Source: Sphingopyxis soli (GTDB lineage: Bacteria > Pseudomonadota > Alphaproteobacteria > Sphingomonadales > Sphingomonadaceae). From it: a stretch of DNA of 64,000 bases. The notes below the pieces were generated by a model, which did no database searches, was not told the origin of the DNA, and saw nothing but the letters and a program-made list of their open reading frames with translations. Positions 1 to 64,000 of this stretch are shown piece by piece. The stretch covers positions 1 through 64,000 of the forward strand of contig NZ_JAFMTR010000102.1 of assembly GCF_018682675.1 (NCBI RefSeq), written 5' to 3'. The position numbers and the translations under genes are program-made. How positions within the stretch are numbered: the first letter of the stretch is position 1; each line of letters starts with the position of its first letter.

Positions 1-14
1 ACGTTACGCCATTT

Positions 15-70
15 GCCCCTCCGTCAGCGCTTCGCGCTGCCACCTCCCCATGGCTACGCCACATGAAGGA
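15..70. repeat. Dispersed palindromic repeat, partial copy at window edge
   Basis: This stretch carries the modules GCCCCTCCGTCAGCGC, TTCGCGCTGCCACC and TCCCCATGG. The same modules, in the same or inverted order, recur at 41651-41842 and around 54510-55002. The left part of the element may lie outside the window. It is non-coding and sits downstream of the Xre gene terminator. Confidence 0.6.
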
Positions 71-107
71 ATTCCGTGGCCGCAACCGGCCGCAACCCGG
101 CCAAAGG

Positions 108-145
108 AAAAGCCCCGCCGCCGCCCGGGGAAGCGGCGGCGGGGC
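108..145 (-). terminator. Intrinsic terminator of the DUF2975/Xre operon
   Basis: A perfect 13-bp stem (112-124 paired with 133-145) with an 8-nt loop is followed on the minus strand by four U residues (108-111). It lies about 20 nt beyond the stop codon of the minus-strand Xre gene, as expected for the operon end. Confidence 0.7.
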
Positions 146-166
146 CAGTGGGGCGCCCCGCTGTTT

Positions 167-376
167 TCAGCTGTCGGCTTCGAACGCCAGCAAGTCGCCG
201 GGCTGGCACGCGAGTTCGGTGCAGATCGCCTCTAGGGTCGAAAAGCGTATCGCCTTCGCCTTGCCGGTCTTGAGGATCGACAGGTTGGCAAGCGTAATGC
301 CGATACGGTCGGACAGGTCGGTCAGCGTCATCCGCTTCGCGTGGAGCAGGTCGTCGAGTTTCACCACGATCGCCAT
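167..376 (-). CDS. Small Xre-family transcriptional regulator (YozG-like)
   Basis: A 69-residue protein that is almost entirely one Cro/C1-type DNA-binding domain. The helix-turn-helix lies at about residues 17-40 (TLTDLSDRIGITLANLS). It ends with CQPGDLLAF, the tail typical of YozG-type small regulators. The ATG overlaps the stop of the upstream DUF2975 gene (TGATG), so the two are translationally coupled; DUF2975 proteins are very often paired with such a regulator. The pair probably responds to a membrane or envelope signal and binds its own promoter, where repeated TATCG half-sites are visible. A longer in-frame reading upstream exists but overlaps the DUF2975 gene completely and is rejected. 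Confidence 0.85.
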   Translation of the reverse strand: MAIVVKLDDLLHAKRMTLTDLSDRIGITLANLSILKTGKAKAIRFSTLEAICTELACQPGDLLAFEADS

Positions 377-900
377 CACACGGTCCCTTCCAGCTCGTCG
401 CGCATCGCGGCGCCGCGTTCGAAGACCGCGGCGAGCACGAACGCGAGCAGGATCGCCAATATGCCCTGCAGGTTGATCCCGCCCATATCGGCGAACTGGC
501 TCGTGGGTACCGCGATGCTCCGCGCGATCGATCCCAGCGGGATCGCCAGAATTTGAACGCCGACTAGCGCCCAGCCGATGTGGCGCAGCCGCGCGGCGTT
601 GGCCGGGACGAAGGGGTCGCTCGACGCGGTGGAGATCAGCGCCTGCAGCTTGCGCAGGATAAAGACCGCGATGCCAAGCACGAGGAAGAGAATGCCGAGC
701 AGTGCGAACAGCTGCGGCCGCATCGCGTCGGGTTCGACGAATATCCGGCTGTTCTTCGCCTCGACGACGATGTCGGGCCACATGGCAACCAGCGCCGCGC
801 CCGAGGCGATGACGAACAGGAACGCCGCCGCGACCAGCGCCAGCATCAGCCACAACAGGCCGCGGGTCGCGCCCAGCAGGGTGGAATGATCCGTACTCAT
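376..900 (-). CDS. DUF2975 family membrane protein
   Basis: A 174-residue integral membrane protein with four predicted transmembrane helices at about residues 14-40, 64-83, 108-126 and 145-160. The DPF motif at residues 95-97, between helices 2 and 3, is characteristic of DUF2975. It is first in a two-gene operon with the small Xre regulator, whose start codon overlaps its stop. The biochemical function of DUF2975 is not established. By analogy with other membrane protein/Xre pairs, it may sequester or modulate the regulator (inference). Confidence 0.85.
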   Translation of the reverse strand: MSTDHSTLLGATRGLLWLMLALVAAAFLFVIASGAALVAMWPDIVVEAKNSRIFVEPDAMRPQLFALLGILFLVLGIAVFILRKLQALISTASSDPFVPANAARLRHIGWALVGVQILAIPLGSIARSIAVPTSQFADMGGINLQGILAILLAFVLAAVFERGAAMRDELEGTV

Positions 901-984
901 ATCGTTCTCCGATAGTTTGCTTATCGAAGAACGATATATTCTGGCATTTCCTTATCGTCAATCAATAATATTGAAAAACGATAA
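899..984 (-). promoter_or_regulatory. Putative autoregulatory operator of the DUF2975/Xre operon
   Basis: A perfect 10-bp inverted repeat (ATATCGTTCT at 899-908, AGAACGATAT at 928-937) overlaps the start codon of the DUF2975 gene. It encloses a second CGATA/TATCG pair (910-914, 922-926). A third pair, TTATCGT (952-958) and ACGATAA (978-984), lies farther upstream. That makes six TATCG/CGATA half-sites in 86 nt of AT-richer DNA. Binding by the operon's own Xre regulator is inferred. Confidence 0.5.
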
Positions 985-1051
985 TTCGTCTTCCGACATC
1001 GTCATCGCGGGTTGGATCCGGTGGCGACGCGGCCAGCTGGCGTCGGCGCCA

Positions 1052-1672
1052 TCACAGCCGCTCGATCTTTTGCGCGGCTTCGTCGATCAGCGCGACGACG
1101 GCGTGCAGCGTCGCCTCGTCGAGGTCGCGGTCGCCCAGCCGGTTCATCAGCACGGCGCGCAGATTGCCCATCGCGCGGCGGACCGAGGCGCTGTCGGTGC
1201 GCTGGCGCTCTTCGCCGACTTCGGTCAGGCGCTCGATCAGCGCCTCGACCGCGTCCTGGTTCGCGTCGAGTTCGGCCTGGCCGGCATCGGTGATCGCGAA
1301 CAGCTTTTTGGCGCCGCCGCTGTCGGCCGCCTCGATCAGCCCCATGTCGCCCAAGAGGGTGAGGGTGGGGTAGATGACGCCGGGGCTCGGCGCATAGGCG
1401 CCGCCGGTCAGTTCCTCGATCCGGCGGATCAGGTCGTATCCGTGGCGCGGCTCGTCGGCGATCAGCTTCAGCAGCACGAGCCGCAGTTCGCCGCTGTCGA
1501 ACATCCGCCGGCGCCGGCCGCGGCCGTCGTCGTCGCCGCGCCCGTGGCGCCCGCCGAAGCCATATCCGAAACCGCGGCCGCCCCTCCCCATTCCGTGCCG
1601 CATCGCCTCGCGCATCATCCGCTGCATGGCGTGGCGCTCGCCGCAGCCATGCCGGCTCGTTCCGTGTCGCAT
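1052..1672 (-). CDS. PadR-family transcriptional regulator with His/Gly-rich N-terminus
   Basis: A 206-residue protein. Residues 58-130 form a PadR winged-helix domain, with the signature LIADEPRHGYDLIRRIEE followed by PSPGVIYPTLTLLGDMG. The C-terminal part is an alpha-helical dimerisation region. The first 56 residues are an unusual extension rich in Arg, Gly, His and Met, which could bind metal or nucleic acid (inference). The start was chosen because AAGGAG lies 6-7 nt upstream of this ATG; earlier in-frame ATGs lack a ribosome-binding site. A perfect 12-bp palindrome 32 nt upstream is a likely autoregulatory operator. No effector gene lies beside it, so its targets are unknown. Confidence 0.85.
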   Translation of the reverse strand: MRHGTSRHGCGERHAMQRMMREAMRHGMGRGGRGFGYGFGGRHGRGDDDGRGRRRRMFDSGELRLVLLKLIADEPRHGYDLIRRIEELTGGAYAPSPGVIYPTLTLLGDMGLIEAADSGGAKKLFAITDAGQAELDANQDAVEALIERLTEVGEERQRTDSASVRRAMGNLRAVLMNRLGDRDLDEATLHAVVALIDEAAQKIERL

Positions 1673-1703
1673 CTTGAACTCCTTCATGTGATTCGATGCA
1701 TCT

Positions 1704-1715
1704 AAGATATATCTT
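1704..1715. promoter_or_regulatory. PadR-type operator palindrome
   Basis: The perfect 12-bp palindrome AAGATATATCTT lies just upstream of the padR-like gene, in otherwise GC-rich DNA. PadR proteins usually repress their own promoters through AT-rich dyads; the assignment to this regulator is inferred from position. Confidence 0.5.
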
Positions 1716-1770
1716 GAATCAAACTTTGCAAGGGCGATGTGCGGGAAGATCGTCAACTTCCGCGGCGATC

Positions 1771-1799
1771 CTTGACTTCCCCCCGATTCCGGCTATGAG
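1771..1799 (+). promoter_or_regulatory. Probable housekeeping promoter of rplJ-rplL
   Basis: CTTGACTT (-35 at 1771-1778) is followed after a 16-nt spacer by TATGAG (1794-1799) as -10. This fits the CTTGAC/TATAAT-like consensus of alphaproteobacterial sigma-70 promoters. It precedes the rplJ leader by the expected distance; transcription would start near 1806. Confidence 0.5.
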
Positions 1800-1805
1800 C
1801 GCCCC

Positions 1806-2045
1806 CGTGTTGCCGCGGGTTCGCCTGCGGCAATTCCGTCCGAGACAGTTGGTGAAGGGAATTGGCCCTTCTTAATTTCCAACCGAGACGGGGACAGTCT
1901 TTTCTCGGTCGCCCGCCTGGCATTCCCAGGCGCCAGCGGCTTGACCGACCCCATCGGACATCGTTGCGTGAAGGACAGGCGGGATTCGTCCCGCACGGCT
2001 TTTGCGTGTGTTAGCGGCTCGGTTGCGTGCAGCCGGGCATGAGTG
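1806..2045 (+). ncRNA. Probable L10 (rplJL) mRNA leader
   Basis: About 240 nt of structured, non-coding sequence lie between the promoter and rplJ. Visible pairings include GTTGCCGC/GCGGCAA near 1807-1834, GGGAATTGGCCC near 1857, CGCCTGGCATTCCCAGGCG near 1914-1932, and GGGATTCGTCCC near 1981. A leader of this kind is where the L10-(L7/L12)4 complex binds to repress its own translation in most bacteria. Identification rests on position and folding potential; a covariance-model match was not run. Confidence 0.5.
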
Positions 2046-2056
2046 GAGAAACAGGC

Positions 2057-2572
2057 ATGGATCGTGCTGAAAAGGCCGAAGCCGTATCCTCGCTGAACGC
2101 TACGCTGTCGAATGCAGCCGCGGTTGTGATTGTTCGCAACCTCGGCCTCACCGTCGCCCAGTCGACGGTGCTTCGCGAGCAGATGCGGAACGCGGGTGCA
2201 AGCTTCAAGGTCACGAAGAACCGTCTTGCCAAAATCGCGCTCGATGGCACTTCCTACACCGGCATCAGCGATCTGCTGACCGGGCCCACCGCAATCGCAA
2301 CCTCGACCGATCCGGTCGCGGCTGCGAAGATCGCGGTGGAATTTGCCAAGACCAACGACAAGCTTGAAATCGTTGGCGGCGGCATGGGGGATGTGGTCCT
2401 CGACGTGGATGGCGTGAAGGCGCTTGCATCGCTGCCGTCGCTTGACGAACTGCGCGGCAAGCTTGTCGGCCTGCTCCAGGCTCCGGCCACCAAGGTTGCG
2501 CAGATTGCGGCAGCCCCGGCTGGCCAGCTGGCGCGGGTCTTTGGTGCCTATGGCGCCAAGGAAGCGGCATAA
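2057..2572 (+). CDS. rplJ: 50S ribosomal protein L10
   Basis: Ribosomal protein L10, 171 residues, forms the base of the ribosomal stalk and binds L7/L12 dimers through its C-terminal helix. The N-terminal [10 protein letters not shown] start and the segments [12 protein letters not shown] and LTGPTAIA are typical of L10. ATG 2057 was chosen because GGAG lies 9 nt upstream and the family normally starts here; two earlier in-frame ATGs (2027, 2039) would add up to ten atypical residues. It is followed after 56 nt by rplL. Oddly, neither rplK-rplA upstream nor rpoBC downstream is present, unlike the usual rplKAJL-rpoBC string. Confidence 0.97.
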
Positions 2573-2628
2573 ACTTTTACCTACCGTAACAATTCACCGG
2601 GCTTTCCCGGTTCTGATGGAGAATGAAA

Positions 2629-3003
2629 ATGGCTGATCTCGCAAAGATCGTTGACGACCTCTCGGCGCTGACCGTTCTGGAAGCTGCTGAACTCTCGAAG
2701 CTGCTCGAAGAAAAGTGGGGCGTTTCGGCCGCCGCTGCCGTCGCCGTTGCTGGCCCGGCCGCTGGCGCCGCTGCTCCGGCTGCTGAAGAGCAGACCGAAT
2801 TCGACGTCATCCTGACGGGTGACGGCGGCAACAAGATCAACGTGATCAAGGAAGTCCGTGCGATCACCGGCCTGGGCCTGGGCGAAGCCAAGGCGCTCGT
2901 CGAAGGCGCGCCGAAGGCCGTCAAGGAAGGCGTGAACAAGGCCGAAGCCGAAGAGCTGAAGGCCAAGCTGATCGCCGCCGGCGCGACCGTCGAACTGAAG
3001 TAA
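2629..3003 (+). CDS. rplL: 50S ribosomal protein L7/L12
   Basis: Ribosomal stalk protein L7/L12, 124 residues, which recruits translational GTPases. The N-terminal dimerisation domain (residues 1-32) is joined by an Ala/Pro-rich hinge at about residues 33-53 to the conserved C-terminal domain ([20 protein letters not shown], then [16 protein letters not shown]). ATG 2629 is preferred over ATG 2623 because MADLAKIV is the family start and GGAG sits 7 nt before it. It is the last gene of the rplJL operon and is followed by a strong terminator. Confidence 0.97.
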
Positions 3004-3040
3004 TTCGGTTCGGGTCCGGCGGGTTCGCCCGCCGTGCTTG

Positions 3041-3084
3041 CAATGAAAAAGGGCGGTGCCTCACGGCGCCGCCCTTTTTCATTG
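3041..3084. terminator. Bidirectional intrinsic terminator after rplL
   Basis: A 20-bp stem (3041-3060 with 3065-3084, one G-U type mismatch) with a TCAC tetraloop carries five A on the left arm and five T on the right. It can therefore terminate both the rplJL transcript and the convergent minus-strand gene ending at 3101. Confidence 0.9.
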
Positions 3085-3100
3085 TCGGCGAGAGAGCCGC

Positions 3101-4153
3101 TCAGTTGTGCGTCCAGCCGGGCTTCAGATCCTTGCGGATTGCACCGGGCTGCAGGCGGCGCACCTCCTGCTCGGCGGGGGCCGCAGCGGTCTGACGCTGC
3201 GAGATTTCCCACGCGCTGACCGGCTTGCGCACCGGGGCTTGTTCGGTCTGCGGCTGGCTGGTCGCCAGCGCCGCGTCATAGGCGGCCCGTTCCTGGCGAT
3301 CGAGGAACCGCGCTCGGGCGAGGCGCTTGCGCAGCGTCTTAAAAGGATTGTCCGGCGTCGGCCCGGCCATGGCGAGCGCCTCGTGACGGCCCATGCTGCC
3401 GCTCGGCACCGGGGTGAAGCCGGGCGCGGCGGCGACGACGGGCGGGGCGGGCACAGGCTCGGCGACGGAGGCAGCAGCGCTGTCCTCACGAGCAAGGTCC
3501 TCGCGAGCAAAGGCCGGGTCGGCCAATGGCACCCATTCGGCGCTTCGGCGGCTCTCGTCGAATTCCCGGACTTCGCTCCCGGCGCGGCGGCCGCGCATCA
3601 GCGCGAAACCTGCCGCGCCCGCAACCAGCAACGCGGCAGCGCCACCGGCGATTTCCCAAGGGAAGCTGTCCCCGCCGTTCGTCGCCTTCTGGACCGGCGC
3701 CGACGCAGATTCGGCGATCGGCTGGACGGGCTCGGCGGTCGGTGCCGCGAGCGGGGCGACCTCCTCGGTCATCACCGGGGCAGCGGGTCCGGCCGACGCG
3801 GCGGCGCGGTCGCGGACCGGAGCAGGCGCCTCAGTGCGCTGGCGCGGCGCCGGTCGCGCTTCGCGGACGGGAGCGGCGGCCGCGCGCGGTTCGGCGGCCT
3901 TCGGCGCCGATGGCGTTTCGATCACCGTCGGGACACGGATCACCGGCGGCGCCACCGCGGGCTCGGCGGCAGGCGCGGCGGTCGGCGCCGTGGTACTCGG
4001 CGGCTGAATGGTCGGCGGCGCCGCCGGTTCGGCGACCGGCGGCGTCATCGGGACGACCGGCGCTTCCTGCGCGAAGGCGATAGGGGTGGACAGGGCCAGG
4101 AACGCGGCAATCGCACTCGTGGCGGAGCGGGAGAGGGTAAGAGATTTCGTCAT
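3101..4153 (-). CDS. Pro/Ala-rich single-pass membrane protein, function unknown
   Basis: A 350-residue protein with a signal peptide (residues 1-28, cleavage after AFA before QEAP). A long low-complexity Ala/Pro/Val/Glu region follows, then a glycine/alanine-rich transmembrane segment near residues 172-195 (EIAGGAAALLVAGAAGF) followed by RGRR. The C-terminal half is charged and looks cytoplasmic. It contains FKTLRKRLARARFLDRQERAAYDAAL, written here only in part of its helix, and resembles no family I recognise. The start was taken at MTKSLTLS because it gives a clean signal peptide; the open frame extends farther upstream without one. It is convergent with rplL and shares its terminator. A periplasmic spacer-type envelope protein is possible but unproven. 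Confidence 0.7.
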   Translation of the reverse strand: MTKSLTLSRSATSAIAAFLALSTPIAFAQEAPVVPMTPPVAEPAAPPTIQPPSTTAPTAAPAAEPAVAPPVIRVPTVIETPSAPKAAEPRAAAAPVREARPAPRQRTEAPAPVRDRAAASAGPAAPVMTEEVAPLAAPTAEPVQPIAESASAPVQKATNGGDSFPWEIAGGAAALLVAGAAGFALMRGRRAGSEVREFDESRRSAEWVPLADPAFAREDLAREDSAAASVAEPVPAPPVVAAAPGFTPVPSGSMGRHEALAMAGPTPDNPFKTLRKRLARARFLDRQERAAYDAALATSQPQTEQAPVRKPVSAWEISQRQTAAAPAEQEVRRLQPGAIRKDLKPGWTHN

Positions 4154-4283
4154 AGCGAAAGGCAAACGAGCCGCAGCCGGAAAGCGCTGCAAAAATGGCG
4201 AGGATTCCACGATGAGCCGTGTCGGCCGGGCGGCGCGGTGAGGATTTCGCACCCGCTCGCGTGTTCCGAAGGCACTTTCCCGC

Positions 4284-5798
4284 TCAATCGACAGGGGCTG
4301 AGCGCGGCGCCGCGAAGTGGACCGCCCCTGCGGCCGAGATCGCCGCGCCGATGAGCGACATGTCGCGGTCGAGACGCGCATCAAGCGCGGCGTCAGGCAG
4401 CCCGGCCATCTCGGCGAGTAGCGGCATCGACAGCGACAAGCGGAACGTGCCCGCGACCCGACCATCGGCAAGCGGGTGGGTCTTCACCGGCTGGCCGAGC
4501 CGGATTTCCTGCCCCAGCCACCGCCGCGTCTCGCGCGCGATCAGCCCGTGCATGTCTTTCGCTGCGTCGAAATCGCATTGCGGCCAACGCGCCGACAGAT
4601 CGAGCGTGCGAAGCGTTTCGGTTGCGAGGCAATTCGTTCCGGCGCCGGGCACCTCGGCGAGTTCGAGTCGTTTAACGAGGCGCATCACATGGTGGCCAAA
4701 CCGCGCGGCGACATGGGTAACGCGGTCCTCGGGTAGCACGGCAAAGCGCTCCATTTCGAAGAGCGCTGCCTGCAGACGGAGCAGAAGTCCGAAGTTGGCC
4801 GTCGCGTGCAGGCGATCGGCGCCGGGCCAATCCTCGGGCCACTCGGCGCGATTTGAAAGGCGCCGAAATCCCGTCGGCAAAGGGTGCGCACGATCCCGCG
4901 CTGAGGCCGGAACCAGCGCAAAGCCGCTGAACGGCGGACCGCCGGCGAATTTCGATCCGGTCATCAATACCACACAGCCGAGCGCGATATAGCGGCGGAC
5001 CACAGCCGGGGTAATGCGGAGCTGGCAGGCGTCGACGACGATCGTCATCGCATCGCCATGCGCCGCGACGAGCCGCTCGACATCGTTGAGCGCGGGAAGG
5101 GTCAGCCCCGACTTCGATCCGTGCACGACGTGCACGACGGCGCGCCGCCGGTGCGCCGCCGCACGCTCGATATGGAGCGACAGTTCGGCGGTCACGGCCG
5201 CCGACGATCGCGGGTTGCCCGTGGCGTCGCGCACCGCGATGTCGATCAGTTCGGTTCCGGCGAATGCCGGGTCGATCGCCGCTTGCGCGGCGACGCGCGC
5301 GCCGGTTGCGGTTTCGCCTGCGAAGAAGCGGCCGGCGGCGCTATGGACGCAGCCGCTACCGACTTCGTCACGGCCAAGCAGCACCGCAGTCAAGGGACGA
5401 CCGTCATAAGCGGCGGCGAGACCGACATATTCCAGATCGGTCCCCGACGCTGCGAAGACGATCGCGGCCTCGCCCGCGAGGCCGAAATAATCGCCGACCT
5501 GTTCGCGGATCGCGCCCAGCCCCTCGAAATAGTCGGCGCTCGCCACCGGCTGGTCGAGCCGGTCGCGCCAGTGACCGATCAGCATATCGAATGCGTGGGC
5601 CGAAATGCTGTTAATGGTCGACGAGCCATAGGCGAGCGCGTCGCTCGGCACGGCGCTCGCATGATATTGATTGCGCCCCTGCGCATCGAGCCGGATGCGC
5701 CCGTCGCCTCCACTGGCCAGCACGGAGGCGAGGCGTGCCGCGCATCGGGTGCGCGAGCGTGGGGTGTCGTAGTCGAAACTTTGGGAATTCAGGAGCAT
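4284..5798 (-). CDS. PLP-dependent fold-type I enzyme of unknown substrate
   Basis: A 504-residue protein with the layout of fold-type I PLP enzymes, closest in feel to class V aminotransferases/cysteine desulfurase-like proteins. A phosphate-binding ASGTDLE segment lies at residues 117-123. Asp256 in VVDACQ probably pairs with the pyridine nitrogen. Lys283 in TGSKFAGG is the likely Schiff-base lysine. The first 50 residues are an extra N-terminal piece. It is divergent from an ATP-grasp ligase and a nucleotidyltransferase, with 131 nt between them, which suggests joint function in building a modified amino acid or amino-conjugate (inference). The substrate cannot be told from the sequence, and it is not an obvious member of any named pathway. 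Confidence 0.75.
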   Translation of the reverse strand: MLLNSQSFDYDTPRSRTRCAARLASVLASGGDGRIRLDAQGRNQYHASAVPSDALAYGSSTINSISAHAFDMLIGHWRDRLDQPVASADYFEGLGAIREQVGDYFGLAGEAAIVFAASGTDLEYVGLAAAYDGRPLTAVLLGRDEVGSGCVHSAAGRFFAGETATGARVAAQAAIDPAFAGTELIDIAVRDATGNPRSSAAVTAELSLHIERAAAHRRRAVVHVVHGSKSGLTLPALNDVERLVAAHGDAMTIVVDACQLRITPAVVRRYIALGCVVLMTGSKFAGGPPFSGFALVPASARDRAHPLPTGFRRLSNRAEWPEDWPGADRLHATANFGLLLRLQAALFEMERFAVLPEDRVTHVAARFGHHVMRLVKRLELAEVPGAGTNCLATETLRTLDLSARWPQCDFDAAKDMHGLIARETRRWLGQEIRLGQPVKTHPLADGRVAGTFRLSLSMPLLAEMAGLPDAALDARLDRDMSLIGAAISAAGAVHFAAPRSAPVD

Positions 5799-5929
5799 CG
5801 CCAGCTATCCGGAACGGAGAAGATTGCCTGCAAACTACCGGTGCAGGATGACACTGATTTGGCGGTTTGGTGTCAGCCCGGTCATTGAAAAGTCATCGCG
5901 GTGCAATCTCGCCATGGTGAACCCATCCC
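5799..5929. promoter_or_regulatory. Divergent promoter region of the PLP/ATP-grasp cluster
   Basis: This 131-nt spacer separates the PLP enzyme gene (minus) from the ATP-grasp gene (plus). It contains an inverted repeat TGACAC (5849-5854)/GTGTCA (5870-5875) and a small hairpin CTGCAAACTACCGGTGCAG (5828-5846). Either may be an operator serving both directions; no regulator gene is adjacent. No clear Shine-Dalgarno precedes the ATG at 5930. Confidence 0.35.
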
Positions 5930-6958
5930 ATGCGAACCACCGACCTCGCGCCGACCCGGCTCCCCGAACGCCTGCGCGACACGCAGCGGCTCCTTTTCGT
6001 CGCCAAACATGCGCGCTGGACCGGAGGATTGCATCCCGACGACGGCAATCATGCGCTTTATCATCGCGAGACGCGCGAGATACTCGAGGCGCTGGGGATG
6101 CCGCTCGTCATCGCGGATGACTATTCCGACCTATTCGCGAGGCCCGACGCCGATTTCGTCTTCCCGCTGCTCAACCGCGGCGGCTTCTTCAACTCGGAGA
6201 TGCTCCTGCCGCTCCTCTGCAATCGGCTGGGGATGCCCTATGTCGGGGCATCGCCAATCATCCGCGGGCTCTCCGACGACAAGCATCTGACCAAGCTGGA
6301 AGCGGCTGCGCGCGGCATTCCGACCGCGCCCTGGTCGATTTTTCGCCGTGGCGCGCCGGTCGACGTTGCACGCTGCCCGCCCGCGCGGCGGTGGGTCATC
6401 AAGCCGAACAACAGCTCGGCTTCGTGGGGTATTCGCGACGCCCAAGACCGGAGCGAACTCGCGCAGGCGGTCGCCGAAATTCATGCGCTGGATCATGACG
6501 TAATCGTGGAACCCTTTATCGAAGGGAGCGACGTAGAGGTGCCCGTCATCACGATCGACGGTGTGCCCGCAATGTTGCCGATGATGATATTTGAACAGTC
6601 CGACCCGAGCCACCTGCGTACGTATCAGGAAAAGCGCGACCTCGTCGACCGCAGCCAGAAATACAGGCTCGAACTGTTCGACGACGCCGAGGTCGGTGCG
6701 CGGCTCGTTCGCTATACGGCAGAGATGGCGGAGGTTTTCCGGCCCTTCGACTATGGCCGCTTCGAATTTCGCGTCGATTTCACGACCGGCGAAATCCGGC
6801 TTCTCGAAGTCAATCTCAACTGCAATCTCTGGTCGGAGAAGGTGTTCGGCCGCGCGGCGATCGCTGCGGGCTTCACCCAGGCCGACCTGATCGAGACGAT
6901 CGTGGCCGAGAGCATGATCCGCCAGCTTGCAGGCTTGGTGCAGAGGAATGCGGCATGA
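5930..6958 (+). CDS. ATP-grasp ligase, D-Ala-D-Ala ligase-like
   Basis: A 342-residue ATP-grasp protein. The segment YVGASPIIRGLSDDKHL (residues 104-120) matches the ATP-grasp entry of D-alanine-D-alanine ligases. Further motifs are VIKPNNSSASWG with Lys158 (ATP phosphates), VEPFIEG with Glu194 (adenine loop), RVDF with Asp283, and LLEVNLNCNL with Glu293 and Asn297 (Mg2+ ligands). Such enzymes join a carboxylate, as acyl phosphate, to an amine. The ATGA overlap with the next gene shows translational coupling. With the divergent PLP enzyme and the downstream nucleotidyltransferase it forms a compact biosynthetic cluster. A true Ddl role is unlikely because the gene is not in a cell-wall cluster and departs from the Ddl C-terminal consensus. 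Confidence 0.8.
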   Translation: MRTTDLAPTRLPERLRDTQRLLFVAKHARWTGGLHPDDGNHALYHRETREILEALGMPLVIADDYSDLFARPDADFVFPLLNRGGFFNSEMLLPLLCNRLGMPYVGASPIIRGLSDDKHLTKLEAAARGIPTAPWSIFRRGAPVDVARCPPARRWVIKPNNSSASWGIRDAQDRSELAQAVAEIHALDHDVIVEPFIEGSDVEVPVITIDGVPAMLPMMIFEQSDPSHLRTYQEKRDLVDRSQKYRLELFDDAEVGARLVRYTAEMAEVFRPFDYGRFEFRVDFTTGEIRLLEVNLNCNLWSEKVFGRAAIAAGFTQADLIETIVAESMIRQLAGLVQRNAA

Positions 6959-7815
6959 GCGGCTCGATCCTGATCCTCGCCGGGCGCCGGCCGGGCGCGG
7001 TCGACGCGCTGGCCGAGGCGCATGGCGTTCGCGACAAATGCCTCGTTCCGGTCGCGGGCCGCCCGATGATCGCGCATGTGCTCGACAGCGCGGCGCAGAC
7101 CAATGCCGCGCATATTTTCGTCTCGACGCATCATCAGACATTGCTGGATGAGCTTGCCGACGAGGTGGTCGAGCGACTGGGAGACCGGCTGACGATCGTG
7201 CCTGCGGCCGGCAATCTGGCGGCGTCGGTGCTGGCGGTTGCCGAGTTGGCCAAGTTTCCACTGTTCATCACCACAGCCGACAATTGCCTGCTGACCCCCG
7301 CGACGATCGCCGAGATCGGTGCCGAGGCAGCGCGGCTCGGCGTCGGCGCGGGGGTTGCGCTCGCACGGCGCGAGGATGTGCTCGCGGTTCATCCGGAGGG
7401 GCAGCGGCGCTTCTATGAATTTTCCGACGTCGCGGTGTCGAATTGCAACGCCTATTGGATCGGCGACCGGCCGGCACTGCGGGCGGTGGAAGCATTTCGC
7501 GGCGGCGGGCAGTTCGTGAAGAAGCCGATGCGCATCATCCGCGCGTTCGGCCTTGTCAACCTGCTGCGCTTTCGCTTTGGGCTCGGGCCGATCCACCATA
7601 TCTTCCAGCGCATCTCGCGCCACCTGCAAGTCGACATCGCCCCGCTGCTGGTGAGCAACGGGGCGACGGCGATCGATGTCGACAACGAGCGGTCGCTGCG
7701 CGTGACCGAGGCGCTGATGAAGCGCCCCGATATGGTCAATCCGCGACCCAGTTGCCGTGAAACCCCGGCGGAACGCGGTGCGGCAGGTGAACCACAGCTT
7801 GCGGTGACCCGGTAA
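6955..7815 (+). CDS. MobA-like nucleotidyltransferase
   Basis: A 286-residue NTP-transferase-fold protein. The N-terminal LILAGRRPG at residues 6-14 and KCLVPVAGRPMIAHVL are the nucleotide-binding signature of the MobA/IspD/GlmU superfamily, and TTADN (residues 106-110, Asp109) is the metal-binding motif. It would transfer a nucleotidyl group from an NTP to a phosphorylated acceptor. The start overlaps the ATP-grasp stop (ATGA). The C-terminal roughly 27 residues are encoded antisense to the end of the carotenoid oxygenase gene (80-nt convergent overlap) and look non-native, suggesting loss of an earlier stop codon. The acceptor is unknown; standard molybdenum-cofactor or isoprenoid roles are not supported by the neighbours. 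Confidence 0.78.
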   Translation: MSGSILILAGRRPGAVDALAEAHGVRDKCLVPVAGRPMIAHVLDSAAQTNAAHIFVSTHHQTLLDELADEVVERLGDRLTIVPAAGNLAASVLAVAELAKFPLFITTADNCLLTPATIAEIGAEAARLGVGAGVALARREDVLAVHPEGQRRFYEFSDVAVSNCNAYWIGDRPALRAVEAFRGGGQFVKKPMRIIRAFGLVNLLRFRFGLGPIHHIFQRISRHLQVDIAPLLVSNGATAIDVDNERSLRVTEALMKRPDMVNPRPSCRETPAERGAAGEPQLAVTR

Positions 7816-9178
7816 AATCGTCGGCGTTCAGGATGACGAGATCGGTGGTCTCGTCGTTCATATCGACGACGAGGCCAATCAGCCAGCCGTCATCCTCAGC
7901 GCCCTGTTCGCTGCGCGGGACGAAGACGAATTCGCCGGGATGCCGACCGGGACCGAAGTCGTGCGCGTCGGTGGTGCCCGTGCCGAGATCGTGGCGGAAC
8001 AACCGTGTATCGGCGAGCTGCCATTCCGACTTGGCCGCCTCGGGAATCGCGACCGTATAGATATAGCGATAGGGCTTGGTGGTCAGCCGTTCGTCGTAAC
8101 GCGGGAATTCCTGCGCATGGTCATGGATGACGGCGCGGACCGAGGTGCGGGCGGCGGGGTCGAGCGTCCAGCGCTCCATCCGCGCCTTCCGGCTGTCGGG
8201 GCCGCGCGTCGATTCGGCGAACATCGTCTCGTGTGCGACGACGTCTACGATCACCTTGCCGTCGGCGGTCTCGAACGCGTTGGCGGGGTGGAAGACATAG
8301 CAGGGCTCGACCGCGATCCAGACGATGTCGTCCGCGCTGCCTTTCCTGGGGAGAAGGCCGACGCGCGCGGGATGCTTCTCGTTCCATGCGTAGGGGAAGC
8401 TATGGCCCGCGAGCAGGCGCTTCATCGAAAAGGTGACGGGCAGGTCGAGGACGAGCACGTAATTTTCGGTGATCGCGCAGTCGTGGATCGACGGGCCGTC
8501 GCTGACCGGGATCGGAAGCTCGCGGATCACCTGTGCCTCGGTGTCGACGACGACGTGCCAGACGGTGTTGAAGTCGTCGCCCTTGTAGGTGATCGAGTGC
8601 ATCTCGCCAGTGAAGGGGTCGAGGTGCGGGTGCGCGGTGTAGGGGCCCTTCAACGTGCCGTCGAACGGGTTGTGCGCGATCGTGTCGAGCTCATAGCCGA
8701 GTTCGACCGGCTTGCCCCCGGCCTCGACGATCGCAAAGGTGCGGCCATCGATGCCGATGACATTGGTGTTCGGCGCGTCGTTGCGTTCGGCGCGGGGGCC
8801 GGGGGGAATGTCTTCGCCAAGCAGTTCGCACGCCTCGGCGCCGCGGACCCAGCGGTTGCGATACCAGTCGGCCTTGCCGCCTTCGATGCGGATGCCGTGA
8901 ACCATGCCCGCGCCGGTGAACCAGTGATAGCTGGCGGGGTCTGGGGCGAGCGCCGGGTTCGGGCCGTTGCGGAGGTAGCGGCCGGCGAGGGCGGCGGGGA
9001 TCTCGCCGTCGACGCGCAGTTCCTCGAGCGTGAACTCCTCGGTCATCGGGGTGTGGATGCCGGTGAGATAGGGGTGGGCGTCGGCAGGGGTGGGGAGGCG
9101 CTTGCGGTTGAAGTCGGCGACGGCGCCGATGCCCTTCTTCACGGCGCCGCGGATCAGGCTTTCTACGTTGCTCGCCAT
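7736..9178 (-). CDS. Carotenoid cleavage oxygenase family protein
   Basis: A 480-residue member of the RPE65/NCED carotenoid oxygenase family, non-haem Fe(II) enzymes that cleave conjugated or styryl C=C bonds with O2. The four iron-binding histidines are visible at His183 (TAHPHLDP), His232 (IHDCA), His297 (VFHPAN) and His474 (GFHGNW near the C-terminus). The family motifs YLRNGPNP and GDDFNTVWH-like glycine-rich turns are present. Length is normal for the family. In sphingomonads such enzymes also act on lignin-derived stilbenes, so the substrate may be a carotenoid or an aromatic alkene. A TetR regulator is divergent 85 nt upstream and is the likely controller. The 3' end overlaps the nucleotidyltransferase gene by 80 nt. 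Confidence 0.92.
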   Translation of the reverse strand: MASNVESLIRGAVKKGIGAVADFNRKRLPTPADAHPYLTGIHTPMTEEFTLEELRVDGEIPAALAGRYLRNGPNPALAPDPASYHWFTGAGMVHGIRIEGGKADWYRNRWVRGAEACELLGEDIPPGPRAERNDAPNTNVIGIDGRTFAIVEAGGKPVELGYELDTIAHNPFDGTLKGPYTAHPHLDPFTGEMHSITYKGDDFNTVWHVVVDTEAQVIRELPIPVSDGPSIHDCAITENYVLVLDLPVTFSMKRLLAGHSFPYAWNEKHPARVGLLPRKGSADDIVWIAVEPCYVFHPANAFETADGKVIVDVVAHETMFAESTRGPDSRKARMERWTLDPAARTSVRAVIHDHAQEFPRYDERLTTKPYRYIYTVAIPEAAKSEWQLADTRLFRHDLGTGTTDAHDFGPGRHPGEFVFVPRSEQGAEDDGWLIGLVVDMNDETTDLVILNADDFTGSPQAVVHLPHRVPPGFHGNWVAD

Positions 9179-9263
9179 ATCGATGCTCCTTAAGTGGAAG
9201 GTGACGAAAGTGCCGCGCGGCGTGGGGGTTGTGCGGGCGACTCGGAATGTTTACGGTGGCAAC

Positions 9264-9878
9264 ATGACCGAACAAGATAACAGTGTCAACATGGAAAATG
9301 CCGGCGGGAAATCTTCGGGCGCCTATCATCATGGCGACTTGCGCGCGGCGGTGATCGCGGCGGGGCTGAAGCGGCTGGAGGAAGGCGACGGCGCCGAACT
9401 CAGCCTGCGCGCGCTGGCGCGCGACGTCGGGGTGAGCGCGACTGCGCTCTACCGCCATTTTCCCGACAAGGAGGCGCTGCTCGACGCGCTGGCCGACGAG
9501 GGGCTGCGCCGGCTCGGCGCGCTGCAGGCGCAGGCGTGGCTGCGCGTCGGCGGCGGCCGCACCGGCTTCCTGGCGATCGGCGTCGCCTATGTCCGCTTCG
9601 CGCACGACGAGCCCGCGGTGTTCCGCCTGAGCTTCACGCGCCAGATGCCCGAACGCCATCAGCAAAAGGGAAGCGACGGCGGCGATGTCGCCTATGGCCT
9701 GCTCCGCGCCGGCGTCCAGCAATCGCTGCCCCATCTGGAAGAAAAGGTCGATGTCGCGGCGCTGCACGCCTGGTCGCTGGTCCACGGCCTGGCGATGCTG
9801 GTGCTTGACCGCCGCATCGAATGGGACGAGGCGATGGTCGAGCAGGTGGTCGGAATGACCTTTGGCGGGGTCGACTGA
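9264..9878 (+). CDS. TetR/AcrR-family transcriptional regulator
   Basis: A 204-residue regulator. The N-terminal helix-turn-helix at about residues 45-66 (LSLRALARDVGVSATALYRHF, shown in part) is a clear TetR domain, and residues 80-204 form a TetR ligand-binding C-terminal domain of the WHG type. The start at 9264 was chosen because the domain needs this N-terminus and because a longer in-frame reading would run into the divergent oxygenase gene. There is only a weak ribosome-binding site (ACGGTGGC). Its position, divergent from the carotenoid oxygenase, suggests that it controls that gene in response to the oxygenase substrate or product (inference). Confidence 0.9.
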   Translation: MTEQDNSVNMENAGGKSSGAYHHGDLRAAVIAAGLKRLEEGDGAELSLRALARDVGVSATALYRHFPDKEALLDALADEGLRRLGALQAQAWLRVGGGRTGFLAIGVAYVRFAHDEPAVFRLSFTRQMPERHQQKGSDGGDVAYGLLRAGVQQSLPHLEEKVDVAALHAWSLVHGLAMLVLDRRIEWDEAMVEQVVGMTFGGVD

Positions 9879-9979
9879 CGCCGCGATCCAGCCTGCCGGG
9901 GGGAGCTATGGCGGCGAAATGCTACAAATCGGGGAAAATCTTAGCGCTTTATTTGCCAGCGTCGACCTAGGGTAATCGC

Positions 9980-11776
9980 ATGACGCGGTCGCACTCCCCC
10001 CGAGTCGAAGCGGCGGTTTGGTCGCTGGCCACGGCGTTCGGCTATTTCGTGCTGGCCGCCGTGTCGCTCCATGCCACCAAGGGGGCCGACAACATCGCCG
10101 CGGTCTGGCCGCCGAGCGGCTACATGCTGGCGCTGCTGTTGCTGATGCCCGCCCATGCCCGCCTCGCGTCGCTCGTCGGCATGGCGGCGGCAAGCGTGGC
10201 CGCGAACATGCTGGGCGGATCGAGCCTTGCCCTGTCGGCCGCCTTCACCGTCGCCAACGGCTGCGAGGCCTGTACCGCGCTCTGGCTGATCCGCCGCCGC
10301 GAAGCCGGCGAACTGTCGTTCATGGTCCCGCGCTCCTTCGCCAATTTCTGCGTCGCCGCGCTGTCGGCAAGCGCGCTCAGCGCCTCGATCGCCACGGCGC
10401 TCGTCGGCGCCGCTCTGGGCGGGCGCAGCCTCGACTTCTTCCTGTCGTGGCTGACGACGGTCGCGCTCGGCATCCTGATCGTGACGCCGCCGATCGTGAC
10501 GCTGGCGCGGCTGATCGGCTCGAAGGCGCTGGAGCACGCCCCCGCGCGGATGAAGGGCGAGGCGGTGCTGATCCTGACCGCCACCGCCGCGGTCACCGCA
10601 GCCGCCTTTTCGCAGGCGCATTTCCCCTCGACCTTCCTGCCGTGTATCGCGGTGGTCGCCGCCGCCTATCGCCTTGGCCCGTTCGGCGCCGCGACCGCGA
10701 TGCTGATCGTGACGATCATCACCTCGCTGTTGACCGGCCAGGGGATGGGACCGGTGGCCGCGATCGAGGCCGACCGGACGACGCGCGTCCTGTTCCTGCA
10801 ATTCTACCTGCTCGCGATGCTGTTCACGACGCTGCCGCTCGCCGCGCTGCTCGTCGCCCAGCGGCGGCTGGCTAGGCGGCTCGAACAGAGCAATCGGTCC
10901 TTGTTGCAGGCCGAAGCCGCGGCGCTCGTCGGCCATTGGCGCGTCGACCTGGTGCGCTGGACGATCGAATGGTCCGACCAGACCTATCGCATCCACGGGC
11001 TCGCCCCCGGCACGCCGGTCGACGTCGAATACAGCATGGAGCAATATCTGCCCGAGGACCGGGAAATCGCGCAAGGCATCTTGCGCGAGGCGGTGAAAAC
11101 CGGTCAGCCCTTCGAATATCAGGGAAGGCTGCGGCGCGCCGACGGCGAGGTCAGGCACGTCAAGTCGCACGGGCTGATCGAGACGGGGCGGGGCGGCAAG
11201 CCCGTCGGCATCTTCGGAACGCTGCAGGACGTCACCGAGACGGTCGAGAATGCCCGCATCCTCGAAGCCGCGCGGAACGCGGCCGAGCGTGTCGCCAACA
11301 CCGACATGATGACCGGCCTGCCGAACCGGCGCCACACGCTGGCCTTCCTGGAAAAAGCGATGGTTGGCGCGCGCGACCATGGCGCGCCGCTGGCGGTCGC
11401 GATCTTCGACATCGACCATTTCAAGCGCATCAATGACGAGTTCGGCCACGCGGTCGGCGACGAAGTGATCCGCCGCGTCGCACGCCGCGCCAAGGCGTCG
11501 CTGCGCGACGAGGACATGGTCGGGCGCTTCGGCGGCGAGGAGTTCGTCTGCGTCCTCCAGCGGTCGAGCGCGCAGGCGGCCGAACTGGTCGCCGAACGGC
11601 TGCGCAAGGCCATCGAGGCCGACGACAGCAGCGACGACCTGCCGCCCGCGACGGTCAGCATCGGGCTGGCGGTCTATGACGGCGAGCTGGACGCCGAGGA
11701 ATTGCTCCACCGCGCCGACCAGGCGCTCTATACGGCGAAGCGCGAGGGACGGAACCGGCTGCGCTTGGCGGCCTGA
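9980..11776 (+). CDS. Diguanylate cyclase with MASE1 sensor and PAS domain
   Basis: A 598-residue membrane signalling protein that makes cyclic di-GMP from two GTP. Residues 1-300 are a MASE1 sensory domain with about eight transmembrane helices (early motif AVWPPSGYMLALLL). Residues about 310-415 form a PAS domain of PAS_3 type (WSDQTYRIHGL, then RRADGEVRHVKSHG). Residues about 430-598 are GGDEF. The active-site motif GGEEF lies at 518-522, and the inhibitory RxxD site is kept as RDED (509-512), so feedback inhibition by c-di-GMP is expected. It is transcribed alone, with a weak AGGG ribosome-binding site before the ATG. It is convergent with the LysR gene, only 2 nt apart. Confidence 0.95.
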   Translation: MTRSHSPRVEAAVWSLATAFGYFVLAAVSLHATKGADNIAAVWPPSGYMLALLLLMPAHARLASLVGMAAASVAANMLGGSSLALSAAFTVANGCEACTALWLIRRREAGELSFMVPRSFANFCVAALSASALSASIATALVGAALGGRSLDFFLSWLTTVALGILIVTPPIVTLARLIGSKALEHAPARMKGEAVLILTATAAVTAAAFSQAHFPSTFLPCIAVVAAAYRLGPFGAATAMLIVTIITSLLTGQGMGPVAAIEADRTTRVLFLQFYLLAMLFTTLPLAALLVAQRRLARRLEQSNRSLLQAEAAALVGHWRVDLVRWTIEWSDQTYRIHGLAPGTPVDVEYSMEQYLPEDREIAQGILREAVKTGQPFEYQGRLRRADGEVRHVKSHGLIETGRGGKPVGIFGTLQDVTETVENARILEAARNAAERVANTDMMTGLPNRRHTLAFLEKAMVGARDHGAPLAVAIFDIDHFKRINDEFGHAVGDEVIRRVARRAKASLRDEDMVGRFGGEEFVCVLQRSSAQAAELVAERLRKAIEADDSSDDLPPATVSIGLAVYDGELDAEELLHRADQALYTAKREGRNRLRLAA

Positions 11777-11778
11777 TC

Positions 11779-12699
11779 CTAATTGGAAGACACAACCTTT
11801 CGCACATGCGCGAGGCACGCTGCCGTCTCGCGCGCCACATCGGCGTTCAGCCACGCGACGATCTCGGGCGTTGGCCCTATGTCGGGCTCGAGCAGCGCGA
11901 AATCGAGATAGACGGGCGGCGCGATCGGGCGCACCGCGACGTTCAGCCGGTGGAACAGCGGAGCGCTGAACGGTTCGGCGATCGACACGCCCAGTCCCGC
12001 CTCGACGAAGGCATATAATATCTGCGAATGTTGCGTCTCCAACCGCCGCGACACCGGGATGCCTGAATCGTCGAGCGCGGCGTCGATCCCGTTCCACAGC
12101 GCGTCGGCCTCGTGCATCGGGCCGATGAACTCCTCGCCCGCCAGATCCGCCACCGCGAGTTGCGGCCGCGCCGCAAGCGGGTGGTTCGCGGGCAGGATGC
12201 AGACATATTCGGCGCGCGCGAGCAGCGTCGACCTGATGCCTTCGCGCCCCTGCACATCGACGCCGATGCCGAGGTCCGCCTGTCCCAGGAACACGCGCTC
12301 CTCGATCGCGCGCTGGCCCAGCGATTCGACCGTGATCTTGATCTCGGGATAGAGGATGCGAAAGCGCGCGATCACCGCGGGCAGCACCGACATCGCGATG
12401 GCGGCCAGCGCCGCGATGCGCACCGTGCCGACCGGGTGCGCGCGGATGCGCCGTGCCGCCTGGTCGAGCAGGTCGAGCCCCGCGTAGCTTCGCCGCACCG
12501 CTTCGTACAGCGCCTGCGCCTGGGCGGTCGGATGGACGCGCGCGCCGCGGCGGTCGAAGAGGCGGAACCCCACCGCCCGCTCCATGTCGGCGATCAGCCG
12601 GCTCACCGACGGCTGGCTGATGTTGAGCATCGTCGCGGCGGCGGTGATGCCCCCGCTTATCATCACGGCGCGAAACGCCTCGACCTGTCTCATTCGCAT
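11779..12699 (-). CDS. LysR-family transcriptional regulator
   Basis: A 306-residue LysR-type regulator. The winged helix-turn-helix spans residues 4-63 (QVEAFRAVMISGGITAAA, then LNISQPSVSRLIADMER), and the substrate-binding domain follows from about residue 90. The start MRMRQVEAF was taken at 12699; the ATG two codons later is equally possible and no good ribosome-binding site decides between them. It is divergent from the phytanoyl-CoA dioxygenase-like gene, the classic arrangement for a LysR activator of the adjacent catabolic operon. The 102-nt spacer holds ATAGTATAGACGTAT (12704-12718), whose ATA-N9-TAT dyad fits a T-N11-A LysR box. Confidence 0.92.
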   Translation of the reverse strand: MRMRQVEAFRAVMISGGITAAATMLNISQPSVSRLIADMERAVGFRLFDRRGARVHPTAQAQALYEAVRRSYAGLDLLDQAARRIRAHPVGTVRIAALAAIAMSVLPAVIARFRILYPEIKITVESLGQRAIEERVFLGQADLGIGVDVQGREGIRSTLLARAEYVCILPANHPLAARPQLAVADLAGEEFIGPMHEADALWNGIDAALDDSGIPVSRRLETQHSQILYAFVEAGLGVSIAEPFSAPLFHRLNVAVRPIAPPVYLDFALLEPDIGPTPEIVAWLNADVARETAACLAHVRKVVSSN

Positions 12700-12801
12700 G
12701 AGCCATAGTATAGACGTATGGTTGATGGATGCAATTCGATTGGATGCGATGGCTGGTTGGGCGTATCGAGTCGCTATCGAATAAATCCGGGAGAGACGGA
12801 A

Positions 12802-13566
12802 ATGGATTATGCGGCCCAGCGCGAACAGTTTGCGACCGAAGGCTACGCGGTGTTCGAACGCATTCTCGAAGGCCCGCTGCTCGACCTGCTGCGCGAGGAA
12901 TGCGGCCGCGTCATCGCGCGCGAGGACGCGCGGCTCGACGCTTTGGGGGTCGAGGTCGACGGCATCAGCCACAAGGGCAAGCGCTATTTCGCCGGCGAAT
13001 GCCAGCGCAAGCAGCCCGACCTGAGGACGATGCTGTTCAGCGAAACGATGGCCGACATCTGCCGCGCGACCCTGGGCGACAACGCCTATTTCTTCTACGA
13101 CCAATATGTCGTGAAGGGCGCCAGCGAAGGCATGCCGTTCAGCTGGCACCAGGATTCGGGCTATGTCGTCGGCAACGGCGGCCCCGCCGATCACAAGCCG
13201 TACCTCACCTGTTGGTGCACGCTCGACGATACCACGGTGGCGAACGGCACCGTGCGCATCATGCCCTTTTCGCAAGCGCCCGAAACGCGCCACGGCATCG
13301 TCCCGCACGTCCGCCAACCGGGCAGCAATGACCTTGTCGGCTACACCGGCGACAAGGAGGGCGTCACGATCGAGGTTCCGGCGGGCAGCGTCGTCGCCTT
13401 CTCCAGCCTTGCGCTCCACGCGACCGGATCGAATTCGACCCCGAACATGCGCCGCGTCTATCTGGCGCAATATTCGCCCGAACCGATCCTGAACCCCGGC
13501 ACCAACCACCTTCGCCGCAACGCCATCGCCTTTCTGCGCGGCGGCAGCCAGGTGACCTTCAACTGA
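12802..13566 (+). CDS. Phytanoyl-CoA dioxygenase (PhyH) family protein
   Basis: A 254-residue Fe(II)/2-oxoglutarate-dependent oxygenase of the PhyH family. The metal triad is seen as His116-x-Asp118 in SWHQDSGY and His206 in LALHATGSN; the arginine of MRRVYLAQY probably binds 2-oxoglutarate. Such enzymes hydroxylate acyl-CoAs or small molecules. ATG 12802 follows GGGAGAGACGGA, a good ribosome-binding site, whereas the longer in-frame start at 12718 lies in the LysR control region. It is the first gene of a run with an FMN reductase and, farther on, two acyl-CoA dehydrogenases, pointing to degradation of an acyl or alicyclic compound. Confidence 0.9.
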   Translation: MDYAAQREQFATEGYAVFERILEGPLLDLLREECGRVIAREDARLDALGVEVDGISHKGKRYFAGECQRKQPDLRTMLFSETMADICRATLGDNAYFFYDQYVVKGASEGMPFSWHQDSGYVVGNGGPADHKPYLTCWCTLDDTTVANGTVRIMPFSQAPETRHGIVPHVRQPGSNDLVGYTGDKEGVTIEVPAGSVVAFSSLALHATGSNSTPNMRRVYLAQYSPEPILNPGTNHLRRNAIAFLRGGSQVTFN

Positions 13567-13577
13567 GCGAGAGCATC

Positions 13578-14207
13578 ATGATCGATCGTCCCGTTTCGAC
13601 CCGCCGTCCGCGCATCGTCGCGCTGGGGGGCAATGCCACGACCGGCGGTTCGGCAGAGCGGCTGCTCCGCCACGCGCTTGCGCGCTGCGAGGCGCAGGGT
13701 GCCGATACGATGCTGTTCGCGGGCGAAGCGATCGACCTGCCGCTCTATGCCCCGCACCATAGCGAGCGGTGCGCGAGGGCCAAGGCGCTGACCGGCGCGC
13801 TGCGCGATGCCGAGGGGATCATCGTCGCCTCGCCCGCCTATCACGGCACCGTGTCGGGCGTGGTCAAGAATGCGCTCGACTATGCGCAGGATCTTGTCTC
13901 CGACGCGCAGCCCTATTTCGATGGCCGTGCCGTCGGGCTGGTCGCGGTCGCGGGGGGTTGGCAGGCAGCGGGAAGCACGCTCGCGACCTTGCGTTCGATC
14001 ACCCATGCGCTGCGCGGCTGGCCGACCCCGATGGCGGTCACCGCGAACAGCAGCCAGCCGCTGTTCGATCCCGACGGGCTGCTCACCGACCGGGGCATCG
14101 CGGCGCAGATCGACATCATGACGAGCCAGGTGATGACGTTCGCGCGGATGAAGGCGGCTTACGATGCGGCCGGGACGGAGCGACAGCCGCAGGTTCAGCC
14201 GGCTTAG
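13578..14207 (+). CDS. NADPH-dependent FMN reductase family protein
   Basis: A 209-residue flavodoxin-fold reductase. The segment IVALGGNATTGGSAERLLRHAL at the start is the FMN phosphate-binding loop region, and SPAYHGTVSGVVKNALDY is the hallmark of the NADPH-dependent FMN reductase/SsuE-like family. It would supply reduced flavin or reduce a quinone-like substrate. It starts 11 nt after the PhyH-like gene and is surely in the same operon. The last roughly 15 residues are low-complexity. Confidence 0.9.
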   Translation: MIDRPVSTRRPRIVALGGNATTGGSAERLLRHALARCEAQGADTMLFAGEAIDLPLYAPHHSERCARAKALTGALRDAEGIIVASPAYHGTVSGVVKNALDYAQDLVSDAQPYFDGRAVGLVAVAGGWQAAGSTLATLRSITHALRGWPTPMAVTANSSQPLFDPDGLLTDRGIAAQIDIMTSQVMTFARMKAAYDAAGTERQPQVQPA

Positions 14208-14493
14208 GCGGTATCGACATTCAGCCCATGGCGGCCTGCGACTGGCGATGTGCCGCGCGTCCGGTGCTCATGTACAGGGGGCAGGGCGTATCGCTTGCCC
14301 GTTCGCGGCGCCGCGACGAAGCCGTTCCGGCGGTCCTCGGCGTCCCGGCCCTGACGAAGCGGTCGCCCGCCCTCTGCACGGTCGGGAGCGATTGACGGAC
14401 GAAATCGGTTGATCCCGAGGTGCGCGGCTGCAATGTGCCGCCAGCCGGGCGTACCGGCGGGACGATGCGGGAGGCGGGACGCTGTTCGACACA
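14208..14493. other. Spacer between FMN reductase and acyl-CoA dehydrogenase genes
   Basis: I see no convincing gene in these 286 nt. Short open frames on both strands have no recognisable domain or ribosome-binding site. A purine-rich GGGAGGCGGGA near 14469-14479 precedes the next gene and may act in its translation. A separate promoter for the acyl-CoA dehydrogenases could lie here. Confidence 0.5.
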
Positions 14494-15633
14494 TTGACCC
14501 TGGCGGCGTTGCCGCCCGAAGACGAAGCGATCCGTCCCGCGATCCGCGCGCTCGTCGCCGAGGCGGTCGCGGCGCTGCCCGACGATCGCCGCGCCCGGTC
14601 GTGGGCTGGGTTCGATGCCGCGTTCAGCCGGCGGCTGGGCGAGGCCGGCTTTCTGGGGCTGACCCTCCCCAAGCGCTATGGCGGGCACGAGCGCGGACCC
14701 TTCGCGCGCTTTGTGGTCGTCGAGGAGCTTTTGTCGGCAGGGGCGCCGGTCGCGGCGCACTGGATCGCCGACCGGCAGAGCGCGCCGCTGATCCTCAATT
14801 TCGGGACCGAGGAGCAGCGGCAATCCTATATCCCGCGCATCTGCCGCGGCGAGCTGTTCTTCTGCATCGGGATGAGCGAGCCGGGGTCGGGATCCGACCT
14901 CGCCAGCGTCCGCACCCGCGCGACGCGGACCGAGACCGGCTGGCGCGTGAACGGGCAGAAAATCTGGACCACCAACGCGATGCACAGCGACTATATGATC
15001 GCGCTGCTCCGCACCTCGGGCAGCAGCGACGACCGGCACATCGGGCTGTCGCAGCTGATCATCGACCTGAAGGCGCCCGGCGTCACCGTGCGGCCGATCG
15101 TCGATCTGGCCGGCGACGCGCATTTTGCCGAGGTGTTCTTTGAGGATGTCGACCTTCCCGCCGAGGCGCTGATCGGCCAGGAGGGCGAGGGCTGGAAGCA
15201 GGTGACCGCCGAACTGGCGTTCGAACGCAGCGGGCCCGAGCGCATCTATTCGAGCGTCGTGCTGCTCGATGCGTGGATCCGCCACCTGCGCGGCGTCGGA
15301 CGCGGCGACACCGCGACGCTCGATCTGGTCGGCGATTTCACCGCGCGGCTTGGCGTGCTGCGCGCGATGTCGATCGCCTGCACCGCCCGCCTCGCCGCGG
15401 GAGAGAGCCCGGTCGTCGAGGCATCGCTGGTGAAGGACCTGGGCACCAGTTTCGAACAGGAGCTGCCGGTGGCGATCGGCGCCGACCTTGCCGCGTGGCC
15501 GGACGAGGCCGTCGATGCCGAGCTCTACCGGACGCTGCTCTACGTCACCCACCTCGCGCCCAGCTTTTCGCTGCGCGGCGGGACGCGGGAAATCCTGCGC
15601 GGCATCGTCGCGCGCGGCATGGGGCTACGCTGA
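14494..15633 (+). CDS. Acyl-CoA dehydrogenase (first of a pair)
   Basis: A protein of about 379 residues with the full acyl-CoA dehydrogenase fold, oxidising an acyl-CoA at the alpha-beta bond with FAD. Visible motifs are GFLGLTLPKRYGG (N-terminal helical domain), FCIGMSEPGSGSDLAS and WRVNGQKIWTTNA (FAD and substrate site), and LRGGTREILRGIVARGMG at the C-terminus. The start is uncertain: no ATG or GTG lies in frame, so TTG 14494 or CTG 14482 (8 nt after GGAGG) must be used. The stop overlaps the start of a second acyl-CoA dehydrogenase (TGATG), suggesting a heteromeric enzyme as in steroid-degrading FadE pairs (inference). Confidence 0.88.
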   Translation: MTLAALPPEDEAIRPAIRALVAEAVAALPDDRRARSWAGFDAAFSRRLGEAGFLGLTLPKRYGGHERGPFARFVVVEELLSAGAPVAAHWIADRQSAPLILNFGTEEQRQSYIPRICRGELFFCIGMSEPGSGSDLASVRTRATRTETGWRVNGQKIWTTNAMHSDYMIALLRTSGSSDDRHIGLSQLIIDLKAPGVTVRPIVDLAGDAHFAEVFFEDVDLPAEALIGQEGEGWKQVTAELAFERSGPERIYSSVVLLDAWIRHLRGVGRGDTATLDLVGDFTARLGVLRAMSIACTARLAAGESPVVEASLVKDLGTSFEQELPVAIGADLAAWPDEAVDAELYRTLLYVTHLAPSFSLRGGTREILRGIVARGMGLR

Positions 15634-16616
15634 TGGACGCTGCGGATCTGATCGAACCCTTCGTGCGGATGCTCGATACGATCGCGGCGCCCGCCGCGGT
15701 CCGCGCCGTCGAGCGCGGCGGCAGCGCCGATGCGATGTGGGCCGAGGTTGCGGCGTCGGGCTTTCTCGACGCGCTGGTCGGCGAGGATGCGGGCGGCGCC
15801 GGCCTACCGCTCGCGGTCGCCAATGCGCTGTGGCAGGAACTCGGGCGGCGCGCCGTGCCGCTGCCGGTCGGCGAGACGATGATCGCGCGCGCGCTGCTCG
15901 CCGCGGCCGGACGGCCGATCCCCGACGGACCGGTCGCGCTCGCCGTTGCCGGCCAGGATCGGCGCACCGTCGTGCCGTTCGGGCGGGTCGCGCACCATGT
16001 GTTGGTCGAGAGCGAGGGGAGGCTGCATCTGGTCGCGGCTGCCTCGGGCGACCCCGAAGCAACCGGCGTGACCGGCGACCTCTCGGCGGTGATGCGCTGG
16101 GACGCGTTGCCGGGCGCCGACGCCTTCGCCGCGCCCGAAACCGGACTGCGCGCCCTGGCAGCGGTGCTGCGCGCCGCCTTGATCGCGGGGGCGGCCGACC
16201 GGCTCGTCGAAATGACCGCAGCCTATGCCAACGAGCGCATCCAGTTCGGCAAGCCGATCGGGCGCCAGCAGGCGCTGCAGCAGACGATGGCGGTCATGGC
16301 CGAGGACGCGGTCGCGGCGCGCATCGCGTCGCAGCTCGGCTGCGGCGGCGCCTTCCCGCCGTCGCTCGCGGCCGCCGCCACCGCGAAGTCGGTCGCCGGC
16401 AAGGCCGCGGCGCGGATCGCGGCGAGCGCGCACGCCGTTCATGGCGCGATCGGGATCAGCGAGGAACACGACCTCCAGCTTTTCACCCGCCGCCTGCACG
16501 CGTGGCGGCTGGCCGACGGGTCGGAAAGCTATTGGAACCGGCGGCTGGGAAGGCTGCGTCTCGCCAGCGACACGGGATCGGTCGATTTCGCCCGCGCCGA
16601 GCTGTTTCCGGCATAG
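15633..16616 (+). CDS. Acyl-CoA dehydrogenase (second of a pair)
   Basis: A 327-residue acyl-CoA dehydrogenase homologue, shorter and more divergent than its upstream partner. The C-terminal domain is clear: AYANERIQFGKPIGRQQA and HGAIGISEEHDLQLFTRRL. The N-terminal and middle domains are weakly conserved and lack the usual EPGSGSD segment. That fits the non-catalytic or complementary subunit of an alpha2-beta2 complex in which active sites form between unlike chains (known for actinobacterial FadE pairs; inferred here). It is translationally coupled to the first dehydrogenase through TGATG. Confidence 0.88.
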   Translation: MDAADLIEPFVRMLDTIAAPAAVRAVERGGSADAMWAEVAASGFLDALVGEDAGGAGLPLAVANALWQELGRRAVPLPVGETMIARALLAAAGRPIPDGPVALAVAGQDRRTVVPFGRVAHHVLVESEGRLHLVAAASGDPEATGVTGDLSAVMRWDALPGADAFAAPETGLRALAAVLRAALIAGAADRLVEMTAAYANERIQFGKPIGRQQALQQTMAVMAEDAVAARIASQLGCGGAFPPSLAAAATAKSVAGKAAARIAASAHAVHGAIGISEEHDLQLFTRRLHAWRLADGSESYWNRRLGRLRLASDTGSVDFARAELFPA

Positions 16617-16700
16617 GTGGCCTCCGGGGCGGTCTCCGGGGCGACCTCTGGGGCGCCATCGCGGCCCTGCCGAAGGTCTCTCGCAAGAGTGTGATATCAG

Positions 16701-16843
16701 TGGACGATTTGGCGCTTTCGTCCAATCGGAACCCGGTCGCGGCGTGTAATTGCGCCCTCGCGACCCAGAAGAGTTCTTCCTCGTTCGAGGATGGAAATCT
16801 TCATCTGGCGCCCGCCGGTTCCAATCCGGCGGGCGCTTTTTTT
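16701..16843 (+). ncRNA. Candidate structured small RNA (three hairpins plus terminator)
   Basis: No protein gene is present between 16617 and 17009. Within it, four consecutive stem-loops are seen on the plus strand. Hairpin 1 is TGGACGA (16701-16707)/TCGTCCA (16718-16724). Hairpin 2 is GGTCGCG (16735-16741)/CGCGACC (16759-16765). Hairpin 3 has outer GAAGA (16768-16772)/TCTTC (16798-16802) enclosing CCTC/GAGG with CU-rich GTTCTTCC exposed. A strong terminator ends at 16843. This organisation resembles alphaproteobacterial trans-acting sRNAs with CU-rich anti-Shine-Dalgarno loops. It could instead be the structured 3' end of the dehydrogenase mRNA. No Rfam search was run. Confidence 0.5.
16808..16843 (+). 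terminator. Intrinsic terminator
   Basis: A perfect 11-bp GC stem, GCGCCCGCCGG (16808-16818) with CCGGCGGGCGC (16826-16836), has a 7-nt loop and is followed by seven T. It closes the candidate sRNA or the acyl-CoA dehydrogenase transcript. Confidence 0.9.
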
Positions 16844-17009
16844 GTCCGGAATCGCCGCCGCGCCGGAAGGCTGTGCGAAAAGGCGCCGGAGCGATAGCCG
16901 AAGATCGTGCGTCGCGTCGATCGCGGAGACCGGCGCTCCCCGTCGGCTAAGCGCGCCCTTGCGGGGCGATCATGGATCACGGCTGCTTTTTGAAGTCCAC
17001 TGGACTCTA

Positions 17010-17096
17010 TGGTGCGGTCGAGAAGACTCGAACTTCCACGGCCTTTCGGCCACAACGACCTCAACGTTGCGCGTCTACCAGTTCCGCCACGACCGC
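17010..17096 (-). tRNA. tRNA-Leu (anticodon GAG)
   Basis: An 87-nt gene on the minus strand. The acceptor stem GCGGTCG (17096-17090) pairs with CGACCGC (17020-17014); discriminator A and an encoded CCA (17012-17010) follow. The D-loop contains GGTAGAC. The anticodon stem CAACG/CGTTG encloses the loop TTGAGGT with anticodon GAG at 17062-17060. The long variable arm TGGCCGAAAGGCCG is typical of class II tRNA-Leu, and the T-arm reads AGTTCGAGTCTT. It decodes CUC and CUU. Confidence 0.97.
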
Positions 17097-17141
17097 ACAT
17101 CATGATGGTCCGGATCGCGTCCGGCACCAGGTAGGAGCGGG

Positions 17142-17170
17142 CGCCTAGCAAAGCTTTTCGGGCGATGCAA
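17142..17170 (-). promoter_or_regulatory. Possible tRNA-Leu promoter
   Basis: On the minus strand TTGCAT (17170-17165) is separated by 17 nt from TAGGCG (17147-17142), followed by a GC-rich discriminator. The site is about 45 nt upstream of the tRNA 5' end. The -10 match is weak, so this is tentative. Confidence 0.3.
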
Positions 17171-17231
17171 GCGAGCTGGGGCGCTTTTATTTTTTTGCAG
17201 GTGCGAAGGCAGAAATCCGCGGCTGGGGCGG

Positions 17232-17306
17232 ATGTCACCAAATCGACTCCAAAGCGTCACCCAATTGTCATCGCTCTGGCGTCAGACCGTCATCGAATCA
17301 CCCTAG
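17232..17306 (+). promoter_or_regulatory. PhoB (Pho box) array upstream of the lipoprotein gene
   Basis: Heptamers start every 11 nt: ATGTCAC (17232), a degenerate TCGACTC (17243), GCGTCAC (17254), TTGTCAT (17265), CTGGCGT (17276) and CCGTCAT (17287), each separated by 4 nt. This is the architecture of Pho boxes bound by phosphorylated PhoB (consensus CTGTCAT, 4-nt spacers). Seven nt after the last unit comes CCCTAG (17301-17306), a likely -10 element in place of a sigma-70 -35/-10 pair. The same heptamer-to-CCCTAG distance recurs before gspC. The rest of the 306-nt gap (17097-17402) shows nothing further. Confidence 0.75.
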
Positions 17307-17402
17307 TGGCGGCGGCACCGGGGGCGAGGCGGCACTCATCCTTCGTTCGCCGGTGGTTTTTCACAGCGCCCGACGCGGCGCACACCGGGAACGGAGAATT
17401 TC

Positions 17403-19031
17403 ATGGCGGCTTTCGCACGCGTTCGTTTGATCATGCTTACCAGCGTGGCCTGTTCCACCCTTGCCGCGTGCGGCGCCGACGACATCGCGTCGCCGGGCGA
17501 AGGCGGCACGATCATCATCAATCCGACCCCGACGCCGACCCCGACGCCGACCCCCACGCCGACCCCGACCCCGCCGTCGGTGACCCCGGCTGCGGGCTGT
17601 CCGACCATCGCCGGCGGCGCGCTGACCGACAGTGGCACGATCAACAATCCGTCGATCGGCAGCTTCCGCGTCTGCACCCTGCCGTCCGTCATCACCGGCA
17701 GCACGACGCTGCCGAAGATCGCCGGCCTGGTCTATCGCATCAACGGCCGCGTCGATGTCGGTTCGGACCAGGGACCGACCGAGGAATCGACCGATCCGGC
17801 CGACGTCGTGCTGACGATCGAACCGGGCGTCATCCTGTACGGCGAATCGGGTCCGTCGTGGCTGAACGTCAACCGCGGCAACCGGATCTCGGCCGTCGGC
17901 ACGCCGACGCGCCCGATCATCTTCACCAGCCGCGACAACATGCAGGGGCTGAACACCGAAAATTCGTCCGGCCAGTGGGGCGGTGTGGTGCTGAGCGGCC
18001 GCGCGCAGATCACCGACTGCGCTTCGGGCACCGCGACGCCGGGCACCAACGCCTGCGAACGCCAGACCGAAGGCGCGGTCGATCCCGCGCTCTATGGCGG
18101 CGTGCTCAACAACGACAACAGCGGCCGGATGAGCTACGTCCAGATCCGCTTCTCGGGCTATATCCTGTCGGGCAACAGCGAGCTTCAGTCGCTGACGCTG
18201 CAGGGCGTCGGCTCGGCGACGCAGATCGACCATATCATGTCGTACAACAGTTCGGACGACGCGCTCGAAGTGTTCGGCGGCCACGCCCATGTGAAGCATC
18301 TCATCGGCGTCGGCGCCGAGGACGATAACCTCGACACCGACGTCGGCACGAAGGCCAACTTCCAGTACGGCATCATCGTCCAGCGTCCGAACATCGGCGA
18401 CGCGATGATCGAGGCCGATACCGACAACTCGCTCGACGGCAACACGCCGCGCCAGAACACGCGCGTCGCCAACTTCGTCTTCTACCAGAATTCGCAGAAC
18501 GCCTCGGCGGACCAGGCGTCGATCCTGCTCCGCGGCGGCACCGACTATGGCCTGTACAACTCGGTGCTGGTCAGCCCGAACAACCCCTGCCTGCGCATCA
18601 GCCGCGCGCAGACCGCCTCGGGCACCCAGGACGCGGCGATCGACGAGTTCGGCGCCCCGATCTTCCGTTCGGTGCTGATGCAGTGTTCGTCGACGAAATA
18701 TATCGACAGCGGCATCACCGCCGGCGCGACGGCGGCGATCTTCGGCACCGGCACGAACGGCAACAACGACGCCTATACGCCGACGCTGACCAGCCTCTAC
18801 ATCAACGGGGCGACCGAAACGGCGGTCACGCCCTTCAACGTCTCGACGCTGAACGGTTCGACCTTCGCCGGCATCGAGCAGACCCGCGCCGGCTTCTTCG
18901 ACCAGACGACCTATATCGGCGCGGTCAAGGATGCGACCGACACCTGGTTCCAGAGCTGGACCTGCAACAGCGCCACCGCCAACTTCGGTACGGGCAACAC
19001 CGGTCTGTGCACCTCGCTGCCGACCTACTGA
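17403..19031 (+). CDS. Putative secreted lipoprotein linked to T2SS (ElpS-like)
   Basis: A 542-residue predicted lipoprotein. The signal peptide ends in the lipobox TLAAC, with Cys23 as lipidation site. Residues 41-57 are a Thr-Pro repeat linker, and the remainder is rich in Asn, Ser, Gly and Thr with beta-helix-like spacing (GVILYGESGPSWLNVNRG, GQWGGVVLSGRA). No enzyme motif was recognised. A Pho box array lies upstream and a TonB-dependent receptor 90 nt downstream, with the type II secretion operon after that. In Caulobacter, a phosphate-starvation-induced extracellular lipoprotein (ElpS) is encoded beside the T2SS genes and secreted by it. The matching context suggests that this is its counterpart and a T2SS substrate (inference; homology not tested). 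Confidence 0.8.
   Translation: MAAFARVRLIMLTSVACSTLAACGADDIASPGEGGTIIINPTPTPTPTPTPTPTPTPPSVTPAAGCPTIAGGALTDSGTINNPSIGSFRVCTLPSVITGSTTLPKIAGLVYRINGRVDVGSDQGPTEESTDPADVVLTIEPGVILYGESGPSWLNVNRGNRISAVGTPTRPIIFTSRDNMQGLNTENSSGQWGGVVLSGRAQITDCASGTATPGTNACERQTEGAVDPALYGGVLNNDNSGRMSYVQIRFSGYILSGNSELQSLTLQGVGSATQIDHIMSYNSSDDALEVFGGHAHVKHLIGVGAEDDNLDTDVGTKANFQYGIIVQRPNIGDAMIEADTDNSLDGNTPRQNTRVANFVFYQNSQNASADQASILLRGGTDYGLYNSVLVSPNNPCLRISRAQTASGTQDAAIDEFGAPIFRSVLMQCSSTKYIDSGITAGATAAIFGTGTNGNNDAYTPTLTSLYINGATETAVTPFNVSTLNGSTFAGIEQTRAGFFDQTTYIGAVKDATDTWFQSWTCNSATANFGTGNTGLCTSLPTY
17523..17573 (+). repeat. Thr-Pro coding tandem repeat (CCGACS-type)
   Basis: About eight imperfect copies of the hexamer CCGACC/CCGACG encode the Thr-Pro linker just after the lipidated cysteine. 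Loss or gain of hexamers would keep the reading frame, so the linker length may vary between strains. Confidence 0.75.
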
Positions 19032-19052
19032 GGCTTTTTGCTTCGACCGGGA

Positions 19053-19074
19053 GGGAGCGGCGCGCGCCGCTCCC
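19053..19074 (+). other. Perfect GC hairpin between lipoprotein and receptor genes
   Basis: A 22-nt perfect palindrome, beginning GGGAGCGGC and ending GCCGCTCCC, lies between the stop at 19031 and the receptor start at 19121. No T-run follows, so it is more likely an mRNA-stabilising or attenuating hairpin than a full terminator. It could set a higher level of the lipoprotein than of the receptor. Confidence 0.5.
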
Positions 19075-19120
19075 TCTCGCATATCTTCCAGATTTACAAG
19101 GATCCCAAGGGGTGATCGCC

Positions 19121-21889
19121 ATGTCCAAGCCGCTCCCGCTCGCCAGCCTGTTGTTGATTTCCACGGCGCTCGTCGCGCCCGCCACGGCCATGGCGCAGTC
19201 CGAGCCGGGTGCGGAAACCCCCGCGCCGTCCGCGGTTGACCCCGCCGCCGAAACCCCGGCCGACGCGGTCGAGATGGCCGCCGACGAGGCGGCAGAAGAC
19301 GAAACCGACGTGTCGATCCCGGGGGCCGAGATCGTCGTCACCGGCCGCCGCAACGCCAATATCGAGCGCACCGCGCCGCAGGTCGTCTCGGTGCTCGGCG
19401 CCGCCGATATCGCGCGGACGGGCGAGGGCAATATCGCCGGCGCGCTGGGCCGCGTCACCGGCCTCAGCGTCGTCGGCAACGGCTTCGTCTATGTCCGCGG
19501 CCTTGGCGATCGCTATTCGCTCGCGCTGCTCAACGGTTCGCCACTGCCGAGCCCCGAGCCGCTGAAGCGCGTCGTGCCGCTCGATATTTTCCCGAGCGGC
19601 ATCATTGCCTCGTCGCTGGTGCAGAAAAGCTATTCGGCGAATTACCCCGGCGAGTTCGGCGGCGGCGTGATCAACCTCACGACCAAGGCAGTCCCCCGCG
19701 ATCCCTTCCTGACGATCGGCGGCAGCATCGGCGGCAATTCGGAAACCACCGGCCAGCTCGGCTACACCTATTACGGCACCGGCAGCGACTGGACCGGCTT
19801 CGGCGATGGCGGCCGCAACCTGCCGCCCGCCTATCGCGCGTGGCGCGCTTCGGGCCTTCGCATCAACGATCCCGGCGTCAACCAGCAGGCGATCGCGGGG
19901 CAGTTCGTGACCGCGCGCAACGCGCTCGTCCAGACGAACAACGACATGCCCGTCAACTGGGGCGCGAACATCACCGGCGGCAAGTCGTGGACGATCGGCG
20001 GGACCGAGATCGGCCTGATCGCGACAGCGGGCTATAGCAGCAAGTGGCGCACGCGCGACGTGACGCAGCAGACCGCAAACGCGCTCGACCTGTCGTCGCT
20101 CAACACCGACGTCAACCGCGTGATCACCGACAATCGCGTCGTCGTGAACGGCTTGGTCGGTCTCAGCGCCGAATTCGGCGAAAACAAGGTTCGCTGGACC
20201 AACCTGTATATTCGCGACACGATCAAGCAGGCGCGCCTCGGCGCCGAAGACCGTCCCGATACCTCCGACTCCAACCCCGGCGTCAGCTTCATGTACCAGG
20301 ACACCGCCTGGTATGCGCGCCAGTTGTTCGACACCCAGTTCGTCGGCGAATTCCAGCCCTTCGACAATCTCGATGTCGACGTCCGCGCGGGCTATGCCAA
20401 TTCGCAGCGCGAAGCGCCGTTCGAGCTGAGCTTCCTCTACAGCCGGTCGAACAGCGCGAGCGATCCCTATGGCCAGTTCTTCACCAACACGCTGAGCACC
20501 GGCCAGCGTCCGGGCAGCGCGTCGATCGCCTTTTCGGACCTCAACGAGAATCTCTATTCGGCGGGGATCGACTTCACCTACGAGATCGCGCCGGGCATCA
20601 AGGCGGTCTATGGCTACGCCTATAGCGACACGAACCGCGTCACCGAGCGGCGCGATTTCCTGTTCCAGGGCAACAACGATATTCCGCTGGCCGTGTCGTT
20701 GCTGCGTCCCGACCTGCTGCTGTCGCAGGCGGTGATCTGTTTCCCGCCGCTCAATCCGCCGACCGACCCTAATTGCCCGGCGAATCCCAGCCCGACCGGG
20801 ATCAGCCTGGTCGACAGCACGGGTTCGAACCCGACGTTCCGCGCGATCCTGCGCAACCATGCGGCCTATTTCCAGCTGCAGGCCGACCTTCTCGACGGGT
20901 TGAACGTCAACGTCGGCGCGCGCTACGAAACCGCGGTCGAGCGCGTGAGCGCGGTGCAGGTCTATGCCGTCAACCCGACGCTGCCGCCCGACACCAACCT
21001 CAGTCGCGACTATCTGCTCCCCGCCGCGACGATCACCTACGAGATCCAGCCGCAGATGCAGGTTCGCCTCAGCGCCTCGAAGACGATCGCGCGGCCGCAG
21101 TTCCGCGAGCTGGTGTTCCAGTCCTATTACGACCCCGACACCAACCGGAGCTTCCAGGGCAACCCGCAGCTTGTCGACAGCCAGCTCTACAATGCCGAAG
21201 GCCGCCTCGAATGGTATTTCGCGCCCGAACAGCGCGTGTCGATCGGCGGTTTCTGGAAGAAGATCAAGAATCCGATCGAAACCTATGCCAGCTTCGACGG
21301 CAACAGCGTGACGACGCGCTTTGCCAATGCGCCCGAAGCGACGCTCTATGGCGCCGAGCTGGAAGTGCAGAAATATTTCGACCTCAGCGGTTGGGGCGAC
21401 GGCTTTTTCGCGACGCGCCGCGGCGTGTTCATCGGCAACTATACCTGGTCGAATTCGAAGCTGAAGGTCGGCGCCGACGATCCGGTCAAGGCCTTCCCCT
21501 TCACCGGCGCGACCCTGGCCAGCCAGTTCTTCCGCGACGGGGCGCCGTTGACCGGCCAGTCGGACCATCTGGTGAACGTCGAATTCGGGCTCGAGGATAC
21601 CGAAAAGCTGTCGCAGCAGACGATCCTGATTTCCTATGCGTCGGACCGCATCACGCGCCGCGGCCCGTCGGGCCAGCCCGATATCTTCGAAAAGCCCGGC
21701 ATCCAGGTCGATTTCGTCGCGCGGCAGGGCTTCCCGCTGTTCGGCAAGGAGCTGGAGATCAAGTTCGAGGCCCGCAATATTTTCGGGACCAAGTACAAGG
21801 AACTGCAGCAGAATGGCGACAACACCATCTATTACAACCTGTACAAGACCGGCACGACCTTCTCGCTCGGCGGGTCGCTGAAATTCTGA
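19121..21889 (+). CDS. TonB-dependent outer membrane receptor
   Basis: A 922-residue outer membrane receptor. The signal peptide spans residues 1-26 (cut after AMA). A Pro/Ala/Glu-rich linker follows, then the TonB box/plug start EIVVTGRRNANIERTAPQVV, the plug motif VYVRGLGDRYSLALLNG, and the beta-barrel, ending in LGGSLKF with the terminal Phe needed for barrel assembly. It imports a ligand using TonB energy. AGGGG lies 9 nt before the ATG. It is co-transcribed with the upstream ElpS-like lipoprotein and lies in front of gspC-O, as in Caulobacter, so the likely ligand is tied to phosphate starvation, for example a phosphorylated compound released by T2SS products (inference). Confidence 0.93.
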   Translation: MSKPLPLASLLLISTALVAPATAMAQSEPGAETPAPSAVDPAAETPADAVEMAADEAAEDETDVSIPGAEIVVTGRRNANIERTAPQVVSVLGAADIARTGEGNIAGALGRVTGLSVVGNGFVYVRGLGDRYSLALLNGSPLPSPEPLKRVVPLDIFPSGIIASSLVQKSYSANYPGEFGGGVINLTTKAVPRDPFLTIGGSIGGNSETTGQLGYTYYGTGSDWTGFGDGGRNLPPAYRAWRASGLRINDPGVNQQAIAGQFVTARNALVQTNNDMPVNWGANITGGKSWTIGGTEIGLIATAGYSSKWRTRDVTQQTANALDLSSLNTDVNRVITDNRVVVNGLVGLSAEFGENKVRWTNLYIRDTIKQARLGAEDRPDTSDSNPGVSFMYQDTAWYARQLFDTQFVGEFQPFDNLDVDVRAGYANSQREAPFELSFLYSRSNSASDPYGQFFTNTLSTGQRPGSASIAFSDLNENLYSAGIDFTYEIAPGIKAVYGYAYSDTNRVTERRDFLFQGNNDIPLAVSLLRPDLLLSQAVICFPPLNPPTDPNCPANPSPTGISLVDSTGSNPTFRAILRNHAAYFQLQADLLDGLNVNVGARYETAVERVSAVQVYAVNPTLPPDTNLSRDYLLPAATITYEIQPQMQVRLSASKTIARPQFRELVFQSYYDPDTNRSFQGNPQLVDSQLYNAEGRLEWYFAPEQRVSIGGFWKKIKNPIETYASFDGNSVTTRFANAPEATLYGAELEVQKYFDLSGWGDGFFATRRGVFIGNYTWSNSKLKVGADDPVKAFPFTGATLASQFFRDGAPLTGQSDHLVNVEFGLEDTEKLSQQTILISYASDRITRRGPSGQPDIFEKPGIQVDFVARQGFPLFGKELEIKFEARNIFGTKYKELQQNGDNTIYYNLYKTGTTFSLGGSLKF

Positions 21890-21902
21890 GGCAGTCGCCG
21901 TA

Positions 21903-21930
21903 CGCCATCCCGGTTGCGGCCGGGATGGCG
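21903..21930 (+). terminator. Terminator-like hairpin after the receptor gene
   Basis: A perfect 11-bp stem, CGCCATCCCGG (21903-21913)/CCGGGATGGCG (21920-21930), with a 6-nt loop lies 13 nt after the receptor stop. It lacks a clear U tract, so termination may be partial, with read-through into gspC possible. Confidence 0.5.
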
Positions 21931-21964
21931 CTTGCGACGAGCAGGGCAGGGCGGACTCGCCCGG

Positions 21965-22017
21965 CTGACAAAAAACTGTAATCTTCCCGTCAACTGATTG
22001 TCACCGATCGCCCCTAG
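21965..22017 (+). promoter_or_regulatory. PhoB (Pho box) array upstream of gspC
   Basis: Four heptamers start every 11 nt: CTGACAA (21965), CTGTAAT (21976), CCGTCAA (21987) and TTGTCAC (21998), with 4-nt spacers. Seven nt after the last unit comes CCCTAG (22012-22017), the same element at the same distance as before the lipoprotein gene at 17301. Two promoters with this shared geometry argue strongly for PhoB activation of both transcripts under phosphate limitation. Confidence 0.75.
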
Positions 22018-22063
22018 GCGATTCGCGAGACCGCTTTTCAGTCTGGGGGACAGGGACAAGTTC

Positions 22064-22945
22064 ATGGCGACGCTGATGCCCGGATCGGCCGTTCGGTTGC
22101 CCCGCGCGCTGCCTGCCTGGCTTCGCGCGGGCAAAAGGTCGCCGCGCGCGATCCTTCCGCTGTTCGTCATCGTACTGCTCGGCGCGCTGCTCGTCTGGCA
22201 GAGCGTCCGGCTCTTATGGACGCTCGTCGTGCCGCTGTCGCCGCTCGGCGCATGGCAGCCGCAGACCGCGATGATCGCATCGCCCGCCGAACGCCGCGCG
22301 CTCTTCGCCGGCTTCGATCCTTTCTTCCGCAATGCGGCGCAGGGGCCCGCGAGCGCCACCGTCACCGCGGCGGGGCTGACGCTGTTCGGGGTCAATATCA
22401 ACGAAGCGACCGGCGGCGGCTCGGCGATCATCGCGGGCGAGGACGGAATCCAGACCAGCTATGCGGTCGGCGACGAAATCGCGCCGGGGCTGAAGCTGGT
22501 CGGCGTCGCCTTCGACCATGTGCTGCTCGACCGCGGCGGCGCGCGCGAAAGCCTGTTCCTCGACCAGAGCGGCGCGGCGCCGGTCGCCACCCCGGGCACG
22601 GCGCTTCCGGCGCCGACCCCCGAGCCCGGGCCGGCGGGCGCGAACGGCGTCTCGCCGAGCGGCGAGATTTCGCCCGAAGCGTTGAAGGCGGGGGTCGCCT
22701 TCGCGCCGCGGGCCGAGAATGGCAAGGTCACCGGTCTGCTCGTCCAGCCGCAGGGCGACGGCGCCGTCTTCCGCGCCGCCGGGCTGCGCCCCGGCGACGT
22801 CATCCGCTCGGTCGGCGGCCGCCCGATCGGCTCGGCCAGCGACGCGGCCTCGCTCGCGAACCAGCTTTCGCCCGGTGCGCGGATCTCGGTCGAGGTCGAA
22901 CGCGGCGCCAGCGTCGTCCCCATCGCTCTCATCCTCTCGAAATAA
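22064..22945 (+). CDS. gspC: Type II secretion protein C
   Basis: A 293-residue inner-membrane protein linking the T2SS inner-membrane platform to the secretin. A short cytoplasmic N-terminus is followed by one transmembrane helix (about residues 29-56), the homology-region domain (LTLFGVNINEATGGGSAIIAGE, shown in part), a Pro-rich linker, and a C-terminal PDZ domain (LRPGDVIRSVGGRPIGSASDA). The ATG at 22064 follows CAGGGACAAG. It is the first gene of the gspCDEFGHIJKLMNO operon and is directly downstream of a Pho box array. Confidence 0.93.
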   Translation: MATLMPGSAVRLPRALPAWLRAGKRSPRAILPLFVIVLLGALLVWQSVRLLWTLVVPLSPLGAWQPQTAMIASPAERRALFAGFDPFFRNAAQGPASATVTAAGLTLFGVNINEATGGGSAIIAGEDGIQTSYAVGDEIAPGLKLVGVAFDHVLLDRGGARESLFLDQSGAAPVATPGTALPAPTPEPGPAGANGVSPSGEISPEALKAGVAFAPRAENGKVTGLLVQPQGDGAVFRAAGLRPGDVIRSVGGRPIGSASDAASLANQLSPGARISVEVERGASVVPIALILSK

Positions 22946-22953
22946 CGGATATC

Positions 22954-25167
22954 ATGCGCCTCAAATTATCCCTTATGCTTGCCGCAGCGCTGGTTTCCGC
23001 GACGCCGGCCCCCGCGCTCGCGCAATATACGTTGAACGTGCGCGACGCCGACATCCGCGCCTTCATCCAGGACGCGGCGCGGATCACCGGGCGCACGTTC
23101 GTGATCGACGGCCGCGTCAATGGCAAGGTGTCGGTCGTCACCGACCGGCCGCTGTCGCGCAGCGAATATTTCGAGATTTTCCTCTCGACCCTGCGCTCGA
23201 ACGGCCTTGTCGCGGTGCCGGGGCCGAACGGCGCTTATCGTATCCAGCCGATCGATGGCGCTGCGGCGCAGCCGGGCCGCATCGGCAGCGGCGGCGCGGC
23301 GCAGAACCAGTTCGTGACCGAGATCATCCGCCTCAAGCATATCGATGCAGTCGCGGCGGTCGAGACGCTGCGCCCGCTGGTCAGCGCGCAGGGATCGCTG
23401 ACCGCGAACCGCAACGCGAACAGCCTGGTCGTCGCCGATTTCGCCGACAATATCCGCCGCATCCGCGCGCTCGCGGCGAGTATCGACCGCGACAGCTCGA
23501 CCAGTCAGATCGTGACGCTGAAAAACGCCGGCGCGCGCGAGATCGCCGCGGCGCTCGCCGCGCTCGTCCCCGCGGCGGGCGAGGGGGCGAAGGCGCCGAT
23601 CGCGATCGTGCCGGTCGACAGCAGCAACGCGATCGCGCTGCGCGGCGACCAGGCGCTCGTCGCGCGCTTCGTCTCGATGGCGCACGACCTCGACGCGAAG
23701 GCGGCGGGCGGCACCGAACTGCGCGTCTATTGGCTCGAACATGCCAATGCCGAGACGCTGCTGCCGACCCTGCAACAGCTCGTCGGCGGCGGCAGCGACC
23801 CCGCGCAGAAGGCCGGCTTGCCTCCGGCCTCCTCGTCGTCATCGTCCTCGACCGGCGGCAGCACGCCCGCGCCGACCGCTACGCCCACCGGCTCCACGCC
23901 GACCTTGGTGAGCGGCTCGGGCGGCAGCATCGCGACGCGCGGCCCTGCGATCGTAACGCGCTATGAGGGCGCCAACGCGATCATCGTCGCGGCGAACAGC
24001 GAGGTGCAGCGGATGCTCGGCGAGCTGATCCGCCAGCTCGACAGCCGCCGCGAGCAGGTGCTGGTCGAGGCGATCGTCGTCGAGATCGGCGACGACGCCG
24101 CGAAGCGCCTCGGCGTCCAGTTCCTGCTCGGCGGCAAGAATATCCCGTTCGTCGCGACCAATTACAGCAATGCGCAGCCGAACATCTTCACCCTCGGCGG
24201 CGCCTATGCCGCGACCAAGCTCACCGAGGACAAGACGACGGTCGACGGCACCACGGTCGTCACCCAGACGTCGAGCGCGCTCGGCAGCAGCCTGCAGGAA
24301 GCCGCCGCGGCTTCGCTGCTTTCGGCGACCGGCGGCTTCGCGGGGTTCGCGGGCGATATCGGCAAGAACACGATCTTCGGCGCGATCATCAATGCGGTAA
24401 AGTCCGACACGACGTCGAACCTGCTCGCGACCCCGCATATCGTCACGCTCGACAACCAGGCCGCCAAATTCCTGGTCGGGCAGGAAGTGCCGATCACGAC
24501 CGGCGAGGCGCTGAGCGACAATTTCGACAATGCCTTCCGCACCGTGCAGCGCGAAGAGGTCGGGATCAAGCTGGAGGTCACGCCGCAGGTCAATGGCGCG
24601 GGCGAGGTCAAGCTGTTCCTGCGGCAGGAAGTGTCGAGCGTGGCGGGACCGGTCTCGTCGCGCAACAGCGACCTGATCCTCAACAAGCGCTCGTTCGAAA
24701 CCGTGCTGACCGTCGACGACGGCGAGATCCTGGCGATCGGCGGCCTGCTCAACGACGACGAGCGCAAGACGATCGAGCGCATCCCGCTTTTGAGCGACAT
24801 CCCGCTGCTCGGCGAACTGTTCAAATCGCGCAGCCGGAGCCGGTCGAAGACGAACCTGATGGTGTTCATCCGCCCGACGGTGCTGCGCAATCGCGAGGAC
24901 AATGCCGCGCTGACCGCGCGCCGCTACGGCTATATCCGCGACTTCCAGCTCCAGCGGAATCCGGGCGAGGAGCCCGCTATCGACACGCTGGTGCGCGACT
25001 ATATGGGCACGGTGCCGCCGGTTCCGAGCGCGGCGACCCCCGCCGATGTCACCGTCGGTCCCGTCAACCTGCAGGAACTGCGCGGCCCCGACGGGAGCGT
25101 TTCGACCACCGACGTGCCGCCCTCGATTTCGCAGGCGCCCGCGCCCCCCGCCGGAGACTATCCGTGA
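22954..25167 (+). CDS. gspD: Type II secretion outer membrane secretin
   Basis: A 737-residue secretin forming the outer membrane channel. A signal peptide (residues 1-23, cut after ALA) is followed by N0 (YTLNVRDADIRAFIQDAA), the N1-N3 ring domains, and the C-terminal secretin domain with FLVGQEVPITTG and the conserved VTPQVNGAGEV region. A Ser-rich low-complexity insertion lies inside N3 at about residues 290-325, as in many GspD proteins. The longer open frame upstream overlaps gspC and is rejected. Its TGA overlaps the GTG of gspE. No pilotin (gspS) gene is present in the window. Confidence 0.96.
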   Translation: MRLKLSLMLAAALVSATPAPALAQYTLNVRDADIRAFIQDAARITGRTFVIDGRVNGKVSVVTDRPLSRSEYFEIFLSTLRSNGLVAVPGPNGAYRIQPIDGAAAQPGRIGSGGAAQNQFVTEIIRLKHIDAVAAVETLRPLVSAQGSLTANRNANSLVVADFADNIRRIRALAASIDRDSSTSQIVTLKNAGAREIAAALAALVPAAGEGAKAPIAIVPVDSSNAIALRGDQALVARFVSMAHDLDAKAAGGTELRVYWLEHANAETLLPTLQQLVGGGSDPAQKAGLPPASSSSSSSTGGSTPAPTATPTGSTPTLVSGSGGSIATRGPAIVTRYEGANAIIVAANSEVQRMLGELIRQLDSRREQVLVEAIVVEIGDDAAKRLGVQFLLGGKNIPFVATNYSNAQPNIFTLGGAYAATKLTEDKTTVDGTTVVTQTSSALGSSLQEAAAASLLSATGGFAGFAGDIGKNTIFGAIINAVKSDTTSNLLATPHIVTLDNQAAKFLVGQEVPITTGEALSDNFDNAFRTVQREEVGIKLEVTPQVNGAGEVKLFLRQEVSSVAGPVSSRNSDLILNKRSFETVLTVDDGEILAIGGLLNDDERKTIERIPLLSDIPLLGELFKSRSRSRSKTNLMVFIRPTVLRNREDNAALTARRYGYIRDFQLQRNPGEEPAIDTLVRDYMGTVPPVPSAATPADVTVGPVNLQELRGPDGSVSTTDVPPSISQAPAPPAGDYP

Positions 25168-26657
25168 CCGACATCGAACCGGCGGCGCCTCCCCCGGCGC
25201 CGGTTGATATTCCCTATGGCTTCGCGCGAAGCCATGGCGTCGTGATCGCGCAGGAAGAGGGCGGGCGCTGGCTCGCCACGCTGCGCGAAGGCAGCGACCC
25301 CGCGGTGCTGATCGAGGTGAAACGCTTCCTCGCGCAGCCGATCCGCGTTGCGACCGCGAACGCGGCGGATTTCGACCGGCTGCTTTCGGACCATTATGCG
25401 GTCGACGCCTCCGCAGCGGCGATGGCGGGGACGCTCGATGGCAGCGACCTCGAACTCGGCATTCCGAGCGCCGAGGATCTGCTCGACAGCGCCGACGACG
25501 CCCCGGCGATCCGGCTGATCAACGCGATCATCGCCGAAGCGGTGCGACAGGGCGTCAGCGACATCCACATCGAACCCTATGAAAGCGGGCTCGTCGTGCG
25601 GATGCGCACCGACGGCGTGCTGCGCGAGCATCTGCGGATGCCGCCGCACGTCGCCCCCGTCGTCGTCAGCCGCATCAAGGTGATGGCGCGCCTCGACATC
25701 GCCGAGCGCCGCGTGCCGCAGGACGGACGCATCGCGCTGACCTTGGCGGGCAAGGCGGTCGACGTCCGCGTCTCGACCCTGCCGAGCCGGGCGGGCGAGC
25801 GCGTCGTGATGCGTATCCTCGACAAGGACACGGCCGGGATCGACTTCGACGTTCTTGGCCTGTCGGGGGAGGCGGACCGGATCTTGCGCGAGGCGCTGGC
25901 CGAACCCAACGGGATCATCCTCGTCACCGGCCCGACGGGTTCGGGCAAGACGACGACGCTCTATGCGGCGCTGAAGCAGCTCAATGACGGCCAGCGCAAC
26001 ATCCTGACGGTCGAGGATCCGGTCGAATATGCCGTCGACGGCATCGGCCAGACGCAGGTGAATGCGAAGGTCGGGCTCGATTTCGCCGCGGGGCTGCGCG
26101 CGATCCTGCGCCAGGATCCCGACGTCGTGATGGTCGGCGAAATCCGCGACCGCGAGACCGCCGATATCGCGGTGCAGGCGTCGCTCACGGGGCATCTTGT
26201 GCTCTCGACGGTCCACACCAACGATGCGGTCGGAGCGATCACGCGCCTGAAAGACCTGAAGGTCGAGCCCTTCCTGCTCGCCTCGACCCTGCGCGCGGTG
26301 CTGGCGCAGCGGCTTGTCCGCAAGCTGTGCGACCATTGCCGCGAGCCGGTGCAGGCCGACAACAGCGTCGCGGCGATGCTCGGGCTCGACATCGGCACCG
26401 TGATCTGGCGCCCGAAGGGCTGCGACCAGTGCGGCCACACCGGCTTCAAGGGGCGGATCGGGGTGTTCGAGGCGATCAAGGTCGACGAGACCGTGCGCCG
26501 CTATATCTATGCCGGCGGCGATGAATCGATGATCGCGAAGCACGCTTTCCTGAAAGCGCCGACGCTGGCGTCGGCGGCACGCGCGATGGTCGCCAAGGGG
26601 CTGACCACGCCCGAGGAGGCGATCCGCATCGCGCGGCGCGAGGATATCGATGCCTGA
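25164..26657 (+). CDS. gspE: Type II secretion ATPase
   Basis: A 497-residue cytoplasmic hexameric ATPase that powers pseudopilus assembly. The N-terminal domain contacts GspL. Walker A is GPTGSGKTT at residues 256-264 (Lys262), followed by the Asp box and Walker B (VVMVGEIRD) and the His box. The zinc-binding tetracysteine motif is complete: Cys389, Cys392, Cys420 and Cys423. The start is GTG, overlapping the gspD stop (GTGA). It overlaps gspF by 8 nt. Confidence 0.97.
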   Translation: MTDIEPAAPPPAPVDIPYGFARSHGVVIAQEEGGRWLATLREGSDPAVLIEVKRFLAQPIRVATANAADFDRLLSDHYAVDASAAAMAGTLDGSDLELGIPSAEDLLDSADDAPAIRLINAIIAEAVRQGVSDIHIEPYESGLVVRMRTDGVLREHLRMPPHVAPVVVSRIKVMARLDIAERRVPQDGRIALTLAGKAVDVRVSTLPSRAGERVVMRILDKDTAGIDFDVLGLSGEADRILREALAEPNGIILVTGPTGSGKTTTLYAALKQLNDGQRNILTVEDPVEYAVDGIGQTQVNAKVGLDFAAGLRAILRQDPDVVMVGEIRDRETADIAVQASLTGHLVLSTVHTNDAVGAITRLKDLKVEPFLLASTLRAVLAQRLVRKLCDHCREPVQADNSVAAMLGLDIGTVIWRPKGCDQCGHTGFKGRIGVFEAIKVDETVRRYIYAGGDESMIAKHAFLKAPTLASAARAMVAKGLTTPEEAIRIARREDIDA

Positions 26658-27867
26658 TTATCGCTATGTGGCGATCGACAGCCACGGTCGCGAGCGCAAG
26701 GGGCGGCTGACCGCCGCGAACGACGATGCCGCCCGCGCCGATCTGGTCCGCCGCAAGCTCCATATCGTCGCGGTCGAGGAGGCGGGGACGAAGCCCGCGA
26801 CCGGCCGCTCGCTGCTCGCCTTTCGCCGGGGCAAGCTTTCTTCCAAGGAGCTCGCGCTGTTCACGCGTCAGCTCGCCACGCTTGTCGAGGTCGCGCCGCT
26901 CGAAGAGGCGCTGCGCACGCTGACGCGGCAGAGCGAGGCCGAAAGCGCGCGTGCGGTGATCGGCGATGTCCATGCCGGCCTGCTCGAAGGGCGCCGTCTT
27001 GCCGACGCGATGGCGCGCCAGCCGGGCAGCTTTCCACCGCTCTATCGTGCGATGGTCGCGGCGGGGGAGACGACGGGCAGCCTGACGACGATCCTCGCGC
27101 GGCTTGCCGACCTGCTCGAACGTCAGGCCGAGGTGCGCGGCAAGTTGATAGCCGCGCTCGCCTATCCGGTCGTGCTCGCGGTGGTTGCGATCGGCGTCGT
27201 CGCCGCGCTGATGATCTTCGTCGTGCCGCGCGTCGTCGAACAGTTCAACGACGTCGGTCAGCAGCTGCCCTTTCTGACCCGCGCCGTGATCGCGATCTCG
27301 AGCTTCGCCGCGAACTGGTGGTGGCTGATCGCATTGCTGATCGCCGCCGCCACCTTCGGCTGGGTCAGCGCGATGCGCCGCCCGGCGTTCAAGGCGGCCG
27401 TCGATGCCCGGTTGCTACGCCTGCCGCTTTTCGGGCGCCTGCTGCGCGACCTTTACGCCGCACGCTTTGCGCGCACGCTGTCGACGATGGTGTCGAGCCG
27501 CCTGCCGCTGGTCGAGGGCTTGCGGCTCACCGTCCCGACGATCCGCAACGCCGCGCTCGCCGGCGCCACCGCCAGCATCGTCGACCAGGTGCGCGCGGGC
27601 GGCAGTCTGTCGGCCGCGCTCCGCGACGCCGGAGTCTTTCCGCCCTTGCTCGTCTATATGACCGCGAGCGGCGAAAGCGCCGGGCGGCTCGAGCAGATGC
27701 TCGAGCGCGCCGCCGACTATCTCGAACGCGAGTTCGACCGTTTCACCGCCGCGTCCATGGCCCTTCTCGAACCTGTCATAATTGTCGTTATGGGGTCGTG
27801 CGTCGCACTCATCATCCTCGCCATCCTGCTTCCGATCCTCCAGTTGCAGAACCTTGCAGGGCTATAA
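26650..27867 (+). CDS. gspF: Type II secretion inner membrane platform protein F
   Basis: A 405-residue polytopic membrane protein with two T2SSF domains (about residues 70-190 and 270-395). Hydrophobic segments lie near residues 170-195, 215-238 and 375-400. It begins PDYRYVAIDSHGRERKG, the usual GspF start. It forms the central platform on which GspE works. Its start lies inside the end of gspE (8-nt overlap) and gspG follows after 3 nt. Confidence 0.97.
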   Translation: MPDYRYVAIDSHGRERKGRLTAANDDAARADLVRRKLHIVAVEEAGTKPATGRSLLAFRRGKLSSKELALFTRQLATLVEVAPLEEALRTLTRQSEAESARAVIGDVHAGLLEGRRLADAMARQPGSFPPLYRAMVAAGETTGSLTTILARLADLLERQAEVRGKLIAALAYPVVLAVVAIGVVAALMIFVVPRVVEQFNDVGQQLPFLTRAVIAISSFAANWWWLIALLIAAATFGWVSAMRRPAFKAAVDARLLRLPLFGRLLRDLYAARFARTLSTMVSSRLPLVEGLRLTVPTIRNAALAGATASIVDQVRAGGSLSAALRDAGVFPPLLVYMTASGESAGRLEQMLERAADYLEREFDRFTAASMALLEPVIIVVMGSCVALIILAILLPILQLQNLAGL

Positions 27868-27870
27868 TAC

Positions 27871-28359
27871 ATGTCGCTGATGCAGCTTTTCCTTCGCCTC
27901 ATGATCGATCCCGCGCGTCCCGACAGCCGTCGGCGCAAGAAGGACGAGCGCGGCTTTACCCTGACCGAGCTGATGGTCGTCATCTTCATCATCGGCCTGC
28001 TCGCGACGGTGGTGCTGATCAATGTCCTGCCCAGTCAGGACAAGGCGATGGTCACCAAGGCGAAGGCCGATATCGCCACGCTGGAAAGCGCGCTCGAACA
28101 ATATCGTCTCGACAATCTGACCTATCCGGCATCGACCGACGGGCTGAACGCGCTCGTCGCCGCGCCGCCGGCGCTCGCGCAGCCCGAGCGCTATCGTCGC
28201 GGCGGTTACATCAAGAAGCTGCCGCAGGATCCCTGGGGCCGCCCCTATAATTATCAGGCGCCCGGCGCGAACGGAAAGGCGTTCGACGTTTGGTCGATGG
28301 GCGCCGACGGCGCGCCCGGCGGGACCGACGAAAATGCGGATATTCGCAGCGAAGAATAG
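27871..28359 (+). CDS. gspG: Major pseudopilin G
   Basis: A 162-residue major pseudopilin. The prepilin peptidase site is KDERG|FTLTELMVV, with Glu at +5, and a hydrophobic N-terminal helix follows. The C-terminal half has the calcium-loop region PASTDGLNALV and LPQDPWGRPYNYQ, diagnostic of GspG. The leader is unusually long (29 residues before the cleavage site). It follows gspF by 3 nt. Confidence 0.97.
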   Translation: MSLMQLFLRLMIDPARPDSRRRKKDERGFTLTELMVVIFIIGLLATVVLINVLPSQDKAMVTKAKADIATLESALEQYRLDNLTYPASTDGLNALVAAPPALAQPERYRRGGYIKKLPQDPWGRPYNYQAPGANGKAFDVWSMGADGAPGGTDENADIRSEE

Positions 28360-28366
28360 GACGCCG

Positions 28367-28876
28367 ATGGTCGACCGGGCCGTGTCCGCAGTCACGCGCC
28401 TGCGGACACCCCCCGCGGGGGCGCGTTCGCCGGCAAGCGAACGCGGCTTCACGCTCGTCGAACTGATGGTCGTGCTGGCGATCATGGCGCTCGCAGCGAC
28501 CGCGGTCGTGCTGACCATTCCCGGCGAAGAGCGCAATGTGCGCAGCGAGGCCGACCGGCTCGCCGCGCGCCTTGCCGCCGCGCGCGACGTCGCGGTGATC
28601 GAGGGGCGCAGCGTGTCGGTCAATCTCGCGCCCTCGGGCTATGGCTTCGAGCGGCGGGTCGAGGGGGCGTGGCAGCCGCTGCCCGGTCGCGCGTTCGAAC
28701 AGCGGAGCTGGCCGTCCGACGTCCGCTTCGTCGCGGGCGACGGGCAGGGCGCGGCGCGCATCCTGTTCGACCGCGTCGGCACCAGCCCGACGCCGCAGGC
28801 GGTCGTGCTGTCGGGCGGCGACGCGCGCGAGATCGTCCGCGTTTCCGCGACGGGGGACGTCAGTCGTGGCGAATAG
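28367..28876 (+). CDS. gspH: Minor pseudopilin H
   Basis: A 169-residue minor pseudopilin. The prepilin site is SERG|FTLVELMVVL with Glu +5, and the GspH-type soluble domain follows. ATG 28367 was chosen because AGGA lies 6 nt upstream. An in-frame ATG at 28334 would overlap gspG and add an atypical leader. The stop overlaps the gspI start region. Confidence 0.93.
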   Translation: MVDRAVSAVTRLRTPPAGARSPASERGFTLVELMVVLAIMALAATAVVLTIPGEERNVRSEADRLAARLAAARDVAVIEGRSVSVNLAPSGYGFERRVEGAWQPLPGRAFEQRSWPSDVRFVAGDGQGAARILFDRVGTSPTPQAVVLSGGDAREIVRVSATGDVSRGE

Positions 28877-29243
28877 CCGTCCGTCGGCCGACCAACGAGG
28901 CTTCACCCTGCTGGAAATGCTGGTGGCGCTCAGCATCATCAGCATCGCCGCGCTGACGCTCGTTCGGCTCGATGCCTATGCGGTGCGCACCGCCGGCGAT
29001 CTCGACGAAAGCACGATGGCGGGCATCGTGGCGCAGAACCGGGCGGTCGAGCTGTGGACCGACCCGTCGCCGCCGACGATCGGTGCGAGCGTGGGCAGCG
29101 TCGCCAATGCGGGGCGCAACTGGCGCATCGAACAGCGCGTCGCGAAGACCGCCGACGACAGCCTGCTGCGCATCGACCTGATCGTCCGGCCCGAAAGCGG
29201 GCGCGGGCAAGCGACGCTGACGATCATCAGGCCGTCGCGATGA
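28866..29243 (+). CDS. gspI: Minor pseudopilin I
   Basis: A 125-residue minor pseudopilin with the prepilin site DQRG|FTLLEMLVAL and Glu +5. It forms the pseudopilus tip with GspJ and GspK. The start is GTG 28866, inside the end of gspH; longer readings in this frame run antiparallel to nothing useful and lack a ribosome-binding site. The stop overlaps the gspJ ATG. Confidence 0.93.
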   Translation: MANSRPSADQRGFTLLEMLVALSIISIAALTLVRLDAYAVRTAGDLDESTMAGIVAQNRAVELWTDPSPPTIGASVGSVANAGRNWRIEQRVAKTADDSLLRIDLIVRPESGRGQATLTIIRPSR

Positions 29244-29854
29244 AGGGCGAACGCGGCTTCACCCTCGTCGAAATGCTCGTCGCCTTGTCGATCTTCGCGG
29301 TGATCGCGGCGATGGGGGTCGGCCTGCTGCGCAGCAGCGTCGACACGCAGGATGCCGTGCAGGCGCGGCTTCAGGGCATGAGCGGGATCAACCGCGTGCG
29401 CGCGGTGATGGCGAACGACCTTGCGCAGGCGTTGCAGCGGCCGACGCGCGGGCAGGCGGGCGAGCCCGTCCCGGCCTTTGTCGGGTCGCCTACTGGCTTT
29501 GCCTTCGTCCACGCGGGCGCCGGATCGCTGGACGGCAGCCCGCGCCCGAGCGTCGAGCGCGTCGGCTATGCGCTGACCGGCGGCGAATGGCGCCGCGCGA
29601 CCCAGCCGATGCTCGACGGCACCGCGCTGTCGGACGGCGACCGGCTGATCGGCGACGTCACCGCGGCTGCGGTGCGCTATCGCGATGGGCAGGGGAACTG
29701 GAGCGAAAGCTGGAGCAGCGATCCCGGCGACCGCCTGCCGCGCGCGGTCGAGGTGCGGCTGACGCGGACCGGCCGCGCGCCGCTGACGATGCTGTTCCTG
29801 ACCGGGCCGACGCTGCCGACGCCGCCCGTTGCTGCGGGAGCGCCCCCGGCATGA
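29240..29854 (+). CDS. gspJ: Minor pseudopilin J
   Basis: A 204-residue minor pseudopilin with the prepilin site GERG|FTLVEMLVAL and a short leader. The soluble domain has the GspJ hallmarks NRVRAVMANDLAQA and GYALTGGEWRR. Both ends overlap neighbours by ATGA, so it is translationally coupled to gspI and gspK. Confidence 0.95.
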   Translation: MKGERGFTLVEMLVALSIFAVIAAMGVGLLRSSVDTQDAVQARLQGMSGINRVRAVMANDLAQALQRPTRGQAGEPVPAFVGSPTGFAFVHAGAGSLDGSPRPSVERVGYALTGGEWRRATQPMLDGTALSDGDRLIGDVTAAAVRYRDGQGNWSESWSSDPGDRLPRAVEVRLTRTGRAPLTMLFLTGPTLPTPPVAAGAPPA

Positions 29855-30858
29855 CCGGCCATCCGAAAGGCGAACGCGGCGCGGCGCTGCTCACGGTGTT
29901 GCTGCTCGTCGCGGTGATGGCGGTGATCGCCGCGACCGCGCTCGACCGCCTGACGCTCGCGACGCGGATCGCAGGCAGCACATCGACGGTCGATCAGGGG
30001 CGCGCCTATGCCTTCGCCGCCGAGCAGATTGCGCTGCGCCGGGTTTCCAGCCTCGTGTCGCGCGATCCGACGCGGCTGACGCTCGACGGGGGGTGGCTCG
30101 GGCGCGATTTCACCTTGCCGCTGCCGGGCGGGCAGGGGCGCGCGCGGCTGACCGACGCGAACAATTGCTTCAACCTCAACAGCCTTGCCGCCGAGACCGC
30201 GCCGGGAAGGCTGAGCCAGCGGTCGGGATCGGTGCGCCAATTCGCCGAATTGATGAAACTGATCGGGATCGGTGACGGGCAGGCGCAGCAGATCGCGGGC
30301 GCGGCGGCGGACTGGATCGACAGCGACAGCAACGAAGGGCCGCTCGGCGCCGAGGACAATGTCTATCGCGGGATGCAGACGGGCTATCTCGCGGCGAACC
30401 GCAAGATGGCCGACGTCAGCGAATTGCGCGCGGTGCGCGGGGTGACGCCGAAAATCTATGCGCAGCTCAAACCCTGGGTCTGCGTGCTGCCGGTGACCGA
30501 TGCAGTGAAGCTCAACGTCAACACGCTGACCCCCGAACAGGCGCCGCTGATCGCGATGCTGCTGCCCGGCCAGATCAGCGTCGCCGACGCGCGGGCAGCG
30601 CTGGCGGCCCGGCCTGCGGGCGGCTATGGCAGCAGCGTGCGATTCTGGGAGGGGCGGGCCTTTGCGGGCCGCGAACCGCCGCAGGATGTCGCCGAACAGG
30701 CCGGGGTGAACAGCCGCTGGCTCGCGCTGACGACGAATGTGACAATAGGGGACGGGGTTTTGACGGCAAGATCGCTCATCGACGCGAACGGCGGGGCGGC
30801 CAGCGCCGGCCAGGCCGCGCCGACCATCGTCCGCCGCGACTGGGGCGAGACCGACTGA
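29851..30858 (+). CDS. gspK: Minor pseudopilin K
   Basis: A 335-residue pseudopilin that caps the tip. The prepilin-like start GERG|AALLTVLLLVAVM lacks Glu at +5, as is normal for GspK. The large alpha-helical insert contains WIDSDSNEGPLGAEDNVY, the calcium-binding and SAM-like region of this family. It is coupled to gspJ by ATGA. Confidence 0.95.
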   Translation: MTGHPKGERGAALLTVLLLVAVMAVIAATALDRLTLATRIAGSTSTVDQGRAYAFAAEQIALRRVSSLVSRDPTRLTLDGGWLGRDFTLPLPGGQGRARLTDANNCFNLNSLAAETAPGRLSQRSGSVRQFAELMKLIGIGDGQAQQIAGAAADWIDSDSNEGPLGAEDNVYRGMQTGYLAANRKMADVSELRAVRGVTPKIYAQLKPWVCVLPVTDAVKLNVNTLTPEQAPLIAMLLPGQISVADARAALAARPAGGYGSSVRFWEGRAFAGREPPQDVAEQAGVNSRWLALTTNVTIGDGVLTARSLIDANGGAASAGQAAPTIVRRDWGETD

Positions 30859-30859
30859 G

Positions 30860-32005
30860 GTGAGCCGCACGCTTGTTCTCTGGCTGCCCCCGCAGGCGGC
30901 GTTGTCGGGCGAGGATGCCTTCCGCCCCGCATGGCTGCGCGTCGATGACGGCGTCATCGTCGATTCGGGGCAGGACGACGGCTGGGTCGACGCGTGGGAG
31001 AGGCCGGCGGACGGCGACGCCGAGGACCGGCTGGTCGCGCTGGCCCCTGCCGCCGATATTCCGGTTCGCTGGTATCATTATCCCGACGCCGCGCCCGCGC
31101 AGGCCGCTGCCGCGGCGCGGATCGATGCGCTGCGCGGCAGTCTGGGCGACGCGGCGGCGCTCCACGTCGTTGCCGGACAGCCGACGGGGGACGGGCAGGC
31201 GATTCCGGTGGCGGTGACCACCCATGCGGCGATGGCGGCCTGGCGCGACTGGCTCGCGGCACGGGGGCTGTCGGCGGCAGCGATCGTTCCGTCGGCCGCG
31301 ACCGTCCCGCCGCCCGAGCCCGATGCGCTGTGGACCGCCGATGTCGGCGGCGAGGCGATCGTGCGCACCGCCGACCGCGCCTTCCTGTCCGATCCCGCGC
31401 TCGATCCGCTGATCGCGGGCGAGCGGGTGATTGCGCCGCTGGCGGCCGAGCCGATGCGCGAGGCGCTGCTGCTGTCGCTTGCCACGCCGCCGATCGACCT
31501 GCTGACCGGCGCGTGGAAGCCGAAGCGGAGCTGGTCGCTCGATCCCGCGCTGGTGCGGACCGGCAAGCGGCTGGCGATCGCGCTCGTCGCGGTGAGCCTG
31601 CTCATCCCGATCGTCCATGCGGTGCGGTTGACGAGCGATACCGGCCGCGCCGACGAAGCGGTTGTCGATCTTGCACAAAAGGCCGGCATCGAAGCCCGGG
31701 ATGCCGGCGCGGCCGAGGCCGAACTCGACCGGCGCCTCGCCGCGGCGGGCGGCGGACCGCTCGCTTTCTCGGTACCCGCATCGGCGCTCTACGACGCGAT
31801 GCGCGATACGCCGGGGGTGGCGCTGAAGACGCTGTCGCACCGCACCGACGGCACGCTGTCGACAACGCTTGCAGCGCCGCGCGTCGAAGACATCAACACG
31901 GTGCTGCTGGCGCTGCAGGCGCGCGGCTATCGCATTACCGCGCAGCCGATGGCGGGCACCGACGGCCAGCAGATGGCCAATGTGACGATCCGGGCGGTAC
32001 CATGA
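30860..32005 (+). CDS. gspL: Type II secretion protein L
   Basis: A 381-residue protein that anchors GspE to the inner membrane. The cytoplasmic actin-like domain spans residues 1-230 (starting SRTLVLWLPPQ), one transmembrane helix lies at about residues 236-256 (LAIALVAVSLLIPIVHAV), and the periplasmic ferredoxin-like domain ends in VTIRAVP. The start is GTG, 1 nt after the gspK stop, preceded by GACTGAG. The stop overlaps the gspM ATG. Confidence 0.93.
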   Translation: MSRTLVLWLPPQAALSGEDAFRPAWLRVDDGVIVDSGQDDGWVDAWERPADGDAEDRLVALAPAADIPVRWYHYPDAAPAQAAAAARIDALRGSLGDAAALHVVAGQPTGDGQAIPVAVTTHAAMAAWRDWLAARGLSAAAIVPSAATVPPPEPDALWTADVGGEAIVRTADRAFLSDPALDPLIAGERVIAPLAAEPMREALLLSLATPPIDLLTGAWKPKRSWSLDPALVRTGKRLAIALVAVSLLIPIVHAVRLTSDTGRADEAVVDLAQKAGIEARDAGAAEAELDRRLAAAGGGPLAFSVPASALYDAMRDTPGVALKTLSHRTDGTLSTTLAAPRVEDINTVLLALQARGYRITAQPMAGTDGQQMANVTIRAVP

Positions 32006-32484
32006 TGGAAGCGATGAAAAACTGGTGGGGCGGGCTGTCGACACGCGAACGCTGGCTGGTCGGCGTCGCGGACCTGCTGGCGGTCGCGGTGCTCGGCTGG
32101 GCGCTCGGGCGTCCGGCGGTCGCGGCGTTCCTCGACCTCGAAAGCCGCCATCGCGCCGCGATCGAGCGCGAGGGGCGCGTCGCGGCCAAGATCGGGCTGC
32201 TTTCCCGGCGCCCGGCGAAGTCGGTCGCGGCGGCGGTCGATGCGGTGGCGATCGACCAGTATCTCGCGCAGTCGGCGGCAGAGATCGGTCTGACGCTCGA
32301 CCGCAACGAGGCGCGGGGGCAGCGGCAGGTGACGATCGCGATCGCGACGGCGAAGGCGCCGGTGCTGACCGACTGGCTCGCCGGCCTGGAAGCGCAGGGT
32401 TTCGTCGTCGACCAACTGACGATCACGCCGGCCGCGGACGGCACGGTCGGGATGACCGCCGAACTCAGAAAGGGCGGGCAATGA
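32002..32484 (+). CDS. gspM: Type II secretion protein M
   Basis: A 160-residue bitopic inner-membrane protein. A short cytoplasmic tail with KNWWGGLSTRERWLV precedes a transmembrane helix at about residues 22-40 and a periplasmic ferredoxin-like domain that dimerises with GspL. It overlaps gspL by 4 nt (ATGA) and gspN by 4 nt. Confidence 0.92.
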   Translation: MMEAMKNWWGGLSTRERWLVGVADLLAVAVLGWALGRPAVAAFLDLESRHRAAIEREGRVAAKIGLLSRRPAKSVAAAVDAVAIDQYLAQSAAEIGLTLDRNEARGQRQVTIAIATAKAPVLTDWLAGLEAQGFVVDQLTITPAADGTVGMTAELRKGGQ

Positions 32485-33197
32485 GCGCACGGCGACGCTG
32501 GGCGATCGCGGCCGCGCTGTTTGCGCTGCTGCTGATCGCCGCGACCTTTCCGATGCGGCTCGCGCTGTCGCTGGCCGGCGCCGCCGACGCGGGGGTGTCG
32601 GCGCGCGAAATTCGCGGATCGATCTGGTCGGGCGCGCTGATCGACGCGCGGCTTGGCGCGCTGCCGCTCGGCACGGTGCGCGCGAGCCTGTCGCCGATCG
32701 CCCTCTTGGGCGGCAGCACCGAACTGACCTTCGAACGCGCCGACGACCGGCTCGGCGCGCTGTCGGGGCGTCTTCATGGCAGCGACCCGCGCGGCATGTC
32801 GGACGTCAACGGCACCACCCCGCTTGCGGGGGGCCTGGGCCTGATCCCCGCCGACACGATCCGCTTCGAGGGTGCGACGGTGCGTTTCGACGATGCCGGG
32901 ACATGCGCCGAGGCGGCGGGACGCATCCAGCTGTCGGTCGCCGCGCCGATCGCCGGGCTCGACCTGTCGCAAGGGCTGTCGGGGCCGCTTCGCTGCGCAG
33001 GCGGGCGGGCGCAGGCGGCGCTGGCGAGCCAGTCGGGGATGGAGCGGCTGACGCTCGCCTTCGACGGCAAGGGCGCCTATCGCGCCGAATTCGCGATCAC
33101 CGTCGACCGCGACCCGGCGATGGCGGCCGCGCTGGCGGTGCTCGGCTTCAAGGCCGGAGCGAACGGGTTCGTGCTGGCGACTTCGGGCCGCTTCTGA
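32481..33197 (+). CDS. gspN: Type II secretion protein N
   Basis: A 238-residue GspN homologue with an N-terminal membrane anchor (residues about 6-25) and a periplasmic beta-rich domain (REIRGSIWSGALIDARLGALPLG, shown in part, is the typical opening). GspN is absent from many T2SS and its exact role is unclear. Here it is in frame within the operon, coupled to gspM by ATGA. Confidence 0.88.
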   Translation: MSARRRWAIAAALFALLLIAATFPMRLALSLAGAADAGVSAREIRGSIWSGALIDARLGALPLGTVRASLSPIALLGGSTELTFERADDRLGALSGRLHGSDPRGMSDVNGTTPLAGGLGLIPADTIRFEGATVRFDDAGTCAEAAGRIQLSVAAPIAGLDLSQGLSGPLRCAGGRAQAALASQSGMERLTLAFDGKGAYRAEFAITVDRDPAMAAALAVLGFKAGANGFVLATSGRF

Positions 33198-33198
33198 C

Positions 33199-33969
33199 GT
33201 GACCATCCTCGACGCCTTGCCCATCGGCGCGGGCGTTGTTCTGGCAGGGCTGATCGGGCTTGTCCTCGGCAGCTTCATCGCGACGCTGGTGTTGCGCTGG
33301 CCGGCAGGCCGGTCCGTCCTCGGGCGGTCGCAATGCGACGGCTGCGGGCGCCAGCTAGGTGCGCTCGATCTCGTGCCGCTGCTGTCGGCGATCGCATCGC
33401 GCGGGCGATGCCGCGAATGCGGCGGGGCCATCGATCGCTTTCACGGGCGCGTCGAGCTGGGATCGGCGTTGCTCGGTGTCGCGGCGCTGGCGATCATGCC
33501 CGGCACGGCGGGATGGCTCTGGGCGCTGTTCGGCTGGCTGCTCTTGCCATTGGCTTTGCTCGACGCGCGGCATTTCTGGCTTCCCGACGGCCTGAGCGCG
33601 CTGCTTGGCGTTGCCGGGCTGCTCGTCGCGGGACCGTTGCTGCAGACCACGCTCGTCGACCGTTGGATCGGAGCCGTCGTGTGCGGGCTGACGCTCGCGG
33701 CGATTGCAGCTCTCTATCGCAAGCTGCGCCTGAAGGACGGGATGGGCGGCGGCGATCCGAAGCTTGTCGCCGCGATCGGCGCTTGGCTCGGCTGGCAGGC
33801 GTTGCCGCTCATGCTGCTGCTGGCGAGCCTCGGAGGGATTGTTTTTGCGGTCCTCGGCAAGAGAAAAGGGGACCGGCCGCTTGGTGAGCAGCCGATCCCC
33901 TTCGGTCTTTTCGCGTGCACCGCGGCGTGGGTCGCGGTGCCGCTGTGGCCTGTCCTTATCGCCCGATGA
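33199..33969 (+). CDS. gspO: Prepilin peptidase
   Basis: A 256-residue polytopic aspartic protease (A24 family) that cleaves and N-methylates the pseudopilins encoded just upstream. The N-terminal zinc-binding cysteines are Cys46/Cys49 and Cys71/Cys74. The two catalytic aspartates are Asp122 (LLDARHFWLPD) and Asp186 in GMGGGDPKL. The start is GTG, 1 nt after the gspN stop. It is the last gene of the operon; the final 14 nt overlap the convergent pal gene. Confidence 0.95.
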   Translation: MTILDALPIGAGVVLAGLIGLVLGSFIATLVLRWPAGRSVLGRSQCDGCGRQLGALDLVPLLSAIASRGRCRECGGAIDRFHGRVELGSALLGVAALAIMPGTAGWLWALFGWLLLPLALLDARHFWLPDGLSALLGVAGLLVAGPLLQTTLVDRWIGAVVCGLTLAAIAALYRKLRLKDGMGGGDPKLVAAIGAWLGWQALPLMLLLASLGGIVFAVLGKRKGDRPLGEQPIPFGLFACTAAWVAVPLWPVLIAR

Positions 33970-34474
33970 CGACGGTCACCGCGCGGCGGTTCTGCGCCCA
34001 GGCTTCCTCGGTCGAGCCGAGCGCCGCTGGGCGTTCCTTGCCATAGCTGATGACGTCGATGCGCGACGGATCGACGCCGATCGAGGCGAGATAGTTTTTC
34101 GCGGCATTGGCGCGGCGTTCGCCGAGCGCGATATTATAGTCGCGAGTGCCGCGTTCGTCGGCATGACCCTCGAGCGTCACGCGCACCGCGGGGTTGCGGG
34201 CGAGCCACTGCGCCTGGCTTTGCAGCGTCGCCTGATCCTGCGCATCGACATTATACTGGTCGAGATCGAAGAAGATGCGGTCGCCCATGGCGCCGACGCT
34301 GGCGAGGAAGTCTTCCTGCGATCCCGGAACGACGCCGGTGCCGGTTCCGGCACCCGCGTCGGTGCCGCTGCCATCGGGCGCGGGCGGAAGCGTATCGGGT
34401 GCTTTTTTCGCGCAAGCCCCGACAGTCAACATGGTGATCGCGGCGATCATCGCGGTGGTTTTGCGTATCGTCAT
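33956..34474 (-). CDS. pal: Peptidoglycan-associated lipoprotein Pal
   Basis: A 172-residue outer membrane lipoprotein with lipobox TVGAC (Cys21), a Gly/Thr-rich linker, and an OmpA-like peptidoglycan-binding domain (IFFDLDQYNVDA, then EGHADERGTRDYNIALGE). It links the outer membrane to peptidoglycan and works with TolB. It is last in the ybgC-tolQRAB-pal cluster; cpoB/ybgF, which usually follows, is absent because the T2SS operon converges here. The stop overlaps gspO by 14 nt. Confidence 0.97.
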   Translation of the reverse strand: MTIRKTTAMIAAITMLTVGACAKKAPDTLPPAPDGSGTDAGAGTGTGVVPGSQEDFLASVGAMGDRIFFDLDQYNVDAQDQATLQSQAQWLARNPAVRVTLEGHADERGTRDYNIALGERRANAAKNYLASIGVDPSRIDVISYGKERPAALGSTEEAWAQNRRAVTVVIGR

Positions 34475-34568
34475 GGGTTCTGTCCTCTTGTTGCTCGGTC
34501 TTCAGTCGTGCGGATCGGGGATGAACTCAAGTTGAACCCCGCGGGTTTCCTCTGGTTCCGCCGCTCGG

Positions 34569-35942
34569 TCAAGGCAGGATCGGGCCCCAGCTCGGGTCCG
34601 ATCCGTCCTGCGGAGTGGGCAGGCGGCGCAGGTTCACGCCGGTCAGGTCGACCTGCCAAAGCGTCGATTTGCCCTCGCGGCCCGGCGAAGTGCGGAAGAA
34701 CTGGATGACGCGGCCGTTCGGCGACCAGGTCGGCGCCTCGTCCTGCCAGCTGTTGGTCAACAGCCGTTCGCCGCCGCCCGTCGGCGTCATGACGCCGACG
34801 CGGAACTCGCCGCCGCCCATCTTGGTGAAGGCGATCAGGTCGCCGCGCGGCGACCATTCGGGGGTCGCATAGCGCCCGCCGCCGAAGCTGATCCGCTGCT
34901 GGTTCGAACCGTCGATATTCATCGTATAGATTTGCTGGCTGCCCGAGCGGTCGCTTTCGAACACGATTTTCCTGCCGTCGGGCGAAAAGCTGCCGCCGAC
35001 GTCGATACCCGGCGTGCTCGTCAGCCGAACCGGGGTGCCGCCGTCGGCCGAGACGCGATAGATGTCGGTGTTGCCGCCGACTGCCATCGAATAGAGGATC
35101 TGCCGCCCGTCGGGCGACCAGCGCGGCGCGAAGGTCGCGTTGCTGCTTTCGGTGACGAGCTTCTGCGTTCCCGCGTTGATGTCGTAGATGAACACGCGAA
35201 CGCGGTTGTTCAGATAGGAGACGTAGACGATCTTCTTGTAATCGGGCGAGAAACGCGGGCTGATCGCCAGCGCCTGGCCATTGGTGATGAAGCGGTGGTT
35301 GCCGCCGTCCGAATCCATGATCGCGAGGCGTTTGATGCGGTTCCCCTTGGGTCCACTCTCGGCGATATAGGCGACGCGGCTGTCGAAGAAGGGCGATTCC
35401 CCCGACAGGCGCGAATAGATGGCGTCGGCGCATTTGTGCGCGGCGCGGCGCCAGTCGCCGGGCTGGATCTCGTAACCCTGGCGCACCAGCTCGGTCCCGA
35501 GCGCGGTGTCGTAGAGATAGCAGCCGACGACGAGTCCGCCGGTTCCGCTCGCCTGGACGAAGCCATGAACGACATTGTCGGCATTGCGCGCCTGCCAGTC
35601 GGCGAACTGCGGCGCGCGCACTTCGCCCATCGTGATCGCGCGGACGCTGCCGGGGCCAAGCGGCGCATAGAGCCCGCTGCGTTCAAGGTCGGCGGCGATG
35701 ACGTCGGCGATCTGGCGGCCAAGGGTGCCGGTGCTGAGGCCCGCGACATTGACGACGGCGGGGGTCGCAAAGGCGGGGACCGCGATGACGGTGCGCTCGG
35801 TCGAGACTTCGGCGACGACCTCGGCGGTGCGCGGCGTGTCGCCGGTGGTCGCGGGCGGCGTCTGGGCCGCCGCGGGAAGCGCTGCGAACGCGCCCATCGC
35901 GGTGGCGACAAGGGTGAGCCGGGTGGCCAGCGAGCGTTTCAT
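34569..35942 (-). CDS. tolB: Tol-Pal system protein TolB
   Basis: A 457-residue periplasmic protein with a signal peptide (residues 1-26, cut after AAA), an N-terminal alpha/beta domain and a six-bladed beta-propeller with repeated SPDGRKI-type motifs (RWSPDGRQILY, SFSPDGRKIVF, EWSPRGDLIAF). It binds Pal and TolA during outer membrane constriction. ATG 35942 overlaps the tolA stop (TGATG). An in-frame start 42 nt upstream would lie in tolA and spoil the signal peptide. Confidence 0.97.
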   Translation of the reverse strand: MKRSLATRLTLVATAMGAFAALPAAAQTPPATTGDTPRTAEVVAEVSTERTVIAVPAFATPAVVNVAGLSTGTLGRQIADVIAADLERSGLYAPLGPGSVRAITMGEVRAPQFADWQARNADNVVHGFVQASGTGGLVVGCYLYDTALGTELVRQGYEIQPGDWRRAAHKCADAIYSRLSGESPFFDSRVAYIAESGPKGNRIKRLAIMDSDGGNHRFITNGQALAISPRFSPDYKKIVYVSYLNNRVRVFIYDINAGTQKLVTESSNATFAPRWSPDGRQILYSMAVGGNTDIYRVSADGGTPVRLTSTPGIDVGGSFSPDGRKIVFESDRSGSQQIYTMNIDGSNQQRISFGGGRYATPEWSPRGDLIAFTKMGGGEFRVGVMTPTGGGERLLTNSWQDEAPTWSPNGRVIQFFRTSPGREGKSTLWQVDLTGVNLRRLPTPQDGSDPSWGPILP

Positions 35943-36775
35943 CACATTCCTTTCGCTCGGAAGGTCACGTCCCAGACCTTCCACTGATCATAATATTCGT
36001 CGGGCAGATCGAACGGCGAGGCCTGCCGGATCGACCGCTCGGCGCGCTCGACGAACAATTTCTGCTGCGGCGCGTTGCTGTCGGTCTTGCCGGTGAGTTC
36101 GCCGACCTGGGCGATGTTCGTGATCCGTCCGTCGCGGCTGAGCTGGATGCGCAGCACGACGCGGAGCTGGTCGATATCGACGCCCGAAGGCACGTTGCGG
36201 CGCCAGAAGGGCAGGATCTTGCCGTCGATCGCGACGTCGATCGATCGCTTCACCTCGGCCGCGGTGGCGGCCGCGGGCGCACCCCTGGTTTGCGTCGATT
36301 TGCTCGGCGCCCTGCTCAGCCCTTCGGCGATGCCGTCGAGGCGGCCGGTCGGGCGCGTCGGAGTTTTCGTGGGCGGCGGTGCGGCCTTGGGCGCGGGTTT
36401 GGGCTGCGCCTTCTGCGCGGGAGGTTGCGTCTTCGCGGGCGCCGGGGTCGGGCGCTGCACCAGCCTGGGCGCGGGCGCCGGGGTCGGACGGACGATCGGT
36501 TCGGGGACCGGGGGAGCGGGGACGGGTTCGGGCGCGGCGATGTCGGTCGCGTCATCTTCGCCCAGGCGGGTGGCCGGAGCCTCCTCGCTGATCACCGGTG
36601 CGGTCGATTGCGGCGCGGTCTCGGCGACCAGATCGACCTCCATCGGCGGATTGTCGAAACGCCGGTCGCCGCGCGTCCACTGCACCGAGAGCAGACCGAT
36701 CACGACGACATGCAGCAGCACCGCCACCGCGATGCCGATCCGCTGATTTGCCCCTGGCGCCGTGTCCGCAACCAT
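35942..36775 (-). CDS. tolA: Tol-Pal system protein TolA
   Basis: A 277-residue bitopic protein. One transmembrane helix lies at about residues 12-30 (IGIAVAVLLHVVVIGLLS). A long Pro/Ala/Lys-rich periplasmic stalk follows (about residues 60-160), then a C-terminal TonB-like domain (DGKILPFWRRNVPSGVDID). It transmits proton-motive force from TolQR to TolB/Pal. It starts 9 nt after tolR and its stop overlaps tolB. Confidence 0.92.
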   Translation of the reverse strand: MVADTAPGANQRIGIAVAVLLHVVVIGLLSVQWTRGDRRFDNPPMEVDLVAETAPQSTAPVISEEAPATRLGEDDATDIAAPEPVPAPPVPEPIVRPTPAPAPRLVQRPTPAPAKTQPPAQKAQPKPAPKAAPPPTKTPTRPTGRLDGIAEGLSRAPSKSTQTRGAPAAATAAEVKRSIDVAIDGKILPFWRRNVPSGVDIDQLRVVLRIQLSRDGRITNIAQVGELTGKTDSNAPQQKLFVERAERSIRQASPFDLPDEYYDQWKVWDVTFRAKGM

Positions 36776-36784
36776 GACGTAACC

Positions 36785-37284
<500 letters not shown>

Positions 37285-37285
<1 letters not shown>

Positions 37286-37983
37286 CAGGCGTCCGCCTCC
37301 AGCTCGCGGCTAAAGGTCGCGTGCAGCCCGTCGGCGAAGCGGCCGAGGCGCGATTCGAGGCGGTTCAGCCGCTGCGAGAAGGCGTTGTAGGCGATGACCG
37401 CCGGGATCGCCGCGAACAGGCCGATCGCGGTCGCGAACAGCGCCTCGGCAATGCCCGGCGCGACGACCGCGAGGCTGCTGTTATTCTCCGCCGCGATCGC
37501 GGTGAAGCTGCGCATGATGCCCCAGACGGTGCCGAACAGGCCGACGAAGGGTGCGACCGCGCCGATGGTCGCGAGCGTGCCGATCTTTTCGGCCAGGCGG
37601 TCGACCTCGCCCGCGACCGCCGAATTCATCGCGACGCCCAGCCGCTCGCGCGTTCCGTCGCGATCGATCACCTTGCCCTTGGTCGAGCGGCGCCATTCGC
37701 TGATCCCGGCGCCCAGCACCTTCGCGCTCGGCAGCTCCTCGCCGCCATTCTTGTCGAAAAAGGCGTCGATATTCTCGGCGCGCCAGAAATCGCGCTCGAA
37801 CTGTTCCGACGCGCGCATCAGCTTGCCGACGCTGCGGCCGTGGGTGAAGATCACCGCCCAGACATAGATGGAGGCGAGCAACAGCCCGATCATCACCGCC
37901 TTCACGACGATGTCGGCCTGGATGAACAGCGCGACGGGGGACAGCGTCGCCGCGTCGGCGGCCAGCTTGATATTGTCTAGCAA
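37285..37983 (-). CDS. tolQ: Tol-Pal system protein TolQ
   Basis: A 232-residue ExbB/TolQ proton-channel protein with three transmembrane segments (about residues 25-45, 135-155 and 170-192). The typical FVGLFGTVWGIMRSF and AIPAVIAYNAFSQRL segments are present. The start is a TTG inside the last codons of ybgC, with GGAGAG about 10 nt upstream; no ATG is available in frame at the expected length. Confidence 0.95.
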
Positions 37984-38456
37984 GGGTTCGTCTCTCCATT
38001 CATGATCGCGGTAAAGCGTTCGGCCCAGCCCGCGGGCTGACGGCGCGGCCGGCCTTCGGGCGACAGAAAGGCCGCGGTAACACGTCCGCCTGTCAGCACT
38101 TCCGGCGTTAACTCATCCTGACCGCGAAGGATGCGCTGCGCGATGATGACGCTCGCGCCGCGCACCGCCTCGACGGTGCTGACGACGGTCAGGTCGTCGT
38201 CGAGCTTCGCGGGCCTCAGATATTTGATGGCAAGGTCGGTAACCGCCCAGGCGCCTTCGCCCGCTTCCATCGCGGCGCGCTGGTCGATGCCCGCGAGGCG
38301 CAGCATGTCCGAGCGGGCGCGCTCCATATAGCGCAGATAATTGGCGTGATAGACGATGCCGCTGAGATCGGTGTCTTCGAAATAGACGCGCAACCGGTAA
38401 AAATGCGCCGCCCCGACGAAGACGCCGGGGACGAAGGGGGGAGGGCCGCTGACCAT
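37977..38456 (-). CDS. ybgC: Tol-Pal associated acyl-CoA thioesterase YbgC
   Basis: A 159-residue hot-dog fold thioesterase. The motif RVYFEDTDLSGIVYHANYLRYMERAR contains the catalytic Asp of the 4HBT family (only part is quoted as diagnostic: EDTDLSGIVYHANY). It hydrolyses short-chain or phospholipid-related acyl thioesters and is normally first in the tol-pal operon, as here. ATG 38456 was chosen over the TTG 48 nt upstream. Confidence 0.95.
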   Translation of the reverse strand: MVSGPPPFVPGVFVGAAHFYRLRVYFEDTDLSGIVYHANYLRYMERARSDMLRLAGIDQRAAMEAGEGAWAVTDLAIKYLRPAKLDDDLTVVSTVEAVRGASVIIAQRILRGQDELTPEVLTGGRVTAAFLSPEGRPRRQPAGWAERFTAIMNGETNPC

Positions 38457-38558
38457 GGTCAAGACCGATAGCGGGTGGGCGAGTCGGCGGGAACCCCTCT
38501 TCAACGGTTCGTCGCACCCAAAAGCCGGTTGGTGGAATGAAAGGCGCAGGAATCGGCG

Positions 38559-39581
38559 CTATTTTCCCTCGTCGAATAGCCCGTCCTGTGTGCCTTGGGG
38601 CGGATTGAGCCCGAGGTGCTTCCACGCGCTGGCGTTGAGCATCCGGCCGCGCGCGGTGCGGGCGATCAGCCCGGCCTGCAGCAGATAGGGCTCGATCACA
38701 TCCTCGATCGTGTCGCGCGGCTCGCTGAGCCCGGCGGCAAGGGTTTCGACGCCGACGGGTCCGCCGCGATAGATGTCGGCGATCATCGTCAGGTAGCGCC
38801 TGTCCATCGCGTCGAGACCCAGCGCGTCGACCTCCAGCCGGTTGAGCGCCGCATCGGCCGCCTTCGCATCGACGATCGCGTGCCCCGCGACGGTCGCAAA
38901 ATCGCGGACACGCCGGAGCAGGCGGCCGGCGATGCGCGGCGTCCCGCGCGAGCGCTTCGCGATCTCCAGCGCGCCGTCGGGCGCGATCGGCAGCGCGAGC
39001 AGGCGCGCGGCGCGCGAAATGACCTGTTCGAGCTCGCCATGCGTGTAGAAATTGAGCCGCACCGGAATGCCGAAGCGGTCGCGCAGCGGCGTCGTCAGCA
39101 GGCCTTGCCGCGTCGTCGCGCCGACGAGCGTGAATTTGGGGAGGTCGATCCGGACGCTGCGCGCCGACGGCCCTTCGCCGATCATGATGTCGAGCGCGCG
39201 GTCCTCCATCGCGGGATAGAGGATTTCCTCGACCGCGGGCGACAGGCGGTGGATTTCGTCGATGAACAGGACGTCGCCGTCTTCGAGGTTGGTGAGCAGC
39301 GCGGCAAGGTCGCCCGCCTTGGCGATCACCGGGCCGGAGGTCGAACGGAAACCGACGCCGAGCTCCTTGGCGACGATCTGCGCCAGCGTCGTCTTGCCGA
39401 GCCCCGGCGGCCCATAGAAGAGCACATGGTCGAGCGCGTCCGACCGCGCCTTTGCCGCCTCGATGAAGACCCGCAAATTCTCGCGCGCCGCCGCCTGGCC
39501 GACGAATTCGGCGAGCGACTTCGGCCGCAGCGCGGCGTCGGCATCCTCGGGGGTGCGCAGGGGGGTAGTGAGGTCGGTCAC
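38559..39581 (-). CDS. ruvB: Holliday junction branch migration ATPase RuvB
   Basis: A 340-residue AAA+ ATPase that drives branch migration with RuvA. Walker A is GPPGLGKTT, Walker B is LFIDEIHRL, and sensor 1 is [12 protein letters not shown]. The C-terminal winged helix contains [13 protein letters not shown]. The start is GTG 39581. In most bacteria ruvA directly precedes ruvB; here two small genes are interposed. Confidence 0.97.
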
Positions 39582-39604
39582 GGTGCCGCGATACCCCTAA
39601 ACTT

Positions 39605-39638
39605 CGTCATGCTGAACTTGTTTCAGCATCCATGGCGT
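39605..39638. repeat. REP-like palindrome (ATGCTGAA type)
   Basis: ATGCTGAA (39609-39616) and TTCAGCAT (39622-39629) form a hairpin within CGTCATGCTGAACTTG, a sequence widespread as a dispersed element in sphingomonads and other alphaproteobacteria. It lies in the short gap upstream of ruvB and runs into the end of the next gene. Confidence 0.6.
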
Positions 39639-40042
39639 GGCACGCGATATTTCGACGTATCGCTGCCACAGCCACAACAAATTCGGTTTGGCCAGAAGGA
39701 ATGCCGGGCGGCCTCCAATTCGAAGCCCCTTGGGGGCATGCTGTCAAAGACCGATTGGCCGCATTCGGGACAGCCCTTTGATGCTAGGCGCAAACCCAGG
39801 CTTTCGCAAAATGGCGAAGCATCTGCGTCCGGCCGCCACCGTCCCCCAGCGATCACCCCGCCCACGACAAAAATCCAGACCGGCAAAAGCTCGCCGTCGA
39901 TCCCGGCGACGGCATCCATCAAGACCGACATTGCATGCAGGAACCACCCCAATATCATCAGAATGCCCAATAGCCCGAGCAGGCGCATTGAAAGCCAAAC
40001 ATAATAGGGCGGTCGACCTGATCGAGTTGGCTGCTCACTCAT
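39623..40042 (-). CDS. Small membrane protein with C-terminal zinc-ribbon-like cysteines
   Basis: A 139-residue protein that I do not assign to a family. Two hydrophobic segments at about residues 15-35 (LSMRLLGLLGILMILGWFL) and 46-65 (ELLPVWIFVVGGVIAGG) are followed by a cysteine-rich tail with CPECGQ and CCGCG, a probable zinc ribbon. The final residues (SKYRVPRHGC) are encoded by the REP-like repeat, so the natural C-terminus may be shorter and altered by repeat insertion. Its ATG overlaps the end of the GFA-family gene by 8 nt, so they are co-transcribed. Confidence 0.65.
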   Translation of the reverse strand: MSEQPTRSGRPPYYVWLSMRLLGLLGILMILGWFLHAMSVLMDAVAGIDGELLPVWIFVVGGVIAGGRWRPDADASPFCESLGLRLASKGCPECGQSVFDSMPPRGFELEAARHSFWPNRICCGCGSDTSKYRVPRHGC

Positions 40043-40445
40043 AATGCTCGATTCCATCGCCCGCGATCGAAACCCAAGGCTCCATGCGCTCTTCATAGAC
40101 CGAATAGTCGGGGACGAAGCCGTGGCCGGGCTCGAAATTGCCGAGCGGGATCGCATAGGCGTCATGATGGGGCCGCGCCCGGTACCAGACGCCCGAGCCG
40201 CAGGTGGCGCAGAAGAAGAAGTCAGCGGTGTGGCCGCTGGCGCCGGTATATTGCCACATCTTCGCGTTCGCCTCGCCCTCGACGCGGACCTGTTCGGCGG
40301 GAAAGCGCACCTGCGCGGCAAAGGCGCCGCCGCTCCGCGCCTTGCAATCGCGGCAATGGCACACCGACACGCGGATCGGCTCGCCGGTGCAGGCGATGCG
40401 GATCCGGCCGCAGCGGCAGGAGGCGTGGCGGGTGGGATCGGTCAC
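40035..40445 (-). CDS. GFA (glutathione-dependent formaldehyde-activating) family protein
   Basis: A 136-residue Mss4-like zinc protein of the GFA/CENP-V family. The metal-binding cysteines are visible in [20 protein letters not shown] and FFCATCGSG. Most family members have no proven formaldehyde activity, so only the fold is firm. It lies between ruvA and ruvB in a compact minus-strand string; its stop overlaps the next gene and its start abuts ruvA (4-nt overlap). Confidence 0.9.
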
Positions 40446-41041
40446 TTGGCCGCCTTTTTGAGCGCCGTGCGCACCAGCGCGTCCAAGCTCGCACCGACGC
40501 CTAGCTCTTCGCTCGCCGCCGCAACCGCGACGCTCGCTTCGCCGGGCTTGAAGCCGAGGCCGGTCAGCGCGGCGACGGCGTCGCCGAGTGGGCCGGAGGT
40601 GGTGCCCCTGGCCGGACTCGAACCGGCGATGCCGCCCAGCGCCCCCGCCTTGTCCTTCAGTTCATGCGCGATCCGCTGCGCCAGTTTCGGGCCGACGCCG
40701 TTCGCCCGCGCGATCATCGCGCTGTCGCCGCTGGCGAGCGCGCGTTGCAGGTCGCCGATCTCAAGCGCCGACAGGATCGCGAGCGCGACCTTCGCGCCGA
40801 CGCCCTGCACGCTGGTGAGCAGGCGGAACCAGTCGCGTTCCTCGGCCTTGGCAAAGCCGAGCAGGCGCAGGAAATCCTCGCCGACCAGCATTTCGGTGTG
40901 GATGGTGACATCGCCGCCGACCGGGCCGAGCGCGTCGAGCGTGCGCGCCGAGGCCTCGACCAGATAACCGACGCCGCCGACGTCGATCACCGCATGGCCT
41001 GCGCCGCTTGAATCGAGCCGTCCCGTCAGTTTTGCGATCAT
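40442..41041 (-). CDS. ruvA: Holliday junction DNA helicase subunit RuvA
   Basis: A 199-residue RuvA protein: an OB-fold domain ([13 protein letters not shown], then [13 protein letters not shown]-type strands), tandem helix-hairpin-helix motifs ([31 protein letters not shown]) and a C-terminal RuvB-binding three-helix domain. The linker (about residues 130-150) is encoded by sequence that looks exactly like the 3' end of a tRNA gene (see 40600-40627). The protein remains in frame and intact. Confidence 0.96.
40600..40627 (-). other. tRNA 3'-end-like sequence inside ruvA
   Basis: Read on the minus strand, these 28 nt give a T-stem GCCGG (40627-40623), a 7-nt loop TTCGAGT, CCGGC (40615-40611), a 7-nt acceptor arm CAGGGGC (40610-40604), discriminator A and CCA. 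No matching 5' half of a tRNA is upstream. It codes for part of the flexible linker of RuvA. Confidence 0.55.
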
Positions 41042-41090
41042 GCGTCCGTGCTAGCGCGGGGAGAACGAAAAGGGAATCAATTTCCCGTCT

Positions 41091-41162
41091 TCGTCATGCC
41101 GGACTTGATCCGGCATCCATCGCGGCGCTGGGTATGGACCCCGGATCAAGTCCGGGGTGACG
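41091..41162. repeat. REP-like double-hairpin element between ruvA and ruvC
   Basis: Two hairpins, ATGCCGGA (41096-41103)/TCCGGCAT (41109-41116) and ACCCCGGA (41138-41145)/TCCGGGGT (41151-41158), are enclosed by terminal TCGTCA/TGACGA. The element is a common alphaproteobacterial intergenic palindrome. It fills almost the whole gap between the two ruv genes. Confidence 0.75.
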
Positions 41163-41167
41163 AATGT

Positions 41168-41641
41168 CTAGACGCGCGGCCGGTGGTTCGCATGGCAGAT
41201 CGCCACCGCCAGAGCATCGGCGGCATCGGCGCCCGCGACCTTTGCGCCCGGCAGCAACACGCGCAGCATCGCCTGCACCTGCTCCTTCGCGGCGCCGCCG
41301 GTGCCGACGATCGCCTTCTTGACCAGACGCGGCGCATATTCGCCCACCGGCAAGCCGCCGCGTGCGCAGGCGAGCAGCGCGACGCCGCGGGCGTGCGCGA
41401 GCTTCAGCGTCGATTGCGGATTGTCGTTGACGAACACTTCCTCGACCGCCGCGCATTCTGGCGCATGATCGGCGATCACCGCGGCGAGTACCGTGTCGAG
41501 ATGCGCGAGCCGGTCGGGCAGGGGCGCCTTGGCGTCGGTCTTGATCTGGCCGTTGGCGATGTGGCTGATCCGGCTGCCCTCGACGCGGATGACGCCCCAG
41601 CCGGTGCAGCTGAGCGAGGGGTCGAGACCGAGGATGATCAT
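41168..41641 (-). CDS. ruvC: Crossover junction endodeoxyribonuclease RuvC
   Basis: A 157-residue Holliday junction resolvase with an RNase H-like fold. Acidic active-site residues are seen in ILGLDPSL (Asp7), [10 protein letters not shown] and [12 protein letters not shown]. Length is normal. The start ATG is within 10 nt of a repeat element; the open frame upstream is repeat sequence and was excluded. It belongs to the yebC-ruvC-ruvA-ruvB string on the minus strand. Confidence 0.96.
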
Positions 41642-41650
41642 ATTTTCAAT

Positions 41651-41842
41651 CCTCCCTGTGCCATAGGCATGGGGAGGTGGCAGCGCGAAGCGCTGACGGA
41701 GGGGCTTTGGCGCGAACGTCGCCGCCCCTCCACCACTCGCTTCGCGAGAGTGCTCGGTCGCCCAGTCCCCCGGACTGGGCTTGGATTGCCGGGGGCAATC
41801 CAACCACGCACTCCCCCTCCCCATGGCTTCGCCACAGGGAGG
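41651..41842. repeat. MITE-like repeat element, copy without DUF559 gene
   Basis: A 192-nt element lies between ruvC and yebC. It has 10-bp terminal inverted repeats CCTCCCTGTG (41651-41660)/CACAGGGAGG (41833-41842). Its left module (GGGGAGGTGG, CAGCGCGAAGCGCTG, ACGGAGGGGC) and right module (GCCCCTCCACCACTCGC, TCCCCCTCCCCATGG) match the modules flanking the DUF559 gene at 54510-55002, here brought together with only a short centre. Internal smaller palindromes (CAGTCCCCCGGACTGG, TTGCCGGGGGCAA) are present. It looks like a deletion derivative of that element. Confidence 0.65.
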
Positions 41843-41849
41843 AAATTCA

Positions 41850-42596
41850 TCAACCCAGCTTCTCCATCACCGCGTCGGGGATTTCGTAATTGCCCCACAC
41901 GGTCTGGACGTCGTCGTCGTCGTCGAGCGTGTCGATCAGCTTGAACAGCGTCTGTGCGATGCTCTCGTCGGCCACTTCGCTCTTCAGCGTCGGGCGCCAG
42001 GCGAGCTTCACGCCCTCGGCTTCGCCGAGCTTGGCTTCGAGCGCCTTGGCGACTTCGTGCAGGCTGTCGACGCTGGTCCAGATGTCGTGGCCTTCGTCGG
42101 ACGATTCGACGTCGTCGGCGCCCGCGTCGAGCGCGGCTTCGAACACCGTGTCGGCGTCGCCCGCCTTGGCGGGATAGTTGATCAGGCCGAGGCGGTCGAA
42201 GCCGTGGCTGACGCTGCCCGAGGTGCCGAGGTTGCCGCCATTTTTGCTGAAGGCGGTGCGGACGTTGGTCGCGGTGCGGTTGCGGTTGTCGGTCAGCGCC
42301 TCGACGATCAGCGAGACGCCGCCGGGGCCATAGCCCTCGTAGCGGATTTCCTCGTAATTCTCGCCCTCGCCGCCCGACGCCTTGTCGATCGCGCGCTGGA
42401 TATTGTCTTTCGGCATCGACTGCGCCTTCGCCGCGTTCACCGCGGCGCGCAGGCGTGCGTTCGCATCGGGATCGGGCAGACCCATCTTCGCCGCGACGGT
42501 GATTTCACGCGCAAGCTTCGAAAAAAGGGCGCTGCGCTTTTTGTCCTGCGCGCCCTTGCGGTGCATGATGTTCTTGAATTTACTATGGCCGGCCAC
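41850..42596 (-). CDS. yebC: YebC/PmpR family protein
   Basis: A 248-residue member of the YebC family. It starts [18 protein letters not shown], diagnostic for the family, followed by [21 protein letters not shown]. YebC proteins were described as DNA-binding regulators and more recently implicated in translation of polyproline stretches. It is commonly linked to ruvC, as here. Confidence 0.96.
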
Positions 42597-42651
42597 GGCC
42601 TACCTCCATCGAAACGGGAAATGTGGCGCCGCCCTAGCGTGCCGACGCCGA

Positions 42652-42969
42652 TCAGACAACCACAGCGGTTCCCGACGCGCTGACCATCAGCATCGAACCA
42701 TTCTGGCCGAGCACTTCATAGTCGAGGTCGACGCCGACCACCGCATTGCCGCCGAGGCGCGCGGCTTCGCTTTCCATCTCGGCGATGGCTTCCTTGCGCG
42801 CGCGGGCGAGGACGTCCTCATATTTGCCCGATCGGCCGCCGACGATGTCGGTGATGCTGGCGAAGAGGTCGCGGAACAGATTGGCGCCGACGATCACTTC
42901 GCCGGTGACGATGCCCAGATATTCGCGGACCGGATGGCCTTCGACGGTATTGGTCGTTGTGCTGAACAT
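42652..42969 (-). CDS. YbjQ/UPF0145 family protein
   Basis: A 105-residue YbjQ-type (heavy-metal-binding-domain-like) protein, beginning [22 protein letters not shown] and containing [16 protein letters not shown], both typical of the family. It probably forms a pentameric beta-rich ring; the function is not known. ATG 42969 was chosen because the domain begins there; 25 further upstream codons in frame are repeat-derived. Confidence 0.9.
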
Positions 42970-42988
42970 GGTGCTGGCTCCCTCTATT

Positions 42989-43076
42989 CCGTTCGGGCCG
43001 GGCTTCGTGGAAGCCCAGTCCCCGGTTTCCACGTCTACAAACAAGAAGGGTCCTTCGACAAGCTCGGGACGAACGG
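42989..43076. repeat. Sphingomonad-type dispersed repeat (CCGTTCG...CGAACGG)
   Basis: CCGTTCG (42989-42995) and CGAACGG (43070-43076) bound a segment containing GGGTCCTTCGACAAGCTCGG, a sequence pattern commonly dispersed in sphingomonad genomes. It occupies the gap between the YbjQ-like gene and gapR. Confidence 0.55.
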
Positions 43077-43092
43077 AACGGGAGGTCGAAAC

Positions 43093-43335
43093 TCAGACGA
43101 TGCCGAGCGCCGATTTGTAAACGTCGAGGATCGCTTCCATTTCCCTGCGGTCGTGGACGGGCATTTTGCGCAGGCGGACGATCTGGCGCATGATCTTGGG
43201 ATCATAGCCCTGCGACTTCGATTCCAGATAGACGTCGCGGATATCGTCGGCGATGCCCTTTTTCTCTTCTTCCAGCCGCTCGATGCGCTCGATGAAAAGG
43301 CGCAGTTGTTCGTCGGACGGGGTGGCTTCGCTCAT
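43093..43335 (-). CDS. gapR: GapR-family nucleoid-associated protein (DUF2312)
   Basis: An 80-residue, highly charged helical protein that is entirely one DUF2312/GapR domain ([20 protein letters not shown], then [18 protein letters not shown], shown in part). In Caulobacter GapR tracks overtwisted DNA ahead of replication and transcription and stimulates topoisomerases. Length and sequence match closely. It is followed on the same strand by the YbjQ-like gene after a repeat. Confidence 0.95.
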
Positions 43336-43398
43336 TTTGGACTCCGGTGGATTGGATGGTCGGGGGCGAGAATCGCCCGGGGCGCCCGATTAGCGGGG

Positions 43399-43719
43399 TC
43401 AGGGATTCTTGGCCATGCTTTCTTCCATCCGCTTGAGCTGTTGGGGGGTCGCGGCGACATGAAAGCGCGCTTTCCATTCGGCGGTCGGCATACCGTGGAC
43501 GATCGCGCGGCCGGCTTCCATGTCGATGCCGCCGGCTTCGGCGATCCAGTCGCCGAGGCAGTTGCGGCAGAAGCCGGCAAGCCCCATCAGGTCGATGTTC
43601 GCCGCGTCGCTGCGGTGCTGGAGCAGGCGGACGAGACGGCGAAAGGCCGCGGCGGCGACGGCGTCGTCGAGCGTATCGAGAGCGTCGGTCGGGGCGGGCG
43701 TATCGTCGCTGCAGGACAT
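43399..43719 (-). CDS. DUF1244 domain protein
   Basis: A 106-residue protein whose residues 20-105 form DUF1244, with the signature MGLAGFCRNCLGDW and HGMPTAEWKARF. The paired cysteines CRNC could bind a metal. The family is frequent in Proteobacteria and its function is unknown. It lies upstream of gapR, 63 nt away, on the same strand. Confidence 0.92.
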   Translation of the reverse strand: MSCSDDTPAPTDALDTLDDAVAAAAFRRLVRLLQHRSDAANIDLMGLAGFCRNCLGDWIAEAGGIDMEAGRAIVHGMPTAEWKARFHVAATPQQLKRMEESMAKNP

Positions 43720-43827
43720 GGCGGCTTTCCTTCTGGTCGGCGGATGAATAGCTATACGCGGCTTGCCTTGGCCGGGGCAACGCGACTAGGCAAGCGGTCT
43801 GAATTCCCCCACGTCATCGGAGCATTT

Positions 43828-45282
43828 GTGGCCCAGAGTTTCACCCCCCGCCAGCGCAAGGTGCGCATCCTGGCGACCCTTGGCCCCGCCAGCGCGAATC
43901 CCGAAATGATCGCGGCGCTGCATCGCGCCGGGGCCGACGCCTTCCGGGTGAACATGAGCCATGGCGACCATGAGGGCCACGCACAGGTCATCGCCGCGAT
44001 CCGCGCGCTGGAGAAGGAAACCGGCCGCCCGACGACGATCCTCGTCGACCTGCAGGGGCCGAAGCTGCGCGTCGGGACGTTCAGGGACGGTCCCGCCGAG
44101 CTGGTGAAGGGCCAGCCGTTCGCGCTCGACACCGACAAGGCGCCGGGCGACGCGAACCGGGTCCACCTGCCGCATCCCGAGCTGTTCGCGGCGCTCGAGC
44201 CCGACACGCGCCTCCTGATCGACGACGGCAAGCTGGTGCTGCGCGTGAAGCGCGTGACGAAGGATTGCATCGAGACGATCGTCGAGGTCGGCGGCAAGAT
44301 CTCCGACCGCAAGGGCGTCAACGTCCCCGACGTCGTCGTGCCGCTGGCCGCGCTGACCGAAAAGGACCGCAAGGACTTGGCCTTCGCGCTCGAACAGCAT
44401 GTCGACTGGATCGCGCTGTCCTTTGTCCAGCGCCCTGAAGACGTCGCCGAGGCGCGGCGGCTGATCGGCGGCAAGGCGGCGCTGCTCGTCAAGTTCGAAA
44501 AGCCGTCGGGCGTTCAGCGCATGGACGAGATATTGGAGATCGCCGATGCGGCGATGGTCGCGCGCGGCGACCTGGGCGTCGAACTGCCGCCCGAGGCGGT
44601 GCCGCCGCTGCAGAAGCGCATTGTCGCAACCGCGCGGCGGATGGGCAAGCCCGTGGTCGTCGCCACGCAGATGCTGGAGTCGATGATCGTCTCGCCGACG
44701 CCGACGCGCGCCGAAGTGTCCGACGTCGCGACCGCCATCTATGACGGCGCCGATGCGATCATGCTGTCGGCCGAGACCGCGGCGGGCGCCTGGCCGGTCG
44801 AAGCCGTCACGATGATGGATTCGATCGCGCGTTCGGTCGAAGGCGATCCCGACTATTTCCGCCGCCTGCATTTCACCGAGACGCAGCCCGACGCGACGAC
44901 CGCCGACGCGCTCGCCGAGGCGGCGGGCGACATCAGCGCGACGGTGGGCGCCGATGCGATCATCTGCTTCACCTTTTCGGGATCGACCGCGCGCCGCGTT
45001 GCGCGCGAGCGCCCGGGCGCGCCCTTGCTCGTCCTGACCCCGAAGAAGGAGGCGGCGCGGCGCATGGGGCTGCTGTGGGGCGCCCATGCGGTGCCGACGA
45101 AGGATATCGGCAGCTTCGAGGAGATGATCGCCAAGGGCAAGCGCATGGCGCTGCGCCATGGCGTCGCGTCGGCGGGGTCGAAGCTGGTGATGATGGCGGG
45201 CGTTCCCTTCGGTACGCCGGGGTCGACCAACGTGCTGCACGTGGCGACGCTGACCGGCGAGGAACTGCGCGGATATAGCTGA
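43828..45282 (+). CDS. pyk: Pyruvate kinase
   Basis: A 484-residue glycolytic enzyme converting phosphoenolpyruvate and ADP to pyruvate and ATP. Signature segments are RKVRILATLGPASANPEMI, FRVNMSHGDH, the catalytic lysine region LLVKFEKPSGVQRMDEIL, MVARGDLGVELP and ATQMLESMI. The start is GTG 43828, with GGAG 5 nt upstream. The much longer upstream open frame is antisense to gapR and yebC and not coding. It is transcribed alone, divergent from the DUF1244 gene. Confidence 0.97.
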   Translation: MAQSFTPRQRKVRILATLGPASANPEMIAALHRAGADAFRVNMSHGDHEGHAQVIAAIRALEKETGRPTTILVDLQGPKLRVGTFRDGPAELVKGQPFALDTDKAPGDANRVHLPHPELFAALEPDTRLLIDDGKLVLRVKRVTKDCIETIVEVGGKISDRKGVNVPDVVVPLAALTEKDRKDLAFALEQHVDWIALSFVQRPEDVAEARRLIGGKAALLVKFEKPSGVQRMDEILEIADAAMVARGDLGVELPPEAVPPLQKRIVATARRMGKPVVVATQMLESMIVSPTPTRAEVSDVATAIYDGADAIMLSAETAAGAWPVEAVTMMDSIARSVEGDPDYFRRLHFTETQPDATTADALAEAAGDISATVGADAIICFTFSGSTARRVARERPGAPLLVLTPKKEAARRMGLLWGAHAVPTKDIGSFEEMIAKGKRMALRHGVASAGSKLVMMAGVPFGTPGSTNVLHVATLTGEELRGYS

Positions 45283-45296
45283 CCGGGGGCTCGCTT

Positions 45297-45331
45297 CATC
45301 CCGCCGTCCCGCCTTCGGCGGGGTGACGATT
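45297..45331. repeat. REP-like hairpin after pyruvate kinase gene
   Basis: The hairpin CCCGCC-TTC-GGCGGG (45310-45324) is flanked by CATCCCGCCGT and GGTGACG, a half-element of the family seen at 41091-41162. It may also act as a weak terminator for pyk. Nothing else is seen in the 284-nt gap up to the next gene except an AT-richer stretch around 45380-45480, where the promoter of bpt probably lies. Confidence 0.5.
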
Positions 45332-45566
45332 TGCGAAACATGGTCCGGACCGGCGATGCGGGTGACCGTCCCCTGTGCCTTTTTGATTCAGTCCGGCACA
45401 AAAGTTACCGCGCGATTCAGAAAATTCCGGGACTGATTCAGTTCGGCACGAACAAAAATGGTAAATAGACTTTGCACCATTGACCGGGCGCGGCATATTC
45501 GCTGCATGTCGTGCATCGGACCCGCATCGGGGGGATCCGCATCATCAGCTGGGAGGTCCAATCCGC

Positions 45567-46340
45567 GTGTCCGCACCGTTCCGTTTCCCACGCTTTTTCG
45601 TCACGAGTCCCGCGCCGTGCCCCTATCTTGAGGGCAAGACCGAGCGGAAGGTTTTCACCGAACTCAGCGGAAACAATGCGAGCGAGCTCAACGATGCGCT
45701 CGGCCGCATCGGCTTTCGCCGCAGCCAGTCGGTCGCCTATCGTCCGAGCTGCGCCGATTGTTCGGCGTGCGTTTCGGTGCGCGTGTGCGCGAGCGAGTTC
45801 GTCCCCAGCAACTCGCAGAAGCGGACGATCCGCCGCAATCGCGATCTCGTCGCCACCGCGTGCAAGCCGTGGGCGACCGAGGAGCAATATGTGCTGCTCC
45901 GCGCCTATCTCGGCTCGCGCCACCCCAATGGCGGCATGGCCGACATGGACGAGCAGGATTTCGCCGACATGGTCGAGCAGACCCCGGTCGACAGCTATAT
46001 GATCGAATATCGCGAGCCGACCACCGACGGCAGCCGCGGCCGCCTCGTCGGTTGCTGTCTGACCGACCGGCAGGGCGACGGGCTGTCGATGATCTACAGC
46101 TTCTTCGATTCCATGCATCCGATGCGCGAAGGGCTCGGCACATATATCATCGCCGACCATGTCCTGCGCGCGGCGAAGGCGGGGCTGCCCTATGTCTATC
46201 TCGGCTACTGGATCGAGGGGTCGTCGCGCATGGCGTACAAGGCGCGTTTCCGCCCGCTCGAAAAGCTCGGCCCCGACGGCTGGTCGCGTTTCGAGCCGGC
46301 GACGTCGGACCGCATCGCCGCGATGTTCGAAATCGCGTAA
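45567..46340 (+). CDS. bpt: Aminoacyl-tRNA-protein transferase (Bpt/Ate family)
   Basis: A 257-residue enzyme of the N-degron pathway. Bacterial Bpt adds Leu from Leu-tRNA to proteins with N-terminal Asp or Glu. Typical segments are [33 protein letters not shown] (the regulatory Cys pair), [12 protein letters not shown] and [11 protein letters not shown]. The start is GTG 45567, 10 nt after GGGAGG; the track-length ATG farther upstream adds a poorly conserved leader. Confidence 0.94.
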
Positions 46341-46391
46341 ATTCGCGCTATTGCGAACGTCTCGCAGCAGAGGAAAACTGTCCCTCGCCGG

Positions 46392-46421
46392 TTGACCTTT
46401 TCCCGCTTTCAAGGGCATAGC
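46392..46421 (+). promoter_or_regulatory. Possible promoter of the cNMP/ferredoxin/cytochrome operon
   Basis: TTGACC (46392-46397) and CATAGC (46416-46421) are separated by 18 nt, about 143 nt upstream of the operon's first ATG. The -10 is weak. No FNR-type or CRP-type dyad is obvious in the 223-nt gap. Assignment is tentative. Confidence 0.3.
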
Positions 46422-46563
46422 TCTTCGTCCAGGACATAGTCCGGGTCGCATCCAGTTTGGTGGTCGTCCAGGGGTGGGCGATTAGGGGGATCAGGATGCC
46501 CGTTCGCGCGTTCGTCTGCATCAGGGCCGGGACCAGCCGCAGGGGCGGCGAGGGCGCGCGCGC

Positions 46564-48999
46564 ATGACCGAGCCCGTCAAGGTCGCGATCATCGGATCGG
46601 GCCCCGCGGGTCTCAGCGCCGCGTCGCGCGCGGGCCAGCTCGGGCTCAGCCATGTCCTCCTCGAAAAGACCGATCACCTCTCCGACACCATCTTCAAATA
46701 TCAGAAGGGCAAGCGCGTCCTCGCGACGCCCGAACGCCTCGACCTCCGTTCCGACTGCCGCTTCGCGGAGGGCGCGCGCGAATATATTCTCGGCAATTGG
46801 GACGAGGATGCAGTCAACAACAAGGTGAATGTCGTCAAACATGCCGAAGTCACCGCGGTGACCGGGCAGAAGGGGGCGTTCGAGATCAAGACCGCCAAGG
46901 GCGACGTCTATCATGCCGAGACGATCGTGCTGGCGATCGGGACACAGGGCAATCCCAACCGGATGCGCTGCGAGGGGGCCGACCTGCCGCACATCATCTA
47001 TCAGGTCGACGATCCCGAGGATTTCAAGGACAAGCATATCACCGTCGTCGGATCGGGCGACGCGGGGATCGAGAATGCGCTGGGCGTTGCCGAGGAAGCG
47101 CTGGAAAACACCGTCACCATCCTCAACCGCTCAAAGGATTTCGCGCGCGCCAAGGCGAAGAATGTCTCGGACATGATGGAGGCGGGCGAGAACGGCTTGA
47201 TCTCGATCCGCACCGAGACTCAGCCGAAGCTGGTCGAACCCGGCTGGCTGACGCTCGAAACCCCGACCGGCGACGAGAAGATCCCGTGCGATGTCATCGT
47301 GGCGCGGCTGGGATCGGTCGCGCCGCGCGGCTTTGTCGAGTCGATGGGGATCGAATTTACCGGCCCCGACCGCGAAGCCTTTCCGAAGCTGTCGCCGACC
47401 TTCGAATCGACCGTGCCCGGCATCTTCGTCATCGGCGCGCTCGCGGGCTATCCGCTGATCAAGCATTGCATGAACCAGGGCTATGACGTCGTCGAGTTCA
47501 TCAACGGCAACAAGAACCTGACCCCCGCCGACGAAAAGGATCTGGCGGCGATCTTCGCGAACCTGCCGCAGAAGAAGTCGGTCAGCGAATGGCTCGACTA
47601 TCTGCGCGAGCGGGTCCGCATCTTCGCCGACGTGTCGCCGCTGCAGATGCGCGAATTCATGCTCGATTCCAAAGTGGCATATTATCGCAAGGGCGACGTC
47701 GTGTTCGAAAAGGGCGAGCCCGGATCGTCGCTGTTCGCGATCGCCGACGGCCATGCCGAGGTCGAGGTCGGTCCCGGTATCACCGTGCCGATCGAACAGG
47801 GATCGATTTTCGGCGAGGTCGGCCTGATTTCGGGCCGCAAGCGCGGCGCGACGATCCGCGCCGGCGCCGACAGCATCTTTGTCGAGGTGTCGCGCACGGC
47901 GGCGCTCAAGCTGATGGCGGCGGTGCCCGGTGCGAAGCGCGTGATCAACCGCATCTCGCTCGAGCGCCAGCTTCTGCAGATCTTCAAGGGCGGGCTGACG
48001 GTCGAGGATCTGGCGCCGGTCGTCGACGCCGCCGAGGTCGAGCGCGTGCCCGCGGGCAAGGTGGTGCTGACCGAGGGCGAGCAGGGCGACGATGTCTATG
48101 TCATCCGCTCGGGCTCGATGGTGGTCGAGAAGGATATCGGCGGCAAGCCGATCTTCCTGCGCTACCTTCCCGCCGGAAGCTTCTTCGGCGAGATGGGCGT
48201 GCTCAGCGGACAGCCCCGAAATGCAACGGTCAAGGCCGCGGTCGGCGCCGAACTGATCAAACTGACCGGCGAGAGCTTCCGCAGGATGCTCGCGGCGCGG
48301 CCGCAGGTGCGCGAGGCGACCGAGGCGGCGGTCGCCGAACGCGCGCAGATGAACAATTTCATCGAATCGCGCAAGGCGACCTATTCGAGCGCGGTCGATC
48401 TCTATTCGGACACCGCGAGCTTCATCATGAAGGAGGGGCTGGGCGAGGCGACCGACGCGCTGCTGATCGACGAAAATCTTTGCGTCGGCTGCGACAATTG
48501 CGAAAAGGCGTGCGCCGACAGCCACGAAGGCCTGTCGCGGCTGGATCGCGAGGCGGGCAAGACCTTCGCGCACCTGCATGTGCCGACGAGCTGCCGCCAC
48601 TGCGAACATCCGCACTGCATGGCCGACTGCCCGCCGAACGTCATCCATCGCGGGCCGGACGGCGAGGTGTTCATGGAGCCGGGCTGCATCGGCTGCGGCA
48701 ATTGCATGCGCAACTGCCCCTATGGCGTGATCCGCATGGAGGCGGCGCCGCCGCCGAAGCCCGGCCTGCTGCGCTGGCTGCTCACCGGCTTCGGCCCCGG
48801 CCCGGGCGAGCCGTCGCCCAAATGGACGAAGAAGCAATTGGGTGACGAGAAGCCCAAGAAGATCGCGGTCAAATGCGACATGTGCAAGGGGATTGCGGGC
48901 GGCCCGGCCTGCGTGCGCGCTTGCCCGACCGGCGCCGCGATCCGTGTCTCGCCCGAGGAATTCCTGTCGATCGCGCGCCTGCAGGAGGATGCAGGCTGA
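46564..48999 (+). CDS. FAD oxidoreductase-(cNMP-binding)2-ferredoxin fusion protein
   Basis: An 811-residue fusion. Residues 1-320 are a thioredoxin-reductase-like FAD/NAD(P)H domain with GSGPAG (residues 11-16) and a second Rossmann motif VVGSGDAG near residue 162; the redox CxxC of true thioredoxin reductases is missing, as in YpdA-type enzymes. Residues about 361-455 and 488-583 are two cyclic-nucleotide-binding domains (GSIFGEVGLISGRKRGAT, GSFFGEMGVLSGQPRNAT). Residues 635-790 are a HybA/DmsB-like domain with four cysteine sets: 640/643/646/650, 677/680/685/689, 708/711/714/718 and 771/774/783/787. It would pass electrons from NAD(P)H to Fe-S clusters under control of a nucleotide ligand (inference). 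The next gene starts inside its stop codon. Confidence 0.88.
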   Translation: MTEPVKVAIIGSGPAGLSAASRAGQLGLSHVLLEKTDHLSDTIFKYQKGKRVLATPERLDLRSDCRFAEGAREYILGNWDEDAVNNKVNVVKHAEVTAVTGQKGAFEIKTAKGDVYHAETIVLAIGTQGNPNRMRCEGADLPHIIYQVDDPEDFKDKHITVVGSGDAGIENALGVAEEALENTVTILNRSKDFARAKAKNVSDMMEAGENGLISIRTETQPKLVEPGWLTLETPTGDEKIPCDVIVARLGSVAPRGFVESMGIEFTGPDREAFPKLSPTFESTVPGIFVIGALAGYPLIKHCMNQGYDVVEFINGNKNLTPADEKDLAAIFANLPQKKSVSEWLDYLRERVRIFADVSPLQMREFMLDSKVAYYRKGDVVFEKGEPGSSLFAIADGHAEVEVGPGITVPIEQGSIFGEVGLISGRKRGATIRAGADSIFVEVSRTAALKLMAAVPGAKRVINRISLERQLLQIFKGGLTVEDLAPVVDAAEVERVPAGKVVLTEGEQGDDVYVIRSGSMVVEKDIGGKPIFLRYLPAGSFFGEMGVLSGQPRNATVKAAVGAELIKLTGESFRRMLAARPQVREATEAAVAERAQMNNFIESRKATYSSAVDLYSDTASFIMKEGLGEATDALLIDENLCVGCDNCEKACADSHEGLSRLDREAGKTFAHLHVPTSCRHCEHPHCMADCPPNVIHRGPDGEVFMEPGCIGCGNCMRNCPYGVIRMEAAPPPKPGLLRWLLTGFGPGPGEPSPKWTKKQLGDEKPKKIAVKCDMCKGIAGGPACVRACPTGAAIRVSPEEFLSIARLQEDAG

Positions 49000-49880
49000 T
49001 GGCGTCGCTTTTCCAGCGCCGCCGCAGCAAGGCGACCCAGACCGAGCGTGTCCGCGAGCGGCGGCACGAGGGGTTCCTGCGCTATGCCAATTTCCGCTGG
49101 GCGAAGATTTCGGGCGGGCTCTGCCTGCTCATCATCGTCTCCTATGCGCTGATCGACGTCACGCCGCGGCCCAATGGCGGGAGCTGGTACGGCTATACGC
49201 TCGGGACGATCGGCGCGGGGCTGATCCTGTGGCTGACCGCGCTCGGCTATCGCAAGCGCAAGATGACCAGCGATCACTGGTCTTTGAAGGCCTGGACCTC
49301 GGCGCATGTCTATCTCGGGCTCAGCCTGATCGTTATCGGGACGTGGCACACCGGCTTCCAGCTCGGCTGGAATGTCCACACGCTGGCGTGGGTGCTGATG
49401 ATGCTCGTCATCCTGTCGGGGCTCTATGGCGTCGTCGTCTATTCGACCTTGCCCGCCGCGCTGTCGAACAACCGCGACGAGATGACGCAGATGCAGATGC
49501 TCGAGGCGATCCGCGCCTTCGACCGCCAGCTTCACGCCGCCGCACAGCCGCTGACGCCGCAGGATACCGCCCCGGTGCTCGCCGCGCTCGACGAGGATCC
49601 CTTCGCGGGCGGCATCATGGCGCGGCTGTCGGGCCGCTATCCCGATTGCGCGACCGCCGCGGCGCTGCGGGCGCTCGGGGCGTCGCGGAGCAGCGATGCC
49701 GGCGCGCGCGAGAAGGTGGTCGGGCTGCTCTCGCAAAAGGAGGTCGCGCTCGCGCGGCTGCGCCAGCATCTCCGCATCCGCGCGCTGCTCGAAATCTGGC
49801 TCTACGTGCATGTGCCGCTGACCTTCGCGCTGATCGCGGCGCTGTCGGCGCACATCGTCAGCGTCTTCTTCTACTGGTGA
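48999..49880 (+). CDS. Cytochrome-b-like membrane protein
   Basis: A 293-residue integral membrane protein with about five transmembrane helices (residues 36-53, 66-84, 101-119, 128-149 and 265-292). Histidines suited for haem ligation sit at His103 and His117 (helix 3), His127, and His271 and His285 (helix 5), so a di-haem b-type cytochrome is likely. A soluble loop of about 110 residues lies between helices 4 and 5. ATG 48999 overlaps the stop of the 811-residue fusion protein (TGATG), and the FHA-cytochrome gene follows after 10 nt. In context it should carry electrons across the membrane between the Fe-S protein and the multihaem cytochrome, perhaps through quinone. It is not a standard NrfD or Rieske-type partner. 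Confidence 0.75.
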   Translation: MASLFQRRRSKATQTERVRERRHEGFLRYANFRWAKISGGLCLLIIVSYALIDVTPRPNGGSWYGYTLGTIGAGLILWLTALGYRKRKMTSDHWSLKAWTSAHVYLGLSLIVIGTWHTGFQLGWNVHTLAWVLMMLVILSGLYGVVVYSTLPAALSNNRDEMTQMQMLEAIRAFDRQLHAAAQPLTPQDTAPVLAALDEDPFAGGIMARLSGRYPDCATAAALRALGASRSSDAGAREKVVGLLSQKEVALARLRQHLRIRALLEIWLYVHVPLTFALIAALSAHIVSVFFYW

Positions 49881-49890
49881 GGCGGGGACG

Positions 49891-51828
49891 ATGAGCTTCA
49901 TCCTGCGCCGGATCTCGACGACCAAGACGGGCAAGCAGATCGTCCGCGACCAACCGTTGCCGGGCGATGCCATCACTCTCGGCCGCGAGGGCAGCAATGT
50001 CATCCACATCGCCGATCTGGCAGTGAACCCGCATCATGCGACGATCACCAGCGCCGACGGCCGCCATGTTCGCGTGCAGGCGAGCGAAGGGCTGGGGTTC
50101 GACTTCAACGGCCGCACGGTCGACGCCGCCGACATCGACAGCGCCGCGGGCGCCGAGCTGCGCTTCGGCGGACACCGGCTGACGATCGCGCGCGAGGATG
50201 AGAAGATCATCCTGCTCGTCGAGCGCATCGACGAACTGTCGCAATCGTCGAAGGATGTCGACGAGGCAAAGGCCTTCTCGCTTGCGGGCGTGATGCCCGG
50301 CAAGCGCATGGGCGCGTGGGTGTTCGGCGTCCTTGTTCTGCTGGCTTTCCTGATCGGCCCGATCTGGGCATGGAGCAGCTTCAGGAATGTCGACGAGCGC
50401 CCGCAGGGCTATCATGCCGACCAGGCTTGGCTCTCGGGGCCGCTGTCGAGCGCGCACAAGAGCCTTAAGAACGACTGCCAGTCGTGCCACGTCGAGCCCT
50501 TCGTCGCGGTGACCGACAAGGCGTGCGTCGGCTGCCACACCGGCGAGCACAAGGCGATGAGCATGGCGCATGCCAATGCGCCGACCGCGATGCTGCTGGC
50601 GGCGCGCCACCCGCCGGGGGTTGGCGAGCGTATCCTTGCGGGCTTTGCGAAAACCTTCAACAAGCCGCAGGGGCGCTGTGTCGGTTGCCATACCGAACAT
50701 GAAGGGGCGGGGCCGATGCCCGCGACGCCGCAGAAATTCTGCGCCGATTGCCACGACGGCATGTCGGCGCGGCTGATCGATGCGGGCTTCAAGCCGACGG
50801 TCGCCGATGCCGCCGATTTCGGCACCATCCATCCCGAATTCCGCCCGCTCGTGCGGCCGTCGCCGGGCGCGAAGCCGATGCGCGCGATGCCGGGCAAGGG
50901 CGCGCTCGTCGATTATGACGGCCTCAAATTCCCGCACGACCTGCATTTGCAGGCGACCGGCGGCGTCGCGCGGATGGCGGCGAGTTTCCGCGGCCGGTAC
51001 GACTTCGGCAACAAGCTCGAATGCGAAAATTGCCACCGCGTCGAATCCGACGGCGTACGGGTCAAGCCGGTCGAGATGGAGCGCGACTGTGCGATGTGCC
51101 ATAGCCTCGCGTTCGAGACCGTCGGGGGCGTGACGCGCACGCTGCGTCACGGCGAGCCCGATCAGGTCGTCGCCGACCTGATGGCCTATTATCGCTCGAC
51201 ACCGCCGACGCGGCCGCTCCAGCTTGGCGGGATGGAGCGCCGACGCCCCGGAAACTATGCCGAAGGGCAGGTCTATAACATCTATTTCCGCGAGGTTGCG
51301 GTGCGTCCGAACCGCGCCGAGGATGCGGTGCGGGCGGTCTTTTCGAAGGGTGGGGCCTGTTACGACTGCCACACCATCTTCGCGCCGCAGGCCGGGACCG
51401 GCTGGCGCGTGATGGCGGTCGACCAGACGCCGCGTTTCCTGTCCAAGGGCTGGTTCGACCATGATGCGCACAAGGAGACCGATTGCGCCGACTGCCATAC
51501 GGCGGCGCGGGGATCGAAGGCGTCGACCGACTTGCTCATACCCGGCCTGCGCCAGTGCCGCGACTGCCATGTCGGCGAGGGCGGCGCGCGGCTGGTGAAG
51601 GTCGAAACGGCGACCGAATCGCCTTGCGCGATGTGCCACGAATATCACTCGGACGGCGGCAAACCGTGGATGCCGGCGCGTCAGCGGAAGGTAAACAGCG
51701 CGGCAATCACAAATAAACCTCTTCGCGCTACCTATGGTGTGAGCATGGTCACAGGCTCGGCGGAGCGGGGGCTCTATGATGTGACGTGGCGCACACCCGC
51801 CCTGCACGGGGCAAGGCGGGGCGGCTAG
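49891..51828 (+). CDS. FHA-domain / transmembrane / decahaem cytochrome c fusion
   Basis: A 645-residue protein joining parts rarely seen together. Residues about 25-95 are an FHA phosphothreonine-binding domain (GREGSNVIHIADLAVNPHHA). Residues 141-163 are a transmembrane helix. The exported C-terminal part carries ten CxxCH haem sites: CQSCH, CVGCH, CVGCH, CADCH, CENCH, CAMCH, CYDCH, CADCH, CRDCH and CAMCH. With the FHA domain in the cytoplasm and the haems in the periplasm, it could couple phosphoprotein signalling to periplasmic electron transfer (inference). It is third in the operon after the cNMP/ferredoxin fusion and the cytochrome-b-like gene. The last roughly 45 residues have no haem site and look variable. 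Confidence 0.88.
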   Translation: MSFILRRISTTKTGKQIVRDQPLPGDAITLGREGSNVIHIADLAVNPHHATITSADGRHVRVQASEGLGFDFNGRTVDAADIDSAAGAELRFGGHRLTIAREDEKIILLVERIDELSQSSKDVDEAKAFSLAGVMPGKRMGAWVFGVLVLLAFLIGPIWAWSSFRNVDERPQGYHADQAWLSGPLSSAHKSLKNDCQSCHVEPFVAVTDKACVGCHTGEHKAMSMAHANAPTAMLLAARHPPGVGERILAGFAKTFNKPQGRCVGCHTEHEGAGPMPATPQKFCADCHDGMSARLIDAGFKPTVADAADFGTIHPEFRPLVRPSPGAKPMRAMPGKGALVDYDGLKFPHDLHLQATGGVARMAASFRGRYDFGNKLECENCHRVESDGVRVKPVEMERDCAMCHSLAFETVGGVTRTLRHGEPDQVVADLMAYYRSTPPTRPLQLGGMERRRPGNYAEGQVYNIYFREVAVRPNRAEDAVRAVFSKGGACYDCHTIFAPQAGTGWRVMAVDQTPRFLSKGWFDHDAHKETDCADCHTAARGSKASTDLLIPGLRQCRDCHVGEGGARLVKVETATESPCAMCHEYHSDGGKPWMPARQRKVNSAAITNKPLRATYGVSMVTGSAERGLYDVTWRTPALHGARRGG

Positions 51829-51868
51829 GATTGGGTCCGGGGACGACCGGTGGGAGCAGGGGGCGGAT

Positions 51869-52717
51869 ATGCTGATCGCGCAGATCACCGATATCCATAT
51901 CGGGTTCGATCCCGACAATCCGGCGGAATATAACCGCAAGCGGCTCGACGACGTGCTCGACGTGCTGATCGAGGGGCCGAATCGTCCCGACCTGTTGCTG
52001 GCGACGGGCGACATCACCGACCGCGGCGATTCCGACAGCTACCGCCGGCTCGCCACCGCCTTTTCGCGCTGCCCGTTCCCGGTCTGGCCGAGCGTCGGCA
52101 ATCATGACCTGCGCGACAATTTTCATGCCCAGTTCCCCGGTTTCGGCGACGGCAACGGCTTCGTCCAATATGTGATCGACCTGCCCGAACTGCGCCTCGT
52201 CACCGTCGACACGCTCGAGGAAGGGCGCCACGGCGGCGCCTTCTGCGAAGCGCGTGCGGCGTGGCTCGATGCCGAACTGGCGAAGGATCGCGGCAAGCCG
52301 ACCTATATCGTCATGCACCACCCGCCGGTCGAAAGCGGGATCGAGTGGATGAACACGCACCCTGACGAGCCGTGGGTCGCGGTCTTCACCGAAGTTGTCC
52401 AGCGCCACCCGCAGGTGCGCGGGCTGATTTGCGGCCATCTCCACCGCAGCGTCACGGTGGCGTGGGCGGGGCGCACCGTCGCGATCTGTTCGTCGACCGC
52501 GCCGCAAGTGTCGCTCGATCTCCGGCCGATCGACGAGAATCATCCCGACGACCGCCCGATGATCGTCGCCGAGGATCCCGCCTATGCGCTGCATCGCTGG
52601 AACGGGCGCGAACTCGTCAGTTTCTACGACCATGCCGGGGCGCACACGATGCTCGCCAAATATGACGAGCGGCTGCAGCCGCTGGTGCGCGAGCTCAAGG
52701 CCGAACGGCCGGGTTAG
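51869..52717 (+). CDS. CpdA-like cyclic nucleotide phosphodiesterase (metallophosphoesterase)
   Basis: A 282-residue class III phosphodiesterase. The five metal-binding motifs are all present: ITDIHIG, ATGDITDRGD, SVGNHDLR, VMHHPPV and ICGHLHRS. The pattern and length match CpdA, which hydrolyses 3',5'-cAMP. It starts 40 nt after the FHA-cytochrome gene, on the same strand, and so probably belongs to the operon whose first protein has two cyclic-nucleotide-binding domains. A role in resetting the local signal is likely (inference). Other substrates of this superfamily, such as glycerophosphodiesters, remain possible. It is convergent with the HAD gene, with a 4-nt overlap. Confidence 0.88.
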   Translation: MLIAQITDIHIGFDPDNPAEYNRKRLDDVLDVLIEGPNRPDLLLATGDITDRGDSDSYRRLATAFSRCPFPVWPSVGNHDLRDNFHAQFPGFGDGNGFVQYVIDLPELRLVTVDTLEEGRHGGAFCEARAAWLDAELAKDRGKPTYIVMHHPPVESGIEWMNTHPDEPWVAVFTEVVQRHPQVRGLICGHLHRSVTVAWAGRTVAICSSTAPQVSLDLRPIDENHPDDRPMIVAEDPAYALHRWNGRELVSFYDHAGAHTMLAKYDERLQPLVRELKAERPG

Positions 52718-53472
52718 GCGACCCCGGCGAGGGCAAGGACACCGTCGATCCCGCGTGAGGTGATGGCCGGGGCGACATCCAGCGTTTCGGCCGGCACGTC
52801 CAGGCGGTTGACCCATGCGGTGCGATATCCGAACCACGTCGCGCCGACCGCGTCCCAGCCCCCGAACGCCGCGAAGCCGATCTCGGCGCGGGGCAATCCC
52901 CATGCATCGACCGCCATCGCATAGGCTTTGGGCGACGGTTTGAAAGCGCGGACCCGGTCGGTGCTGAGCGGGGGGTCGAAATAATGCGCAATGTCGTTGC
53001 GCCGCATATTCGCGGTGAGCGTATCGGCGCCCAGGTTCGAAACGAACGCCAGACGGATGCCGGCGGTGCGAAGTTTTTCGAGGGCGGGGCGCACGTCGGG
53101 CCAGATCTCGAGCTCGCCATAGGCTGCGACAAGGGCGGCGCGCTGGGTCTCGCCCAGCGGAATCCGGAGCGCTGCCGCGACATGGCGCAACGATGCGTCG
53201 GCGAGGGCGCCGAAGTCCTGATATCGGCCCGCCGCGGTTTCGAGCCAGCTGTAGCCGAATAATTTCGTCGCCCATTGCGCCGCCAGCATTTCGCCCTTGT
53301 CGCCGACGATCGCCCTGGCGCGTGCGGCGACGCTGCGGGGATCGAAGATCGGGAAGCCGTCGAAGCCGATGGCGCGGATCGGGGCCGGTGCGGCGCGCGC
53401 GGGGAGGGGGGCGATCAGCGAAGAGGCCGCAGCGCCGACCAGGAGCCAGCGGCGATCGATCGAATTATCCAT
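52714..53472 (-). CDS. Tat-exported HAD hydrolase, haloacid dehalogenase type II-like
   Basis: A 252-residue HAD-superfamily protein. A twin-arginine signal (RRWLLVGAAAS, Arg7-Arg8, cut after ARA near residue 27) precedes the catalytic domain. The nucleophile Asp is in IGFDGFPIFD, motif II in AFVSNLGAD, the Lys in AFKPSPKAY, and a late acidic motif in AFGGWDAVGA. The overall pattern follows L-2-haloacid dehalogenases. Periplasmic export by Tat is unusual for this family, so the substrate is uncertain. ATG 53472 has GAGGA 7 nt upstream. It is convergent with the CpdA-like gene. Confidence 0.85.
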   Translation of the reverse strand: MDNSIDRRWLLVGAAASSLIAPLPARAAPAPIRAIGFDGFPIFDPRSVAARARAIVGDKGEMLAAQWATKLFGYSWLETAAGRYQDFGALADASLRHVAAALRIPLGETQRAALVAAYGELEIWPDVRPALEKLRTAGIRLAFVSNLGADTLTANMRRNDIAHYFDPPLSTDRVRAFKPSPKAYAMAVDAWGLPRAEIGFAAFGGWDAVGATWFGYRTAWVNRLDVPAETLDVAPAITSRGIDGVLALAGVA

Positions 53473-53548
53473 GAATATCCTCTGCAAAGCGGGAAGCGCT
53501 CTGCTTCCCGTTCGCAGTCGGGATCGGAAAGGTGACAGGTGATCGCGA

Positions 53549-54493
53549 TCAGTAGCCCAGCGCCAGGTCGACGCGCGGTTCGACGGCCTCGCCCCGTTTC
53601 CAGCGATCGAGATTCTCGAGGAAGCGCTGCGCCGAGCGCATGAACATCTTGTCCTGTGCGCGGCCCGACAGATGCATGGTGATATGGGCGTTGTCGAGGC
53701 TCCACAGCGGATCGCTGTCGGGCAAAGGTTCGGGCGTGGTGACGTCGAGGAAGGCGGCGGCGATCTGCTGCGTGTCGAGCGCCGCGACCAGCGCGTCCTG
53801 ATCGACCACGCTGCCGCGTGCGATGTTGACGAGGGTCGCGGTGGGCTTCATCGCCGCAAGCTCGGCGCTGCCGATCATGCCATCGGTCTCCGGCGTGGCG
53901 GGGACGGCGAGAATGACCCAGTCGAAATCGCCGAGCCGCGCGCGCCACTGGTCCGGCCCCAGCGTGTTCGGGCCGGGCGAGCGGCGCACGACGGTCACGT
54001 CGACGGCAAAGGCTTTCAAGCGCTCCTCGACCAGTTTGCCGATCGCGCCATAGCCGAGCAGCAGCGCTTTCGACCCGAACAGTTCGACCTTGCCGGGCGA
54101 GTCCATCAGCCATTCGCGCCGGTCCTGCGCACGGACGACCTCGCGATATCCCTTGGCGACCGTCAGCATCCCCATGACGACATATTCGGCGATGGTGATG
54201 GCGTTGATCCCGGCGCCGTTGGTGACCACGGTGCCGCGTTCGCGGAGCAGGTCGAGCGGCATCCCGTCGACCCCGGCATAAATCGAGTTCAGCCATTTGA
54301 GGTTCGTCGCGGCGCCGATGACCGCGGCCATGTCCTTCTTGTCGTACATGTCGAACCAGCCGATTTCGGCCTCGGGCGCGAGGCTCATCGCTTCGTCTTT
54401 CGACATGAAGAAGCGCGGCTCGACCCAGTCGGGGAGGTGGCTTTCGACGAGGGGGCGGATGAGGCCGGACAGGACGGTGACGGTTTTGGTCAT
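53549..54493 (-). CDS. D-2-hydroxyacid dehydrogenase family protein
   Basis: A 314-residue NAD(P)-dependent dehydrogenase of the D-isomer-specific 2-hydroxyacid family, reducing a 2-keto acid. The Rossmann motif is LLLGYGAIGKLVEERL. The catalytic Arg lies in NIARGSVVDQDALV, Glu in DVTTPEPLPDSDPLW, and His in NAHITMHLSG. Its ATG overlaps the stop codon of the DUF559 gene (ATGA), although that coupling was probably created by insertion of the repeat element. The native promoter must lie within or beyond the element. Confidence 0.93.
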   Translation of the reverse strand: MTKTVTVLSGLIRPLVESHLPDWVEPRFFMSKDEAMSLAPEAEIGWFDMYDKKDMAAVIGAATNLKWLNSIYAGVDGMPLDLLRERGTVVTNGAGINAITIAEYVVMGMLTVAKGYREVVRAQDRREWLMDSPGKVELFGSKALLLGYGAIGKLVEERLKAFAVDVTVVRRSPGPNTLGPDQWRARLGDFDWVILAVPATPETDGMIGSAELAAMKPTATLVNIARGSVVDQDALVAALDTQQIAAAFLDVTTPEPLPDSDPLWSLDNAHITMHLSGRAQDKMFMRSAQRFLENLDRWKRGEAVEPRVDLALGY

Positions 54494-54936
54494 AAACGAT
54501 CCTTCTGATCCTCCCCATCGACTTGCGATGGGGAGGTGGCATCGCGAAGCGATGACGGAGGGGCTTTGCCGAATGCCTTCAGACGGCTTTCGACGATGTC
54601 GACAACAGATTGAGCGACTGTTTCGGCGCTGTCCAGCGCGTCGCGCGCGCTGATGCGGAGCGCGTCGATGCGATTTGCACAAAGCCATGCGTCGCGTTGT
54701 TCGTCGTGCGAGGGATTGTCGCCCATATCGTGCGCAATGCCGTCAATTTCGACCGCGAGATTGGCGCGGGCGCAAAAGAAATCGAGGATGTAGGGGCCGG
54801 CGGGATGTTGCTTGCGGAATTTATGGCCGTTCGGCGAGGTGCGGAGGAGCTGCCAAAGCATTGCTTCCGGAAGTGTCAGAATATGCCGCAAGCGTCTGGC
54901 GCGGCGCGCCGATCTTGCCGGTTTATCAGGACGCAT
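54490..54936 (-). CDS. DUF559 (Vsr-like) nuclease-fold protein inside a repeat element
   Basis: A 148-residue DUF559 protein, related to very-short-patch-repair endonucleases. The PD-(D/E)XK-like core is visible as LPEAMLWQLLR, FRKQHPAGPYILDFFC (Asp52) and LAVEIDGIAHD (Glu63, Asp65). The gene lies between two perfect 27-bp inverted repeats (54510-54536, 54976-55002). Its last 20 or so residues (KAPPSSLRDATSPSQVDGE) are a translation of the left repeat, reading out of the element to a stop overlapping the dehydrogenase start. This placement suggests that the gene is part of the mobile unit. DUF559 genes are often annotated near such repeats in alphaproteobacteria (recollection, not tested). 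Start: ATG 54936, the first good one before the domain. Confidence 0.85.
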   Translation of the reverse strand: MRPDKPARSARRARRLRHILTLPEAMLWQLLRTSPNGHKFRKQHPAGPYILDFFCARANLAVEIDGIAHDMGDNPSHDEQRDAWLCANRIDALRISARDALDSAETVAQSVVDIVESRLKAFGKAPPSSLRDATSPSQVDGEDQKDRL

Positions 54937-55023
54937 CGTTGTTGCCCCTCCACCACCCGCTTCGCGGGCGGTCCCCCTCCCCATCGCAAGTCGATGGGGA
55001 GGATTGGCTATTAACGATCCTTC
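54495..55023. mobile_element. DUF559-carrying inverted-repeat element with flanking direct repeats
   Basis: The 493-nt core 54510-55002 is bounded by perfect 27-bp inverted repeats, each itself a hairpin (CCTCCCCATCG paired with CGATGGGGAGG). Inside them are the same modules as in the copies at 15-70 and 41651-41842. An 11-bp direct repeat AACGATCCTTC flanks the unit (54495-54505 and 55013-55023), consistent with a target-site duplication, although a 10-nt extra segment lies at the right. Its only gene is DUF559. A degenerate further copy may occupy 55030-55070. Confidence 0.65.
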
Positions 55024-55073
55024 CTAACAACTTGCAATGTGCGGCAGCGGTGAAGCGCTGACCGAGGGGCGGG

Positions 55074-56567
55074 CTACGTCTCCAGCCGCCAGTCCCAGCC
55101 GAGCGGGTCGCCGTCCATTACCTCGACGCCCGCCGCGATGAGTTCGTCGCGGAGCTTGTCGGACGTTGCGAAGTCCTTGGCGGCGCGCGCCTCTTTGCGG
55201 CGGGTGAGGATGGTTTCGATTTCGGCTTCGGTGATGACGGCAGTTTTAGGGCGGATACGAAGGACCCGCTGAGCCGAACCCCAGAAGAGTTCCAGGCCAA
55301 GCACTTCGTCCATCTTGTGGGCAGCACGAACAACCTGGCGAGGATCGAGTTTCTTGTTGCCGAGAAGTTCTTCGAGAGAAACGAGCGCAGTCGCTGTGTT
55401 CAAGTCATTGCTGATCGCTGCATCGAAGCGGGCAAGAAACTGCTGGACGTGGGAGTCAATCATCACTTGCTCATCCGGCATCGGACCCCCATCGGGCGCT
55501 TGAACGTGCATCCTCATTTGCGCGTTTCCAACGGCCAAACTTAATCGTTTCAACCGCGTCAGCGCCGCACCCAGCCCCTCCCACGAAAACTCCAGCTCGC
55601 TGCGGTAATGCGCCTGCAGGCACATCAGGCGGTAGGCGAGGGGGTGGTAGCCCTTGTCGATCAGCAGTTGCAGGCGCAGGAATTCGCCGCTCGACTTCGA
55701 CATCTTGCCGGAGCGCTCGATCAGGAAATTATTGTGCATCCAGATGCGCGCGCCGCTCGCGTCGGTGCAGCTATGCGCCTGGTTCTGCGCGATCTCGTTC
55801 GGGTGGTGGATTTCGCGGTGGTCGATGCCGCCGGTGTGGATGTCGAAGGGAAAGCCGAGCAGCGCCTCCGACATCACCGAACATTCGAGGTGCCAGCCGG
55901 GAGCGCCGCGCCCCCACGGCGAATCCCATTCCATCTGGCGCGTCTCGCCGGGCGGCGTCTTGCGCCAGATCGCGAAGTCGGCGGGGTGGCGTTTGCCTTC
56001 GACCGGGTCGATACGGCTTTCGCCCTCATCGGTGCCGTGGCGCGCGAGGCGGCCGTAATTGCTGACGGTTGTCGTATCGAAATAGAGGCCGCTCTCCAGC
56101 TCGTAGCAATGCTTGCCCGCGATCGCTTTGGCGAACTCGATCATTTGCGGCACATAGTCGGTGGCGATCGACCAGTGCGCCGGCTGGCGGATATTGAGCG
56201 CCTTCACATCGGCCCAATAGGCCTCGGTATAGTGGCGCGCGATGTCCCAGATCGACTGTGCGCGTTCGGCCGCGGCCTTTTCCAGCTTGTCCTCGCCCGC
56301 ATCGGCGTCGTCGGTCAGGTGCCCGACGTCGGTGATGTTGATGACGTGGGTCAGCTTGTATCCCTTGTACGACAGGGTCCGCCCCAGCGTGTCGGCGAAG
56401 ACATAGGCGCGCATGTTGCCGATATGCGGGTAATTATAGACCGTCGGGCCGCACGAATAGACGCGCGCCTCACCCGGGTGGACGGGCTGGAATTCTTCCA
56501 GTTGGCGCGTCAGGCTGTTGAACAGCTTGAGCGGTGCGCCGGAGGCAGGGGCAGGGGCGTCGGTCAT
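55074..56567 (-). CDS. cysS: Cysteinyl-tRNA synthetase
   Basis: A 497-residue class I aminoacyl-tRNA synthetase charging tRNA-Cys. The HIGH-like motif is YNYPHIGNMRAYV, the zinc-site Cys lies in VYSCGPTVYN, with further ligands in GWHLECSVMSEALLG, and the KMSKS motif is SGKMSKSSGEF. The C-terminal helical domain is complete. The ATG at 56567 was chosen as the usual family start; one 4 codons upstream is also possible. A segment around 55230-55560 is slightly less GC-rich than the rest of the gene, but the frame is intact. Confidence 0.96.
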   Translation of the reverse strand: MTDAPAPASGAPLKLFNSLTRQLEEFQPVHPGEARVYSCGPTVYNYPHIGNMRAYVFADTLGRTLSYKGYKLTHVINITDVGHLTDDADAGEDKLEKAAAERAQSIWDIARHYTEAYWADVKALNIRQPAHWSIATDYVPQMIEFAKAIAGKHCYELESGLYFDTTTVSNYGRLARHGTDEGESRIDPVEGKRHPADFAIWRKTPPGETRQMEWDSPWGRGAPGWHLECSVMSEALLGFPFDIHTGGIDHREIHHPNEIAQNQAHSCTDASGARIWMHNNFLIERSGKMSKSSGEFLRLQLLIDKGYHPLAYRLMCLQAHYRSELEFSWEGLGAALTRLKRLSLAVGNAQMRMHVQAPDGGPMPDEQVMIDSHVQQFLARFDAAISNDLNTATALVSLEELLGNKKLDPRQVVRAAHKMDEVLGLELFWGSAQRVLRIRPKTAVITEAEIETILTRRKEARAAKDFATSDKLRDELIAAGVEVMDGDPLGWDWRLET

Positions 56568-56613
56568 GCCGCCGCCCATGCCTTGCCCCGAGGCAATTCG
56601 TCAACCGAAAGGC

Positions 56614-59600
56614 TTACGGCTGCTGGGTATCGGTCGTCGGCGTCCACAGATCGTCGTTGCCCGCGCCCGTCACCGGATCGTCGAGCAGCGGCTCGCCCGA
56701 GAGCGGGTCGAGATCGCGCATCGTGATGAGCGCGGTCGGCAGGCTGGTGCCGTCGCCCTCATCCTCGCTGCCGTCGCCGATCTCGTCCTCGATCACGTCC
56801 TGGACCGGGAAATTATTGTCGAAATCGATGCGGACGGTCGTGCAGGATGCGACGTTCGAGATGAAGCAGCCGTTCAGCGTCGATTCGGGATCGTAGCTGC
56901 CCGTCGCGCTATTCGCGGGCGCGCCCGCTACCGTCAGGAACTGGAGCGTGTCGAGGCCGGTGACCTGTCCGCTCGCCCCGAGCTGCACGCCGTTGAGCAC
57001 GATCCGCGACGAAGGCCCTTCGGTCAGGACGTCGAGCCCGCCCGCGCCGAAGGTCAGGCCGCGGCGCAGGCCGAAGTCGGTGCCCGTACCGCTGTTCTGG
57101 ACATAGACGCCGCCGATCACGTTGAAACGGATTCCACGCGCAAAGAGCGCCCCTTCGTCGATCGTGACGCCGTCGTTCTGGCCGAGACGGGTGTTGATCG
57201 CCGCCATCGAGCTTGCGTTGGCGACGTCGGCGATCGCTGCGGTCGTTGCGACGATGATATCCTCCGATGCCATGTTCAGCTGTCCGCCCGGCGCGTTGTT
57301 GGCGCCCAGCAACCGGACGGTGCCCTGGCCGAGGATGACTTCCAGCGCTTCGTCGGCGAACAGGTTGAGCGCGTTCGTATCCGAAAGCCCGGTCAGTTGG
57401 ACGTTGCCTGTAACCCGCATCTTGCCCGGCGTGCGGATCGTCAGCGACCCGCCCGCACCAAGGTTGGACCCCGCGGCGCCGCCGGCGAGCGTGAAGCTGT
57501 CCACGATCACGTCGGGCGGCGCGCTGCTCCCGACCGATTGCTGGCTTACCGCCCCGACTTCGGGCGCAAAAATGACGATATCGGAACCGAACAGGCGCGT
57601 CAGTTCCGCGGCGTCGATATGATAGCCATTGCGGGTGCCGGTGCCGCCGACGAAGGTTTGCCGCTGGTCGTCGGTGTTCATGACCGACAGCGCTTCGGTC
57701 GTGCCGGCCGTGCCGACGCGCGCCGCGGTGTCTATCGTGATGTCGCTCGACCCCAGCGAAATGCTGCGGCCGGTTACGATGCCGCTGATCAGCAGCGATC
57801 CGCGGGCGGTGGCTGTGAGGTCGTCGGTGACCGAGACGCTGTTCAGCGTGACGAACCCGCCGGTTGCCTCGATCGAAGCGCTGTCGGCGGTGAGCGCGTC
57901 GACGCCCACCCGTTCGCCGGTGCTGCGAAGGGTGGCGCGGCCCGCGATGCTGCCGTTCTGGACGAAGAGGTCGCCGCCGGAGACCACCGATGCGTCGCCG
58001 ACATCGGTGACCAGATTGGCGAAGATCATGTCGCCGCCGCCCGCGACGTTGATCGTGTCGCCCTGCGCATCAATCTCTCCCGCCGACACCAGCGCGCCGA
58101 TGTCGATCGCGCCGCCGGTGGCGAGCAGCGTCGTTGTGCCGATGCTATCCAGCCGGCGGACCGAGAGGTCTTCCGCAGCCGAAATGACGGTATTCCCGCC
58201 GCTGGCCGTGCCGATGAGGTCGACGAATGTTCCGGCGTCCAGATTGACGTCGCCCTGCGCGAGCAGGCTGCCTCCCTCGATCGCGTTCGCCGATGCAAGG
58301 CTGATCGTTCCATCGGCTGCCAGGGTCGGTACGGGCGTCCCGTTGGTTTCGCTCAATTCGGCGATCCCGATGCTGTCGGCATTGATCGCGATGTCGCGGC
58401 CCGCATTGACCACGCCATCGGCGCTCGCCGCGCCCGCTGCGTCGATCAGCACGTCGTCGAAGGCATCGAGCCCGGTCACACTGGTGTCGCCGCCCTGGGT
58501 GCGAATGTTGCTGCCGCCGGCCGTGACGCCGAGACCGAGCGTCGTCGCATCGCTGAGGCGGATGGTTCCGCTGGCGAGCGCGATGATGTCGTCACCCGCC
58601 GACAGGGTCGTCGCGTCGATACCGCTGCCCGACGACAGGACGATATCCGATCCGTCGGTCGCCGAGCTGCCTTCGCCCACCGTGATCGTGAAGCCGCCAA
58701 AACCCGAGGAGGCGGGGGGCGTATAGTTCAGGAATGCGTTATCGGGGCCGGTGCCCGTCGTGCGGACGTTGACGGCAGTGATGGCGCCGGGCGCGCGAAC
58801 GTTGACGTCGTCGCCCGCGCTGACATCGTTCAGCGACGCGGTCGCGCCCGCGACGACGAGGACGTCTTCGCCCGCACTGGCGGCCCCGACGCTGGCGGAT
58901 CCGCCCGCATTGATGCCGAGCATCCGCGCCGCCGCCCCGCCGGTCAGCGTGACATCGCCCGCCGCGTCGATATAGACGTTGCCGTTCGTCCCGATCCCGT
59001 TCGGGTCGATATAGGTCCCCGCCGCGCTCGCCGATACGGTGACGTCGCCATTCGCATTCAGAAGAACGTCGCCGCCCGCTGCGTAATTGCCGGTGAGGTC
59101 GCCGTCTGCGAAGATCGAGATGGTGCCGTCGACATCGGCCCGGTTGACCGCCACATTGCCGTCCGTCCCGAAGGCGAAGAAGGAACCGGTGCCGGTGACG
59201 TCGCCGCCGAGCGCGATGCTGTTGCCGAACAGTGTGATCGTGTCGCCCGCGTCGATCGAGCCGCCGCGAATTCCCTCGGCGCCCGCCACGGCGCCGATCG
59301 CGGTGAGGTCGACCGTCTCGCCCGCATCGATGTTGGTAAAGACGATCGACTCGCCCGTTACCGAGACGAACCCGCCGGCGCTCGAATTGCCGAGGTCGAC
59401 CGCGCCCGGCGAGGTGATCGAAATGTCGCCGCCGGTGATGATCGAATTGAGCCCGGTGCGGAAACTGCCTGCGCTCGCGGTGAAATCATCGTCGGCTTCG
59501 GCATGTTCGACGCTGGTCGCGCCGGTGCTGGACATGACGACCGTGCCGCCTTCCACATGGTCGACGCCGATGCGCCCGGTGGTCCCCAGCGCCGTCAGCG

Positions 59601-62600
59601 TGACGACGCCGCTTGCAGCCAGCAGCGAACCCGTTGCGCCGCGGATCGTGGTGCCCGCCGTGATCGACAGATCGCCGCCCGCGAACAGCGTCCGTTCCTC
59701 GGACGCACCGCGCATGTCGTGACGGATATCGACCTGGTCTGCGGCATTGATCTGGAACAGGTCGCCGGCGCGCACCTGTCCGCCGCCTTGCGCATAGGCG
59801 CCGAACGACCCGCCGGTCTGGACGGTCAGGTCGTCCGCAACCTCGATCGACCCGCCATTCGCCGCGAAGAAGACGCCATAGGCCGACAGATCGGTGTCGT
59901 TGTTGGTCGGCTGCGCGAAGCCCGCCGCATTCGCATCGAGGCTGGCGAGCGAGATGCTGCTCGAACTGCGCAGCTCGATCCGGCCCGCGATGAAGCCGTT
60001 GGCCGCGATAGTGGTGTCGCCGAGCGTGATCTGGCCCGCGCCGGCCTCGGTCGATTCCGACCGGAAGACAACACGGCCGCCGAGATCGACGAAGCTGGTG
60101 CAGCACGAACCGGTGCCGCCCGAGCCGACCCCGCCGTCGCCGCCATTGCCCGAGATGCCGGAGACCGAGATGTCGACCGGCGCGCCATCCGACGTGATCG
60201 TGCCGCCGCGCGCGAGCAGCGTTACCGTGCCGCCGGTGCCTGCTCCGCCGAACCCGCCGTCCCCGCCGGTCAGGCCGAGAAAGGTGTCGTCCGCCGTGAA
60301 CAGCATCCCGTCGGGGCCGGGTTGCCTGATCGTGTTCGGATTGTCGGCGCCGCGGCCGCCGTCGCCACCGTTGCCGACGCTGCTCAGCGTCCCGCCGCCG
60401 GAGCGGCCGATACCGAGGCCGACCGTGCCGCCATCGGTCGCGACGATACTGATCTCGCCGCCGATGCCTTCGCCTCCGTCGCCGCCCCTGCCGGCGACTT
60501 CGGGGGTTGAGAAAAAGTCGGTGAAGGCCGATCCGCCGGTGCCGCCGGTCGCGACGGAGACGAAATTGGACTGCGAGACGACGACATTGCCGTTCGGTCC
60601 GCGCGCCTCGACCATCATGGTGCCGCCGCGCGCCGAGCCGCCGTTGCCCCCCGCACCGTCGTAGCCGATACCGCCGTTGCCGCCGGTTGCCGAGCCATCG
60701 AGCGCGATCGACAGTTCGCCGGCGTCGAAATCGTCGACCAGCACCTGCGCGACGCCGCCCGACGCATTGCCGCCGCCGCCGCCGCTGGTTCCCGATCCGC
60801 CGACGCCCCCCGACGCCGTTGAATAGGTGGTGATGCTTTCGGTGATGTTGACCAGCGTCGGACCGAGGCCGATCGTCGCGAAACCGCCGAAGGCATCGCC
60901 GCCGCGGCCGCCGGTGCCGACGCTTGTCGAGGGGCCGGAACTGCTCGACAGGAAGGCGCTGCCGCCTGCGCCGCCGAAACCGCTGGCGTCGACGGTCACG
61001 GCGTCGCTGGCAAGCTCGCCGCCGTTCAGGCGGATCGTCGCGTTGCCGCCGCTGCCGAAGCCGGCGTTTCCGCCGTTACCCGGCACACTGCCGACCGTGC
61101 GATAATCGCCGCCGTCGCCGCCCCTGCCGCTTGCATAGGCGGCAAGGACGGTGGTGTTGACAATTGCGGTGTCGGAGATGGTGATACCGGCTTCGCCCCC
61201 CTGGCCGTTGCCGCCGTCTCCCGCCGCCGTCGGGTTCAGGAAGTCGAAATCGTCGCCGTCGAAACCGCGCCCGCCTTGGCCCGATGCCGACAGGCTGACG
61301 TCCGAAGCGGTGAAGGTGCCGCCGCTGATCTCCAAGGATGTGTCGCCGCCGATCCCGTCGCCCGACACGCCCCCGCCCGCGGGTCCGGCGAAGTCGCCGC
61401 CAATGCCGTCGGCGTTGAGGGTCACGTCGCCGAGCGCCGTATCGCCGCCGATCTGCGTGAAGGTGACGGCGCCGCCACGGCCGGTGCTGTTACTGCCGCT
61501 GGCGCCGCCATAGCCGTTTGCGGTGAGGAAGAGGCCGCCGCCGGTCAGGCTGCCGCCGCTGACCTGGACGTCGATCGTGCCGCCCTGGCCGTCGCCCGAC
61601 GTGTCGCGCGGCAGGCCGGGGGAGGCTTCGACGTCGACCGAGGTTCGGCCGTCGGCGTCCGCGCTGAGGCCGCTGCCGAGGTCGATGCCATGCGCAGGAT
61701 CGAAGCCGGTGCCGATCTGGATGAGCCCGCCGATCCCGACCACGCCGGTGGCGTTGGGGTCGGTCGCGCCGCCCGAAACCCCGCTGGCGGAGAAAACGGG
61801 ATTCGAGAATTGCATGTCAGCTTCGTTGGCGAAGATTGTGATGCTGCCGCCCGTCGCCGAGCTGCCCGCGGTGCTGACGCCCGTCTGCGCGCTGACGTTG
61901 AGCTGGTCGACGCCGTCGTTCGTCGCCCCGATGAGGCCGCCGTTGAGTGCGGTCATCGTGATGAAACCGCCCTGCGCCGGCCCATTCGTGCCGCTGACGT
62001 TGACCACCGACGCCCTTGCGTCGAGGCTGTAGTTGCTGGCGGAGATGGTGCCGCCGAGATCGGCGAGAAGATCGATCGTACCACCCGTGCCGCTGCCGGC
62101 GACAACCGGGACGGCGCTGCTCTCGCTGCCGCCGAACGCCGTGACGTCGATCGTGTCGCCGACGGAAATCGTGCTGTTCTCGATCGCCGACAGATTGACG
62201 CCGCCGCCGGTCCCGCTGCCGACATTCTCGCTGGAGACGGCGCGCCCGCTGACGTTGATCGAAAGCCCCGTGCTGACCGCGAGGGTCGAGACGTTGCTCG
62301 TCCGGAGCAAGGCGGTCCCGCCCTGCGCGTCGCCCGAGCGCGCGGTGTTGCCCCCGCTGCTGGCGCTCGACGCGCCGCCGCTGTTGGCGCTGGCGTCGAT
62401 GCTGAGCTGGCTCAGCGCAACCGTGCCGCCGCCATTGGCTTCGACCAGCACGTCGCCGCCGACGGCGTTGCCGCCGGCCGAACCGTCGCCATTGGCGCCG
62501 CCGCCCGTCCCCGACGCATTCACCGAAACCGCGCCGACGCTGACCGAGGAGCCGCTATCGGTCCCGAAGGTGAGCAGCGCCGCGTTCCCGACGCCATCGC

Positions 62601-64000
62601 CGCCATTGGCCGACAGCACCGTTCCATAGACCGGATCGGAAATCGAGCCGCCGCCGACACCCGCGGCATTGACCGTCGTCTGCGGCGCGGTGAAGGTGGT
62701 GCCCGCACCCGTCACCTGGATCCGCGCATCGCCGCCGGTGCCGTTGCCCGATTGGTCGAGCCCGACGCGGCCCCGACCGGCGGCGCTTGCGACGACCCCG
62801 ACGGTCGCCGTGACCTGCGCACCGCCGCTGACGCTGATCGCCGCATTGCCCCCGATGCCGTCGCCGCCATTGTCGGCGACGATCGCATTGCCGGTGACGG
62901 CGTCGAGGGCGAGAGCGCCGCCCAAACCATCGGCGCTGGCGGAGATGGTGTCGCCGATCAGCAGGCTGCCGGTCCCCGAAACATTGATCGCCGCCGTCCC
63001 GCCGGCGCCGGTGCCGCCTTCGCCGCCATCGTCGAACCCGCCGAAGCCGTCGGCGGCAACCGTGAGGTCCAGCCCGGCGCCCATCTGGCCGCCATTCAGG
63101 ACATTGAGCGTCGCGGTGCCGCCCTGGCCGAATCCTGTCGTGCCGTCCGGGGCGCCGGTTGCCAGCAGGCTGATGTTTCCTAGCGCCACCAGGCCACCGC
63201 CGTCGACGGTGATCGTGGCGCTTCCGGGCCCGGCGGCGGTGCCGTTCGCCTGCACCAGCAAGTCGCCGGTGACGATGCTCTGCCGTCCCGCGTTGATGGT
63301 CAGCGTCGCGCTGTTCTCGCCGACGAACGTGCCGTTGCCTTGGATCGAGAAACGGCCCTGCCATGCCGGCGGGGGAACGGTGAAGGGGCCGCCTGTCGGC
63401 ACCACGCCGAGCGGCTGGCCGAGGAAGTCGTTGCTGGCGTGCGCGGTGACGTCGCTCAGGAAGACGATGTCATTGACCGAGATATTGGCCGCGGTGTTGT
63501 TGGCCGGCGTCTCGTTCATTGCGCCCGCAGTGACATTATAGCCCGCGGACAGGACGATCGAACCGTTCGAGACCGTCGCCGACGATGCGTCGTTATAGCC
63601 GACCTGTCCCGACACCAGCATCGTGACGGCGTCATTTTTGGGAATCGCCACCATATAGATGCGGTGCGCGAGCGCGCCCGTCTGTTCGGGGCCGGTCGTG
63701 ATGCCGCCGTGGGTGATGACATTGCCGCCGTTCGCGCCGGTGGTCACGTTGATGTCGAACAGGCCGTTGGCGGCGTTGATCGTGATATCCGCGACTTCCG
63801 CCGCGACATAGGCGGCCGATCCGTTGACGTTGACGATGCCGTTCTGGACGACGCGCGGCGCGACGAGCGCGACATAGCTGCCGCCCGCGACGCCGTTGTC
63901 GGCGCCGATGAAGGCGTTGTTCGCCACCGTCACCGTCGCATTGCTGTTCGGCGCGCCGCGGAAGCGGATCGTGCCGCCGGGGGCGAGGCCACCGGTCGTG
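56614..64000 (-). CDS. Giant filamentous-haemagglutinin-like exoprotein, 5' end outside window
   Basis: An open frame of more than 2460 codons, still open at the right edge, so the N-terminus (and any TPS secretion domain) is outside. The visible start resembles the region after a haemagglutination-activity domain (VTVANNAFIGADNGVAGG, then INAANGLFDINV). Hundreds of Gly/Asn/Thr-rich beta-helix repeats follow, such as GGDGGVGSGG and GGNATIRLNGG. The C-terminus is acidic (DVIEDEIGDGSEDEGDG) and ends TDTQQP, with no autotransporter barrel, so two-partner secretion by an FhaC-type protein encoded elsewhere is likely. It probably acts as a surface adhesin. The long open frames on the opposite strand are shadows of the repetitive GC-rich sequence. 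Confidence 0.85.
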   Translation of the reverse strand, partial: TTGGLAPGGTIRFRGAPNSNATVTVANNAFIGADNGVAGGSYVALVAPRVVQNGIVNVNGSAAYVAAEVADITINAANGLFDINVTTGANGGNVITHGGITTGPEQTGALAHRIYMVAIPKNDAVTMLVSGQVGYNDASSATVSNGSIVLSAGYNVTAGAMNETPANNTAANISVNDIVFLSDVTAHASNDFLGQPLGVVPTGGPFTVPPPAWQGRFSIQGNGTFVGENSATLTINAGRQSIVTGDLLVQANGTAAGPGSATITVDGGGLVALGNISLLATGAPDGTTGFGQGGTATLNVLNGGQMGAGLDLTVAADGFGGFDDGGEGGTGAGGTAAINVSGTGSLLIGDTISASADGLGGALALDAVTGNAIVADNGGDGIGGNAAISVSGGAQVTATVGVVASAAGRGRVGLDQSGNGTGGDARIQVTGAGTTFTAPQTTVNAAGVGGGSISDPVYGTVLSANGGDGVGNAALLTFGTDSGSSVSVGAVSVNASGTGGGANGDGSAGGNAVGGDVLVEANGGGTVALSQLSIDASANSGGASSASSGGNTARSGDAQGGTALLRTSNVSTLAVSTGLSINVSGRAVSSENVGSGTGGGVNLSAIENSTISVGDTIDVTAFGGSESSAVPVVAGSGTGGTIDLLADLGGTISASNYSLDARASVVNVSGTNGPAQGGFITMTALNGGLIGATNDGVDQLNVSAQTGVSTAGSSATGGSITIFANEADMQFSNPVFSASGVSGGATDPNATGVVGIGGLIQIGTGFDPAHGIDLGSGLSADADGRTSVDVEASPGLPRDTSGDGQGGTIDVQVSGGSLTGGGLFLTANGYGGASGSNSTGRGGAVTFTQIGGDTALGDVTLNADGIGGDFAGPAGGGVSGDGIGGDTSLEISGGTFTASDVSLSASGQGGRGFDGDDFDFLNPTAAGDGGNGQGGEAGITISDTAIVNTTVLAAYASGRGGDGGDYRTVGSVPGNGGNAGFGSGGNATIRLNGGELASDAVTVDASGFGGAGGSAFLSSSSGPSTSVGTGGRGGDAFGGFATIGLGPTLVNITESITTYSTASGGVGGSGTSGGGGGNASGGVAQVLVDDFDAGELSIALDGSATGGNGGIGYDGAGGNGGSARGGTMMVEARGPNGNVVVSQSNFVSVATGGTGGSAFTDFFSTPEVAGRGGDGGEGIGGEISIVATDGGTVGLGIGRSGGGTLSSVGNGGDGGRGADNPNTIRQPGPDGMLFTADDTFLGLTGGDGGFGGAGTGGTVTLLARGGTITSDGAPVDISVSGISGNGGDGGVGSGGTGSCCTSFVDLGGRVVFRSESTEAGAGQITLGDTTIAANGFIAGRIELRSSSSISLASLDANAAGFAQPTNNDTDLSAYGVFFAANGGSIEVADDLTVQTGGSFGAYAQGGGQVRAGDLFQINAADQVDIRHDMRGASEERTLFAGGDLSITAGTTIRGATGSLLAASGVVTLTALGTTGRIGVDHVEGGTVVMSSTGATSVEHAEADDDFTASAGSFRTGLNSIITGGDISITSPGAVDLGNSSAGGFVSVTGESIVFTNIDAGETVDLTAIGAVAGAEGIRGGSIDAGDTITLFGNSIALGGDVTGTGSFFAFGTDGNVAVNRADVDGTISIFADGDLTGNYAAGGDVLLNANGDVTVSASAAGTYIDPNGIGTNGNVYIDAAGDVTLTGGAAARMLGINAGGSASVGAASAGEDVLVVAGATASLNDVSAGDDVNVRAPGAITAVNVRTTGTGPDNAFLNYTPPASSGFGGFTITVGEGSSATDGSDIVLSSGSGIDATTLSAGDDIIALASGTIRLSDATTLGLGVTAGGSNIRTQGGDTSVTGLDAFDDVLIDAAGAASADGVVNAGRDIAINADSIGIAELSETNGTPVPTLAADGTISLASANAIEGGSLLAQGDVNLDAGTFVDLIGTASGGNTVISAAEDLSVRRLDSIGTTTLLATGGAIDIGALVSAGEIDAQGDTINVAGGGDMIFANLVTDVGDASVVSGGDLFVQNGSIAGRATLRSTGERVGVDALTADSASIEATGGFVTLNSVSVTDDLTATARGSLLISGIVTGRSISLGSSDITIDTAARVGTAGTTEALSVMNTDDQRQTFVGGTGTRNGYHIDAAELTRLFGSDIVIFAPEVGAVSQQSVGSSAPPDVIVDSFTLAGGAAGSNLGAGGSLTIRTPGKMRVTGNVQLTGLSDTNALNLFADEALEVILGQGTVRLLGANNAPGGQLNMASEDIIVATTAAIADVANASSMAAINTRLGQNDGVTIDEGALFARGIRFNVIGGVYVQNSGTGTDFGLRRGLTFGAGGLDVLTEGPSSRIVLNGVQLGASGQVTGLDTLQFLTVAGAPANSATGSYDPESTLNGCFISNVASCTTVRIDFDNNFPVQDVIEDEIGDGSEDEGDGTSLPTALITMRDLDPLSGEPLLDDPVTGAGNDDLWTPTTDTQQP

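Follow-up and report, generated by a model that had tools for sequence, protein, structure and literature searches.

In the MtrCAB/CymA scheme, an inner-membrane input is combined with a periplasmic multihaem cytochrome and with an outer-membrane porin plus a large multihaem cytochrome; in the Pcc conduits, the cytochrome-filled porin has about 26 strands. All outward electron conduits of Gram-negative bacteria that we know of start from quinol. The extHIJKLMNOPQS cluster of Geobacter, associated with selenite and tellurite, is described in the available text of its report as comprising a porin, several multihaem cytochromes, an inner-membrane b cytochrome and an Fe-S protein (PMC5877670).

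Here we analyse four consecutive plus-strand genes in a 64,000-nt stretch of the Sphingopyxis soli genome (contig NZ_JAFMTR010000102.1, positions 1 to 64,000; hereafter the window). The original prediction held that they form a cyclic-nucleotide-controlled electron-transfer operon with no named counterpart, and no description of this gene set was found in the open-access literature. We rate the system as a variant of multihaem trans-envelope electron transfer. Our preferred reading, for which the balance of evidence is moderately favourable, is that genes 1 to 3 form the input side, at the inner membrane, of a two-module, quinone-independent pathway that carries electrons from NAD(P)H out to the outer envelope and ends in an undescribed multihaem oxidoreductase. 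The overall layout of the two-module set is that of the MtrCAB/CymA and Pcc conduits. Unlike these, which rely on quinol oxidase input, the set has an NAD(P)H/FAD/Fe-S input with cNMP-binding domains, a periplasmic cytochrome that is membrane-anchored and carries an FHA-like domain, and a porin barrel closest to AlgE.

Gene order and conservation of the locus

The domains and spacing predicted for the four genes are borne out by the letters of the window: the stop of gene 1 and the start of gene 2 overlap in TGATG, and the later gaps measure 10 nt, then 40 nt. Lengths of the reading frames, conservation and synteny exclude a chance origin. The core of the locus consists of genes 1 to 3: of the 40 loci retrieved around gene 3, 38 show them in this order. 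Together with a shared distribution in 298 genomes (see below), this gives a positive outcome to the co-occurrence search that had been proposed across genomes. Outside the Sphingomonadaceae, genes 2 and 3 lie directly 3' of gene 1 in 59 of the 69 loci that extend 3 kb or more downstream, and in one genome (G383) genes 1 and 2 are merged into a single frame of 1118 codons. Exceptions among 80 named loci are those with gene 3 upstream at the locus edge and gene 2 not seen (L182, L194, L198, L199, L202 and L214) and those with neither gene seen (L170, L205, L217 and L218, some of them truncated at the end of a contig or flank). As both genomes and loci are related to one another, none of the counts given here are independent. 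For every fetched locus, genes were predicted with a simple purpose-made caller, which truncated 10 of the 39 gene 1 copies at the N-terminus and left some tetrahaem and some large cytochromes too short.

Upstream of the core, on the opposite strand, 28 of 31 Sphingomonadaceae loci carry a TPR gene (directly in 24, with other ccm/dsbE genes in 4), whose sole scanned copy, from L101, matches TPR_CcmH_CycH. A search for FNR-/CRP-like palindromes up to 300 nt upstream of gene 1 gave one relaxed match in the 111 usable of 121 loci.

A predicted input module at the inner membrane

Gene 1 (46564..48999, plus strand, 811 aa) had been described as a fusion of an NAD(P)H/FAD oxidoreductase with two cNMP-binding domains and a ferredoxin domain for four [4Fe-4S] clusters. 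Pfam matches above the cut-offs agree with this layout: Pyr_redox_3/Pyr_redox_2 at about residues 5-306, two cNMP_binding stretches in tandem at about 360-600, and Fer4 families within about 634-801. All 16 cluster cysteines are kept in 39 of 39 aligned sequences. The phosphate-binding cassette Gly-Glu...Arg is present twice, as G417/E418/R427 and G542/E543/R552, and both copies are intact in 39 of 39 relatives; the protein scores 112.8 bits against PF00027 in two stretches and has the cassette of the CNB superfamily. Binding of FAD, NAD(P)H and cNMP is predicted from these motifs. The first domain resembles that of YpdA/thioredoxin-reductase-like flavoproteins (solved chains 7a7b and 7a76 match it), and the best NCBIfam family among the matches listed is YpdA, at 128.3 bits, which does not reach the cut-off of 339.9. 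Unlike such flavoproteins, gene 1 scores below the YpdA cut-off and is fused to cNMP-binding and ferredoxin domains. Profile searches listed no quinone-site family among the matches for the four genes (for gene 1, the best 25 of each list), and the gene content would favour input from NAD(P)H over input from quinol.

For gene 2 (48999..49880, plus strand, 293 aa), predicted to be a histidine-rich, cytochrome-b-like membrane protein, five histidines (H103/H117, H271/H285 and H127) stand unchanged in all of 40 relatives, as they do in all members of a second set (n = 41, the window and 40 named-genome loci). The two pairs are H-x13-H motifs, a signature suggestive of two b haems stacked across a membrane, and are shared with NADPH-oxidase/ferric-reductase and bc-type dihaem b proteins. 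The match to cytochrome b561 (PF01292) is weak, with an E-value of 0.0055 and 16.9 bits against a gathering threshold of 30.1. An AlphaFold2 model (pLDDT 89.7, pTM 0.80) had no Foldseek match at E <= 0.001; with VIA-align, the highest rows were helical bundles of no relation (TorS, McpS; Z up to 11.7), a background into which the row for cytochrome b561, 4o7g, also falls (Z 8.1, rmsd 3.1, 135 aligned). Neither ferric-reductase folds in the structure comparison nor ferric-reductase families in Pfam were among the matches listed. We predict that gene 2 encodes a dihaem b cytochrome that spans the membrane and has a helical insertion. In contrast to the NADPH-oxidase/ferric-reductase and bc-type proteins, its electron source would be a separate four-cluster ferredoxin domain and its proposed acceptor a decahaem protein.

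That candidate acceptor is the product of gene 3 (49891..51828, plus strand, 645 aa). Of the FHA-TM-decahaem architecture originally assigned to it, the single transmembrane segment (about residues 140-160, hydropathy maximum at 140) and the ten CxxCH sites were recovered, along with a Cytochrome_C7 match. The ten sites are kept in 40-41 of 41 copies, and nine further histidines in at least 39 of 41. The N-terminus can be called FHA-like: it scores 14.9 bits against PF00498, below the cut-off of 20.7, yet the FHA 'GR' occurs in 39 of the 39 copies (out of 41) that have letters there, and His49 in 37 of 39. Where FHA domains usually have a Ser, the residue varies among the 39 copies, which makes phosphopeptide binding doubtful. 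Solved relatives sought by sequence amounted to two weak partial matches (E 0.019 and 0.19).

A probable outer module with a porin and a large cytochrome

On another contig of the window genome (the two modules occupy C15 and C111) lie genes for a tetrahaem cytochrome, an HbpS-like protein, an AlgE-like porin and a large decahaem LVIVD protein. The last of these has ten c-type haem sites followed by an LVIVD-type C-terminal region, and a sequence-profile search against solved structures gave no relative at E <= 0.1. It is better conserved than the rest: the window-genome and G646 copies are 55% identical, whereas the figure for gene 1 is 47% and that for gene 3, from a local tblastn alignment, 25%. 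The porin was modelled with AlphaFold2 as a beta barrel with 19 strands of at least 7 residues (pLDDT 74.6); its best Foldseek match is AlgE (E 4.8e-17, TM 0.47/0.66), and MtrB is not among the best 50 rows. A response-regulator-like gene (family F4) recurs in four same-genus loci of this module.

Identity with Mtr- or Ext-type systems was rejected since the family cut-offs are missed. Against MtrA/DmsE (TIGR03508, cut-off 192.2), gene 3 scores 20.1 bits, the tetrahaem protein of L081 24.8 and the pentahaem protein of L165 31.3. OmcA/MtrC (TIGR03507) is not among the matches at E <= 0.01 of three large cytochromes, and the L081 tetrahaem protein reaches 17.2 bits with it (cut-off 209.3). The best NCBIfam match of the large cytochrome is ExtM, at 57-80 bits against a cut-off of 800 and with a best stretch of about 50 residues (window genome 64.8, L089 79.7, L087 56.7); ExtN and ExtO give at most 27.6 bits against a cut-off of 200. 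The Geobacter cluster has a porin, multihaem cytochromes, a b cytochrome and an Fe-S protein in common with the two-module set, but it includes the Rieske/bc-like ExtO/ExtP, and the available text names no NAD(P)H, cNMP or FHA protein (PMC5877670). A survey of multihaem clusters by Garber et al. 2024 (PMC11475568) makes no mention, in its main text, of Sphingo, Alphaproteobacteria, LVIVD, NADH, propeller or Lysobacter; clusters are listed in its supplements, where the gene set may be found.

The chain initially envisaged, from NAD(P)H through Fe-S centres and haem b to periplasmic haems, is supported as an inference and may be extended as follows. In the cytoplasm, gene 1 would oxidise NAD(P)H at its FAD and hand the electrons, via four [4Fe-4S] clusters, to gene 2, whose two b haems would move them over the inner membrane to gene 3 and its ten haems in the periplasm. 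The next step, probably by way of the tetrahaem cytochrome, would take them to the large decahaem protein, envisaged as the terminal outer-envelope oxidoreductase and probably substrate-specific.

A stricter variant of this scheme makes the porin and the cytochromes an Mtr-like outer-membrane conduit, with an insoluble or large extracellular oxidant as acceptor. This variant would accommodate the porin and multihaem cytochromes sharing one cluster, the lipoprotein-like signal read at the start of the window-genome HbpS-like protein and a TPR gene with a match to SlipAM (surface-lipoprotein assembly), found 5' of gene 1 in L192 (above the Pfam cut-off) and L204 (below it). However, the best solved match of the barrel is a polymer exporter rather than a cytochrome-filled porin, and the conservation of the large cytochrome is unusually high, as expected of an enzyme; we therefore hold such a surface wire to be doubtful, if still worth considering.

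Less likely still is a flow in the opposite sense, in which the outer module would oxidise an external donor and electrons would run inward to reduce NAD(P)+. Every redox part is reversible in principle, and aerobic heterotrophs could gain reductant in this way. Nonetheless, electron flow from periplasm to cytoplasm opposes the membrane potential, as well as the low potential of NAD(P)H, and no energy-coupling subunit was recognised among the recurring neighbours, which are partly annotated.

Probable cyclic-nucleotide control and the place of gene 4

Under the outward pathway that we favour, a cyclic nucleotide at the tandem CNB domains would gate gene 1. Besides the intact cassettes, support for such control comes from cyclase genes, which 11 of 80 loci have in the vicinity of gene 1 where about 1.6 were expected, the count being based on two blastp queries and its control on PF00211, a different detector. 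The control suggested in the original prediction is thus a likely feature, and the pathway is probably switched by a cyclic nucleotide. Cassette rules favour cAMP over cGMP as the ligand, so that cAMP would be the likelier signal. Its local level might be set by gene 4 in Sphingomonadaceae and by class III cyclases in other lineages.

Gene 4 (51869..52717, plus strand, 282 aa) has a Pfam Metallophos match and, in the window copy, all of the metal motifs D-x-H, GDxxD, GNH and GHxH. What it shares with the SpdA/CpdA phosphodiesterases is these class motifs: its best curated families are SpdA, with 138.8 bits (cut-off 400), and CpdA, with 81.5 (cut-off 225), so that the label CpdA-like is no better than SpdA-like and CpdA was discarded as a name. 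By its sequence, we class gene 4 as a calcineurin-like cyclic-nucleotide phosphodiesterase homologue, accessory and family-specific. It lies directly 3' of gene 3 in 28 of 31 Sphingomonadaceae loci (missing from L113, L114 and L118, the last cut by a contig end) and in 0 of 9 loci outside, where one locus, L080, carries a homologue some 5 kb downstream; no gene is so labelled in the 80 named loci. The phosphodiesterase, originally counted as a member of the unit, is thus a family-level addition, and a place in the core is ruled out.

The association of CNB and FHA domains could also denote a redox-signalling complex, with protein phosphorylation or the cNMP level as its output. Two signalling-type domains in one operon, the nearby cyclases and the response-regulator-like gene noted above would fit a sensor, but the joint conservation of a porin with four Fe-S clusters and 24 sites for c-type haem, and the variable FHA Ser position, make this highly improbable.

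Distribution of the two modules

Gene 1, gene 3 and the large cytochrome all have strong matches in the same 119 of 298 Sphingomonadaceae genomes. Set aside here were weak partial matches to gene 3 in G194 and G241 (E about 7e-4) and to the large cytochrome in G233 (2e-4); when these three are included, the co-occurrence table reads 119/2/1/176. Since the window genome carries the modules on different contigs, close linkage does not explain the shared distribution there. Many other Pseudomonadota have the two modules joined in a single gene cluster, and outside the Sphingomonadaceae the HbpS-like protein, porin and large cytochrome are present in 45 of the 52 loci with at least 9.5 kb available downstream. 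Because the outer module has the same distribution in Sphingomonadaceae, the four genes, first taken as the whole system, are probably incomplete. The input module also occurs without the large cytochrome, as indicated by 5 of 18 Pseudomonadota genomes with a gene 3 match at E <= 1e-15 that lack a full-length large cytochrome (G491, G722, G688, G351 and G383). Such genomes, and the non-adjacent modules of the window genome and its congeners G013, G025 and G029, would suit a four-gene operon complete in itself with an unrelated passenger of like distribution, but the common set of 119 genomes, the single cluster in other classes and the joint absence of both modules from G015, G083, G132, G133 and G156, whose congeners have both, leave this idea with hardly any credit.

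Discussion

A broader version of the preferred reading, which we put forward tentatively and judge somewhat short of an even chance, is a quinone-independent, cyclic-nucleotide-gated trans-envelope reductase of aerobic Pseudomonadota, in which one NAD(P)H-driven inner module plugs to at least two outer modules, each with a new multihaem terminal enzyme for an acceptor in the outer envelope. One would consist of the porin and the large decahaem protein, the other of a second porin with pentahaem and tetrahaem proteins.

As to substrates, Erythromonas ursincola is an aerobic phototroph and a sphingomonad. An NADH-dependent, membrane-associated tellurite reductase has been purified from this species; in the available text its mass-spectrometry match is GroEL, so that the gene of the enzyme seems open (PMC5488091). 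That tellurite reduction could be a function of the pathway is a speculation.

If our reading is correct, the pathway would start from NAD(P)H and carry a built-in cyclic-nucleotide switch, and the large cytochrome may be a new enzyme. The set is present in 119 of the 298 Sphingomonadaceae genomes sampled, and the named genomes that carry it include Tahibacter, Dokdonella, Solimonas, Alcanivorax and Sphingobium, none of which is, to our knowledge, a model electroactive bacterium. It would thus provide a concrete gene set for asking whether ordinary aerobes rid themselves of reductant from the cytoplasm at sites outside it.

Conservation of the predicted operon

The original prediction read four consecutive plus-strand genes at 46564-52717 as a possible cyclic-nucleotide-controlled electron-transfer operon; their coordinates, order and spacing all agree with the window sequence. 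In gene 1 (46564-48999), profile searches identified an FAD domain resembling YpdA and thioredoxin reductase, two stretches matching cNMP-binding domains and a ferredoxin region for four clusters. Gene 2 (48999-49880), overlapping gene 1 by TGATG, has a weak cytochrome b561 profile match alone. Gene 3 (49891-51828) follows after 10 nt and encodes an FHA-like N-terminus, whose score lies below the Pfam cut-off, with a single TM segment and ten CxxCH motifs. Gene 4 (51869-52717), 40 nt further on, encodes a calcineurin-like phosphodiesterase homologue that attains the cut-off of neither SpdA nor CpdA. Gene 1 is present as one full copy in this genome. On the minus strand of the window lie a frame of at least 2461 codons (56614-63999), which runs off the window end and whose repeat-like sequence resembles a large adhesin or autotransporter passenger, and a short frame (54490-54861) that resembles a DUF559-type endonuclease-like protein.

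Gene 3 was matched in 33 of 36 genomes of the same genus, 121 of 298 Sphingomonadaceae, none of 24 genomes from other families of the order and 24 of 397 genomes across the phylum, 18 of them at E <= 1e-15. As many as 38 of the 40 loci fetched around gene 3 (31 inside the family, 9 outside) carry genes 1, 2 and 3 in this order on one strand; the exceptions are L084, which lacks gene 1, and L088, which has a related cytochrome only. In genome G383 (L086:4850-8203), the gene 1 and gene 2 homologues are naturally fused in a single open frame of 1118 codons. Gene 4 lies directly 3' of gene 3 in 28 of the 31 family loci, as opposed to 0 of the 9 outside.

Residues expected to hold cofactors are strongly conserved. 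Across 39 aligned copies of gene 1, every one of the 16 cluster cysteines is invariant, as are Gly-Glu...Arg in both nucleotide cassettes and R189 in the second dinucleotide fold; the invariance of R189 would fit NADPH use. Five histidines of gene 2, invariant in 40 sequences and again in all 41 of another set made up of the window and 40 named-genome loci, comprise two H-x13-H pairs, presumably a dihaem b signature, and one further residue. Gene 2 gave a confident AlphaFold2 model (pLDDT 89.7, pTM 0.80), whose comparison with solved structures gave no fold clearly above the helical background. Gene 3 keeps its ten haem sites in 40-41 of 41 sequences and nine additional histidines in at least 39 of 41; most of its haems are therefore probably bis-His electron carriers.

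A second module with the same distribution

Clustering the neighbouring proteins of the 40 loci revealed three recurring partners. A putative porin (547-785 residues) occurs in 18 loci; an HbpS-like protein and a large multihaem protein with LVIVD repeats occur in 17 loci each. The large cytochrome is matched in 120 of the 298 family genomes, 119 of which are among the 121 with gene 3; the three discordant genomes represent weak partial matches. Gene 1, at E <= 1e-100, occurs in 119 of the 298, exactly the set common to gene 3 and the large cytochrome. The predicted operon is real and widely conserved, and the system is larger than originally described; an outer module with the same family distribution probably belongs to it.

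In the window's genome this module lies on a different contig (G000:C111, locus L124, about 9930-19647) and consists of a tetrahaem cytochrome, the HbpS-like protein, the porin and the large decahaem cytochrome. The same order on one strand is found in 19 of 20 second-module loci; the twentieth (L133) ends at its contig edge, and in three of the 20 the gene caller shortened the tetrahaem gene. Both modules are absent from G015, G083, G132, G133 and G156, whose fellow genus members have both. Across the phylum, full-length large cytochromes were found in 13 of 397 genomes, with gene 3 in 13 of 13. Five of the 18 phylum genomes with a strong gene 3 match lack the full-length large cytochrome: G491, where the contig stops just past the porin, G722, which has an alternative outer set instead, G688, where the locus is without gene 1, and G351 and G383.

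Upstream of the second module in L124 lie a gdhA-like gene and a TPR gene of the CcmH/CycH-like type; the latter also adjoins genes 1-3 in 28 of 31 family loci. Four same-genus loci (L124:18752-19471, L125, L126 and L127; family F4) have a response-regulator-like gene near the second module.

For the Tahibacter harae porin (L144), a model built with 38 relatives predicts a beta barrel (pLDDT 74.6, pTM 0.74) with 19 strands at least seven residues long; among solved structures it best matches the alginate exporter AlgE (E 4.8e-17, 13% identity). Each of the ten CxxCH motifs of the large cytochrome is present in 30-32 of 32 copies; many other residues are invariant, and the mean column identity among seven copies from several classes is 64%. 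No relative was found among solved chains by sequence profile at E <= 0.1. Between the window's genome and G646 the identity of the large cytochrome is 55%, compared to 25% (local) for gene 3, which would fit an enzyme better than a generic wire.

Named genomes, alternative outer sets and plasmids

Scanning named genomes with the gene 1 alignment returned at least 405 similar stretches at E <= 1e-3, of which the best 80 were kept. They include Tahibacter, Dokdonella, other Lysobacterales, Solimonas, Nevskia, Alcanivorax and Cognaticolwellia, as well as SAR116, OM182, Rhodospirillaceae and Burkholderiales MAGs; the titles of a few MAGs (Klebsiella, Bordetella, Rhizobium, Mycobacteriaceae) seem to be wrong. 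Within this set, genes 2 and 3 directly follow gene 1 in 59 of 69 loci with at least 3 kb downstream, and the HbpS-like protein, porin and large cytochrome are present in 45 of 52 with at least 9.5 kb, the remaining seven being L146, L164, L165, L181, L195, L205 and L218. In most of these genomes, both modules stand together in a single gene cluster. The order differs in several beta MAGs, where gene 1 comes after the tetrahaem gene and gene 3 lies upstream. Thirteen loci (L168:14578-14985 and 12 others; family N3) encode a small protein of about 90-160 residues between gene 3 and the HbpS-like gene; a Pfam search with the L168 protein gave no match.

Next to genes 1-3, L165 (3739-9987) and L181 (15009-19441) carry a different outer set made of a pentahaem protein, a second putative porin (no match in a Pfam search with the L165 protein) and tetrahaem proteins. 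Judged by gene order, L180, L186 and L083 also have this set. It thus appears that a single input module works with more than one outer module.

Gene 1 and the large cytochrome occur together on each of twelve Sphingobium replicons (0.88-1.28 Mb). The 404-kb plasmid NZ_CP076395.1 of Sphingopyxis indica has the large cytochrome (81% identity) and no gene 1 match, so that the outer module may travel separately. In S. herbicidovorans the annotated names are generic ("cyclic nucleotide-binding domain-containing protein", "hypothetical protein", "cytochrome c3 family protein", "metallophosphoesterase", "multiheme c-type cytochrome").

Cyclases near gene 1

Of the 80 named loci, 11 encode class III nucleotidyl cyclase-like proteins, as does one of the 40 gene 3 loci. 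From a background of 91 PF00211 matches in 79.4 Mb (20 of the named genomes, hand-picked, seven with a cyclase in their own locus, which biases the control upward), 1.6 would be expected in 1.43 Mb of loci against the 11 observed (Poisson 1e-6, ignoring locus kinship and differing detectors). In L188, L192, L204 and L210, the cyclase gene and two further genes lead straight into gene 1 on the same strand. CHASE2 and cyclase domains were confirmed in L160, L188, L192 and L204. In L192 and L204, the two additional genes were likewise confirmed to encode TPR and FecR domains. Elsewhere, a cyclase-like gene lies directly upstream of the gene 4 homologue beside the second module (L141) or after the gene 4 homologue (L080). 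Together with the intact cassettes of gene 1, these cyclases point to cyclic-nucleotide control.

Relation to known systems and proposed mechanism

The components belong to known families. The system would work like porin-cytochrome conduits or Ext-type systems, but it falls short of the curated profile cut-offs for both; the nearest curated family of the large cytochrome, ExtM of the Geobacter selenite/tellurite cluster, scores well short of its cut-off, with a match that extends mainly over some 50 residues. Our search of the open-access literature found no account of this gene set. As far as searched, neither the architecture nor the NAD(P)H input with its cNMP domains nor the terminal cytochrome has been described.

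Sequence supports each carrier of a chain whose order and direction we propose as follows. Electrons would pass from NAD(P)H through FAD to the four [4Fe-4S] clusters of gene 1, under cAMP-type gating at this step, then to the two b haems of gene 2 and the ten c haems of gene 3, and from there via the tetrahaem protein to the large decahaem protein at the outer envelope and on to an acceptor. The latter cytochrome may either face outward or be periplasmic, acting on a solute that enters through the AlgE-like porin. Given its conservation, we lean towards a substrate-specific reductase.
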